Below, one piece after another: positions 1 through 64,000 of a stretch of DNA of 64,000 nucleotides. A model generated the notes under the pieces. That model worked only from the letters and a program-made list of their open reading frames with translations. It searched no databases and was not told where the DNA came from. Location of the stretch: assembly GCF_032854445.1 (NCBI RefSeq), contig NC_088300.1, forward strand, positions 59,556,984-59,620,983, read 5' to 3'. The position numbers and the translations under genes were made by a program. Source of the stretch: Liolophura sinensis (taxonomy: Eukaryota; Mollusca; Polyplacophora; Chitonida; Chitonidae). Each line of letters begins with the position of its first letter. Position 1 is the first letter of the stretch.

Positions 1-55
1 ATTTGTCCGATTAACCAAAATCAAAGTGATTGAAGAATTAAAAGAGAGTGTGTTG

Positions 56-765
56 TCAGCAAGTAGGGTGTATTATCATCACTGGATGTAACCAGCAAGT
101 AGAATGTATTATCAGTCACAGGATGTAACCAGCAGGTAGAAAGTATTATCAGTCAGAGGATGTAACCAGCAAGTAGAAAGTATTAACAGTCAGAGGATGT
201 AACCAGCAAGTAGAAAGTATTATCAGTCACAGGATGTAACCAGCAGGTAGAAAGTATTATCAGTCAGAGGATGTAACCAGCAAGTAGAAAGTATTATCAG
301 TCAGGGGATGTAACCAGCAGGTAGAAAGTATTATCAGTCAACGGATGTAACCAGCAGGTAGAAAGTATTATCAGTCAATGGATGTAACCAGGAAGTAGAC
401 AGTATTATCAGTCAAAGGATGTAACCAGGGAGTAGAAAGTATTAACAGTCAGAGGATGTAACCAGCAGGTAGAAAGTATGTCAGGGGATGTAACCAGGGA
501 GTAGAAAGTATTAACAGTCAGAGGATGTAACCAGCAGGTAGAAAGTATTATCAGTCAGGGGATGTAACCAGGAAGTAGAAAGTATTAACAGTCAGGGGAT
601 GTAACCAGCAAGTATAAAGTATTAACAGTCAGGGGATGTAACCAGGAAGTAGAAAGTATTATCAGTCAGGGGATGTAACCAGGAAGTAGAAAGTATTATC
701 AGTCAGGGGATGTAACCAGGAAGTAGAAAGTATTATCAGTCAGAAGATGTAATCAGTAAGTAAAT
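56..765. repeat. 38-bp tandem minisatellite
   Basis: About 19 copies of a ~38-bp unit with core GGATGTAACCAGCAGGTAGA followed by AAGTATTATCAGTCAG. Copies differ by base changes (CAGGTAG/CAAGTAG/GGAAGTAG), and one copy near 478 is shortened. Confidence 0.93.
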
Positions 766-1668
766 GTATTATTTGTCAGAGGATGAAATCAGCATTTTAG
801 GTGTGCTGTCAGCCAATATAATATGTGCTATCCCAGGGGCCATTCAGGCTACTTGTGAAGTTCAGTGGTTCTCTAGTTCTTTATGGTTTTCTCATCAATG
901 GATACTACTATGTCTGTGTGTTGAGATGAAGGGCTTCCTCCTGGCTGGGTGTGTGTTGGTACTGCACCCGTGCAGCGAGTGATCAGTTGGGAGCTGCCAT
1001 GGAAGATACACATTTGTGAAGATAGTTACACCTGCATTCGTACATTCATTATATTACTGAACTATCAACTGACTTTGTTTATTGGTTGCAAATCATACAA
1101 AATGGGTTTTTTTACCCCAGTTTCATTGGACAAGTATAAACACAGTGTGGATATGGCTTCACTGTTACAAGGGAAGGCACTGATTTAATGCTTCAGAATG
1201 TTTAGGACATTTTTTTTCTTACTTCTTCGAATACAAAACAGAACTAAACCAACCACATGATACAGATTAACTTAATTAGCCACTTAATTTATTTCAGAAA
1301 TGAAATTTATAAAGATACAGCTTTAAGGAGCAATCTTTGAATAGTTGTGAACAGTAGTGCTGCTGTACAATTTACTGATAGAAGGTTTTCAGTTGTGGTC
1401 AGTCCTGGCCAAGAAGTAATAACCAGAAAAAAAGCCAATTATCACTTCATAAATTAATAATTAACAGCTTAGGAAATTCTGCATGTGTAACCAATATGTG
1501 TAACCATAATGTTATCAGACCAACAGGGACATGGCTAATCATAAAAGTATTTTTTCTATAAATTGAATAAATGCCCCTAAAACATATATGCCCAAATGTA
1601 CAACAAAGAAGTTTACTGTTCGCTGATAAACTTCTGCATAAATCATAAAATATATTTCAAGATTAGAC

Positions 1669-1702
<34 letters not shown>

Positions 1703-2565
1703 TTTCAAAAACATAAAACCAAATGAAGTGTTATGTTAATAAGTACATGTAGGCCTATTCTCTTTTACAGGAATGCTTTATCTCAAATGAAGTATCACAA
1801 AAAAGAATTTTCCCCCCAATTAAATACCACATACATGTACAAGATCAAACAATAAATACATGTATGTTCATTACCCATGTTAAAGAACAGATAAGTACTA
1901 CACGTGTAAAATTAACTGGATTTAATTAATTTGTTCAGTGTTGCGGGACATACTCAACAATAAATTTTCTTTATTGACATTGTCACAGTTTTGGCTTCAG
2001 TGTTGCCTAAGTGGTGTTAACCCATAATCATTCAGTCATTCTTTATTGCCATGGCACATACATATTTCCATTTTTATTTGATCAAATCAAGCCTTTGCAT
2101 TTATAGCTAATCTCCCTACCTTACTGATCCACAAGCACAATAATCAATCCACCCTGACTCCATAGCTGATGAATTTTAATAAGTACAGTAGGCCTATCCA
2201 GTGAGGAGCTGTGAGGAAACAACAATAATGTTCATAGCCTGATTCATGGGTGGTGATAGATAACACTGTACAATGACACAGAAAACAAGAAAAATCTTCC
2301 ATCACAGTCTTTGTACGGTAATTTTGTCCAATTTCATTTTTTCTAAACTTTCATGTATAAAAAGGAATACAGCATGGCTCAGTTAAACAGTAAAACATTC
2401 TGGGGAATAGATTAATCAAAATGGAGAACATGACTGACTCGTAATGCTCACTGACAAGGATAAGATAAAAAAACGAAAAACACAGTGATGCAAGTTTCAA
2501 GTAATTAGAATACTTAGTACTCGCATTATTTCTAATACAGCATACTCAGCATCTTGTAAAATTCT
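766..2565. other. Non-coding stretch, no gene recognised
   Basis: AT-rich unique sequence with a (TG)n-(TA)n microsatellite at about 1671-1702. Short open frames show no family resemblance or splice context. Confidence 0.6.
1671..1702. repeat. (TG)n(TA)n microsatellite
   Basis: Alternating TG then TA dinucleotides. Confidence 0.9.
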
Positions 2566-2566
2566 A

Positions 2567-2915
2567 ATTCATGGTACAGCATGTCTGTTACACCCATGAC
2601 TGTGTGTTAGACATGGTACAGTATGTGTATTATAGACATGACACAGTATGTGTGCTACAGACATGACACAGTATATGTGTTGAAGACCTGATACAGTGTC
2701 TATGTTACAGACATGATACAGTATGTGTATTATAGACATGATACAGTATGTGTATTATAGACATGATACAGTATGTGTATTATAGACATGATACAGTATG
2801 TGTATTATAGACATGACACAGTATGTGTGTTAGACATGACACAGTATATGTGTTGAAGACCTGATACAGTATGTATGTTTTCAGACATGATACAGTATGT
2901 GTGTTATAGACAAGT
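2567..2915. repeat. 25-bp tandem minisatellite
   Basis: About 13 copies of a ~25-bp unit with core TATAGACATGATACAGTATG. The middle copies are nearly identical, the edges degenerate. It lies 3' of the P450. Confidence 0.9.
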
Positions 2916-2931
2916 TACTCATACATAAGCT

Positions 2932-3038
2932 TCACTCATCTCCCTGAGTATCTTCATCAAGATGCCAGCTACTCTCCTCCATTCCAGGATTATAGGGCTC
3001 ACATTTTCCCATGGCAGTCCATAAGTACTTCATCACAT
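2932..3038 (-). CDS. Candidate alternative terminal exon of the P450
   Basis: Minus-strand segment with acceptor TTGTGATAG, open in phase 1. Encodes VMKYLWTAMGKCEPYNPGME followed by an acidic tail ending DTQGDE and a stop. An internal donor in exon 11 (after 3646) ends in phase 1 and would join to give a 444-aa protein. The acceptor is modest and no P450 motif is present, so it could also be chance or belong to another transcript. Confidence 0.4.
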
Positions 3039-3039
3039 C

Positions 3040-3622
3040 TATCACAAGTGGGCAGGCAATAAAACCATGTCAAACATTCATACAAAAAAAATATCTTTCT
3101 CAATAATATAGGCATCAAAGTATGAAGAAAACAGCTATTGAAGAATGTTATATATATACTAAACAAAAGATACAATATTGAGCATAAATGTTCAGTGGAG
3201 TCAAATTTTTGTTTTAATTATAGTTGTAAATGGGTCAGATGTATTTACCTTGGCAGGATGTTAAAAATTCAGCTGTCGTGAACAAAATACATACAATAAC
3301 AAGAATACAGAAAAATGGAGGTGTCGTAATAAACTTGCACAAAAATCACTTCAATGGATTAAACCACAGGCTTTATAAGATAAGAGATCCATTCTCCATT
3401 AGTAAAAATTTGTGACATTTTTGTCCACTATTTAATCCTGGTATAACATACATATGTGTATAAAAGCTAATGGTGAGGAAACCGTTAAATCACGTAATAT
3501 TTTAACACACCCTAGAACAGTAATGATTGCATAATACCCTGAAATATTAGTAAAAGAAAAAGCTATAAAAATATATAAAATAGCCTCTAGAAAATTAAAC
3601 AAGAATTAATGACATGATTCAA
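3040..3622. other. 3' flank or terminal intron of the P450
   Basis: AT-rich. If the candidate terminal exon at 2932-3038 is used this is its intron, otherwise UTR/flank. No clear poly(A) signal was identified. Confidence 0.5.
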
Positions 3623-3763
3623 TCAGAGCATGGACTCTTGCTCACGACTGATCTGCACCATGACAGCTTCCCGGGGCCGCGATACTGGCAGCCATTTTGG
3701 TGACAAATCTTGATTGTCCACGAGCTTCCATCTGAACTGCTGCAAAAACTGCTTCAGGATTGT
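3623..3763 (-). CDS. P450 exon 11 (C-terminus)
   Basis: Acceptor GATGTTGTAG. Encodes TILKQFLQQFRWKLVDNQDL and PVSRPREAVMVQIS, a standard P450 C-terminal strand, then REQESML and a stop. An internal donor (C|GTGAGC after 3646) could instead splice in phase to 3038-2932. Confidence 0.84.
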   Translation of the reverse strand, partial: TILKQFLQQFRWKLVDNQDLSPKWLPVSRPREAVMVQISREQESML

Positions 3764-6700
3764 CTACAACATCCAAACAAAAAGTCACACTCAATCTCGC
3801 TTTCAAATGTTTTATTCATTTAATTGAGGGTTAAACCTATACTCAAGAATACACTGGGGCCCCCCTGGCTCAGTTGGTTTCATACTCTAGTACAGCATAA
3901 TGACCCAGGATCCTCTTACTAATGCAGTCGCTGTGAGTTCAAATCCAGCTCATGCTGGCTTCCTCTCCAAGCAAACATGAGAAGGTCTGCCATCAACCTG
4001 CAGATGGTCATGGGTTTCCCCGGGCCCTGCCCGGTTTCCTCCCACCGCAATGTTTGCCGTCATTGTATAAAAGAAATATTCTTGAGTACAGCGTAAAACA
4101 CCAATCAAATAAATAAACAAATAAACCAAGTATGCCGCACTTTTGCAACAGGTTTTACTAAAGTATAAGGATGGAAAAAACTGGTCTTTTGCCAGGAAAG
4201 CTCTCACATATCTGACCGTAGGGTCAGTTGATATTTTCCATGATGACTCACCCATCCAATACATTGTTTCGGAATGAGTGGTTGTGAAAATAGTACAGCC
4301 TTAGTCCAACTTGTCAACCTTCTTCTAAGTGCTTTTTTTCGAACTCTTCTTTCTGAATACTTGCGACTGTAAAATACTACTTGAAACTTCACTTCAGTTT
4401 ATTTACTTATTTAAGTGTTGCTTAACGTCATACTTAGGTACTTTTCACCTTATATATGATGGCTGTCAGTGAGTGGTGGAGGAGGTGTAATACTGAGGCA
4501 GTTTCTTACAAGTGACATTTGCAGCTAATGGTCTTCAATGAAACTTAGGCTGTGCTAATGACCACACAACCAACGACAAGCAGTAAAAACTGAGAAATCT
4601 ACAAACTAATGTCCAAGGCCGGGTTTGAACCCACTCCTTGTGTGGCCTGACAATTGAAAGACAAGCACTTCTGACCACTAGACCATGTCTTGCTCCCCAA
4701 AACCTCAATTCAATGCTCTCCACATCCAAGTTCAAGACATTTCCAACCTAATTTTTCCACCATTGTCCAGATGAAAGCAACTTCAAATTTGATCTTGAGA
4801 CAAAACTACATGGCTTGAGATGGCCATATCAGGGCTAGAATAAACCTCCTGCTAACACAAGACAAGGTTGAAAAATTACAGTAACCAGGTGAAACACTTA
4901 TCTTTACCTTATACTATCATTGAATGAGTATTTCAGCCATATGAACTCTACTTCAGCTTCAACTTCAATTTGCTGAAATAGCCCCAGGAACAACCACCAT
5001 ATCAGTTAGAAATTTTCAAGTCAAATATCAGGTATCAGTTTCAGTGGTGGAGGAAACCACAGTTTCCCTATATGGAATAAAGTACTTGCCCCTAGAAAGT
5101 ATAAAAGATCATGTACATGTAGACGTCTCCACCCATGGAGTGTGCGGTCCTCGATGAAAATGCCAAACTGATGAAGGTGAGAGGGCTCCACCATGTATCA
5201 TGTCAGATATCCTAAATGAGTGTGTCTACTACAAACTGCCACCAAGGAACTGACATGGGAGGCATAGCTATGTTAACAATTGCCCGTCTGAGCTGAAGAC
5301 TGAACAAACAACTACATGTAGTATGTTCAGCAACTTTAAAAGGTATGTGGAGATTACCTTACCCCATGTCAATTTCTACAAACTGAATAATCCCATGGGC
5401 GTCAGAGTTTTGTTCTCAGTGTGACATTTGCTGGGATCATGCCCACTACTGAACTGCCAAACTTAAAGCTTGTAAAGCCTCAGTCACCAAAAGAGTTAGA
5501 AAAATTAAGTAAAGGAGATATCAACAAGCTAAACTTACATGCACTATAATGTTGACAAAGTTTTTCCCTATACATGCCCTTGGTCCAGCTCCAAAACAGA
5601 ACAGCTTTTCTTTGTCCTTGGCATTACTATGGAAAAAAGGTAATAAAAGTTACAGAACTAGTAGCACAATGACAGAGTAGGTAGGTAGAGCTTCCTTAAA
5701 CCACTTGATCTAAGAAGAATTCTTTAACTTTAACCATGTGATACTTACACAGTTCACTTTCGCAAAAGGATCTAATAAATAAAATACAAAATTTCAGGCT
5801 TGATGAGATACTGATACTATCTGTACAAAGGTCAATTGTCCATAATGTTTTAAAATACAGTTCAGGAATTTTAACACTTTCAAGCACCGTTTTGAAGAAC
5901 ATGAAACTTTCAAACACTATCCAAGTCGGAAAATTACATACCTATCATTTGAACTCAAGAGTATGCTGCAGTTTTTATAAGCACCTAACTAGCTTACCCA
6001 TTTGTCCACCTGCCCGGGTCAAACTTTTCGGGGTCTTTGAACACATCAGGGTCTCTGTGAGCAGAATGGGAGAGGTAGACTAAGGCTTGACCCTCTTCTA
6101 TATGATAACCACCTATAACACAGTCCTGCAATGTACAATGTTGGGTACAGGGATATGGTTCAGTGGTCAGTGGTCATGTCTACAACACTTATAATACAAG
6201 TGCTACGATAGCCAATTTAATTCTTCCAAAATTTTAGACAAAAGATATTTTCAGTGAAATTTGAAAACTGAACTGGTTAATACTGTCATTCTGAAAACAT
6301 CATCATCATTCAATTTAATCATTTTAAAGCACAATATGTCGTGTCCTAGCAATATTATAATACAAGTGGCCAAAATGACTGATATCTACAGAATTTAGAA
6401 CAACATTATCTTGAACAATATCAGTTATATTTTGGGACACAATTCCATTGATGGCTGACCAATTATTGTGGTCATATTTCGGATCATGGTTCCTGATCAT
6501 AAATTGCTAGCCTACCTTTCGAGCGACTCTCCGCCCACCTATAAATGGTGGATATAATCTTTCTACCTCGAGAAGGACAGACTCCATGAGAGCATTGTCG
6601 AACAATAAGTCATCCTGACAAAACACCTGCAAGTAAACAACACATCAGATTTATGACTTTGGCATTAGGGACAAGAGCTGAGGTAAACAACAACAGGTGG

Positions 6701-9700
6701 TTCTGCATGTAGGTGTGACAGTGTTACCTGATCATGTTGGCCTGTAGCTGTGATGAAGGAGGTGAGCAGTGAAGCTATGGCCTTAGGGACAAGAGCTGAG
6801 GTAAACAACAACAGGTGGTTCTGCATGTAGGTGTGACAGTGTTACCTGATCATGTTGGCCTGTAGTTGTGATGGAGGTGAGCAGTGAAGCTATGGTCTTA
6901 TGGACAAGAGCTGAGGTAAACAACAACAGGTGGTTCTGTATGTAGGTGTGACATTGTTACCTGATCATGTTGGCCTGTAGTTGTGATGGAGGCGAGCAGT
7001 GAAGCTATGGTCTTAGGGACAAGAGCTGAGGTAAACAACAACAGGTGATTCTGTATGTAGGTGTGACATTGTTACCTGATCATGTTGGCCTGTAGCTGTG
7101 ATGAAGGAGGTGAGCAGTGAAGCTATGGCCTTAGGGACAAGAGCTGAGGTAAACAACAACAGGTGGTTCTGCATGTAGGTGTGACAGTGTTACCTGATCA
7201 TGTTGGCCTGTAGCTGTGATGAAGGAGGTGAGCAGTGAAGCTATGGCCTTAGGGACAAGAGCTGAGGTAAACAACAACAGGTGGCTCTGTATGTAGGTGT
7301 GACAGTGTTACCTGATCATGTTGGCCTGTAGCTGTGATGAAGGAGGTGAGCAGTGAAGCTATGGTCTTAGGGACATGAACTGACGTTAACAACAACAGGT
7401 GGTTCTGTATGTAGGTGTGACAGTGTTACCTGATCATGTTGGCCTGTAGTTGTGATGAAGGAGGTGGGCAGTGAAGCTATGGTCTTAGGGACATGAACTG
7501 AGGTAAACAACAACAGGTGGTTCTGTATGTAGGTGTGACAGTGTTACCTGATCATGTTGGCCTGTAGTTGTGATGGAGGTGAGCAGTGAAGCTATGGTCT
7601 TAGGGACAAGAGCTGAGGTAAACAACAACAGGTGATTCTGTATGTAGGTGTGACAGTGTTACCTGATCATGTTGGCCTGTAGTTGTGATGGAGGAGGTGG
7701 GCAGTGAAGCTATGGCCTTAGGGACATGAACTGAGGTAAACAACAACAGGTGGTTCTCTATGTAGGTGTGACAGTGTTACCTGATCATGTTGGCCTGTAG
7801 CTGTGATGAAGGAGGTGGGCAGTGAAGCTATGGCCTTAGGGACATGAACTGAGGTAAACAACAACAGGTGGTTCTGTATGTAGGTGTGACAGTGTTACCT
7901 GATCATGTTGGCCTGTAGTTGTGATGGAGGTTTAGCAGTGAAGCTATGGCCTTAGGGACAAGAGCTGAGGTAAACAACAACAGGTGGTTCTGCATGTAGG
8001 TGTGACAGTGTTACCTGATCATGTTGGCCTGTAGCTGTGATGAAGGAGGTGAGCAGTGAAGCTATGGCCTTAGGGACAAGAGCTGAGGTAAACAACAACA
8101 GGTGGCTCTGTATGTAGGTGTGACAGTGTTACCTGATCATGTTGGCCTGTAGCTGTGATGAAGGAGGTGAGCAGTGAAGCTATGGTCTTAGGGACATGAA
8201 CTGAGGTAAACAACAACAGGTGGTTCTGTATGTAGGTGTGACAGTGTTACCTGATCATGTTGGCCTGTAGTTGTGATGGAGGAGGTGGGCAGTGAAGCTA
8301 TGGCCTTAGGGACATGAACTGAGGTAAACAACAACAGGTGGTTCTGTATGTAGGTGTGACAGTGTTACCTGATCATGTTGGCCTGTAGTTGTGATGGAGG
8401 TGAGCAGTGAAGCTATGGTCTTAGGGACAAGAGCTGAGGTAAACAACAACAGGTGATTCTGTATGTAGGTGTGACAGTGTTACCTGATCATGTTGGCCTG
8501 TAGTTGTGATGGAGGAGGTGGGCAGTGAAGCTATGGCCTTAGGGACATGAACTGAGGTAAACAACAACAGGTGGTTCTGTATGTAGGTGTGACAGTGTTA
8601 CCTGATCATGTTGGCCTGTAGCTGTGATGAAGGAGGTGGGCAGTGAAGCTATGGCCTTAGGGACATGAACTGAGGTAAACAACAACAGGTGGCTCTGTAT
8701 GTAGGTGTGACAGTGTTACCTGATCATGTTGGCCTGTAGTTGTGATGGAGGTGAGCAGTGAAGCTATGGTCTTAGGGGCAAGAGCTGAGGTAAACAACAA
8801 CACGTGGTTCTGTATGTAGGTGTGACAGTGTTACCTGATCATGTTGGCCTGTAGCTGTGATGAAGGAGGTGAGCAGTGAAGCTATGGCCTTAGGGACAAG
8901 GGCTGAGGTAAACAACAACAGGTGATTCTGTATATAGGAACTGTTAGGGAATGACAAGCCCTCCATCTTGTGAGTAAATCCAGACTTCTGCTGTAACTTC
9001 TCTTCTATCACTTTTAACAAAGAGGCCTGTCCAAAAAGAAAACAAACAAATCACATACTTTCATTGGACAAACAAACCTTCTTTAAAATCAATGATTTAC
9101 TCAGAGTGGCTAACCAGTGATAAATGTATTGCTCAACGTCAGCTCTATTAGCAATCATGTCTGAACATCTGGTCTGCACTGGACATATAGCTTTAGGTAT
9201 GACTAAGACATATTTTAAATTCACATGGCACAATTATGCGGAATGGAAATACACTGTACTATCATACTGAAAAACAACAGAAATATCTACCTTCTGAAGC
9301 ATGGCTAGAGTTTTTTGAAGCAACCACAAAAAGTTGCACATGTATAACAAAAATGAGCATGATGACGTAAGATTCAGGATTATCAGTAATTATCAGCACA
9401 TAGTTTACATTAAAAAAAATATATTTTAAAGAAATTAACATTAAGAGAAAAATAAGAGTAAAATCAATCTGAAGCCCAACAAAAACTTTGAAGAAGAGAT
9501 CTTTTTTGGAAGGTCAGTCTGGTTACCCTCTACAAACAAATTTTTAATACTGGCCTAAACATGGTAAGAAAATGGCCTGCACGTATGCATATACATTTAG
9601 TCTATCTCTACACAGGCCATACCTTTGCCTCCAAGGCCTTGCCAAAAGTTGAGGAGTTCCCCATAGGTAACTTAAGATTCAATGGCACTGACACTATCCC

Positions 9701-12700
9701 TAAAAACAAACAGAAAACAAAGTTTTGAGCATAAATTCACTCAGCTCATTGTTGTTTAAAGCCACAATCAAGAAATAGTAGCTGTCAGTTTTTTGGGTGG
9801 AGAAAATCGAAATTCTGGGGTAAACCACCAATCGTGAGTTACAGCCTATCATTACCAAGTGAGTACAGACATGTCTTGTTATGGCAGTATGTAGTGAGGT
9901 GGGTGGTTTATGCCGGGACTTTGTTTTTAAAAAGAAAAAATCAAAACGTAAATTGGAAGAGGCCTGGAAATAGACTTAAATGGCCACAGTAAGTTTGTTC
10001 TGACATGCTTCGTAACTCTGTAAATCACATTTTAACATGAAATTCTTACAAGGCCATGGGATACGCCATGTTAGAGAAACAGGAAATATGATGTTGTGTC
10101 ATTCAAACAACATGTCCATGTGCTGTAAATCTTCAACCTTTTCAACCACTACAGCACTTTTTTTTACAGTGGAATTTATGCATACATTTATTACGAAAAT
10201 CGTGCTAAAAATGATTTGTTTGAGACATTAAAGATGCAATCTTCAGAAAACTGTGCAAATTATTTCCCTGCACCCAATGGTTCTCTCAGAATGTTTCAAA
10301 ATGATGTGGTTGTACCCCTGAAACAGGCCAATACCACATACATTTTCTTCAGATTTGCCTTTCCTTTTAACATGTTTCTGTAATATGAAGATCTATCTCA
10401 CCATGCCAATGGGTTTTGGTCAGACTTGATATCTGAACTGCCAGGTCTTTAGAGTGTGCAAAGTCCAGGTCTAGAAACAAGCTTAGACAGATCTCTGTCG
10501 CAAGCTGCTTAAGTACTGAATACACACACAAGGGTTTGCTGAAAGTCAAGTATGAGAAAGATTAACAAAACCATCTTTTGAAAACCCTACAAGAAGGCAC
10601 ATTCAATTTAATACAAATGTCTAAATCTCTCTAATAAGCAGGAAAACTTGCATATACAATGACTCATTTGGCCAATGATTGAAACAGAATATTCAACACC
10701 TAGCTCACAGACATATAAAAATGTAACAATAACCAATAAGAGATTAAACATACATGTACAATGTATGCCCCCACCCTCTCCAATGTTTTGCCTAGACATC
10801 AGCAGTTGGGTTTACTGTAATTCTTCAACCTTTTCTGATGTTTGCAAGGTGTTTATTCAAGCAAATTCAGAAGGCATTATTCTGTGTAGACTGATACAAT
10901 TATACTTTTTGTGAAGCCCTGAAATTGGCCAATTTTTGTGAAGCTTTAAAACTGGCCAATTTTTATGAAGCCCTAAAACTGGCCAATTTTTTTTTGTAAA
11001 GCTCTGAAACTGGCCAATCCAACCAATGTAGTTTCAAGTTACAAATGTGCATAAATTGCACTGAAAATTTTTCTTTCATAATGATATGTGAAAAGGTTGA
11101 CGAAATAGGGCATGTGTGGTAGAAATAGACATACATGTACAAAGAAGGATTAATATATCAGACAGTACTCAACCTTTATACACATCAAAGCTAAGTTTCA
11201 GTTTGCCACCATATACCATATAATTTATCTTAAATAATGCTACATGTGTGTGTGATCAAACATGATATTAAACAATACAACAAGCCAATAATTTTCAAAC
11301 TAGCACAGAATATAGCAAATGTGAATATAACAACTAAATATGTGCAACAATATTGAGCTGAAAACTGCAGGGTTTGAAATTACCACTGACTTGTTGGAGA
11401 TGTCTGGCAAAAAAAAATTTATCTGCAGTTCGGACGAGTGTCCAGTTGAACATTTAGTGATGACAATTTGTACACATATGAAATTTAGCTACTTAGATCA
11501 GTTTCCCAAAACGGGGTTCAAGTGAATTCATAGTGACGCCTTTTAATCGTAAGAAAACCTCAAATTACTTCAAAACATGGCATCGTCGGAAAATCGTCTT
11601 TCCCTAAAATGTACCAGACCTCCTGTACAAGACTTTCCTTGTTACAAAAATAGATTACCCTGTTCTCATGGCTTATCACTGAGCAAAGAGATGCAAGGCG
11701 CATATCATGATAAAAAGTTCACGGGGACAGGAGTGTGACTCTAGGAATACGGTAGTCGTTGGCAGCGAAGCGAAAAATATTGATCGCTCAAGACGACCGG
11801 CCTACTTAAAAATTCAGATTAACCAAGCAATCGACAAACTGACCCAAGCAATGAAGCTAAACCAACAACAACAACATCAGCTAGGCGACGATATTTCAAG
11901 AAAGATTGGAAGCAATGTATTGCGCCACGTGTGAAAATTATGGTGATCGCAAATAAACCCCTGGTCAGTTATTAAAACAGTTATAAGTCAAACTAAATAC
12001 ACAGTACATTTAAAAATACATCGGCCAACAGCTCAGTGATGGGAGTTGCAAAAATGTCTGGTAACTTTAGGGATCAACAGGACAAATGTTCTGCTGGCTT
12101 TACTTTCCCTGAACTGATGTAGTTGTACATGTTAGACATAGTGTACGGCATTGCACAGTAAGAGCATACAAAACTTATCATACATTAGGTCTCATATCAC
12201 CAACAGGTGGTCCCTACAAAATTTTAAAAAATTGTCTGTTTTGTTCAAACACTGCTCATGATACACATAAAACAGTTTACCTGCCTCATAATAAAAGGTG
12301 ACAGATTCTTACCTGGTATCAATATCATTTAAGTATTTGGAGGTGATCCTGTGAATAGAAAAATATAATTTTTGAGCAACTAATGTATATGTATTTGAAC
12401 CACATGCTATGTGTACACATACTAATCAACATTTCATTTTAGATTGTTGTTCAATGCTACACTCATGGATCTTTCACTTATATAATGGCAGTCAGTTCTA
12501 GGGGTGCACTGGAGTTTAGAACTGGGAGTCCTCAGCTTCATCCACCCACCTCTGGGAAGTTATTGACAAACTTTCTCACATGTGACATACAGATATTCTC
12601 TTCAGAAATGAAATAATTTCAATCTCATGTTACAATCAATATGAAGGTTCAATAAATGTACTGCTATTTCTGATCTGACTCAGATGTTCAATGGCAAGAC

Positions 12701-15700
12701 AGAGAAGACTAAAAAGTTTGTGTCCAGCATGTTACTTCAGTGAGGCAGCACTGCAAACATGTTGGAGACAAGGGAGGTGCTGTCGGGATATGATGAAAAT
12801 GTCAAATCCCACATTAACAAACATCAATACCCGTAACCTATGATTACCACCCATTATACACCCACAACACTCACAGGGACATCCCCGTGTGGTATACTGT
12901 AGCTTCATATTCTGGAAGAACTACAATAAGAGAATTTTAGTTAATTCATACATTTACTTTAATAGAACAGTTACAGTTTGTAGAAAACAACCGTGATGGA
13001 CTTGAGAAAAACATCCACTTACGCATCAATTGTTTTCTGATAGTCCTCGATGGAGTGTGTTGTAAAGAGTTTGCACAGACACTTTCTCACTTCTATACTT
13101 TCTTCATCTGAATTTGATAATAATAATGGTTATCTGAAGAGAATGTGCCTGGAATGTACAAGAATTGTTCACACTCTGCAATGACCTAGTGTAGCCCTGT
13201 ATGTTGAAAGTTAAAATTAATGAGTCTCAGAAAGGATAACATCTAAAGCTTGACTTTTACTGTATGATGCATTTACTGTAAATCTTCAACATCTTATGGC
13301 ATGATATTACAGCAAAATTACTTAATTGGATTTTTGGCATTAAATCTCTGCATTCTGTTTTCGTAAACTGCTAATTAATAATAAAACTGATTAACATCTA
13401 ATCTAGTTTCTGTGAATTCTAAAATATTATGTAAATACACTCTTGTGGATATAACAAAACCATCTGAATAGGTAATTAATCTGGATTAATCTATCTTACC
13501 ATTCATAAACAGGATATTGTCTCCATAGATTTGATACATAAATGCTCTGTAACCCATCTCCAATGCACTGGAATCATCTGGAAGAAAATGTTACAAAGTT
13601 ACAAAGTGTTTTCAACATAGTTGCCTTGTAGAATGTTAATTACAAAATGTTAGTTACACAGTGGTTCATCACTACCTCTTAGCAATCAAAAAACTAGTTA
13701 GTCCTGCGTTAAGTAATACACTTTAATAATACTTTACACTGGCCAAATCAATAAAACTGATATATAACTGTTATATTCAAGAATTTTTTACTAATACGAT
13801 AGTGGTCAGTTTTATTTGTCGAGGAGACTAGAGTGCCCGAGGTAAACGACCAACCATTGCAAAGTTACTGCACAGATATACATACCATATACTGGTGGTA
13901 GATGTGGTCTTCTAGGAATGTTAGACTGTGCAAATGATCACACAAGCTTTATCTACTGCTTATTGTCGCAAAAGTCTTATAAGCAGTGAGAACAGGGCAA
14001 TCTACAAATTACCTGTCAACAGCCTGGTTTGAACCTGTACCTCATGTGTTCTAGCGATTGAAAGGCAAGCACCACAGCCACTCGGGCTTTGGCCAGTTCC
14101 ATCACGCTTGAGTCGCTCACACTCAGCGTTAGGCCTGTTCCACCAAGCTCAAGTCACTCAAACTCGGTGTTCGGCCTGTTCCAACAAGCTTGAGTCACTC
14201 ACACTCGGTGTTCAGCCTGTTCCAACAAGCTTGAGTCACCTACACTCGGTGTTTGGCTTGTTCCACCAAGCTTGAGTCACTCACACTCTGTCTTCGGCCT
14301 GTTCCACCAAGCTTGAGTCACTCACACTCAGTTTTTGGCCTGTTCCACCAAGCTTAAGTTACTCACATTCTGAGTTCGGCCTGTTCCACCAAGCTTGAGT
14401 CACTCACACTCGGTGTTCGGCCTGTTCCACCAAGCTCGAGTTACTCACACTCGGTGTTCGGCCTGTTCCACCAAGCTCGAGTCACTCAAACTAGGTGTTT
14501 GGCATGTTCCACCTAGCTCGAGTCGCTCACACTTGGTGTTCGGCCTGTTCCACCAAGCATAAGTCACTCACACTAGGTGATCAGCCTGTTCCACCAAGCT
14601 CGAATCACTCACGCGCGGTGTTCAGCTTGTACCACCACACTCGAGTCATTCACACTCAGTGTTCGGCCTGTTCCACCAAGCTCGAGTCACTCACACTCGG
14701 TGTTCGGCCTGTTCCGCCAAGTTCGAGTCACACACACTCGGTGTTCGGCCCGTTCCACCAAGCTTGAGTCACTCACACTAAGTGTTCGGCTTGTTCCACC
14801 AAGCTCAAGTCACTCGCAATGGTGATCCACTGATCCACCAAGTTCTGACAGGAGTGGGAGGTTACATCATTCAACAGATAGTTAGGGGTGAGCTAAATCT
14901 CACTGCAACTGCCTTGTGAACTGAGTCTCTATAGCTTTACCACAGTACTTTGGAACAGGTACATATGTAAGAATTGCAGCTGTTCCTCCAACTTACACTC
15001 GAGTCACTCACACTCGGTGTTCGGCCTGTTCCACCAAGCTCAAGCCACTCAAACTAGGTGTTTGGCATGTTCCACCTAGCTCGAGTCGCTCACACTTGGT
15101 GTTCGGCCTGTTCCACCAAGCATAAGTCACTCACACTAGGTGATCGGCCTGTTCCACCAAGCTCGAATCACTCACGCGCGGTGTTCAGCTTGTACCACCA
15201 CACTCGAGTCACTCACACTCAGTGTTCGGCCTGTTCCACCAAGCTCGAGTCACTCACACTCGGTGTTCGGCCTGTTCCACCAAGCTCGAGTCGCACACAC
15301 TCGGTGTTCGGCCTGTTCCACCAAGCTCGAGTCACTCACACTCGGTGTTCGGCCTGTTCCACCAAGCTCGAGTCACTCACACTCAGTGTTCGGCCTGCTC
15401 TACCAAGCTCGAGTCACTCACACTCGGTGTTCGGCCTGTTCCGCCAAGTTCGAGTCACACACACTCGGTGTTCGGCCCGTTCCACCAAGCTTGAGTCACT
15501 CACACTAAGTGTTCGGCTTGTTCCACCAAGCTCAAGTCACTCGCAATGGTGATCCACTGATCCACCAAGTTCTGACAGGAGTGGGAGGTTACATCATTCA
15601 ACAGATAGTTAGGGGTGAGCTAAATCTCACTGCAACTGCCTTGTGAACTGAGTCTCTATAGCTTTACCACAGTACTTTGGAACAGGTACATATGTAAGAA

Positions 15701-16006
15701 CTGCAGCTGTTCCTCCAACTTTAAAAAAAAAAAAAAAAGAATAGTGGCCATGCATCCACTCTCAAGATGAAGTCCTTAAGCATACATCAGACTAAGATCC
15801 ACAGGGACAGACTCACCATTTAACACATCCTGAACGCCTTTGTTGCTTCCCACAAATACTGTTGGCTTGTTAAGGAAACGTGCCTTGAATATGCGAGACT
15901 GGTGGTTGGAGAAATTTTGCTCAATAAAGCTGGTGGGGTCACGGTAGAAACTGTATGACTGGTCTCCGACGATGGGCCAGCCCACCTTACCCGGTACAGC
16001 ACTCAT
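3623..16006 (-). CDS. Cytochrome P450 (11-exon model, 416 aa)
   Basis: Haem-thiolate enzyme of the cytochrome P450 superfamily; substrate unknown. Model (descending): 16006-15817, 13577-13500, 13107-13023, 12348-12313, 10538-10402, 9699-9623, 9026-8835, 6614-6516, 6125-5998, 5626-5539, 3763-3623. Every junction is GT-AG and phases match throughout. Visible landmarks are the proline-rich start PGKVGWPIVGD, the K-helix ExxR (E281-R284, EVERLYPP), the PERF-like segment FDPGRW, and the haem loop FCFGAGPRACIGKNF with Cys359. The I-helix lacks the usual acid-Thr pair, and the J-helix region between I and K is missing or very short. No N-terminal membrane anchor is seen: MSAV has an in-frame stop 11 codons upstream, so either this is the true start or an anchor exon is missing. 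It lies head-to-head with UNG. Overall look is loosely CYP26-like; family not assigned. The gene call is firm, both ends less so. Confidence 0.88.
3853..4135 (+). mobile_element. tRNA-derived SINE, family A (plus)
   Basis: Starts CCTGGCTCAGTTGGTTT (box A-like), has B-box GAGTTCAAATCC near 3938, a central GGGTTTCCCCGGGCCCTGCC block, the tail ATATTCTTGAGTACAGCGTA and an A/T-rich end. The same body recurs at 18.1, 42.2, 58.8 and 61.3 kb. Confidence 0.85.
4395..4735 (-). mobile_element. tRNA-headed SINE, family B (minus)
   Basis: Read on the minus strand it begins with TGGTCTAGTGGTCAGAAGTG (box A) and has GGGTTCAAACCC (box B). The body is shared with copies at 13.8 and 54.5 kb. It lies in the last P450 intron. 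Confidence 0.75.
5539..5626 (-). CDS. P450 exon 10 (haem-binding loop)
   Basis: Acceptor TTTTCCATAG, donor CAT|GTAAGT. Encodes LFCFGAGPRACIGKNFVNII, a full match to FxxGxxxCxG with the axial cysteine at residue 359. Confidence 0.92.
5998..6125 (-). CDS. P450 exon 9
   Basis: Acceptor ACATTGCAG, donor GG|GTAAGC, phase 0 in and 2 out. Encodes YHIEEGQALVYLSHSAHRDP and DPEKFDPGRW, the PERF-type segment before the haem loop. Confidence 0.88.
6516..6614 (-). CDS. P450 exon 8 (K-helix)
   Basis: 33 codons, phase 0 in and out, acceptor GTTTTGTCAG, donor AAG|GTAGGC. Encodes LLFDNALMESVLLEVERLYP followed by PFIGGRRVARK. E-V-E-R is the ExxR motif. Confidence 0.88.
6655..8940 (-). repeat. Exon-derived tandem array in P450 intron 7
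   Basis: Nineteen copies (including the parent exon end) of a ~115-118-bp unit that, on the minus strand, is the last ~93 nt of the I-helix exon, its 5' splice site CAG|GTAACACTG and ~20 nt of intron. All 19 keep the splice donor. Each internal copy also has a CATACAG-like AG at its upstream edge, so most look like 90- or 93-nt exons open in frame. Copies differ by point changes and mainly 3-nt length steps; one copy near 7930 has a 1-nt frameshift. Confidence 0.95.
8835..9026 (-). CDS. P450 exon 7 (I-helix; parent of the tandem array)
   Basis: 64 codons, phase 0, acceptor TTTTTGGACAG, donor CAG|GTAACA. Encodes ASLLKVIEEKLQQK and the I-helix LLLFTSALVPKAIASLLTSF. The 3' ~93 nt plus the donor form the outermost copy of the 6.65-8.94 kb array. 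No (A/G)Gx(D/E)T motif is present in the helix. Confidence 0.86.
9623..9699 (-). CDS. P450 exon 6
   Basis: Encodes VSVPLNLKLPMGNSSTFGKA, the F-G region (PLNL...FGKAL), ending phase 0 at AAG|GTATGG. Three in-frame acceptors spaced 6 nt apart could be used (exon start 9699, 9693 or 9687); the first has the best pyrimidine tract. Confidence 0.84.
9745..9850. mobile_element. Family B SINE fragment
   Basis: Contains TGTCAGTTTTTTGGGTGGAG and GGGGTAAACCACC, matching the body of the copy at 54.5 kb. Degenerate, both ends missing. Confidence 0.45.
10402..10538 (-). CDS. P450 exon 5
   Basis: Acceptor TTGACTTTCAG, donor G|GTGAGA, phase 2 in and 1 out. Encodes VLKQLATEICLSLFLDLDF and the following SLTKTHWHG, fitting D/E helices. 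Confidence 0.84.
10800..11115. repeat. Dispersed repeat, copy 1, with internal 26-bp tandem
   Basis: Shares ordered blocks with 55830-56070: AAGGTGTTTATTCAAGCA, GCATTATTCTGTGT and GCATAAATTGCACTGAAA. Inside is a four-fold tandem of GAAGCCCTGAAACTGGCCAA (10910-11020), present only once in copy 2. Type unknown, perhaps a non-autonomous DNA element. Confidence 0.65.
12313..12348 (-). CDS. P450 exon 4 (36 nt)
   Basis: Very short exon between ATTCACAG and AG|GTAAGA. Phase 2 in and out; encodes ITSKYLNDIDT. It joins the C-helix exon to the D/E-helix exon in frame, which is the main support. Confidence 0.72.
12440..12615 (-). mobile_element. Family B SINE fragment
   Basis: Degenerate body sharing TATAATGGCAGTCAGTT, a CTGGGAAGTTATTGACAAACT-type segment and CTCACATGTGACATACA with other family B copies. 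In P450 intron 4. Confidence 0.55.
13023..13107 (-). CDS. P450 exon 3
   Basis: Acceptor AAATTCAG, donor GC|GTAAGT, phase 1 in and 2 out. Encodes DEESIEVRKCLCKLFTTHSI and then EDYQKTID, fitting the C-helix region. Confidence 0.8.
13500..13577 (-). CDS. P450 exon 2
   Basis: Acceptor TTCTTCCAG, donor G|GTAAGA, phase 1 in and out. Encodes DDSSALEMGYRAFMYQIYGD, the B to B' region. Confidence 0.82.
13775..14095 (-). mobile_element. Family B SINE (minus)
   Basis: Body with ATACGATAGTGGTCAGTTTT and GAGGTAAACGACCAACC. The tRNA-like head on the minus strand includes GAGTGGCTGTGGTGCTTG and GGTTCAAACCAGGC. The 41-bp array starts directly beside it. Confidence 0.7.
14096..15547. repeat. 41-bp tandem array, two blocks
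   Basis: Unit of 41 bp with core CTCGAGTCACTCACACTCGG followed by TGTTCGGCCTGTTCCACCAAG. Block 1 is 14096-14820 and block 2 is 14994-15547, separated by a unique spacer that recurs after block 2. Since 41 is not a multiple of 3, long open frames arise by chance in all three plus frames. In P450 intron 1. Confidence 0.95.
14821..14993. repeat. 173-bp spacer, copy 1
   Basis: Unique sequence starting GGTGATCCACTGATCC and ending GTTCCTCCAACT. It differs from copy 2 (15548-15720) at only one base that I can see. Confidence 0.93.
15548..15720. repeat. 173-bp spacer, copy 2
   Basis: Second copy of the spacer, followed by a run of 16 A at 15723-15738. Together with block 2 it marks a recent tandem duplication. 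Confidence 0.93.
15817..16006 (-). CDS. P450 exon 1
   Basis: 63 codons plus one base, from MSAVPGKVGWPIVGD to QDVLN, donor G|GTGAGT. Contains the Pro-Gly hinge, the A-helix and the first beta strands (KPTVFVGS). The ATG has a purine at -3. The start is provisional because an upstream anchor exon could splice in through a nearby AG. Confidence 0.8.
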
Positions 16007-16099
16007 GACGAAGACGGCAGGGAAATGTCTTCTTTACATGTAACCATTGTCCCAGCTAGGTGCCGCCTGCACAACAGTAGACCACAGTATATGCATATA

Positions 16100-18060
16100 C
16101 AGAGTAAGCAGAGCAGTGCAGAAAAACACATGTACATCAATACCTGTACAGCTGCTTAAGCCGTATTGATGGACACAGTAAAGTAGACCTTAATGCTTTC
16201 CTCAACAGACAATCAACATCTGTCCATATCAACTGTAAAAACCCCAGCAGCCCTCTGGCATTATGGAGCTGATGTGCTAACAGTCCATATTCATCAATAA
16301 ATCAATAAAATATGCTGCTTAACTCTCCATCAAAAGTAATTCTGACAGTGATCACCGGAGCATGGGGACACCCCAGAGAATTTTACAAAGGTCATATAAA
16401 GACAGGTATGTAGGGGCAGGACTTTGTCCTGACCTCTCTGGTCATAGCTAGTGTTTTACCTTGGCTTTACAGACATATTTCAGATTTTATCCCCATTCAG
16501 TAGACTACTGACTCAGATTCTCTACATGTAACTCATAAAAATACATTTGGATGTATTGTCTTTACATTTATGAAAAACTTGAGCTCAATACATGCTGGAC
16601 TTTTTGGAGATACCATCCTGAACATTTATTTTAACATCGGCTCTAATACACTAAGAATAATAATTTACTGTGCTTTATATTCACACAGGGCACCTGCGAC
16701 GGAACTTCCCCTGTGTGCTTTACACGTACATACAAAACTTGAGGTCAATATGTGCAGTACTTTTTGAGATCCCAACTTTAGCATTAATTCTGATACATGA
16801 GTCTAAGTCAAGAATTTTGCTATGCACATTGGGCGTTAAAGTAGGAACATCACCCTCATGCTTATGCGCTATGTGTTGTACGTGAACCTGTAAGGAAAAC
16901 CTGAGATCATCATATACATCACTTTCTGAGATACCACCCATAACACTGCTTTAAACTGTTATTGGATGTTGACGCTTAAAGTATGATATTAGCTCTCGCC
17001 GTACTCTGCGCAGGCAACCTAATTATCAGGGTTACTTTTAGGTCTTTTCATATGATTTTTTAGCAAAAGCATTTGAAAGTTTTCATTGTGGCTAGAATTT
17101 TAATCACAAAAAAAACTGGGCTAATACAATAAAGAAGTCAGGGATTCTAGAAACCCTATGAAGCAAAAAATATGTGGACAAAAATATTAATCAAACAGTC
17201 ATATACTCACTACAAAATATACTCTGAAAACTAAAATTCATCTTCAATGTTAATTAATTTAAAGTTAAAATTTTCAAAAGTTCGAAAACATTTGTTTGCT
17301 AATAAGTATTACATTAGAAAACTAGTGAGAAAAGTATTTCACCACACCACTGTCCTGAAATATAAAAAGGGCAAAAACAAGCAAAATGTCTGGGAAAGCA
17401 AAAATAAAAAAGCTTCATTAATTCATTTGCAAATTAATTATAATTAAGAAGTGTCCTGGGGTCAAGGGTTTCTAGTAACCTTAAGTTTATTTTTTTACAG
17501 GCCAACAGGTCACCTGATTATAATCCCACATGTAATAATGTATGCTGTACACCAAAAAAAAAAAAAGTCTGAAGTGCATTGGGTTGTATACTCAGTTGTA
17601 CCTGCGGTCATTTTGAGTATATTACGACACTACACTTGACTGGCAATGTCCAACTGACTTTCAAACCTAGACATCACATCAACATGTGCTGTTAATCAAA
17701 AAAGTTAAAGCTTATGGTTAACAAAGTAATGGCACTGTTCAATGTAATGATGACATTAGCCCACTCAGCCGAGCAGTGTTAATACAAGAGCTGTGACTTC
17801 AGCCTTATTTCTTCTGATCAACAGTGTGATAATGAAAGCCAAGACTGTCTTAATTATTCTTTCTTTGGAGGTAATATCACCTAATGATTACCAAGACATT
17901 TCTTCCATTATTATGTTGATTTGTGTCACATACATGTAAATAACTAGTTGTTGTATTACATCCACATACATTTTGTTTCACAATGACATAATGGAGAAGT
18001 AATATATTTCAGAACTTTAAATCCTACTGGATGATATCTAATTTTTGTTGAGGTCATCAC
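16100..18060. other. P450-UNG intergenic region, no gene recognised
   Basis: AT-rich unique sequence upstream of P450 exon 1. No anchor-type hydrophobic exon in matching phase was found. Confidence 0.5.
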
Positions 18061-18278
18061 TTTGATTTATTTATTTATTTGATTGGCGTTTTACGCTGTA
18101 CTCAAGAATATTTCACTTAAACGACAGAGGCCAGCATTATGGTGGGAGGAAACCAGGCAGAACCTGGGGGAAACCCACAACCATCCGCAGCTGACTTTCC
18201 TCTCACCATAGTACTGGCCGCTGTCGTGTAAGTGAAATATTCTTGAGTGCGGCTTAAAACACCAAATTACAATGAAAT
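18060..18278. mobile_element. Fold-back SINE (inverted family A tails)
   Basis: The left part carries the family A tail in minus orientation (GTTTTACGCTGTACTCAAGA, then ATTTCACTTAAACGACAG) and the right part the same tail in plus orientation (CTGTCGTGTAAGTGAAATAT, then TCTTGAGTGCGGCTTAAAAC). The arms are ~65-70 nt with ~70 nt between them. Confidence 0.8.
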
Positions 18279-18959
18279 TAAACGTACCTTTTAATTCCCA
18301 AACTTTGCGTACATGTGTTCCAACTCAGCCTATGATATTTTACATTTTTTTACATTCATGGGTATAGCTGCCTAGCCAATGAAATAAAAGGCTGTACAAG
18401 AATGTACTAGTAGAGCTTGTATACAACGTCTAATTCATTATAGGTTGTGAATATTAGTCGTATGAAATCATATGACTGTTTCGATAGGCTAAGTAGGACT
18501 ATACATGTATATTACCATGGGCTAGGGTATAGACTATTTTTGAGATTTTGTTAAGAAAAGGATACACCGCTACACGATACAAGTAGTAGTAGGCTTACCT
18601 GCTACAATGCAGTGTTAAATTCTACTCACTCTTCACCATGACACGCTTGAGATCCCTAAAACTATAATCCCACACTACGGCGGTCTTAATAATATTTTCC
18701 CAGGTGCGAGTAACTCTCCTTCCACTAACGGAAGTTGTCCATGCCTAAGAGTAACATCTACCTGTGGCTAGGCTAGTCCCTATTTATCCTTGTCAGTGTT
18801 AGCCACATTTCTTCCGGGATTCCCCTGCACCAATCTGGCACCCTGCCAACAAAATAAAAACAGTGCCCGATAGAACTTGTCACTGATTGGCTGTCTAGTG
18901 ACGGCATTTGGTACAGGCAATCTGAATGGTGAAATCAAACAATTGCGGTCTCGTTTTCA

Positions 18960-19003
18960 TTTTTGCGCCAAACAGACCGCATGTGCTGGAGAAAAGGCGG
19001 GAC
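18960..19003 (+). promoter_or_regulatory. Paired E2F-like sites upstream of UNG
   Basis: TTTTTGCGCCAAA at 18960-18972 fits the E2F consensus (TTTSSCGC on either strand), and AAAAGGCGGGAC at 18992-19003 is a second E2F-type element. They lie 120-130 and about 90 bp before the UNG start codon. UNG2 is S-phase induced and E2F-controlled in mammals; use here is inferred. Confidence 0.6.
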
Positions 19004-19091
19004 AAAGGTATTCTGGCTGGGAGGGATCAGGCAGAAGAGAGATGATATTGAGACCATAATCTGCCGCCTTTGGTGGCAAAACATACGCACA

Positions 19092-19166
19092 ATGATAGGT
19101 CAGGGAAAAATCTCATCTTTCTTTAAGCCCACCAGCCAGAAACGTCCGATATCCACGGAGAAAGAG
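19092..19166 (+). CDS. UNG: UNG exon 1
   Basis: 25 codons starting [17 protein letters not shown], donor GAG|GTGAGC, phase 0. Carries the PIP box. MIGQ at the N-terminus matches vertebrate UNG2, fixing the start codon. Confidence 0.95.
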
Positions 19167-22100
19167 GTGAGCTTTTAGGTGGACTGAGAAGTTCTTTGTT
19201 TTCTTGTTGTGGACTGGCTTTCCCGGGCTGCCTGTGGTATTAGTAAACGCTTGATCATGATCAAACGCCTAACCAAATAAGTCGTTGTCCTCGCATGGCT
19301 ATCTAGGCCTTAAGCCAAGCGAAGGCTGAATCATCGGGGCGGTGAGGTCACAGTATTTGTCACTGAAGCTCTGACTTCATCAAAGCTAAAGCCAGGTATA
19401 GCGCATGAAAAATAAATTTGTCTCAGTCAGCCAGTTCTGAGTTGTAGCATGAGCACTGGTATTTTATTACTGATTCTAAGAGGTACGGCGTGTGCAGATT
19501 GGTGTTGTGGGTATTGCAATGTCTGCACTAAAGGTTAGCCTAATTGTTGTAATCATCAACGTAATCTTCTTTTCAGAACACAACACCAAAGAAACTCAAA
19601 GCAACCGATGACAAGGCTGATCAAGGTAACGTGAGTCTGTCTCCGGAACAGAAACAGAGGATTGAGGAAAACCGCCGAAAAGCTTTGGAGAAACTTTCGT
19701 CCAAGTCCAGTGATGGATTGCAGAGTCTTGTCGGACCAACCTGGTATAAGGCATTGGCCCCTGAATTCAGTAAACCATACTTTATACAAGTAAGTGCGCT
19801 CAAAAAGTGTGCACCAAATGCAGGGGTTCATAGAAGTAATTTTTCCAAGAACCAGCTACCATTTTCTGAGCGAAATTGAGTTTCTGTTTCAAGAATAAGG
19901 AATCAAGACAGAATGGTCCTGCATTAATGGCTTATGGACTATGCGGTTGTCACTCTTAGTTTGTAAAAGGGCAAGTCAAAAGTAATCTAAAACAAAAAGT
20001 AAACCATTTTGAGAAAATGAAGTCTTGCAATGCCTTATGTGTGTACTACAAATGAATCAGAATAGTGCATCCAGATGAATGTTCTGTGCATTCTCTTGAA
20101 ATAGTATCCTTACTTTTCAAAATAAACGGAAAGCAGTTCAAAATGAAGTTTGATTTGACCTATTGACAGGCCACGATCACATGAAATTTACTGTGAAAAT
20201 CAGCCATCGATAATGACATAATAAAGAAATCCACAAATAGTGACTTACACCATGGAATATTAACTATAATTATCTTTAGACAGAGAGTCTACATATTTAG
20301 AGATAAAATACATTGCTACTTTATGCTACAATGAATTGTCACTTTTTCCACAACAAGTACAGCTTGATCTCAATGGCTTGAACTGAAGTCCTGTCTGGTA
20401 CACATGTAAGTCTTTGAACAAAAACATGCTTTTACAGTGAATCAATGTCACTGGTAAATGTTCATATCTGGCAAAGAAGATTTTGGTTTTGTTGCTATAA
20501 GCCATTCATCAAACTTCAGACTCCCAAAAACAAAATCTGCAGGCAAACTGCGTGCTTGCCTTGAAAGAAGCTGAAGATGTTAGCGCCTCCTGACTTGAAG
20601 GGGAGGAAACTAGTCAGACTCGTGTTAGGCTAATGTCAGAAACAGAATGATCGGAAGCCGAAGTAGGTCAAATTATTGAGACCAAAGGAGCTTACTATGT
20701 CTCGTGTTTGATCTGATCAAAGGGAGGTCATGAAGATTTCCGTAAAAGGGAGATAACTCGTCACGCCTTCGCAGACTTTTAATATGTTGAAATTGAATTC
20801 ATGTAAAATTTTGCATATGCTTTTCTACAAACAACCTCAAATTGAATAAATATAACCGTTGTTGAGTTTTTTATTCAATTGACGGACCGAATTCCCACTT
20901 GTCCAGACGACTTCTATGAACTCCTGCAAATAATAGTTTTGTCTCCTGATATTCTTAGCACATTTTCACAAACTTAAACATTTCAAGGAACAAAAGGATC
21001 ATGAACCGCAAATTAAAAATACATGTATCTATGAGTATGAACAATGAAAGATGTTAGACAGCCGGAGTTTGAACGAAAAATTTGTTATTTTGTCAGGTAT
21101 TTTAACGAAAAGAAAGGAAAATCAGCATCATAAGTAACTTGACATGGTCTTTAAAAATACAACAGCATGAAACAGTAAGACATGAAAAAAATAAGTTTGA
21201 TTTTTGCCTATCTTTTCAGTTGTCACAGTTTGTAGCTGCTGAGAGGGAAAAGGTTACTGTGTATCCTCCAGCTGATGAGGTGTTTACCTGGACAAACACC
21301 TGTCCTATCAACCAGGTGAAAATATCGCTGGCAACACTTAAGTAATCTGAACATGATATGCCATCTAGATTTCATGAACTCTCAATCTTTGTAAGGCTTG
21401 AAATTGATTTATTGAATTTAAAAAGCGTGGTACTCCTGGGTAAAACTAAAGTGTTCCTATCAAGTAATTTTAAAGCCTAAAGGAACTTTAGTACTGTTTT
21501 GTATGTAAAAGTATCGATGACTTTGTACGTTCACAATTCCCGTTGCCAATTCGAGAAAGGGTAGCCTGAAGGAAGTCTTGTAATAAAAAGAAATTTAGAC
21601 TAATTAGAGTTTCTGGGACAGATAGTTACGCGATTCTACACTGACAGCACTTTTCCTGAAAATTATTTACCAGCAGAACTTGTTTTCCATTATATACTGA
21701 TTGTCTGGATCAAGCCTTGTACTAAATATATATTTTACATTTCATTGAAGGTCAAAGTTGTTATACTTGGACAAGATCCTTATCATGGTGTGAGACAAGC
21801 TCATGGTAAGCATAACTTGCCCACAATATTCAGTTTTGCTGGGTAATGGAGATTTCTGAGAAAAGCACAATTGTAGCATCCTGATGATATTTCTGATTTT
21901 CAAAACACACAGCATTGCATTATATAGCTTTTGCTGGGATTTTATTCAGCTTTGCTAGAAGATATATATTAACGATTTGACTACTATGAACTTTCAGTTC
22001 CATGAATTAAAGGGCAATGTACAACTGAATGTTCAAACATAATATTGAAACAGAAATAATATTTGATCATAATCTCTTTATTTTTTTCAGGCTTATGTTT

Positions 22101-23805
22101 TAGTGTAAAGAAGGGTGTGGCTCCACCTCCCAGGTAAATACAGTAGCTGTTTATAGACATGAGACATTATGTTGTGTATCTAAAATCTGTGATAGGTATT
22201 ATTTTACCATTCATTTTGCCGTATTGTAACCTGCATTAAGGGGAGTTAAGTCATGTTCTGTTAGAGTTCAGTTGCCCCCTTAATATGATGGATTATTTTG
22301 TAATGTTGATTCACCTGTGCACTGTGTAATGATGACTGTTAGACAGCATTGTTTTATTAACCACATCATTAATAAGTAAAGGTTGGGCCATTAAGAAATT
22401 CTATTTTGTTTAATCTCCCATCTTAAAGAAAATAATAAATTAATTGCGTCCAAAGCATTAATCTGATGGGATAGGGAATGTTACAGATCATTTGTCCTTG
22501 GCTTGTGCTTCACTCGTGGCTGTGTGATAAAAGTGCATGGAATTGTCTTTCAGTCTTGTAAATATGTACAAAGAATTGGAGAATGATATTGAAGGCTTCA
22601 AACGTCCCGACCATGGAAATCTCACAGGATGGGCTACTCAAGGTATGTGGTCCTAATATTCTGTATTGTAATGGGTAAGACTTTAGAAATACCAGTCACA
22701 ATTCCCAGAGGGAAATGTTTTGATATTCATTTGGAAATTTAGTTTTGGAATTGATATAACATACACATGCATATGTGGATTTTTAGCTCACAGACACTTG
22801 TGTAAAGTACAAATATAGCTGTCATACCCTGAGAGTCGGAGACAAATAACAGTGCCAGCAATGTCTTAAAAGTACTGCATGTATTGAGCTTAGGTGTTGT
22901 ATGTAAGTAAAACAACAGTAATGGGAATGTTCAGTTTTTGATGCCCTGAATATGTGTTAATTCCTGTAAAGTACTGAATCAAAAGCTTTCATGTTAAGAC
23001 AAATATTAAAGTCCGTTGTGTATTGAGCTGAAGTTTTGGGTTGTATTCGACAACATTGCATCAGTACAGAGCTTCATTAATTGCAGTCCAAAGTATTGGC
23101 ACTGTTTTGTAGTACCGAATGATATCTAGTTTGGGTCAGCCTTTTATAACTAAGATATAAAAGTTCATTCTTTGCTGTACTGTTTATAGGTGTCTTGTTA
23201 CTGAACGCTGTGCTGACAGTGCGCGCTCACAATGCGAACTCCCACAAAGACAAGGGCTGGGAGAAGTTCACAGATGCCGTTATCCGAACTCTCAACACCT
23301 CCCAGACAAACGTTGTCTTCATGCTCTGGGGGTCTTACGCTCAGAAGAAGGGGGCATGCATTGATAAGGTTAGCGGTGAATAACACACAGTAGTATTACA
23401 TTACATAAGATAAGCCCAATCTTTCTAAGTGTTCGGGTTTTGTGGTTAAATGTTCATAGTTTAGCAAGGACAAAATATGATTACTGCTATAGTGGTGATC
23501 AGGTGTGTTTTAAACCAAATATTCATCTCTTTATTGCAGTCTGCAATTTTAAATGGTTGTAAGTGCCAAATTAATAGATATTTCTGTGTTTGCCTATACT
23601 GGCAAATCTGTTAAAAATAGGAACAAGTACGTAAACCTGATGGTTTTTTGACTTGTTACAGAAGAAGCATCATGTGTTGAAGACTGTTCATCCGTCTCCA
23701 TTGTCTGCCCATCGAGGTTTCTTCGGGTGTAAACACTTTTCTCAAGCTAACGAGTTCCTGAAGAGTAACGGGAAGAAACCCATTGACTGGACTCATCTGC
23801 CTTAA
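19092..23805 (+). CDS. UNG: Uracil-DNA glycosylase, nuclear (UNG2-type)
   Basis: Family 1 uracil-DNA glycosylase: removes uracil from DNA at the start of base excision repair, in the nucleus and at replication forks. Exons: 19092-19166, 19577-19789, 21220-21315, 21751-21805, 22091-22133, 22554-22642, 23190-23368, 23662-23805; all GT-AG with matching phases, 297 aa (human UNG2 is 313). In order: PCNA-binding PIP box QGKISSFF (4-11); basic stretch and a helix [19 protein letters not shown] (47-65) at the position of the RPA-binding helix; water-activating loop GQDPYHG (Asp137, His140); uracil-stacking GLCFSV (Phe150); [10 protein letters not shown] (Asn196); minor-groove loop HPSPLS (His260). 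The first exon encodes the PIP box directly, so this is the nuclear form. No mitochondrial leader exon was found. E2F-like sites lie just upstream. Confidence 0.97.
19577..19789 (+). CDS. UNG: UNG exon 2
   Basis: 71 codons, acceptor CTTTTCAG, donor CAA|GTAAGT, phase 0. Contains the basic NLS-like stretch, the RPA-type helix and the start of the catalytic fold ([19 protein letters not shown]). Confidence 0.95.
21220..21315 (+). CDS. UNG: UNG exon 3
   Basis: 32 codons, acceptor CTTTTCAG, donor CAG|GTGAAA. Encodes [19 protein letters not shown], matching the family's VYPPxxxVFTWT block. Confidence 0.96.
21751..21805 (+). CDS. UNG: UNG exon 4 (water-activating loop)
   Basis: Acceptor CATTGAAG, donor G|GTAAGC. 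Encodes [19 protein letters not shown], with the catalytic Asp137 in GQDPYHG. Confidence 0.97.
22091..22133 (+). CDS. UNG: UNG exon 5
   Basis: 43-nt exon after TTTTTTTCAG, donor AG|GTAAAT. Encodes [13 protein letters not shown], which includes the uracil-stacking phenylalanine and the proline-rich loop. Confidence 0.95.
22554..22642 (+). CDS. UNG: UNG exon 6
   Basis: Acceptor TCTTTCAG, donor G|GTATGT. Encodes [13 protein letters not shown] and [11 protein letters not shown], matching the family. Confidence 0.95.
23190..23368 (+). CDS. UNG: UNG exon 7
   Basis: Acceptor GTTTATAG, donor AAG|GTTAGC. Encodes [20 protein letters not shown], the GWEKFTD segment and [12 protein letters not shown]. 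Asn196 contacts uracil in the family. Confidence 0.97.
23662..23805 (+). CDS. UNG: UNG exon 8
   Basis: Acceptor TTGTTACAG to the stop TAA. Encodes [20 protein letters not shown] (the minor-groove loop with catalytic His260) and ends [11 protein letters not shown]. Confidence 0.97.
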
Positions 23806-25240
23806 TCCACAGAAGTGCTTACCTTCCACTGAGGGACTAGTTTGAATGAGGGAAGGGCTATATATTCTAGGTTCAGATTTATAACTAGGGGTAATTTTTT
23901 ATAAGCAGAAATCAGTTACATGTATATTTCAATAATTATGCTTTTTTGTGATTATATCAACACTTCAGAAATACTTTGGTGCAATTGTAAGAAAACTATT
24001 TTAATTGTGGTACCCATAAGAAGTGCATTCATATGCATGTGGTACATTTCTGGGATTAAGATACCATGTTCGTGGTAAGTCATGACAAGGTGTTGGTTGA
24101 CTTTGTGAGTGTGGAAAAGAAATATCAGATACTGCCATATTAATGTGTTCATGTGTGATGTATTAGGTGGTAGTGTTTTGATACATATATCTTCAATGTT
24201 ACTATTGTAAGGTCTTTAGTACATGTTCTAACATGGTGCAAGTGCTTTGTCGTAGTTTGAAATACTAGATTAGTGTTTGCTTCATTTTGAATGATTGCCA
24301 ATGTTTCTTTGATATACCCGTGAGATGTAGCAGTTGCCAAACATCAGTAATTTAAAGGCAGAGCTGTCGATCAATAGAAATGAACAGAAAAACTGTTTTG
24401 ATTGTTTGAATGATTTGATCCATATTTGAAATTTATTAGAAAAACGTTATCAGCATGTGACTGAAAAAATTTGTCAGTACGACATAAAAACTTAGGCAAA
24501 CATTAAGCATCACTACCGAAACAGGCAATAATATGTAATGATTCATGCTCATTCACATCACCCTTCAACATCAGTATGTGTGCACTTTCATTGTCCTATC
24601 ATCTCTGTGTTCATGGGAAAATGGTACTATTTTCCCTCATCTTGTGCAGCTACACATAGGGATCATTGAAGATTCTGATAACCTCTGTTCTTGACAAAGA
24701 CAAGCGATTGTGGTGTAAAGATTGGAATTTTTACACCTACAAAGTGTTTGCACATGAACTTGCAACAACGAATAGTTAACCAATAGGTGATTTTCACCAG
24801 AAAGTCGGTCATGTCAGCTAATTTCACTGCATGTTGCTTACGTGGCACGTCATCACATTGCTTGTTTAATATTGATTTCATTGGCCATTTCTAACTGACT
24901 GATTGTTTACTTGTATGTGCATTTCACTTCATCATTCATCATCACAAGGTGTTCACCTTATCGAAGAGTGTGAAAGATTCTCACTGTGTTGATAAAAAGA
25001 ACATACACCTCATTCCATCAATTTTACCCGCATAATCTCGTGTGATGTTTTATTTTGCATTTCCAATCTTATCCTAATTTCATATGAATTATCACTCGTC
25101 CAGTGTCTGTTTCTATCATATTTATCATCCGCTCGCTTTATTTTAATCATTCCTCACATCCAAATATTTTAATGAATCAAAACATGCATCCAGTGTATTT
25201 CAATCGTGCTTCACATTTAAGCAGTTATATCTGGTAGCCA
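23806..25240. other. UNG 3' flank
   Basis: AT-rich sequence after the UNG stop. No recognisable gene; the AATCAT-rich repeat block begins gradually near 25.2 kb. Confidence 0.6.
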
Positions 25241-25289
25241 ACCCTCAGTTCAATCATCTCTCCCATCTTATCAGTCCTGTCAACCATCT

Positions 25290-28200
25290 ATACTTCATTC
25301 AATCATGTCTCACATTTCACCAGTCATGTTGACCATCCATCTCTCATTCAATCAGGTCTCCCATTTCACCAATCATGTCAACCTTCCATCCCTCATTCAA
25401 TCAGGTCTCCCATTTCACCAATCATGTCAACCTTCCATCCCTCATTCAATCAGGTCTCCCATTTCACCAATCATGTCAACCTTCCATCTCTCATTCAATC
25501 ATGTCTCCCATTTCACCAATCATGTCAACCTTCCATCCCTCATTCAATCAGGCCTCCTATTTCACCAATCATGTCAACCTTCCATCCCTCATTCAATCAT
25601 GTCTCCCATTTCACCAATCATGTCAACCTTCCATCCCTCATTCAATCAGGTCTCCCATTTCACCAATCATGTCAACCTTCCATCTCTCATTCAATCATGT
25701 CTCCCATTTCACCAATCATGTCAACCTTCCCTCCCTCATTCAATCAGGCCTCCTATTTCACCAATCATGTCAACCTTCCATCCCTCATTCAATCATGTCT
25801 CCCATTTCACCAATCATGTCAACCTTCCATCCCTCATTCAATCATGTCTCCCATTTCACCAATCATGTCAACCTTCCCTCCCTCATTCAATCATGTCTCC
25901 CATTTCACCAATCATGTCAACCTTCCATCCTTCATTCAGTCAGGTCTCCCATTTCACCAATCATGTCAACCTTCCATCCTTCATTCAGTCAGGTCTCCCA
26001 TTTCACCAATCATGTCAACCTTCCATCCCTCATTCGGTCAGGTCTCCTATTTCACCAATTACGTCCACCACCCATCGGTTATTTGTTCATGTCTCCCATT
26101 TCACCTATCATGTCAACTATCCATCCCTCATTCAGTCTGGTCTCCTATTTCACCTATCTTGATCACCATCAGCCCCTCATTCAATCAGGTCCGTATGTCA
26201 CCAGTCATGATCACCATCAGTCCTTATTCAATCAGGTCTCCCATTTCACCAATCATAATCACCATCAGTCCCTCATTCAATCAGGTCCCTATTTCACTAG
26301 TCGTGATCACCATCAGGTCTCCCATTTCTCCAATCATGATCACCATCATTCAGTCAGGTCTCCCATTTCACCAATCATGATCACCATCAGTCCCTCATTC
26401 AATCAGGTCTCCCATTTCACCAGTCGTGATCGCCATCAGTCCCTCATTCAATCAGGTCCCTATGTCAACCATGCATTTCTCATTCAATCATGTCTCCCAT
26501 TTCACCAATCATGTCAACCTTCCCTCCCTTATTCAATCATGTCTCCCATTTCACCAATCATGTCAACCTTCCCTCCCTTATTCAATCATGTCTCCAATTT
26601 CACCAATCATGTCAACCTTCCCCTCCCTCATTCAATCATGTCTCCCATTTCACCAATCATGTCAACCTTCCATCCCTCATTCAATCAGGTCTCCTATTTC
26701 ACCAATCATGTGAACCATCCATTTCTCATTCAATCATGTCTCCCATTTCACCAATCATGTCAACCTTCCCTCCCTTATTCAATCATGTCTCCAATTTCAC
26801 CAATCATGTCAACCTTCCCCTCCCTCATTCAATCATGTCTCCCATTTCACCAATCATGTCAACCTTCCATCCCTCATTCAGTCAGGTCTCCCATTTCACC
26901 AATCATGTCAACCTTCCATCCTTCATTCGGTCAGGTCTCCCATTTAACCAATCATGTCAACCTTCCATCCCTCATTCGGTCAGGTCTCCTATTTCACCAA
27001 TTACGTCCACCACCCATCGGTTATTTGTTCATGTCTCCCATTTCACCTATCATGTCAACTATCCATCCCTCATTCAGTCTGGTCTCCTATTTCACCTATC
27101 TTGATCACCATCAGCCCCTCATTCAATCAGGTCCGTATGTCACCAGTCATGATCACCATCAGTCCTTATTCAATCAGGTCTCCCATTTCACCAATCATGA
27201 TCACCATCAGTCCCTCATTCAATCAGGTCCCTATTTCACCAGTCGTGATCACCATCAGTCCCTCATTCAATCAGGTCTCCCATTTCACCAATCATGATCA
27301 CCATCATTCAATCATGTCTCCCATTTCACCAATCATGTCAACCTTCCATCCCTCATTCTGTCAGGTCTCCTATTTCACCAATTACGTCCACCACCCATCG
27401 GTTATTTGTTCATGTCTTCCATTTCACCTATCATGTCAACTATCCATCCCTCATTCAGTCTGGTCTCCTATTTCACCTATCTTGATCACCATCAGCCCCT
27501 CATTCAATCAGGTCCGTATGTCACCAGTCATGATCACCATCAGTCCTTATTCAATCAGGTCTCCCATTTCACCAATCATGATCACCATCAGTCCCTCATT
27601 CAATCAGGTCCCTATTTCACCAGTCGTGATCACCATCAGTCCCTCATTCAATCAGGTCTCCCATTTCACCAATCGTGATCACCATCATTCAGTCAGGTCT
27701 CCCATTTCACCAATCATGATCACCATCAGTCCCTCATTCAATCAGGTCCCTATTTCACCATTCGTGATCACCATCAGTCCCTCATTCAATCAGGTCCCTA
27801 TTTCACCAGTCGTGATCACCATCAGTCCCTCATTCAATCAGGTCTCCCATTTCACCAATCATGATCACCATCATTCAGTCAGGTTTCCCATTTCACCAAT
27901 CATGATCACCATCAGTTCCTCATGCAATCAGGTCTCCCATTTCACCAATCATGATCACCATCATTCAATCAGGTCTCCCATTTCTCCAATCATGATCACC
28001 ATCATTCAGTCAGGTCTCCCATTTCACCAATCATGATCACCATCAGTTCCTCATTCAATCAGGTCTCCCATTTCACCAATCACGATCACCATCATTCAAT
28101 CAGGTCTCTCATTTCACTAGTCATGTCAACCATCCAGGTCTCCCATTTCAGCGATCATGGTCACCATCATTTAATCATGTCTCTCATTTCACTAGTCATG

Positions 28201-28470
28201 ACAACCATCCATCTCTCATTCAGTCAGATCTCCCATTTCAGCGATCATGATCACCATCATTCGATCAGGCCTCCCATTTCACCAATCATGATCACCATCA
28301 GTCACTTATTCAATCAGGTCTCCCATTTCACCAATCATGATCACCATCAGTCCCTCATCAGTGAATGTCTCCAATTTTACTTGTCATGATTACCATCAAT
28401 CCCTCATTCAATCAGGTCTCCCATTTCACCAATCATGTCCACCATCAGTCCCTCAGGTGAATAATGTCTC
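25290..28470. repeat. 49-bp satellite
   Basis: Unit of 49 bp (core TCTCCCATTTCACCAATCAT, then GTCAACCTTCCATCCCTC) in ~60 copies. After ~26.1 kb the motif shifts to a GATCACCATCAGTCCCTC variant in larger mixed blocks. The plus strand is C-rich and G-poor (about 19 C and 3 G per unit). Because 49 = 1 mod 3 and no frame has a stop, the three frames each read the same repeat peptide, giving a 640-codon open frame at 25375-27297 that I do not regard as a gene. Confidence 0.95.
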
Positions 28471-28894
28471 CCATTTAGACAGTGAAGTCAGGATTGTATC
28501 CCTCCATTTAATCGTGTCCAGGTCTTTCAATTGAAAATTTGACTCCTTTTATCTGTGATGTTAGCCATACATCCCTCCATTTAAGAACGCTTCTCATTTC
28601 ACAAATCATGGCAACCATCCATCCCTCATTCAGCCAGGTCTCCCATTTCACCAGTAATGTTGATCATCCATTATTTGGTTTAAAAATGTCTCCCATTTAG
28701 ATAATCCTGTCATCATTTTTCAGTTTAAACATTTCTTTCATTTTACTGGTGATGTTACCCATACATCCCTCCACATCACTCCATTTAATAATGCTTCTCA
28801 TTTAACCAATCATGTCAACTATCCATCCCCCATTTAATCATGTCTCCTCCCATTTCACTAATAATGTTGACCATCCATCCTCTGGTTTAATAAT

Positions 28895-28980
28895 GTTGCT
28901 TAACCCAGGAGGCTGTCACCAATGTGGTCGTTTTGAGTTCAAGTCTAGCTCATGTTGGCTTTCTCTCAGGGTGTACATGA
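28895..28980 (+). mobile_element. SINE head fragment in satellite
   Basis: Contains GAGTTCAAGTCTAGCTCATG, like the family A box B region at 3938. Homologous pieces are at 29620-29695 and 31982-32060. Confidence 0.6.
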
Positions 28981-29619
28981 GGAGCATTCAGCTCACCCAT
29001 CCATCCCTCATTTAATCTTTTCTCCCATTTCACCAGTCATGTCAACCATCCATCCCTCATTTGTTCATGTCTCCCGTTTCATCAGTGATGTCGACCATCC
29101 ATCCCTCATTTGATCATGTCTCTCATTTCATCTGTGATCTTGACCAGCCATCCCTCGGTTTAATAATGTTTCCTATTTAGATAATCAAACCATTCTGTCT
29201 CGCATGTAATCATGTCAACAACTTTCAGTTTTAAAGTCATGTCTCCCATTTCTTCAATCCTGTGAACCATCCATCCCCCATTTAATCAGGTCTCCCACTC
29301 CATCAAACATCTTTACCATCCATCCCCCATTTAATCATGTCTCTCATTTCACCAATCATATCAACATTCCATCCCTCATTCAATCAGGTCTCCCAATTCA
29401 CCAATCTTGTCAACATTTTATGCCCCGTTTTACCAGTGATGTTACCCATACATTCTTCTATTTATTAATGCCTCTCATTCAACCAATCATGTCAGACAGC
29501 CATCCCTCCCTCAATCATGTCTCCCATTTTATCCATCATGTCAACCATCCCTCCCCCATTTAATCATGTCTCTCATTTTACCAATCATGTCCACATTCCA
29601 ACCCTCAGTTTAATAGTGT

Positions 29620-29695
29620 CACCTAACCGAGGAGTCTGTCACCAATGCGGTCGCTGTAAGTTCAGCTCATGTTGGCTGCCTCTCGGGGTGTACTC
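29620..29695 (+). mobile_element. SINE head fragment in satellite
   Basis: AATGCGGTCGCTGTAAGTTC then AGCTCATGTTGGCTGCCTCT; box B is damaged. Part of duplicated segment copy 1. Confidence 0.6.
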
Positions 29696-31337
29696 CACCT
29701 TGTCACCCATTCATCCCTCATTTGATCTTGTCTCCCATTTCACCAATCATGTCAACCATCCCTCCCTCATTTGATCATGTCTCTCGTTTCATCAATGATG
29801 TTTAAGTCCATTCCTCATTTAATCATGTCAGTCACCCATCGTTGAATTTAATATCATCAATTGTATCAATCATGATACAATCGACCATCCATCCCTCATT
29901 TAGCCATTTCTCCTTATTCACCAATCCCGTCAACCATCCATCCCTCATTTAATCAGGTCTCCCATTTTATGAATCATGTCAGCCATCCATCCCTCATTTA
30001 ATCAGGTCTCTTAATCCTGTGAACCATCCATTCTTCATTCAATCACATCTCCCATTTCACCAGTCACATCAACCATCCATCCCTCAGTGTAAGAATGTCT
30101 CTTATCACACTAATCGTGTCAACCACCCATGTATCCCTCATTTAACCAGGTCTCTGATGTTATCAATCATGTCGCATGTGCATCCCTCCATTTAGTCCTG
30201 TCTCTCATGTTGATGTCATGTTGATTATTCATCTTACATTTTAGTCATGCCCAATCCTGTCCACTACCATCCCTCAAGCTAATCTTACATCCCATTTAAC
30301 CAATGAGGTCAACCATGTCCCTTTTTTTTAGCAATATCTCTTGTTTTACCAATCATGTCAACCATCTAAAACTAAGCCAGTTGTGCCTCCCATTTGACCC
30401 ATTCTTTCAACATTGATTCAGTTATAAATCCTTCACCAAACACCTTTCATTTATTCTTCTGTGGTATGTGAGTTTAAATCATCTGCTCTCTTGTTTCTCC
30501 TGTCCAAACATCTCAGCAAAGTATCCTTCATCCCCCTCATTTCAATCATGTATCCTTCATCCCTCATTTCAATCATGTATCCTTCATCCCTCATTTCAAT
30601 AATGTGTCTTCCATCCCCTCATTTCAATCATGTATCCTTCATCCCCTCATTTCAATCATGTGTCTTTCATCCCCTGATTTCAGTCGTCTTTTATCCCCTT
30701 GAATCAGTCGTGCATCCTTCATTTTAATCCCTAGTGAAATGCCCTTTTCTTCCCCATTATTTGAATTTTGTATCCTTTCCAATCCCTCCATTCAGTCCTT
30801 TTGACATCCTCTTATTTCAATCATGTTCTTTATGGCTTCCAACCCTTCATTTCAATAATGTACCTCCAGTGTCTCAATTCAGCCAGATTTTGGTTTTTTT
30901 GACATCTTCACATTTCAATTCTGTATCTTTTCCAGTTACTCATTACAATCAAGTGTCTATCCATCCCACCATTAATATTGTATTAGCATGATGTATTGGC
31001 GTTACAATGCGGCTGAGGTGCACTGAAGTTGTAATCATTCACTTCATTTTGTTTACCTTCCATCCGTTGATGTGAACCCTGTATCCTCTCCATGTCTAAT
31101 TTTAGTTGTATCCCATGTAACCCTCACTCAGTTTTTTTTTTATCTTTTTCATCCCCTCCTTCCCATCCTTCCCACCATTTATCATCTCATACTCCTTTTA
31201 AATCATGTATTCTGATTCATTCGTTTCAATCATGTACGCCTTCTTACCCTTCATTCAAATCAGGTATATCATCCAATCCCTCAGTTTGATCATGTTTCTC
31301 ATCCAGTCCCTTAATTCAGTCATGTATTGCCTCCAGT

Positions 31338-31537
31338 NNNNNNNNNNNNNNNNNNNNNNNNNNNNNNNNNNNNNNNNNNNNNNNNNNNNNNNNNNNNNNN
31401 NNNNNNNNNNNNNNNNNNNNNNNNNNNNNNNNNNNNNNNNNNNNNNNNNNNNNNNNNNNNNNNNNNNNNNNNNNNNNNNNNNNNNNNNNNNNNNNNNNNN
31501 NNNNNNNNNNNNNNNNNNNNNNNNNNNNNNNNNNNNN
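31338..31537. other. Assembly gap (200 N)
   Basis: Exactly 200 undetermined bases, a size typical of a placeholder. Apparent open frames across it are artefacts. Confidence 0.99.
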
Positions 31538-34114
31538 ATTTGATCACGTCTCTCATTTCATCTGTGATCTTGACCAGCCATCCCTCAGTTTAATAATGTT
31601 TCCTATTTAGATAATCAAACCATTCATCTGTCTCGCATGTAATCATGTCAGCAACTTTCAGTTTTAAAATCATGTCTCCCATTTCTTCAATCCTGTGAAC
31701 CATCCATCTCGCACTCCATCAAACATCTTTACCATCCATCCCCCATTTAATCATGTCTGTCATTTCACCAGTCATATCAACATTCCATCCCTCATTCAAT
31801 CAGGTCTCCCAATTCACCAATCTTGTCAACATTTTATTCCCCCTTTTACCAGTGATGTTACCCATACATTCTTCTATTTATTAATGCCTCTCATTCAACC
31901 AATCATGTCAGACAGCCATCTCTCCCTCAATCATGTCTCTCATTTCACCAATCATGCCCACATTCCATCCCTCAGTTTAATAGTGTCCCCTAACCAAGGA
32001 GCCTGTCACCAATGCGGTCGCTGTAAGTTCAGCTCATGTTGGCTGCCTCTCGGGGTGTACTCCACCTTGTCGCCCATTCATCCCTCATTTGATCTTGTCT
32101 CCCATTTCACCAATCATGTCAACCATCCATCCCTCATTCAATCATGTTTCTTGTGTCATCAATCATGTAACCCATCCATCCCTCATTCAGTCATGTTTCA
32201 CCAATCATGTCGCCCATCCATCCCGTGTTCAATCATTTCTCCCATTTCACCAATCATGTCAACCATCCCTCCCTCATTTGATCATGTTTCCCATTTCATC
32301 AATGCCGTTTTAAGTCCATTCCTCGTTTAATCCTGTCAGTCACCCATCGTTTAATTTAATATCATTAATTGTATCAATCATGTTGACCATCCATCCCTCA
32401 TGTGATCATGTCTCCCATTTTACCAAAAATGTCAGCCATCCATCCCTCATTTAACCATTTCTCCTTATTCACCAATCCCGTCAACCATCCATCCCTCATT
32501 TAATCAGGTCCCCCATTTTATGAATCATGCCAGCCATCCATCCCTCATTTAATCAGGTCTCCCATTTTATGAATCATGTCAACCATCCATCCCTCATTTA
32601 ATCAGGTCTCCCATTTCACCAATCATGTCAGCCATTAATCCCTCATTAAATCATGTCTCTTGATCCTGTGAACGATCCATTGTTCATTCAATCACATCTC
32701 CCATTTCACCAGTCACATCAACCATCCATCCCTCAGTGTAAGAATGTCTCTTATCACACTAATCGTGTCAACCACCCATGTATCCCTCATTTAACCAGGT
32801 CTTTGATGTTATCAATCATGTCGCATGTGCATCTCTCCATTTAGTCCTCTTTCATGTTACAAATCGTGTTGATTATCCATGTTACATTTTAGTCATGTCC
32901 AATTCTGTCCACTACCATCCCTCAAGCTAATCTTATCTCCCGTTTAACCTATGAGGTCAACCATATGTCCCTTTTGTTTTTTAGCAATATCTCTTGTTTT
33001 ACCAATCATGTCAACCATCTAAAACTAAGCTAGTTGTGCCTCCCATTTGACCCATTCTTTCAACATTGATTCAGTTATAAATCCCTCACCAAACACTTTC
33101 ATTTATTCTTCTATGGTATGTGAGTTTAAATCATCTGCTCTCTTGTTTCTCCTGTCCAAACATCTCAGCAAAGTGTCCTTCATCCCCTCATTTCAATCAT
33201 GTATCCTTCATCCCTCATTTCAATCATGTATCGTTCATCCCTCATTTCAATAATGTGTCTTCCATCCCCTCATTTCAATCATGTATCCTTCATCCCTCAT
33301 TTCAATCATGTATCCTTCATCCCCTCATTTCAATCATGTATCCTTCATCCCTCATTTCAGTCATGTATCCTTCAACCCTCATTTCAATAATGTGTCTTCC
33401 ATCCCCTCATTTCAATCATGTATCCTTCATCCCCTCATTTCAATCATGTGTCTTTCATCCCCTCATTTCAATCGTCTTTTATCCCATTGAATCAGTCGTG
33501 CATCCTTCATTTTAATCCCTAGTGAAATGCCCTTTTCTTCCCCATTATTTGAATTTTGTATCCTTTCCAATCCCTCCATTCAGTCCTCTTGACATCCTCT
33601 CATTTCAATCATGTACTTTATGGCTTCCAACCCTTCATTTCAATAATGTACCTCCAGTGTCTCAATTCAGCCAGAGTTTTGTTTTTTGACATCTTCACAT
33701 TTCAGTTCTGTATCTTTTCCAGTTACTTATTACAATCAAGTGTCTATCCGTCCCACCATTAATATTGTATTAGCATGATGTATTGGCGTTACAATGCGGC
33801 TGAGGTGCACTGAAGTTGTAATCATTCACTTCATTTTGTTTACCTTCCATCCGTTGATGTGAACCCTGTATCCTCTCCATGTCTAATTTTAGTTGTATCC
33901 CATGTAACCCTCATTCAGTTTTTTTTTATCTTTTTCATCCCCTCCTTCCCACCATTTATCATTTCATACTCCTTTTAAATCATGTATTCTGATTCATTCG
34001 TTTCAATCATGTATGCCTTCTTACCCTTCATGCAAATCAGGTGTATCATCCAATCCCTCAGTTTGATCATGTTTCTCATCCAATCCTTTAATTCAGTCAT
34101 GTATCGCCTCCAGT
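31538..34114. repeat. Copy 2 of the large duplicated satellite segment
   Basis: Begins at the first base after the gap and repeats 29108-31337 in order, including the SINE head fragment (31982-32060) and the ~27-bp array (33175-33480). It is longer through extra repeat units at ~32400-32640 and in the 27-bp array. Confidence 0.93.
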
Positions 34115-34535
34115 ACCTTTAATTTGATCATGTTTCTCATCCAATCCCTTAATTCAGTCATGTATTGCCTCCAGTACCTTTAATTTGATCATGTTTCTCA
34201 TCCAATCCCTTAATTCAGTCATGTATCTCCCCCAGTACCGTTAATTTGATCATGTTTCTCATCCAACCTCTTAATTATATCATGTTTCTCATCAAATTCC
34301 TCATTTATGTTCCTCTTCCAGTCCCTCTGTTTCTCATCAAATCACTCAATTCAGTCATGTATTTTTATATTCTCTCAATTGAATTGAGTCAAGTCCCTTG
34401 ATTCAGTCCTGTATTTTTTTTCATCCTTTAATATTCATCTTGTACCCTTTATATCCTATTGTACATGTACCTCTTTCAACAGTTCATTTCAGTCATGGAT
34501 TTCTTTCAGCGGCTCATGCCTTTCCATTCCATCCT
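34115..34535. repeat. Degenerate 50-bp repeats
   Basis: Three or four units of TTTGATCATGTTTCTCATCC and TTAATTCAGTCATGTAT, then decayed sequence. Confidence 0.75.
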
Positions 34536-34539
34536 CTCT

Positions 34540-34880
34540 GTACAACCTTGTATCATGCCTCCTTTCTATACAACCTTGTATCATGCCTCCTTTCTGTACA
34601 ACCTTGTATCATGCCTCCTTTCTGTACAACCTTGTATCATGCCTCCTTTCTGTACAACCTTGTATCATGCCTCCTTTCTATACAACCTTGTATCATGCCT
34701 CCTTTCTGTACAACCTTGTATCATGCCTCCTTTCTATACAACCTTGTATCATGCATCCTTTCTATACAACCTTGTATCATGCATCCCCTCTGTACAACCT
34801 TGTATCATGCATCCTCTCTGTACAACCTTGTATCATGCATCCTCTCTGTACAACCTTGTATCATGCATCCCCTCATTCCA
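34540..34880. repeat. 29-bp tandem array
   Basis: About 11-12 copies of a 29-bp unit (core TACAACCTTGTATCATGCCT), near-identical, with GCCTCC changing to GCATCC halfway. 29 is not a multiple of 3, so all plus frames are open. Confidence 0.94.
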
Positions 34881-35129
34881 ACCGTGTATTGTTCCATCCA
34901 ATCATTTTAATCATGGACTCATCCCTTCGTTTGACTTGTGTACCCTCTAATTGCCCGATTTGAATCATGTATCCATTCTGTCACCTCATTTCAACTATGT
35001 ATTATTTTGATTTTCTCATTTCATTCATGTTAAGGTATGCCTTCATCCTCATTTTAATCACAAATGAAGTGCCCGTTGAAATGATTGACAGTCGTTCATA
35101 CTCTGCACTCCATATAAGCATGAATGTCA

Positions 35130-37230
35130 TTCATATTTCCCACTCATTGTAATCATATGGGAAAGATGATTAATCATACACCCAAATGATTGTAATCATG
35201 GTTGTCGTTCATACATGCAAATCTCTGTTGTCGTGGATGTCATTCATACACCCAAAACATTGTAATCATGGTTGTCGTTCATAATCCCCACTGATTGTGA
35301 TCATGGCTGTCATTCATACACCCCACTCATTGTGATCATGGCTGTCATTCATACACCCCACTCATGTAATCATGGCTGTCATTCATACACCCCACTCATT
35401 GTGATCATGGCTGTCATTCATACACCCCACTCATTGTAATCATGGTTGTCGTTCATACATGCAAATCTCTGTTGTCGTGGATGTCATTCATACACCCAAA
35501 ACATTGTAATCATGGTTGTCGTTCATAATCCCCACTCATTGTGATCATGGCTGTCATTCATACACCCCACTTATGTAATCATGGCTGTCATTCATACACC
35601 CCACTCATTGTGATCATGGCTGTCATTCATACACCCCACTTATGTAATCATGGCTGTCATTCATACACCCCACTGATTGTGATCATGGCTGTCATTCATA
35701 CACCCCACTTATGTAATCGTGGCTGTCATTCATACACCCCACTGATTGTAATCATGGTTGTCATTCATACACCCCACTCATTGTGATCATGGCTGTCATT
35801 CATACACCCCACTTATGTAATCATGGCTGTCATTCATACACCCCGCTCATTGTGATCATGGCTGTCATTCATACACCCCACTCATTGTAATCATGGTTGT
35901 CGTTCATACATGCAAATCTCTGTTGTCGTGGATGTCATTCATACACCCAAAACATTGTAATCATGGTTGTCGTTCATAATCCCCACTCATTGTGATCATG
36001 GCTGTCATTCATACACCCCACTTATGTAATCATGGCTGTCATTCATACACCCCACTCATTGTGATCATGGCTGTCATTCATACACCCCACTTATGTAATC
36101 ATGGCTGTCATTCATACACCCCACTGATTGTGATCATGGCTGTCATTCATACACCCCACTTATGTAATCGTGGCTGTCATTCATACACCCCACTGATTGT
36201 AATCATGGTTGTCATTCATACACCCCACTCATTGTGATCATGGCTGTCATTCATACACCCCACTGATTGTGATCATGGCTGTCATTCATACATCCTACTC
36301 ATTGTGATCATGGTTGTCATTCATAATCCCCACTCATTGTGATCATGGCTGTCATTCATACACCCCACTCATTGTGATCATGGTTGTCATTCATAATCCC
36401 CACTCATTGTGATCATGGCTGTCATTCATACACCCCACTCATTGTGATCATGGTTGTCATTCATACACCCCACTCATTGTGGTCATGGTTGTTGTTCATA
36501 ATCCCCACTCATTGTGATCATGGCTGTCATTCATACACCCCACTCATTGTGATCATGGCTGTCTTTCGTACACCCTACTCATTGTGATCATGGCTGTCAT
36601 TCATACACCCCACTCATTGTGATCATGGCTGTCATTCATACACCCCACTTATGTAATCATGGCTGTCATTCATACACCCCGCTCATTGTGATCATGGCTG
36701 TCATTCATACACCCCACTTATGTAATCATGGCTGTCATTCATACACCCCACTCATTGTGATCATGGCTGTCATTCACACACCCCACTCATTGTGATCATG
36801 GCTGTCGTTCATTCACCCCACTTATTGTCATCATGGCTGTCATTCATACACCCCACTCATTGTGATCATGGCTGTGCTGTCATTCATACTCCCCACTCAT
36901 TGTGATCATGGCTGTCATTCATACACCCCACTCATTGTGATCATGGCTGTCTTTCGTACACCCCACTCATTGTAATCATGGTTGTCGTTCATAATCCCCA
37001 CTCATTGTGATCATGGCTGTCATTCATACACCCCACTGATTGTGATCATGGCTGTCATTCATACACCCCACTCATTGTGATCATGGCTGTCATTCATACA
37101 CCCCACTCATTGTGGTCATGGTTGTTGTTCATTCGCCCCACTCATTGTGGTCATGGTTGTCGTCATACTTCCCACTCATTGTAATCATGGGTGTTGTTCA
37201 TACTCCTGAATCATTTTAATCATGGATATC
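35130..37230. repeat. 35-bp satellite with 451-bp higher-order repeat
   Basis: About 55-60 units of GATCATGGCTGTCATTCATA plus CACCCCACTCATTGT, alternating with a shorter CTTATGTAATC variant. A multi-unit block including an 81-codon open frame at 35541-35786 is repeated 451 bp later (35992-36237). The marker ATGCAAATCTCTGTTGTCG occurs three times (35215, 35459, 35910). Confidence 0.94.
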
Positions 37231-37380
37231 CTTCATTTTCCCTACTCATTGTAATCATCAACCTCGCTTGTTTTCATGGATATAACATCATTATTCATTA
37301 TATTTAAGGATATTGTTTCCCACATATTGCAATCATGGACATCGTTTCCCATTCATTGTAATCATGGATATCGTTTCCCA

Positions 37381-39060
37381 TTCATTGTAATCGTGGATAT
37401 CGTGACTACATGTAACTCCTAATCGTGGATATCACCCTCATTCATTGTAATCATGGATATCGTGACTACATGTAACTCCTAATCATGGATATCATCCCCA
37501 TTCATTGTAATCATGTATATCGTGACTACATGTATCTCCTAATCATGGATATCACCCCCATTCATTGTAATCATGGATATTGTGACTACAAGTAACTCCT
37601 AATCATGGATATCACCCTCATTCATTGTAATCATGGATGCCATGACCACATGTAACTCCTAATCATGGACATCACCCCCATTCATTGTAATCATGGATAT
37701 TGTGACTACATCTAACTCCTAATCATGCATATCATCCCCATTCATTGTAATCCTGTATATCGTGACTACATGTAACTCCTAATCATGCATATCATCCCCA
37801 TTCATTGTAATCATGGATATTGTGACTACATGTAACTCCTAATCATGCATATCACCCTCATTCATTGTAATCATGGATGCCATGACCACATGTAACTCCT
37901 AATCATGGACATCACCCCCATTCATTGTGATCATGGATATTGTGACTACATGTAACTCCTAATCATGCATATCATCCCCATTCATTGTAATCATGGATAT
38001 CGTGACTACATGCAACTCCTAATCATGCATATCACCCCCATTCATTGTAATCATGGATACCGTGACTACATGTAACTCCTAATCATGCATATCATCCCCA
38101 TTCATTGTAATCATGGATATTGTGACTACATGTAACTCCTAATCATGGACATCACCCCCATTCATTGTAATCATGGATATTGTGACTACATGTAACTCCT
38201 AATCATGCATATCATCCCCATTCATTGTAATCATGGATATTGTGACTACATGTAACTCCTAATCATGGACATCACCCCCATTCATTGTAATCATGGATAC
38301 CATGACTACATGTAACTCCTAATCATGCATATCATCCCCATTCATTGTAATCATGGATATTGTGACTACATGTAACTCCTAATCATGGACATCACCCTCA
38401 TTCATTGTAATCATGGATATTGTGACTACATGTAACTCCTAATCATGCATATCACCCCCATTCATTGTAATCATGGATGCCATGACCACATGTAACTCCT
38501 AATCATGCATATCATCCCCATTCATTGTAATCATGGATATTGTGACTACATGTAACTCCTAATCATGGACATCACCCCCATTCATTGTAATCATGGATAT
38601 TGTGACTACATGTAACTCCTAATCATGCATATCATCCCCATTCATTGTAATCATGGATACCGTGACTACATGTAACTCCTAATCATGCATATCATCCCCA
38701 TTCATTGTAATCATGGATATTGTGACTACATGTAACTCCTAATCATGGACATCACCCCCATTCATTGTAATCATGGATATTGTGACTACATGTAACTCCT
38801 AATCATGGACATCACCCCCATTCATTGTAATCATGGATATCGTGACTACATGTAACTCCTAATCATGCATATCATCCCCATTCATTGTAATCATGGATAT
38901 TGTGACTACATGTAACTCCTAATCATGGACATCACCCCCATCCATTGTAATCATGGATATTGTGACTACATGTAACTCCTAATCATGCATATCACCCCCA
39001 TTCATTGTAATCATGGATACCGTGACTACATGTAACTCCTAATCATGGATATCATCCCCA
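37381..39060. repeat. 60-bp satellite, 28 exact-length units
   Basis: 28 consecutive units of exactly 60 bp; each begins TTCATTGTAATCATGGATAT (one begins TCCATTG). Units differ by substitutions only, mostly GGATAT/GGACAT/GCATAT and CCCTCA/CCCCCA. Each is a dimer of two ~30-bp halves sharing AATCATG. Confidence 0.96.
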
Positions 39061-40800
39061 TTCATTGTAATCCTCATTCCTCATTTCCAACACATTGTAA
39101 TGTAATATGGATTAAATTTTTTTTTTCACCCTCCTTAGTTATCACGCAACTCATTGCAATCATGGATAGCATTCAAATTCTCTCCCAAAGTGACTTGTAA
39201 TATGGGGGTTCATTGATATCCCCCCCACCCCCGCAATTGTATTATAATCAGTCACATTTCATTACAGATCATGTTGTCATTGACTCATATTCATTGTATC
39301 TTCCACTTGTAATCATGGGCACCATTCCTACATTCCCACACATTGTGATCATAATTATGTCATCCCTATTTCTTGCTCAGCCGTAGGTTTGATGCCTATT
39401 TTACACATTACAATCGTGGTGATTTGTCCTCTTTCCCACGCGTTACAATAATGAATATCAATCATTTTTACTGTTCATTATCAATTTCATTTTTTTCCCA
39501 ATTAGTTAATTTGTGCGCAATTCCCAATTTTCCACCCCAGTGTAATCATGTATCCCATTCCCCACTGATTGATTTTCTGCATATCCACCTACTTGTTATG
39601 ACAGATATCATTGAGATTCATTCTGAACATGTTTAAATAATGAACCATCTCTTCATTCATCTTTACTAACTCATCATTGATTTTCCCTCAATTGTTATGG
39701 AGATCATTGTCATCCCCACCCATTGTAATCATTGATGTTCATACACCCAAATCATTGTAATCATGGATATCATTCTTACCCCCCCCCCCCCCCCCCCCCA
39801 ACTCATTCTAATCATGGATATCATTCTTACCCCCACTCATTGTAATCATGAATCATTCCTAACCCCTATGATTGTAATCAGTGATATCATTCGTACCCCC
39901 ACTCAGTGTAATCCTGGATATCATTCTAACCCCGATTTGTTGTAATCATGGATATCATTCTGTCTCATCACTCATTGTACTGGTGAATATCAGTCCTTCT
40001 AACTGCATTTATGATCAAAATGTATATACCATTCCCCTGATTTATTAATTAGTTTAACATTATTGCCATCATCCGTGTTCCGTAGAACTACAAACTCATT
40101 TTTGTGTACTTAACATCAATCATTTCATTCTTGGTGTGATGTGTCCCTACATTCACCCATTATGTCTTCCATTAATTCAGTAATGGATACCCACTAACGC
40201 CATTGTGTATATTTGTGATTCATTGATTATTACTCATTTTCATTGACATAAATCTTGTCTCTCTTTCACACAATGTTTACTCAAAACAATACAGATTTAA
40301 TCATTGCCCATTGGTCTTACATGCCATTCATATCTTTGCCATCATTCTTACATGACTTGTCAGTTTTTGATCATTTATATATCACCATTTTCCTATAGTT
40401 ATTTAATATTCATCATTTTACCATTGTTCATATATCATTCATCATATTGCCAGCTTTCATATTATCATTCATGATATTATCTGTCATGTTATCATTCATT
40501 GTTACATTTGTACATGTTGTTATTCATTATCATATTCCCATCATTTATGTTATCGTGCTCAGTTTTACCATCATTCATATTACATTCACCATTTTGTCAT
40601 CATTCATATAAATCATTAATCATTTACCGTCATTCATTATCATCACCAGTTTACCATCTTTCATCACTTTACTGCTATTTATGTATCATTCATCATTTAT
40701 GTATCATTTACCATTTAGCTTCATATTATCACCATTTTGTCATCTTTTATTTATCATTGTTTATTTCACTCCTACATCATTACACTGATAACATTTCACA
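39061..40800. repeat. Decayed end of the repeat block
   Basis: Scattered AATCATGGATATCATTC-type units (39740-39960), then CATCATTCATATTA-type simple repeats to ~40.75 kb. A 21-base run of C lies at 39779-39799. Confidence 0.8.
39779..39799. repeat. Poly(C) run of 21
   Basis: Uninterrupted C on the plus strand; G-tract on the minus strand that could form a quadruplex. Confidence 0.95.
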
Positions 40801-40899
40801 AGTTGCAATGCAGTTGTGTTCTGCTTTCACATCTGGTTTCAGAAAATTTGCGCATGTCATCAGTGAGTAGTTAAATGGCTAGGAGGAACAATGTCATTA

Positions 40900-42180
40900 C
40901 CCTGACCACCTGAAATGAGTTCACTTGTAACATGCTTCTCTGAGAAATTGCACTGATTCTCTTGCCAAGTAATGTGATGCATCACAATAAAGACTGCTAT
41001 CAACGTATTGCTGTTGCACACCCAGGTTTCTCATTTGCCATCCAATGTTTTACCTGCGTCTTCTTTCATGTTCATGGAGTCATTGATGCTTTTTCAACCT
41101 CTCATTATTGCTGTTATCTCATGAAACTCATTTGCAAGGATCATACATTGCTTTCATTGCATATCATTCTTTGATTTACATTCTGCAGCCTCCGTCATCT
41201 CATTTGATCTTGAATCTCATCCATGTACTCAGCAATCATTTTGTGCTCATATGTCTTACATTGTCTGAATCATGGTGTCATCTCGTTTGTACTCTAACTT
41301 GTGCCTATCTCTCACTGATCTCATTACGTAGTCCCTGAATCAAGGGCCACAACTCCTCCCGGACTCATCCACTCCCTATCCCAAACTATGTGGAAGTAAA
41401 TTACATGCTCATGTACTTAAAATAATAGGTTTTTACGGCATTTCTACGCCCTGTCTTGATCTACCATGCAACCATAGCGTCATCATAAACTTGGCAACTT
41501 ACAAATTCAGAATAACTTTATGAATGTTTTTGATTATCTATAATTAACAAATCCAAACGTTATAAACGTCTGTTCGGTGTTTACTTTCATTTGAGGTAAT
41601 CAATTACGCCATTATTGATCAGAAACATCACTGGTATTTATATTATAAAGCTGATTAGTACTTAAAATGTTATTATTCAGTTTGATAATTAAAAAGCCTT
41701 TAATTATGTAAGTATGTAGTAATGGCATCATGTGTAAGTAGTTTAAACTTTACAGTACTTTTTGCGTGCATACAAGCTGTTTTGAAGTTTCATATGTTGT
41801 AAGTTGTAACAGTGGAACAAAAAAAAAAGAATTTTTAGAGAAAGTAATCTGTTAAAAGTAATTGAATGGCTTAACCTGATGTTATTTTCTCGACAATAGA
41901 GGTTTTAACATTGTACATTGTATAACGTGTTAATTAGTTCAACTTTTTTCTATATTCAGTTCTTTAAGATTTATGTCTCAGTATTTGGATTATGACCTGT
42001 AGACTGCCAGCTTTGTGTGTGTTAATAAAGTTTATTTGAAAAGAGAAAAGAGCATAATGTTATTGTTCAAGTTTTATTTTGAATAAGATGATTGTTTCTT
42101 TTGTGTTGACAGACCAATTTGCAACATTTCAGAAAAACTTTAAAGCTATGACTGGCAACTGTAGAGGGAATATGCTAGGT
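40900..42180. other. No gene recognised
   Basis: AT-rich unique sequence after the repeat block. Short open frames have no motif or splice context. Confidence 0.5.
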
Positions 42181-42350
42181 TTTTGTCGAGTCCATCTCAT
42201 GCTGGAGGTACGTGAGAAAGGCTTCAGCAACATGTGGATGGTCGTGGGTTTCCCCTGAGCTCTGTCTTGTTTCCTACCACTATAATGCCTGTCGTCTTAT
42301 GAGTGAAACATTCTTGAGTATGGCGTAAAACATCAATGAAATAATTTTTT
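42181..42350 (+). mobile_element. Family A SINE, 5'-truncated
   Basis: TCCATCTCATGCTGG, GGTCGTGGGTTTCCCCTGAG and ATTCTTGAGTATGGCGTAAA in the order seen at 3853-4135. Confidence 0.75.
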
Positions 42351-42649
42351 TACCAGATTTGTTTTGGATCATTGAGGGGAAAATGGTTGAGGTGATACAG
42401 TTTTAGATACATTACAAGCAGGGTGCTTCAAAGTCTTCAACTGTTATTTAGTCGGTTGAATTTATCAATAACAGAAATGTTATTTATAGCCTGTTGTGAC
42501 CTAGTACTATGATTTTTGAAAACAAAAACGTTTCTTTTGGAATCTCACTGCAGTCTGGTCTACTGAATACAAATCGGGTGTTACAAATTGTCTGTCATCA
42601 CTGCTAATTGCCATGAAAAAAAAATATATACGCATATAGTTGGCTGGAA

Positions 42650-42945
42650 TTTGAAGGACATGTGATAGAACACTTGTAGATCCACCAACAGTTTTTCATG
42701 ACCTTACACGGCTGTCTTGAAATTTCATTGACCTTTTTAAGTTTTGCGATAAATTGGTGATTTTTCATTGGCCACATGAAGTCCATTGTCAGTATCCGAC
42801 GTGAGCAGCACACGAAGTCCTGTGTGGAAATCCGTCCTGCAACAAGGAGGTACAGTATATGCACTTTAAGGGTTCCTTCGTCGTCATATGCCCGAAAAAT
42901 TTGTCAAGTACAACGTTAAACCCCAAGCACTCACTCACTCACATT
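42650..42945 (+). mobile_element. Family C SINE, head missing
   Basis: GGAAATCCGTCCTGCAACAA, CTTCGTCGTCATATG, TACAACGTTAAACCCCAAGC and an ACTCACTCACTC tail; same body as 54701-55062, opposite strand. Confidence 0.75.
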
Positions 42946-42949
42946 TTGA

Positions 42950-45640
42950 TGCAATGAAAATCACCTTATAAGGCGTTGCGCAAATTACAAAAAAGCAGGG
43001 GAAACGTCAATATATCACGGACTCTCAGTTAATAATATAATACGACCGATTTAAAAGTGCGGTTTGTATTGTTTATGAAGCAAAGAAAATTTAGCAGTCC
43101 ACATTTTGTCTATATTTCATGTACGCTATATGGTGAATATTTAGTTGACCTATATATTTACATGTACATGTAAGATTTGTAAGGTTTTCATATGGGTTGA
43201 TAACAGTTTATATACCCAACTGTGCAGTTCCTTTATTTACACTCATTACTACGGTGAGTTAACGTGGATTAGCTCAGGTAAGTAAACGTTCGTGTCATTT
43301 CCTTACCTGTGATCTACAAGTCTGAAAACTACAGTGTTAGGGCAAACCTTTGATCAGATTTTTTGACTTTCCATCAAGAATATTGGTAATTTAAAGTTCG
43401 GACAAAGACGAAGATTAATGACTAAATTATTCCACAATAGGCCTACTCTTTGCAGAGTGTAAATGTCTACTTTGAAAAGAAAAAAAAACTGTTATGAAGT
43501 GTATGTCAGATGAAATATTTTTTTGTTTCCAAACTTTTACAACCCATTAAATTCCCTTTAAAACACTGGATACTTGATTGACCGTTTCTGACCTTACTAT
43601 GAACAGTGACGTCACATATGGTTTTTACCACTTGATGAAAGCAGTCTGCTAAACTACTATATTAAAATGCACAGACATACTTGTATAGAGCCATAAATGC
43701 ATTCACTTAATAGACCCTAAAGCACATGGATATATTTGCTTAATGGATATATCATTTGTTGATGAATTCACTACTATGCAAATGGAGCAGCCAAGCATCA
43801 TTCATTTTTTTATGATGACTCTGAATTCTTGATATCGCAAGAAGATTAGGTTCAAGGGACATTCTACAACGAGCGGTTGTCATCAGGCAACAGTACTTGA
43901 ACACGGACTAATCTCACAAATGTAAAATGACTGCTAGTTCCGTCGTATTTTCACTATGACAAAGACTTGGCTCTGCTATCCAAAGGTGCTTGTGATTAAC
44001 CTGTAACTATCACTTGTAGATTTTCTAGGGATACACCAACTACTTCCAGAGCGGTCATACTGATAAAAAAGAACAAACGAGCCTCCTGTCCAGTGTGCTT
44101 AGCTTGGTGCAGATGGCAGCATACTTAGAACAGCAATTAAAAAACTTGACCACAGAATCTTTGCCCTATCTTTGGAAGCTCTCGATTGTACACAAACACG
44201 GATCCTTTTCCAGAAATAGTAGTGTCAATCTGCTAGTATATTCATTAATTTATTCCTCCAGAAGTAGTCAAGCGGAGGAACAGAAACTGACTAGGAATTA
44301 ATGAAAATGTACAAAGAAAAACTCCTCCTATAAGGGAATGTTCTTCTAAATCAAAAAGTGCTAGGCTCGACAGATTTAACATCAAGGTCGAAACGTCAAC
44401 AAACAATCGTGTTTCAGAGGAGGTGGATGAATCACTTTACTTTGTTTTTCGGATGAGACGAGAAATCTTCTCCCTTATCCAGAAAGCTTGACCCTACAAC
44501 GAACCAATGACTTCCAACACCCAGGATTCTGTAATTAAAACCACTATGCAATTAAGACATCAAAATAAGGAGCAAGATGTTGATTAAACATCCATAGCAC
44601 ATGCTGACAGATAAATGAGAGTGAATGTCCCTCTGAAAGAATCAAAAGTCTTGTAGTTTCTTGTGGTGTTTGGGGGTCATGGAAAGACCCCCTGCAGTGT
44701 GCCATTTGGAATTTACCACTTGGATATTTAGACCTGAAGTCAACAGTTAATTGTTAACACAACCACCATAGAATACCCTAAAATGTTTAATAAACTTTAT
44801 GTCTTCTGTAGTTTTCTGGCTGCAAAGAAAACTGCTGATGCAGTCCTTCTCGCCCCTGTAGCTCACCCATTTCCCAACCCCGAGGGGACATAAATGTCAA
44901 CAAATGTCTTTCGTCAACAAATCTACCATAATGTTTGAAGAGATTCGTTTTTATTAGTTAATGAAGTATTCCTAAAGGTAAACACTCTGTTCTTGAGTTG
45001 ATCGGTGGTTCAAATGGCGCTGTTATTGCATGGCTGTATTGTAATACATGAGTTAGCACACTGAACAATAAGTATGTCTATTAAAGGGGACATAACCCAT
45101 ACAAAACTACCCATCTGCTAGGGGTATCATATCAAAACATGAACTATAGACATGTACCAACTCAAAAATAGCAAGGAGATTTGGCCACCCTGGGTGGTAC
45201 CAATATTTGAAATGTTGGACCTTGGCCCATGGGCTAGTTATGCGTATTTGTTAGGACCCTACGGGATAAATGATGAGCGCATACAATATTTAGGCCCTAT
45301 ATGTTCCCTTTTCCACTCAGGCGTCAAGACTAGACTTCCAAACTTTTGGCGCCGACATTCAACCACAAATATACCTGCGTGACATGTTCTAACAAAATCT
45401 ACACATAAAACAAACTCTGTCATATAAAAACTTACTAATGCGTCACGGAATCAATACTATGACTCCCGAACCGACAATGTTGAGTTCTCATTGCCTTAGA
45501 ACGGATAAGGTTCTCTTCCTTGTTTAGATCTAACCAGATGCATGGGAAAGCATTCATATAGTTAGGCAATAACAATCATATTGGAGTCTTTCGCTCGGAT
45601 GTCAATCCACAATAAGGAGGAAGGTTTGTGTAGAAGAAAG
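42950..45640. other. No gene recognised
   Basis: Unique sequence; the longest open frames (44095-44301 and 45152-45382, plus) have no motif I recognise. Confidence 0.5.
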
Positions 45641-45654
45641 TAGTTCGCCTGTGT

Positions 45655-46265
45655 GATTGTTGTTTTTAGTCAAGAATTTTTCAGTTATACGATGGCGACC
45701 AGTTTTACGGCGGGACATAAAAATTAGGAATTTAATTCTGTGTATTTTAGGGTGTAAAGTCTTTTTTTGCTGCCAGCCTGCCGTTTTTGGTGTACAAGTG
45801 GATGCTTGGTATCAAAATGCTGGAAATTGTCTAAGCTTTGGGCACGTGTGAGTTTTACTGATGAAAGTTTGAAATTCTGGGCCAGAGGACACAAGGTGGC
45901 GATGAGGCTGCGAGTGACGTCTCCTTGGTGTTGATAGGCACCCCTCTCAGTTGCAGGCATAGAAAGGTCCAGATTTTGACAGTCAGCCTGTGTCAAGATT
46001 TTAATGGCTTCGTTTTCACAGGCTGGGTCAGGTATGCACCAAAGCTTATTGGCCGCAGAATGTTTGGTTCTGAGCTACAGCGCTAAATGTTAACATTTTC
46101 GCGTATGGAAAATTAATGGGAGTCTGTGGCCTGGTAGGGGAAACCGGAAGTGCTCGGGGGTAAGCCACTCAGCATTGGCAAGGTACTGACGAACTTCCCA
46201 CAGTCACATGTCATACAGTTATACTCACCATATTAGTGGAAGACAAGTGACCTTCAACGAATGTC
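45655..46265. mobile_element. Family B SINE pieces
   Basis: GTCAAGAATTTTTCAGTTATACG at 45668 and GGTAGGGGAAACCGGAAGTG at 46132, followed by CCCACAGTCACATGTCATAC, are two parts of the family B body separated by ~390 bp of other sequence. Confidence 0.5.
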
Positions 46266-46269
46266 ATCA

Positions 46270-48680
46270 CACTGCGCAAATGGCCACATGCACGAGCATA
46301 CTGTCATGAAGACATCGCAAACAGTGAGGTTGGTAACTACAGTGAATATTCTGCCATGTGATAGGTTGAGTTTTCCTTGGTGCCTTATCTTTACTTCGTC
46401 CATCTGTCGGTCAGACATGATGTTTGACTGCAGTGATTTTCAATCAAATTCTTAACTGTGGCAGTTTTATTTCAGAAGTGAAAATTCTGATAACTCTTTA
46501 ATGGCTTCTTTGAGTAGGGGACTGTGGTGACTGGAACTCTCCTGACGGCGGCAAAATATCGAGTCAAGATAAAGCATTAACAGAATAAACACCATTAAAA
46601 TGACCGTAAATTTCGTCCATGACTGACTTTCCCATGTTTCCTGATTCTGAGAGTCCTATTGATTTTTAGAAAGGTGTTTTGAGCTTTGTTTGGAACATGG
46701 GATGATGTTATCCTGGAAAAGTTTCAACACCAAAAATAATAGTTTGTGACATTTATTTGCCTCTTAAAAATCACTTTTGTGGGTGAAATTCATTTAGGTT
46801 AATGTGCTCGTGTGCTACGTTGAAGTGCTGCTAAGACACGTTATAAGTTTCACAACACACTGTCTCCAGGTACACTAAAATGAATGCGCTAATTTTAACA
46901 GAAAGTCTGTTGTTTGAGTGATGCTAGAATGTATTCTGTTATTGCTGCTGATTGTTCTGTTGAATATAACTCATATTCTTTTTATTTCAGCATAAAGATT
47001 CTATTAGATTAACAGGACATTACGTTGAATATTACAGAAAATGTGTTACAATAACAATACTTCTAGCATCACTCAGACAACAGACTTTATGTTAAAATTA
47101 ACAGATTAATTTTTGATTGTGCATGTACATGAATAGAGGGAATAATAGAAACCGCGATTTTAATTTAACCTCTGATCGACTCGCGGAGAACGTTGAATAG
47201 CGCCCTCCGCAATAATGTGGCGGACAAAACGATGACCCTTCTCGGTCATAATGCAAGTGGAAAAATAACTCCCTACATCCATGTCCGTAACGAAAATTAA
47301 TGTCGGTTTGTTTATTCACTGTGTTTGGCTTTACGGATACTGGTATATCGGCAAGTAGGCCGACATGGTTAACCTCAGGGTCCTGGCTTCACGTCATCAG
47401 CTATATTTGTCTTATTTTGCTATAGTACACTGAAGTATATTGTAACAGTTTCCATTTGGTCTTTGTTTTCACAAATTAACCTTACTCCGCCTTCGTCTGT
47501 TCTGTACCTGGATAACACTCAGTGAAGCTAAACATCGTTACACTCTACACAGGAACGGTTTTCATACTAGTATTTAACATTTAGGTTATTTCCGGAAGGG
47601 ATAATAGACATGTGTAACAGGAAATAGTCATGACAACTAAAGCTGTGTTTGGTAGTATTGTAAAATGAATGTATCCTAATCCAGCTTTATTTTTGATCTA
47701 ATCAAAATACAGCCTGTAGTAATTAGGATACATGTACTTTAAACGCGGTGGAAAAAGGGAAAAGCTCTGTGTGAGGTGACAGTACCGACAACCAACCACC
47801 TCGTCACGTGAACGTGAACAAAGGCAACACATCAGAGACTATCCCTTCCTGAATACCAACGGTCACACAAAAGACAATGCTTTCCAATGTTCAAATGTAT
47901 ATGATAGGATTAAGTCTGCCTTGATCTTAGGTCCATGTAAAGACAAGAGTTGTAATGAAGAAGACTTTGATAATACCGGGAAATGAATTACAAAATAGTT
48001 TCAAAACAACGTTCTTGTTGGCATCAGTCAAGGACAGACATACACTATATCCGTCTTATATTGTTCACGAAGTCCATTAAATTCTGAAGCCTGATTACAT
48101 GATTCTTAGCTCCATAATACAGTGTACAGTCCAGTGTCATAACTATCCATCTGTGCACCACACTGACTACGGATGCAATGTGTCCTTTTGGACCCATCAC
48201 GTAAACATATCTAGCGACGTAATGTTTGGAGCTTGCCTTTATGGAAAGGCTGGAAATAATTATCCTCGAGTTTTTTTTCTATTTGCAAGACAGTCCGCTA
48301 GACAGTGAGAAATAATTGGTGTCATGCGCACGAACAAGTTTTCCGGTGTGGCTTATGTAACTAGTGAACAGCGCCCAGAGGCTCATATATCTTTTTTTTA
48401 TTCACCAATACACCATATATATCATACAGAGGTGTAAGGGTATGTGACAATATTGGCGAGAATAAGAGCTGGCTCTATCCCAACGTTGTTATTAAATAAT
48501 AATGATGACGTCAATGCCGAATCACATAGTACAGGTAACAGACGACTGTTTCTTTTATCTTTAAAAAAATATGAAACAACACGAAATCCATCTGCATGAT
48601 CCATGTACGCTACTGAGAGAACACTATACAATAAGCATTTGTTACACGAGTTCAGATTTTAGATTGGATTTAAAGAGATG
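46270..48680. other. No gene recognised
   Basis: Unique sequence without convincing coding or RNA features. Confidence 0.5.
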
Positions 48681-48689
48681 CAGAAGTGA

Positions 48690-50760
48690 GACTCATATTG
48701 ACAATTTATTCCATTCCCGAGGCGCGCATACTTGAAATGAACAGTATGATAAGTTACTTCTGTAGAATGGCCTATTTAAATTAAGAGATCTTCCCCAGGT
48801 ATTGTAGTGGTGTACATCAGTTTGTGGAACAAGATGGGTATTAAATGTGGCTGGGATTAGATCTGGATTGTGGAAAAATGTATGCGTAAGAACGAGAGTA
48901 AGAATTGAGAATTGGCTAAGTTCCAATAATGTAAGTTTTTCTAATTGCCGAAACATTGGGGCAGTATGATCTAAACGTTTTGAAAGAGATATGTGGCGGA
49001 GTGTGTAGAATCTGAAGTGGCCTGGGGTGTGACTGATAAGTATTTGCCCAAAGTGCATCCCCATAAGACAAGTAGGGATTTATCAATGAATAATAAAGGA
49101 TAAACAGTGAGTTTTTGTTGATTGCATCTTTGATATTATTTAGAATGGAATAGAATATTATTTAGAATCACGTTCCCGGATGTGCTAAGGACAGATAGAA
49201 ACAGCATGAACTTAGTTTTTGTCTATGTTTAAAGGAGAAGAAAATGTAAATATCAAACAAATACCATTGAAAATAGTATGCATTTCTTGTATGTGCATGC
49301 CATAAAAAATTCTAATATGTACCTCAAGTTGATAAATTATAAATAAATCCGCTGTGGGCGTCTGCATTTTGCCTAAGAACTAGTCCTGTGTTAGGAGGAG
49401 AATCTCTGTCTGAAACCGCCGAAGTGCAATTCGTACATTTCCCGTAGAAAATGTTCGTGACCTGCCAACCGCCGGTACTTTGCGTTGCTTCAGTGATTTC
49501 CGCTTGTCAGTGGGGAATCCGGAATCTTGGACGTAGGTTCCGAGTTTACACGAACAAGCCGGCAGTTTTAGCGACTCTCATTGGCTGAGAGGCAACACAC
49601 CCCCAGCATAAATTACAGGGTATTAAAGATGGATGATGCGATGGACTCATCAGTTTATGGTTGAGTGAACAAGCAGCAAATAATGTGGAGTGATTAGATC
49701 TATAAAACCATACTGATTGGGGTAGATCATATTGTTTGTTTCTGAGTTTAAGTCCAAAAACGTTGGCTATACCAGTGTTGTAAATTGGAGAAACTTTATA
49801 GGCTTTAAGGCATCTGGGAACAGTTCCAGATCTAAAAGAAAGATGAATTGTACTTGCTAATGGTAAAGATATGAGAGGAGAAACTAGTTTTAATATCGAT
49901 GTACCGATGACATCTAATCCAGCAGCGGAGGAGGACTTAAGATTAGATATAGTCGTCTCCACAATATTATTAGTGACAAAAGGAAATTTAAAGATGGTTC
50001 CATAGGGAGTAATGAGATAGTCTGCAAAAATTTTGTTAACATGAGGTATTCTTGCCTCCAGTTTGGATGCATCAGTACTTAAATAGTCGTTGAACTTGTT
50101 TGCAATTATATTTTTATCTTCAGTAATAATACCATCAACGTTGAAACTAGGCGGCACTTCTTGTTTTTTGTTCCGTTCATAAGTTCATTCAGCATTTTCC
50201 ACATTTTCTGTAGGTCTGCATTGTATGTGTTGAGTTTGTTGCCAAAATAGGTCTTGCGAGCATTGCATAAAAGTGAGTTGAGTTTGTTACGGTATACCCT
50301 GTCTTGTTTCCTTGTTTCTTAGTCTTTGTTTAATAGTTGTAATCGATAAATCCTGTTCTTTTCGTGGAAAGATATAAGTATACAGGTCATAACCCATGGT
50401 TTAATATTGTCAGTTTTAAGATTAGTGAAAGTTGTGACTGGGAATGATCTGTTATGAATGTCTAAAAACTTATCACAGAAAGTATCAATAGTGACAATGA
50501 CATCTGAAGTTTCTGCTAGGATCATATCCCAATTAGTTTCTTGTATTTGTTGTTTGAATAATTCTTGTTCGGTTTTTGTAAACTTTCTGATATTTACAGT
50601 GTTTATTGATGGTTTAAGTGGGAAGGAGGTTTTAAGAATATGTAATATTGCAAAGTGGTCAGTGATATCAGTTAACAGAATTCCAGAGAGAAGATGGTCA
50701 TTATGAAAGTTTGTAAAGATATTATCAATTAAATAATTAGACCAGTGAGAGTTTAAGATA
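48690..50760 (-). pseudogene. Decayed LINE (CR1/L2-like reverse-transcriptase ORF2)
   Basis: Minus strand, in order: end of an endonuclease domain (TDITDHFAILH near 50670), linker (KPWVMTCILISFHEKNRIYR), start of the reverse transcriptase (KSSSAAGLDVIGTSILKLVS, then FRSGTVPRCLKAYKVSPIY, 49546-50157), and a C-terminal segment (LYYSLINPYLSYG near 49100, LDHTAPMFRQLEKLTLLE, and RPFYRSNLSYCSFQ before PREWNKLS). Frameshifts and a gap at 49.14-49.55 kb remove the palm with the catalytic YxDD. A dead copy; clade judged from these motifs only. Confidence 0.82.
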
Positions 50761-51580
50761 TGAATGTGGGCTATGCACAGATAACGATGTATAAACTAAA
50801 GAAAGAACATATTTAGATAGACAGCATATGTTTACAACATTCTGACAGACGAGAAAAAAAAATTACCAATTAAAGGTAAATACAAACCCATATTCACAGT
50901 TATATATATTATAACAGATGTGTGTGCGTGAGCTTAGAGCAGTTTACACAAAGAACTGTGATTGTAATGGGTGCAAATGTATGGTAAATTAAATTTGATT
51001 GGCAGGTTTTTTTTTTTAGAGATATTCTTAAAGGGGGAGTCGAGATATAAACCTGACTACTACCAAGGCGTACATCCGTAGGTTGCCCGCAGACCTTCCC
51101 ACATAAAAGTGAGTAGAAATATCTTCCAGGGATACATTCTTTCAGAACACAGGTTGACATAACAGTTTATTTACACAACAATCTCGTGTAATTAAGTCTT
51201 CCAAGTGCACATAGATGTGGGTAATTAAGAAGAAAAGTCTGTACAAAAGCAGAGTAATTTCATATTTCTACATTTCTTTTCACTCTTTTAGCGTTCTCTT
51301 GGATGTTCCAGAATGTCAACATAAACTGTTCCATGCTAGCATTTGATCTCACACAGATACAGCCTTTTAACGAAACCAAAGAGTTTTGTGGTACTTCAGT
51401 TCTCATACGTGTTACATGAAGTTCTGTGTGTGCCAAATGTTGTCAATTCACTGCAAATTGATATTGAGATTGTTAATATTATTCCACTTACTTCTGGCCA
51501 ATATCAGGATCGCCAACAGGGGGTCACGGATGTTGTGTACACTTACCTAAGCTTTTGGATGACGAAAAGAGGGTTCTGGA

Positions 51581-52070
51581 CTAATTTGTAACATCTATGG
51601 GCCACGACTTGGGGTAGGTCTGGAACTGCACTAAACCCAGAGAGCCACGAGATAGTCCGCGGGCATCCGCGAGCACAGTATACCTGTCGTGCAGTTGAAC
51701 AAAGCCAACTATTATATTCTTCTTACTCTGCGGGCCCCCGGGCAAACGATAGATAGTTTGGTATAGCATTGCTGTTACGGTGTTCTCTGAAAGTTTGAGT
51801 TTTACAATAAATGCTGCATGAACACTTAACTCTCCTGATTCGCAAGTATCCCCATACTGTTTACCTAAAATTTCTTTGACAATTAAACTCCATTTTTGTC
51901 CCCATATGTCCAGTTTCAGCCGCTCGTTTCTTTCCTTCATTAAGGCCTTTTCTAATTCCGGTCTGTCGTGCTGCTGGATTTCTACAATGTCTTGATTTAG
52001 TGCCTCCACAGAGTTCTCAACATTGTTTACTGTAGTATCGTACCGTACAATTTGCAATGGAAAAAACCCC
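51581..52070 (-). pseudogene. Retroelement ORF1-like fragment
   Basis: Minus-strand open frame with a coiled-coil-like run (ENSVEALNQDIVEIQQHDRP, EKALMKERNERLKLDI) followed by an RRM-like segment (KNIIVGFVQLHDRYTVLADA) as in LINE ORF1 proteins. An upstream Cys/Val run comes only from a (CA)n repeat. No start or partner ORF2 in the right frame. It could alternatively be an exon of an unknown gene. Confidence 0.5.
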
Positions 52071-52140
52071 TGAAAATATACTATTTTATATTTAGAGTTT
52101 AAATATTCAAAGTTTAAATAACTTTCCAATAAATAACTTT

Positions 52141-52177
52141 CCACACACACACACACACACGCACACACACACACACA
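52141..52177. repeat. (CA)n microsatellite
   Basis: CA dinucleotides broken by one GC. Confidence 0.95.
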
Positions 52178-52179
52178 AG

Positions 52180-53020
52180 AACGCTTTTAATTAAAAATAA
52201 TATTTGGTTTATTTTCTTAAGAATATCTTACTGAACTCTGTCCAGCAGACGCTATTAAAAGTTAGCCATACATATCGTTCTAATGTACACTAAATTTTAC
52301 AAACATAGTAATTACATGGCATATTATTCAGATTCTAAATATAAGCCTCTTTGGGTTCAGTTGAATGCATTACATACGGAATTTATTTCCTCGAATCGTA
52401 TCTTGGGAGTTTCTTTACCTTGTAACAATAATTGATGTATCCCCAGAGGTCATTGCCCTGAAAATCGTGTTAAATCAGTGAGATGGAAAAGTAATTGGCC
52501 TGTTATTACCGTGAACCAGTAAGATGCAAAGGTGATTGCTCTGTGATTACCTTGGGACCGTGAAATTTTGTTTACCGTTTGATTTGTTCGCTGGTTTAAT
52601 ATTAACCCAATTCTTCAGGCTGTGAGATTTTCCCGCGTGGTTCTGATCAAAATGAGTTTGGGCGAGTTCTGCAGAGGTTCGTTGTAAAATTCTTTTGCTT
52701 CGAAGTTAATGTACTGCTGCTGTAATGTCATTTCTTTTTTTTCTTCTTATTTTTTATATAATTTTCCACATTCTATCTCTGTTACAACCGGAATCTGTTT
52801 TGCTCTTTGGTGTGCTGTTGTCATTGCGCACGTTTCGATGACCAGTTATAAGACTGCTATACATGCAATTCACAAACAGTATATCCTAGTTTATATTTTT
52901 GATCACGAGAGCAAAACGTTGTTTTGGCGAGTAATGCTTATTTCCCATGATTAAGGATTATCTCCAGGTAAGTTCGCTGGTAGTGTTTCAAGGTCACAAG
53001 AATCCCAAGGACATGCACAA
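52180..53020. other. SOX30 3' flank
   Basis: No gene recognised; part is probably 3' UTR of SOX30 on the minus strand. No clear AATAAA seen. Confidence 0.5.
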
Positions 53021-53663
53021 TTATTGAACACATGGTTTCTTGCCTGGTGGTGAGATCGTTGGAACATCTTCAAAGAAACTTTCTCCGTTAGAAAATATGC
53101 TAAAATTAGCTGATGAAGGTTTGGGTGTGAAAGAGGTAGCCATCGAGTCTCCTGCCCCGCCTGCGTCGGTTAGCTGACCAGATAGTAACGAAGGTTCATC
53201 TCCTTCGTAGGTTGTTACAATCACCTCTTCCTTGATGACGAATAAATCACTCGCAACTGGAGGCAGATCTGCAGGAGGAGACATATTTTTGGAGCTCTTT
53301 GGCCTTGGTGTGTCTAGTCTACTAACGCCTGACCTGTCACTAACGATCTTAGACTTCGATACACTCCCATCTGAACGGTTGCTGTTGGTTTTCTTGGATC
53401 GGCTCTCCCGTGTCTTCGTCTTAGCGGCACTGCCGGATGATCTGTTCCTGGTGGACTTCGTCTTCGGCTTTCCGTTGGCAGGCTTTTGTAGGCGATCTAG
53501 CGTTGACGCTAGTGGCGTCGGAACGATGTCAATGTCACTGGAGGCTAGAGAAGTCGTACTGCTACTGACTCTGGCCTCGCTGAGAAAAACGTCCAGGTTG
53601 TAGTCCGGTTCGTGGAGATATGGGTGCATTTGTTCGGTGTTCTCTCCAAGATACGTCCTCCAA
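53021..53663 (-). CDS. SOX30: SOX30 exon 8 (C-terminal)
   Basis: Acceptor CATTCCAG; 214 codons including the stop. Begins WRTYLGENTEQMHPYLHEPD, passes through a Lys/Arg/Ser-rich stretch (KPKTKSTRNRSSGSAAKTK), has one SUMO-type site (VIKEE) and ends ISPPGKKPCVQ. Confidence 0.9.
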
Positions 53664-56600
53664 CTGGAATGGAAGACAAGAATGTCATCTAGCCGAAAAT
53701 GTTCACCATTTTCTCATGATATACTTTGGAACGTTCGTAAACATAAACACTTGTCTAAATAAAGCAAAGATGAATAACGTTTAATACGATTTGAAAACCA
53801 ATCCATACTAAGATGACTGGTACAACGCGCTGCTGAAAAATGACTTGAGGATGCTGAGAAGAACCTAGGGGCAAATACAGCTTAGTTCATTTTAACAATT
53901 TTTATTTGATTGTATATTTATTTGATTGTTCTTCAACGACATACTGATTAAATTTTCACTTATACGATGATGGCAAGTTGTGTGCCAGGAGTAAAGCACT
54001 CACCTTGGGAAAAGTTGGTTAGGAAGAAAAGTGGTCACGGCGTATGTTCTGCTATAATGTACTAAAACACACATTTTATTTTCAGAACACTTTCTTCCGA
54101 CACAGTAAAAAGAGAGCAGGATTTTGTTTACCTGTCGACGTCAACGTCATCCGGGTCTGCCTTTTCCACATATTCCCTGCCCAGGTTCAGGAAGTAGAAA
54201 GGGTTATATGGATCGGACGGGAAGTCGTTCTCTGGACACGGCGTTCCTGATGGACAAAAACAACGCTGTCATTATATTTTCAATGGATAACAGTGATAAT
54301 ATTTGTTTATTTATTTGATTGTTCTTTTTTTGTTTGTTTATTTATTTGTTAATTTATTGATTGGTGTTTTAAGCCGTACTGGAGAATGCTTTACTTATAT
54401 ACGACGGCACTTGCTGACAGACATTCCCATGTACCACTGTAGAGGAAGGCAGAGTAAGCTTATTGTTGTTTAATGCCGTACCCAAGAGTTCGGTTTCAGT
54501 TACACGATGACGGTCAACTTTATTGGTGGAGGAAATCGGGACTGCACGCGGTAAACCACTGATCTGTGACAAATTATTACTCACGAGCTTGCCCACATGT
54601 AGGAGCAGGAGGTTTATTCTAGCCATTGATAGAGCCATCAATTATACATAGCACTGTGAGTGATATACTGAGCAATGACACAGACTGAACCCCTTATATA
54701 GAGTGAGTGAGTGCTTGGGGTTTAACGTCGTACTCAACAATTTTTCAGTCATATGACGACGAAGGAATCATTAGGGTGCATGTAGTAATGTGCCTCCTTG
54801 ATGCAGGACGGATTTCCACCGCTCTTTTATTTAGTGCTGCTTCACTGAGACGACTTACCGAAGGCAAGTAAGCCGCACCGCCCGAGCCATTATACTGATA
54901 CGGGTCAACCAGTCGTTGCACTATCCCCTTTATGCTGAACGCCAAGCGAGGAAGTTACAACTTCCTCCTTTAAAGTCTTAGGTGTGACTCGATCAAGGAT
55001 TGATCCTGGATCTACCGGTCCCGAAGCGGACGCTCTACCAACTGTGCTATCCGGGCCGGTCAAACCCCTTATATACTTACCATCAGTAGATGGGAGTGTG
55101 CAGGTTAGGTATTTACCAGACATCCGCTGACGACGAATATCAGCATGTGGACCTCCAGGGACACTCTCACCGGAATTGCCCCTACAAAACACAGATATGT
55201 GAATGTAATCCTAAAACACAACGGGGTTTCCATAAATTTCTACCACCAGCCGAAGTGCCTAATGCACTTCCCAGACTAAACTCAATTAGGGAATAAACGC
55301 AATCAGGGTGTCTGTCGTGTTCAAAGAGACGGGACAAAGGCATGGCCTCTCGGTACCGTTTGGTTATAGTTGTCGGGTCGATAGTTTTGGTTTAACGCCC
55401 CTATATAGTTCCATAAAGTCTCTTGAGCCAAGGCGTTTTAGCCAGCAACCGGAGTGATTTTCAAGCATTTATGGTAAATGACGCTGTCTGTCATCGGCCT
55501 CTAAGTTCAATCAACATTTGCAGCATGACATTTTTTTCACCTTAAAATTCCTTGAATACATCCCGTAAAAGAAAGTCATGAATTTCTATTAGCGTGTATT
55601 TTCAGACTCTTCGCCTGTCACATGGCGTTAACCTGTAAACATTCATTCATTCGCCTCACCTGTCTTTTTCTCGAACACGTGATTTTCTCTGACGTTTGTT
55701 TTGGCCTTTCTCTGCACATACACATGTTACGTTCGTCTGTGCACTCTCACTACTATTTGTGGGCTCTGTAAACGATCAGGCAGGTGCAAATGATGATCAT
55801 CAGTATATCTACATATTCAAACTGGCCATTTTTGTTTAGTGTAATTCTCACACCTTTACGCATGTTTACAAGGTGTTTATTCAAGCATATGCCGAAAGCA
55901 TTATTCTGTGTTAACTACAAAAAGCATTCTTTTTGTAAAGCCCCGAAACTGGCTAATCAAACCAATGTTGTTTTGTCTCGAAAATCAAATTAAAAATCTG
56001 CATAAATTGCACTGAAATTTGCCCTTTCGTATGCCAAAAGGTTGAGGAATTAGGGTATCTGCAATTCACTGTGTTTCTGCCTGTATGTGTTTGCTCTATT
56101 GGTCTAGTGGATGTAACACTTTCTTATCTTTTCATATATCTATAAGCGCCTTCCACAATAACCCTGTTAGCCATTGTTTCTAGGAAGAGTAGTATTTATC
56201 GACTGTTTCCAAAACATCCGTGAAATCGTTGGATTACATGAATTAAGTATAGTGAAACAAAGAGCTAATCTTTGCATAGCGCGTGTCTCTCTTACCGGTG
56301 CTCAGAGGACATCCTTTAGCATGCTTTGTAAGCTTTTGCACCTTCTCGGTTTTCACTTTGACCATGGAGGTGTTTGTAGCGTCAGGTTCTTGTTTGATTT
56401 CAGTGGGACCTGATGAAGATAAAGCCCAATATCTGTGGTCAAGATTGGTATTAGATTGATGTTTTCGTGTGGTCAAACACATTGATTGCATGGCTATAAA
56501 TACTACATATTCCGTTATCTTAACTGATACTATACGATGAACAAGGAACTACAGGATTAACGAGAGTCTATGGGGTGAACAAGAGACTAAATGGTGAACA

Positions 56601-59600
56601 AAGAACTAAATGGTCAACAAGGGATTACACGAACAAGAGACTACAGGGTTAACAAGGACTAAAGGATGAACTAGGAACTAATGGATGAACGATAGTCTAT
56701 GGGTATAGCAAGGGATTAAATGGTGAACAAGGTACTACAGGATGGACAATACACTGCAAGATGAACAAGGTACTACAGGACAGAAAGTACACTGCAAAAC
56801 GAACAAGGGACTACAGGACGAACAACTGAACAACGGAATGGTGAGTAAGAGACCACAGGACGAGCAAGAGACTACAGACAGGAAGAAGGGCCTACTACAG
56901 GATGAACAAAGGACTAAATGGCGAATAAAGGACTACACGATGGACAATACACTACAGAATGAACGGGCGTCTGCAGGATGAAGAACAGACTAAATGATGG
57001 AAAAGGGCTACAGGTTTTACAGGGTGAAGAAGGGGCCTCAGGATGTACAAGGAATACAGGATGAGTAATGACTAAAGGATGAACGATCACAGGACGAGCA
57101 ATAGATCACAGGATTAAAAACGGATGACAAGGTGGACAATAAACTACACGAAGGACAAGAAACTACAATAATAAATACAAAATTTATAAAATACTTGACA
57201 AAGGGCTGTGGTTTCCAGGCAGAAATCTGACCCTTGTAAAGAAGTAAAATATTCATCGTTCGACGCAAATCGTGAAGCAACTAAGTCATGGTTATTAAGA
57301 AGAATTTTGGATTTTTGGCTCTACACTGAGCTGGTAAGGTGGTTATACATGTAGCTTACAGGTATTAACTCAGATGTCACAGATTGGTAGCACCTAAATG
57401 CCATGAAGTACCTTCAAACAATGAAGTGCTTAAATACTGTGAAATGTCTGATTACCCTGACGTATTCAGTTGCAATGTTTTTCGACAACCTGCATCTGAA
57501 TTGCAAAAAGTAAGAGAAATCAAGCGCTCTTTTACCACAAATATCATCCTTAAAGAAGACGACATTTGGAACGGCAAAATGTTAAATGGAAATGCTTTTA
57601 GTTTTGCTTGTGGATGTCATTTGCAAACTAATATTAGCCTTGGGACCGTGGGAATTCAAACCTTTTTCAGTAATTGCTACACTTTTTAAAGGCACAGGTT
57701 TATAGACGTTGGTAATACTGGACACTGTTCCGCTGGACGGGATGGTCTGATCGTTGGTTGACAGAGGAAGAGTTGACCCAGGACTCAGTGAGCAGTCCTC
57801 TGTTAGGAGCTGGTTTGCTGCTTGCTGAACTGCTTGGATGCTGCCGCCCCCGTACCTGGCCCAATAGACACTGTGGGCCACGCTCTCGGCTGTCTCTACG
57901 GGAGGTTCCTCCGGCTTTTTCCGGGCAGGAGAAGGCGTGTAACTCCACTCTGTTCAAGAAAGCAAAGACTAATGTATATAAAGAAAACCAGCCTGTATGC
58001 ATTTTCATTCTGAGTAATTAGTGACTGGATGATGTTAAAAAAACGTCAAATTTATATGGAAGTGCAAATAGAATTGTAAACGCCGTGGTTCACGCAGAGA
58101 AAAGAATGGTAAACGCCGTGGTTCACGCAGAGAAAAGTACGTGCACTGTGCCTTTTCGCGCCAGTTTTAAGCGTTGCGATGATTGAACATCTATAATAGA
58201 ACATTGCAGATTTGCAGACAATACATACCGGGATATAGCATTTTGTGTCGCTGCTTGATTCTTTCAGCCTCTCTGTAGTACGGCCTCTTCTGCTCATCCG
58301 TCATCTCGTGCCATACCTGACCCAGCCGAACACTGACATCAGAGTTGGTGGTGTTAGGAAACGCTTCCGCCATTTTGGCCCGATACGTTCTAGCCCAGAC
58401 CATGAATGCGTTCATTGGACGCTTGATCTTTCCGTTTTTGTTCATGTTGTTCGCACCAGGTGTTCTGTATACCAGACTCGTTCCTGTTTGATGGGCACAC
58501 TTAACGATCAGATCTACGTTTAATTATGGCTATGCATTTTTGGCGCAAACTGAACAGTCAAGCAGGACATCAAGACACAACACAACAGATAAACAACAAC
58601 AAGCATACTTACTGACTAAAACATCTATAGCTCATGTGTACAGCGCCTGGTAAGTGACATTGACTATGCTAACTTTTGTTATTAATACACCACCTCAACA
58701 CTAGTTTCGAAATTAGGTAAAGCTTTGAGCAATGTACTAATATTTGCATGAATTCAAACTTGCCAAGGGCGTTTGTGACCGAACAGTTAGAGCGCTAGCG
58801 TATTAAAACAACGCACCAATGCGATTGCTTGAGTTCAGCCCCAGATCTCTTCCTCTCCGGTCGTAGACGGGAAGATTTTCATGGGTTTACCTCGGGCTCA
58901 GCCCGCTTTCCTCCCAATATAATGCTGGTCGCCGTCGTATAAGTGAAATATTCTTGAGTACGGCGTAAAACACCGGTCAAATAAACAAATATATTTTGTC
59001 TGACCAAACAACTTCTGCAAACGGTAGGACTACAGCTTAAAACACTCATTAAATAAATAAATAAATAAACCTGCCAAGGTCAAATAACTAGTACAAATAG
59101 TTATAAAACTGTTGTAACATATGACTTTTTATGTGAGAAGTGATGTTCGCATCAATTACGATAACCGCTAAACCCTAGGACGTGTCGCTCATCAAAACGA
59201 CATCTCCTATCTAATATATACCTGGCAGGCGGTTTTCCGGCTCAGGTGTTGTGGATTGATTTCCTGGCAGGATGGTGGCGTACGCCGAAAGGCTGCTCTG
59301 GATCAGTGAAGCGTCAAGTGCCGCGGGCGAACCTTCGGGTCGCTCCATCTTCACCGGATTTGCACCCAATGGTGTCTTAGTCCTAGGGTTTAGCGGTTCA
59401 TTTGTGTTGCTTACAATACCCAGTGTCTTGCCGTCGGCGGACACCAGGGACGCCCTGGGACCAGCAATAGCGACACTGACTTTATTCCCATCCATTTCCT
59501 GCTTACAGATCAGAGCAAACCGCTGAAATTCCTCTTTAGATATCGTGCCGCTTGGACTAGGCACGATCACATACTGAATAGATCTACTGTTCGGGACAAC

Positions 59601-59960
59601 TGGGGGTGGAATCTTCGTTTCCTCTCTGGACTGTGGTAATTCGGATTTGACAATCCTTTCCCAATTTTCCTGGTTGACACCGGGCTCATATTTTACAACT
59701 CCGTCATTTAAGTGGCCATCTGGCTTTGCTTCTGATTTTACTACTGCTGTTAGTGTCGATGGTTTCACTGTATCCTGTGAATCGTGACAACCCGATGGTG
59801 ACTGACTCTTGACCGTGACGATTCTCTGATCAAGATTTGACCAGCATTGTTTCTCTGAATCCAGATCCTTTAACTCGGTACTCTTATCCGATGTACTGGC
59901 TACACAATCTCCGTCAACGGGAATGACTGGGGATTTCGGTTCAGTTTTTATCTCAGTCAT
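53021..59960 (-). CDS. SOX30: SOX30 / SoxH HMG-box transcription factor
   Basis: Sequence-specific HMG-box DNA-binding regulator, orthologous in type to SOX30 (Sox group H), which works in male germ cells in vertebrates. Eight exons: 59960-59222, 58483-58229, 57949-57683, 56409-56296, 55711-55660, 55181-55081 (or to 55117), 54246-54132, 53663-53021. All sites are GT-AG with matching phases; 761 or 749 aa (human SOX30 is 753). The HMG box (about residues 264-333) starts KIKRPMNAFMVWARTYRAK and ends YYREAERIKQRHKMLYPEW, with the RPMNAFMVW core. Outside it are long Ser/Thr/Pro-rich segments, two Lys/Arg-rich stretches that could be nuclear localisation signals, and eight psi-K-x-E SUMO consensus motifs. 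The ATG at 59960 has A at -3 and begins MTEIKTEP. Group H is judged from the box sequence and protein length, not from a tree. Confidence 0.93.
54132..54246 (-). CDS. SOX30: SOX30 exon 7
   Basis: Acceptor GTCCATCAG, donor ACAG|GTAAAC, phase 1 in and 2 out. Encodes TPCPENDFPSDPYNPFYFLN and LGREYVEKADPDDVDVD. Confidence 0.87.
54335..54640 (-). mobile_element. SINE pieces (families A and B) in SOX30 intron 6
   Basis: TTGATTGGTGTTTTAAGCCG with GAGAATGCTTTACTTATATA is a family A tail on the minus strand. It is followed at ~54460 by a family B body (CAGTTACACGATGACGGTCA, then GTGGAGGAAATCGGGACTG). Confidence 0.7.
54701..55062 (-). mobile_element. Family C SINE, full length with target-site duplication
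   Basis: The minus strand starts with a tRNA-like head (GGATAGCACAGTTGGTAGAG = box A) and ends with TACGACGTTAAACCCCAAGC and ACTCACTCACTC. It is flanked by a 13-bp direct repeat AACCCCTTATATA at 54688-54700 and 55063-55075. Confidence 0.9.
55081..55181 (-). CDS. SOX30: SOX30 exon 6 (two possible donors)
   Basis: Acceptor TGTTTTGTAG. Encodes GNSGESVPGGPHADIRRQRM and then SGKYLTCTLPSTD if the strong donor G|GTAAGTATA (last base 55081) is used. A weaker donor G|GTAAATA ends the exon at 55117. Both leave phase 1. Confidence 0.82.
55660..55711 (-). CDS. SOX30: SOX30 exon 5 (52-nt microexon)
   Basis: Acceptor TATGTGCAG, donor ACAG|GTGAGG. Encodes EKGQNKRQRKSRVREKDR, a strongly basic NLS-like stretch. 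Exons 4 and 6 are out of register (phase 1 against phase 2) without it; 52 nt corrects this exactly. Confidence 0.82.
55830..56070. repeat. Dispersed repeat, copy 2
   Basis: Matches 10800-11115 in ordered blocks but with a single copy of the internal 26-bp unit. In SOX30 intron 4. Confidence 0.65.
56296..56409 (-). CDS. SOX30: SOX30 exon 4
   Basis: Acceptor CTTCATCAG, donor CCG|GTAAGA, phase 1 in and out. Encodes TEIKQEPDATNTSMVKVKTE, with two SUMO-type motifs, then KLTKHAKGCPLST. Confidence 0.87.
56530..57185. repeat. Degenerate ~19-bp minisatellite in SOX30 intron 3
   Basis: About 30 variants of GAACAAGGGACTACAGGAT, alternating with GAACAAGAGACTAAATGGT. Strongly purine-rich on the plus strand. 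Confidence 0.85.
57683..57949 (-). CDS. SOX30: SOX30 exon 3
   Basis: Acceptor CTTGAACAG. The first codon completes PEWSYTPSPARKK, the conserved end of the Sox box. Ends at a weak donor A|GTGTAG chosen because phase 1 joins exon 4 exactly. Confidence 0.86.
58068..58140. repeat. 32-bp tandem duplication
   Basis: GTAAACGCCGTGGTTCACGC plus AGAGAAAAG occurs twice in a row. In SOX30 intron 2. Confidence 0.93.
58229..58483 (-). CDS. SOX30: SOX30 exon 2 (HMG box)
   Basis: Acceptor CCATCAAACAG, donor CCCG|GTATGT, phase 1 in and out. Encodes almost the whole HMG box from KIKRPMNAFMVWAR to HKMLYP. Confidence 0.95.
58780..58990 (+). mobile_element. Family A SINE (plus)
   Basis: Degraded head with box B-like GAGTTCAGCCCC, then GGGTTTACCTCGGGCTCAGC, CGCCGTCGTATAAGTGAAAT and ATTCTTGAGTACGGCGTAAA. 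In SOX30 intron 1. Confidence 0.82.
59222..59960 (-). CDS. SOX30: SOX30 exon 1
   Basis: 246 codons plus one base, donor CCAG|GTATAT. A long N-terminal region rich in Lys-x-Glu-Pro motifs (IKTEP, VKYEP, VKSE, VKMERP). Includes the segment RSIQYVIVPSPSGTISKEEF. Confidence 0.92.
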
Positions 59961-60062
59961 TTTAAAACGATTCTCGATGAGCAAGACGTTATCTCAAAAC
60001 AGAATGTTCTAATTCAAACAGCAAGAAGTTTGGTAGGGTTATGTCACAAATGGATTCTTAAA

Positions 60063-60176
60063 TGACGTCACAATCTTCAATCCTTTCTCCTTTCGCCTTT
60101 TGTATGTTGATGACGTTAGAGATTCTGTTGGCATGGTGACGCTATAAGCAACAACGTTTGTTGTTTGTTGACGTCA
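60063..60176. promoter_or_regulatory. Two perfect CRE palindromes upstream of SOX30
   Basis: TGACGTCA occurs at 60063-60070 and 60169-60176, 103 and 209 bp before the SOX30 ATG, with CRE half-sites (TGACG) between them. CREB/CREM/ATF proteins bind this octamer, and CREM drives many spermiogenic genes in vertebrates. Use here is inferred. Confidence 0.55.
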
Positions 60177-60179
60177 CAA

Positions 60180-61260
60180 AAACAGCAGAATAGTAGATCA
60201 CATTTGCGGTTAAGGCGAAATAGAATATAAGGTAACGTGAGTAGAAATTAAACACATTGCTTAGAAAACTGGGAATCAAGTCCAATTTATTGGTATAATT
60301 CCGGGATTTATTTTTGAGCTTTAGCGTTGTTTTTCATTTTTGTCATGGAAGTTTGAGACAACTCTAAGTATTAATTTAACGTTCCAAAGGTAACTAACAA
60401 TTTTAAAGAAATAGATTGTTTCGTAGTTAACATTAACCTGACTTAAGTCTCAGACTGCTTCCTGATCACGGCTCCTGGCTCATTGAACACCTTCTCACGA
60501 CTCTTTCAAAACAATTCTCTGCAACCGTTTCGTAAATCTCCATGCCCTTCAACACTGTCATAACATCAAGAAGAAGAAGTACAAAAAAGTTCCCGTTTTC
60601 ATGAAACTTCTTCAGTCCAGTAAGTTGTTTAACAAGATAGTTTTTTTTTTACCAAAGCCCAACAAGGAGTGCTTCTGGAAAACTCATAAGTTAAACACTA
60701 CACAATTGCTTATGCATGGTATAGATGTTGCTTGCACAAATCACCCTTGCTTAAGAAAAAAAAGTCGGGTACAGCTCTTTCTTTCTTAATATTAACTAGA
60801 CTTAATATAGGTAAATTGCTATAAGGTTTAGATTAGCTTGGAAGAATCATGGGAAGGCAAATATAAGCATATAGCGGCGTATTAGAACGCATGTGGAAGA
60901 TGTAGTGATAGTCTAGCTATAGTGACTAAACACAGCATACTATAGTGAGTTGAGTAACGGCAAGGGCGGTAGTTCAAACAGTTTCCAAACTACAGATCAA
61001 CGGAGAGTTTTCCACAGAATACAGAATGTCATGTTAAAAACTGGCAAGAGCCTGAATACCTTCTACCTGACACGGGAGATTCTACATTCGACGTTAGGAT
61101 ATCACGATGACGTCCTTTTGTGACGCTTTTGCTTTACAACACGAAAGGGCTTTCAGCGCATTTTTTTATAGATGGGTATGTGCAATATGAAATTATCCAA
61201 TAAAGATGACTCTAATTTATTGAATTACCTCAAAGATAACATACATAACATTCTGGGTTG
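60180..61260. other. SOX30 upstream region, no gene recognised
   Basis: AT-rich unique sequence beyond the CRE pair. Confidence 0.5.
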
Positions 61261-61264
61261 ACCC

Positions 61265-61490
61265 CTCTAATATTTATTTATTTATTGGACTGATGTTTTA
61301 CGGCAAACTCAAGAATATTTCACTTGTACGACAGCGGCCAGTATTATGATAGTAGGAAACCGGGCATAGCCTGGGGGGACCATCCTCAGGTTGCTGACTG
61401 AACTTACCACATACCACAGTGGGAGGCTCCTGGGTACTGTGCTGCACTAGCGCGATAGCCACTAGGCCACGGAGGCCCCCACACCCCCGC
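61265..61490 (-). mobile_element. Family A SINE (minus)
   Basis: Plus-strand GTTTTACGGCAAACTCAAGA, ATATTTCACTTGTACGACAG and GAAACCGGGCATAGCCTGGG. The head on the minus strand begins GGCCTCCGTGGCCTAGTGGC (box A). Confidence 0.82.
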
Positions 61491-61499
61491 CTATACGGA

Positions 61500-62150
61500 C
61501 ATCAGGTAATTATCTCTAATAAATCATGACCGTTATGCATGATGGCGACAATAAAAAACGGAAAGGATGTAAATGTGTGTAGAGTTCTCAAGAATACACT
61601 CACCACGTAGGTACGCGTTGTAGAGTGCGAAAGGGGGTTACTTAAAGCCTCTTTTAAAATAAAATTTACCATTTTGTATTTATGCTCAGACAACTTCAAG
61701 ATAGGTATTTCAGAGAAACGGACACATGAAGTAAAACGTTGCCCCCGTCTCGCTGCCAAATGTGAACAAAGTAAGGTGTGACAGAAGAAAGGCACTCAGA
61801 CAGTGATAATGGAATTGAAATAAAACCATCAGAGAAGGAAAGTGCCAGTCAACCCATCACGAGATTAGCCTGCACCCTTGTACATACAGGGAAGAGAGAA
61901 CAACCGGAGTCTACTGCACCTCAGATTAATACACGAAAAATACGGGTGCATATTCGCAAATCAACAAGATGACGATTGTTTTTTTTGAAGACATTTGTAT
62001 CTGAATGATTAAGCAAACAGCCATGGTTAGGACGTGGCCAGGCCCTCGTTATGGCCCAATAATCTGAAATAATCACATTCTGTAGTATTCATCTGAAAAG
62101 GGTTGAAGGCGCTCGTGAAAAAGGTCGAGAAGGACTCTCCGGGCCTATTA
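61500..62150. other. No gene recognised
   Basis: Unique sequence; open frames are short and without motifs. Confidence 0.5.
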
Positions 62151-62159
62151 ACATAAACC

Positions 62160-62535
62160 ACCTTCGAGCATTGCGACGAAGTGGAGGAATGCGAAGGAGC
62201 GATGGAACGATGGAAGGGTACAATGGAGCTGTGGAAAGGAACGATGGAGGGATGCAATGGAGTAACGCTATGGAGCGAATGAATGATGCAGCCATAGAAA
62301 GATACGTTGGAGCAATGCGATGAAATTATGGGAGTGTTCGATGGAGGAATGGAAAGGAACCGTTGGGCAATGCAATGGAACCAAGGAGGAATGCGAGAGA
62401 GAACAATGGAAAGGAACCTTTGGGCAATGCAATGGGACTATGGAGGCATGTGAGAGAGAGCAATGGGAAGGAACCGTGGAGCATTAAAATGATTGAGAGA
62501 TGCAAAGGAGCGAATGTGCAAATGTGCAATGCGGT
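62160..62535. repeat. Purine-rich degenerate repeat
   Basis: Loose tandem of GGAATGCGAAGGAGCGATGG-like words; a longer unit (GAACAATGGAAAGGAACC, then TTGGGCAATGCAATGG) repeats every ~50-60 bp at 62350-62480. Confidence 0.8.
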
Positions 62536-62539
62536 TGAA

Positions 62540-64000
62540 ATATAGAGGAAATATGCAATGAGGCAATCAAGAAATGACGCGTCTGCAATGATTACGCGAT
62601 CGTTGGAAGTCAGTCATAATGGATGAATCAACGATCGTGGTTTCACGCCTCTGTGGCAATATTACAGTAATTCAGTGAAGTAAAGAGGGCGTTGCCACGA
62701 GTCTATAGGGATTTCATGCTTGAATGAATGCAGTGATAAAAGAGAACATTAGCCAAAACCTGCGAAATATCGTAAAAGTTGTGAAATTATATAAATATTT
62801 TAACACTTGTAATATTAGACCTTCTTATGTAAGGGTAATTACTCTGAACGTCGTCCCATAGCTAGCCCCATCGCCTTATCATCTTGTCAGGCAGATCACT
62901 GGCATAATTATTAGGTATACAGCTGTACAGCTTTTGGCGTCTTTATGAAGGAGTTCAAAACTGGACCCGTGAGACCTGACCACACATGTCGACCAATGTT
63001 TTTGCCAAGTGGTTTATACCTTTTTGTCTGTGAGATATTGGAGCATGCAGTGCTAGGTGTCAAGACGACCTATATTGAGGTGTAAGAAATGTGTCTTAAT
63101 TTCAGGGTGTATTTTACATTCAAAGCATAACTGTTCAAAGGAATGAGAGAGGTAAGAGATGATGCGATTGTCATTTTTAGGATGATTCGTGTGAGGTTAT
63201 ATTTCGTGACGTTTATGTGACGTCGCAAACTCTGCTGTATGATGTCATAAAGCAAAAGACTATTGTGGCGTCTAGATATGTCGCACAGATAGACCAATGC
63301 AGAGAATGTGAGACAATTAATACAATAGGTTTACTGAAAAGGTTATTATATTTCCAGGCAAAACTATAATAGCGCCCTCTGAAAGAGCTGTGGAGGGATC
63401 TGCACCATCTCCATCTGCACCATCTCCATCTGCACCATCATATACTTTAGTTCTGCGCGCAGCGTGTCCAGCGGTGGAGATTGAACGTTATATTACTTTT
63501 ACTTGGGTCACAGTTGGGCGTGTCCTTTTTCTAGGACTCCATTATTATTCATAGTCGGCGGTCGATAATACGAGCAAGATCAAAGTCAGTCTGCTTTGTA
63601 CGAATTGGAAATTATTTTCACCACCATACCGATTTCTTTTTAAACAGACTTTAGGGCGGTTGATTACCTTCAGCGAGAGAAAATTGTGACCTTGACTCTC
63701 TTGATATATGGTACGGTTATTTTTGAGCAATCAAATCGCTTCATGTAGACTAATGGCTCTTTATTTGTTCTATATATATAAATTGTTATGAAGATATATG
63801 CCCTTCATCTTGTTCCAATAATCTAGCAATTGTAGTGCTGGAAAATTTAAAAATACACACAAAAACACTTGGGTTGAAATCTAAAGCAACCACTTGTGTT
63901 GTTTCAATGCAGAAATGTGTTAACCCAACACAAAGATGTGTTAAATAAATGTGAAGTACATATGTTTGTGTTATAAAAAAATAAAGCACAAATGAGATCT
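62540..64000. other. No gene recognised
   Basis: Unique AT-rich sequence apart from a short 18-bp tandem (TGCACCATCTCCATC, three copies at 63400-63440). Confidence 0.5.

What the first reader, a model, noticed from the sequence alone, without database searches (positions are those of the whole stretch)
6655..8940. A P450 I-helix exon and its splice donor multiplied into a 19-copy tandem array
The array in P450 intron 7 is not random satellite. Each ~117-bp unit is, on the minus strand, the last ~93 nt of the coding I-helix exon plus its donor CAG|GTAACACTG. All 19 copies keep the donor. Seventeen of the 18 extra copies keep the reading frame, with length changes in steps of 3 nt (90/93 nt). 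Each also has an AG at its 5' edge (CCTACATACAG) that could act as acceptor. Any number of copies could therefore be spliced in, each adding 30-31 residues in phase between residues 265 and 266, or the donors could compete with the true one. An intronic bank of near-identical, phase-neutral exons is unusual.
Basis: partly seen in the sequence, partly recalled or inferred. Interest (0 to 1): 0.85.

Follow-up and report, generated by a model that had tools for sequence, protein, structure and literature searches.

The report
Exon-edge minisatellite in chiton P450 intron
In a chiton gene for a cytochrome P450 enzyme, the end of one exon together with its splice signal has been copied 18 more times into the next intron; it looks like a neutral repeat array of a kind described from lancelets, but nearly the whole intron is made of it, so it may show how a new intron is born.

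Summary
The array is real. On the minus strand, exon 7 of a hand-built, intact 11-exon P450 gene model is followed by 18 full copies and one partial copy of a 118-bp unit (12 of 118, 5 of 115, 1 of 116 bp): the last 104 nt of exon 7 plus the first 14 nt of intron 7. All 19 donors are kept; 17 of 18 copies keep frame. Changes among copies look neutral (14 nonsynonymous, 2 synonymous, 1 intronic), so kept frames and donors fit recent copying. The genome matches the published chiton Liolophura assembly. A second donor-spanning array lies in another of its P450 genes (1 of 28 loci); there 8 of 41 copies found have lost the donor GT. The anatomy is that of lancelet 'mirages', minisatellites that span an exon/intron boundary and are reported not to disturb splicing. 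Best reading: a mirage, removed with the intron. Most novel reading not excluded: intron 7 was itself born from it, since the two closest P450 relatives held have no intron there, the protein is about 20 residues short exactly there, and about 98% of the intron is array. No RNA was available.

The parts
8835..9026 (-). Exon 7 of the P450 gene (192 nt, phase 0 at both ends, ends at residue 265); its last 104 nt (8835-8938) are the source of the unit
6627..8834 (-). Intron 7, 2208 nt, about 98% covered by the array
6728..8834 (-). 18 extra full copies, counted donor to donor (12 x 118, 5 x 115, 1 x 116 bp), each ending in CAG|GTAACA
6657..6727 (-). Last, partial copy, degenerate at its 3' end
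7899..8014 (-). Copy 8, the only frame-shifted copy (116 bp)
7899..8719 (-). Seven-unit block (copies 2-8), near-identical to copies 9-15 (812 identical, 8 mismatches, 4 gaps)
7076..7898 (-). Second copy of the seven-unit block (copies 9-15)
6516..6626 (-). Exon 8 (111 nt), K helix with ExxR; its acceptor TTTACTTGCAG scores best of the AG sites listed for exon 7 and intron 7
3623..16006 (-). Whole P450 gene, modelled by hand without RNA: 11 exons, 420 residues, uninterrupted frame, all 10 introns GT..AG; matches Pfam p450 (1.3e-40) and CYP120 (2ve3, 2e-31)

Best explanation
It is a 'mirage': a minisatellite seeded by a tandem duplication across the exon 7/intron 7 donor (104 nt of exon plus 14 nt of intron) and then grown and homogenised by unequal exchange or slippage, including a seven-unit block duplication. 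Because the copied segment contains the donor, every extra copy falls inside the intron, so the first donor (8835|8834) spliced to the acceptor at 6627|6626 still makes the normal protein and the copies are free to drift. Shown: anatomy, origin of the unit, neutral-looking changes, block duplication, a second such array in the same genome. Inferred: that splicing uses only the first donor, and the mechanism of growth.
For: Unit boundaries and 19 donors. No match outside the array. Changes among copies: 14 nonsynonymous, 2 synonymous, 1 intronic, no stop made by a substitution; per-change N/S ratio 1.24 with the two fixed differences included; no hit in the 9-nt donor has P 0.19. The two fixed exon-versus-array differences are both synonymous (Fisher P 0.039 against 14N:2S within the array). 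Blocks 2-8 and 9-15 nearly identical. A second array, in L014, unit 48 nt of exon plus 9 nt of intron; of 41 later unit junctions found by a word pattern 33 keep GT and 8 have lost it. Tandem repeats cover 25% of the window. Lancelet mirages have the same anatomy and turnover.
Against: No RNA was seen, so normal splicing is assumed. All 19 donors here are intact, which use of the donors would also predict (P 0.19 only). The number of mutational events is small, they were listed by hand with one event per column, and 6 of 25 variable columns (copy 8's disturbed stretch and two columns of the 3-nt gap) were left out.
Confidence: 0.82

Rival explanations
1. Intron birth (a history, compatible with the best explanation): intron 7 did not exist before. 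A tandem duplication inside a longer ancestral exon (I helix to K helix) created donor-containing copies, and the repeats became an intron, at the price of about 20 residues around helix J.
For: The two closest relatives found in the genome (L021, L023) have I to K helix in one exon that starts where exon 7 starts. From the end of helix I to ExxR this P450 has 24 residues against 43 and 46, and the CYP120 alignment opens gaps there. About 98% of the intron is array. The acceptor region shares TGTTGTTTAC with the unit.
Against: L021 and L023 look like sisters (43% and 35% identical to each other in two segments; 32% and 26% to this gene), so one loss in their ancestor is as parsimonious as one gain here. 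Some other P450 matches in the genome end or begin at profile positions 312-316, so an old intron nearby is possible. The acceptor likeness is weak: 4 of 100 and 4 of 158 acceptor-like sites and 1.3-1.4% of random 48-mers do as well.
Confidence: 0.3
2. Phase-neutral exon bank: units are spliced in, each adding 30-31 residues after residue 265.
For: 17 of 18 copies in frame, all donors intact, an AG before each pseudo-exon.
Against: Named acceptors are weak, spacers 25 nt, no constraint on amino acids, changes such as Leu to Pro and Leu to His inside the helix segment. A second I-helix segment between helices I and K would probably spoil the P450 fold (inference).
Confidence: 0.05
3. Decoy-donor brake: some transcripts use later donors or a unit's internal acceptor, gain a premature stop and are degraded, so copy number tunes the enzyme's level.
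For: All 19 donors have the same nine bases (7.6 bits, within the 4.4-11.3 of the gene's 10 donors); any later donor brings a stop at codon 85 of exon 7 in 18 of 18 cases; internal acceptor of 8.2-8.6 bits in 19 of 20 places.
Against: No RNA. The second array of this genome has lost GT in 8 of 41 junctions found. Mirages in lancelets are reported not to disturb splicing.
Confidence: 0.13

Closest known systems
Lancelet 'mirages' (Adh3, globins BflGb6 and BflGb9, troponin C, PGBD5)
   Same: [quoted passage not shown] PMC3902484: one passage read; the original Adh report was not seen)
   Different: A mollusc, not a lancelet; 18 extra full copies against 6 and 3 in the two BflGb6 haplotypes; nearly fills its intron; haplotype variation and RT-PCR not seen here
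Intron gain by tandem genomic duplication (potato RdRp, PMC4974935; Rogers model)
   Same: Tandem duplication of a segment can turn repeats into intron
   Different: Here many copies, and no proof that the intron was absent before (title and start of abstract seen in a search listing only; Rogers as cited in PMC3087553)
Human internal tandem repeats at exon-intron boundaries (PMC2812944)
   Same: Minisatellite expansion at exon edges, novel introns formed
   Different: Units there average 30 bp repeated 4 times, with RNA support (abstract and passages seen)
Tandem exon duplications and mutually exclusive exons (PMC9013439)
   Same: Repeated exon sequence within one intron
   Different: Whole exons with their own acceptor and donor (recalled); here the acceptor was not copied (only abstract and outline of the paper seen)

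Membership tests
Mirage (boundary-spanning minisatellite) | Tandem units span an exon/intron boundary | tested here: met
   104 nt of exon 7 plus 14 nt of intron 7 in the unit, with small deletions in 6 of 18 copies
Mirage (boundary-spanning minisatellite) | Minisatellite turnover: homogenised interior, divergent edges | tested here: met
   Seven-unit block duplication; two fixed differences between exon and array; degenerate last copy
Mirage (boundary-spanning minisatellite) | Length differs between haplotypes | not testable with these tools
   One assembled copy held; 20 matches all in one place
Mirage (boundary-spanning minisatellite) | Regular splicing of the host gene is kept | not testable with these tools
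   No RNA; the hand-made gene model is intact if the first donor is used
Tandem exon duplication / mutually exclusive exons | Each copy has its own acceptor and donor with a spliceable intron between | tested here: not met
   Acceptor of exon 7 not copied; 25-nt spacers; named AG 4.6-4.9 bits in 17 of 18 copies
Tandem exon duplication / mutually exclusive exons | Coding constraint on the copies | tested here: not met
   14 nonsynonymous to 2 synonymous among copies, no deficit of nonsynonymous changes; few events
Intron gained by tandem duplication | Intron absent at that position in relatives | tested here: inconclusive
   Absent in 2 of 2 closest relatives found in the genome, but these may be sisters
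Intron gained by tandem duplication | Intron sequence derives from the flanking exon | tested here: met
   About 98% of intron 7 lies in the array, 104 of 118 nt of the unit from exon 7
Cytochrome P450 | Heme-binding FxxGxRxCxG and ExxR | tested here: met
   FGAGPRACIG and EVER in the model; Pfam 1.3e-40; motif names recalled
Cytochrome P450 | I-helix AGx(D/E)T | tested here: not met
   The aligned segment of exon 7 has no such motif where CYP120 has AGHET; motif recalled; the family filing rests on the profile match

The most novel reading that the evidence does not exclude
Intron 7 is a young intron caught soon after birth: a boundary-spanning minisatellite grew inside a single ancestral exon, its first copy supplies the donor, the array is the intron, and about 20 residues around helix J were lost in the process; several such events may be under way in this chiton genome.
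Probability: 0.28. Interest if true: 0.78.

Novelty: new member of a known kind. Interest (0 to 1): 0.5.

Why it matters
In the rows that eight paper searches listed (some searches listed only part of what matched) I saw minisatellites spanning exon/intron boundaries described for lancelets and, in a related form, for human segmental duplications, and none for molluscs. Two cases in one chiton suggest the process is wider. If intron 7 proves to be new, its parts are still readable, which would make the tandem-duplication model of intron gain directly testable in a living animal with public RNA data. It also warns that intact frames and donors in tandem copies need not mean function.

Tried and rejected
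Dispersed copies of the unit: no match outside the array. Homology of the intron 7 acceptor to the unit: a shared 10-mer, scoring above the gene's nine other acceptors (20 against at most 17), but 4 of 100 and 4 of 158 acceptor-like sites do as well, so not used as proof. Genome-wide count of regularly spaced AGGTAAG triplets: 3619 matches against 1917 for the reversed word; matches overlap and large arrays dominate the part listed, so only suggestive. Arrays near exons in L015, near the second exon of L014 and in L008 lie in introns and do not span the exon. L026 has a 31-bp array of 3.2 copies over the stop codon at the end of a P450 frame, not over a splice site. Self-matches in L001, L003 and L023 were not followed; those in L002 join two P450 exons 89% alike. 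A helix-J exon hidden in intron 7 was considered; the array leaves no room for it. Structure prediction was not run.

Full report
What is there. The window holds a P450 gene on the minus strand. A model made by hand, without RNA, has 11 exons between 16006 and 3623, an uninterrupted frame of 420 residues and GT..AG at all 10 introns. It matches Pfam p450 at 1.3e-40 and, among solved structures, CYP120 best (2ve3, 2e-31). Heme and ExxR motifs are present; the usual I-helix acid-threonine pair is not (motif names recalled).

The array. Tandem Repeats Finder reports 6660-8938, period 118. Cutting at the donors gives the real exon 7 end plus 18 full copies, 12 of 118, 5 of 115 and 1 of 116 bp, and a partial copy to about 6657. 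All 19 donors read CAG|GTAACA. Seventeen of 18 extra copies keep frame; copy 8 does not. A whole-genome search with the unit gave 20 matches, all in this array (the tool states its limits for common words).

Where the unit begins. The homology between exon 7 and the copies runs upstream to CCTATATACAG in the exon (CCTACATACAG in 14 of 18 copies). That is coding sequence. The true acceptor of exon 7 lies outside the unit.

Is it kept by selection? Taking one event per variable column, 19 substitutions separate exon and copies: 14 nonsynonymous, 4 synonymous, 1 intronic. Two of the synonymous ones are fixed differences between exon and array, so 14:2:1 remain among copies. Random placement expects 11.0 nonsynonymous, 4.9 synonymous, 2.3 intronic and 0.6 stops; no stop has P about 0.55, no hit in the donor P 0.19, and the longest unchanged run (26 nt) P 0.13. 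Fixed 0N:2S against 14N:2S within gives Fisher P 0.039, and the share of nonsynonymous changes within the array does not differ from the neutral share (P 0.27). This is the direction expected if the exon is constrained and the copies are not; the numbers are small. The list was made by hand; 6 of its 25 variable columns (67 and 69-71, copy 8; 73-74, the 3-nt gap) were left out.

Could it be spliced? Use of the inner AG would break the frame. The copied donor scores 7.6, within the 4.4-11.3 of the gene's donors. Pseudo-exons are 25 nt apart; the gene's introns are 371-2239 nt. Extending exon 7 to any of the 18 later donors meets a stop at codon 85 (18 of 18). Single non-adjacent units could in principle be spliced in; nothing here shows it or rules it out.

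How it grew. Copies 2-8 and 9-15 align with 812 identical, 8 mismatched and 4 gapped positions over about 820 bp, a block duplication of recent date. This fits minisatellite turnover.

The organism. The genome has eight molluscan haemocyanin domain matches in a row on one contig. Its 632 contigs and about 609 Mb match the Liolophura assembly (published as L. japonica, corrected to L. sinensis; PMC11068029 passages, PMC12441733 whole text). Seven of the 10 contig lengths returned equal scaffold lengths in the paper's table; three differ by 3-6 kb.

A second case. I took 28 P450 loci, picked by hand from the matches, and tested 39 exons for copies of themselves nearby (29, 10). One, in L014, has a 57-bp array that spans its donor: 48 nt of exon plus 9 nt of intron. 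A word pattern found 41 later unit junctions, of which 33 keep GT and 8 read ATAA; junctions changed in other ways would be missed. Donor loss is thus tolerated there. A 330-nt piece with part of that exon is also copied into the array at 99.4%. In L026 a 31-bp array spans a stop codon rather than a splice site. Tandem repeats cover 25% of the window and 13.8% of the first 20 loci and 6.3% of the other eight.

What it is. 'Mirages' in lancelet genes are minisatellite-like duplications of exon/intron boundaries, many with splice signals, unstable in length and reported not to disturb regular splicing (PMC3087553 section 16; PMC3902484 passage). The original Adh report was not seen. The present array meets the structural features; splicing and length variation could not be tested. 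I file it as a new member of that kind, in a mollusc.

Intron birth. The two closest relatives found in the genome, L021 and L023, carry the I to K helix region in one exon that begins where exon 7 begins. From the end of helix I to ExxR they have 43 and 46 residues, this gene 24, and CYP120 also aligns with gaps here. About 98% of intron 7 is array. This fits an intron made from the array, as the lancelet authors proposed for globins. Against it: L021 and L023 may be sisters, so loss is as parsimonious; some other P450 matches in the genome end or begin nearby; the likeness of the acceptor to the unit is weak. I put it at about 0.3.

Literature limits. Eight paper searches on the phenomenon listed no report of mirages in molluscs; three of them listed only part of what matched, most listed papers were not opened, and subscription papers are mostly not held. 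A ninth search was for the genome paper.

Noticed in passing
L014 6481-9125 (G000 C10:19670480-19673124), minus strand: Second exon-end array in another P450 gene: 57-bp unit, 48 nt exon plus 9 nt intron; 8 of 41 junctions found have lost GT; a 330-nt piece with part of the exon also copied at 99.4%.
   Followed up: yes
L026 5103-5203, plus strand: 31-bp unit, about 3.2 copies, spanning the stop codon at the end of a P450 frame, so that the stop is repeated in what follows.
   Followed up: partly
window 14079-15542: 41-bp minisatellite in intron 1 of the same P450 gene, with what looks like a larger block repeated within it.
   Followed up: no
window 25238-40717: Long run of related minisatellites (49, 28, 35, 60-bp units and others) over some 15 kb.
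   Followed up: no
window 6627-6642: Intron 7 acceptor region shares the 10-mer TGTTGTTTAC with the unit; borderline by control.
   Followed up: partly
window 8835-9026: The I helix lacks the usual acid-threonine pair, and the protein is about 20 residues short before the K helix; it may not be an ordinary monooxygenase.
   Followed up: partly
window 21604-21846, plus strand: Open frame with [11 protein letters not shown], which recalls uracil-DNA glycosylase (recalled, not searched).
   Followed up: no
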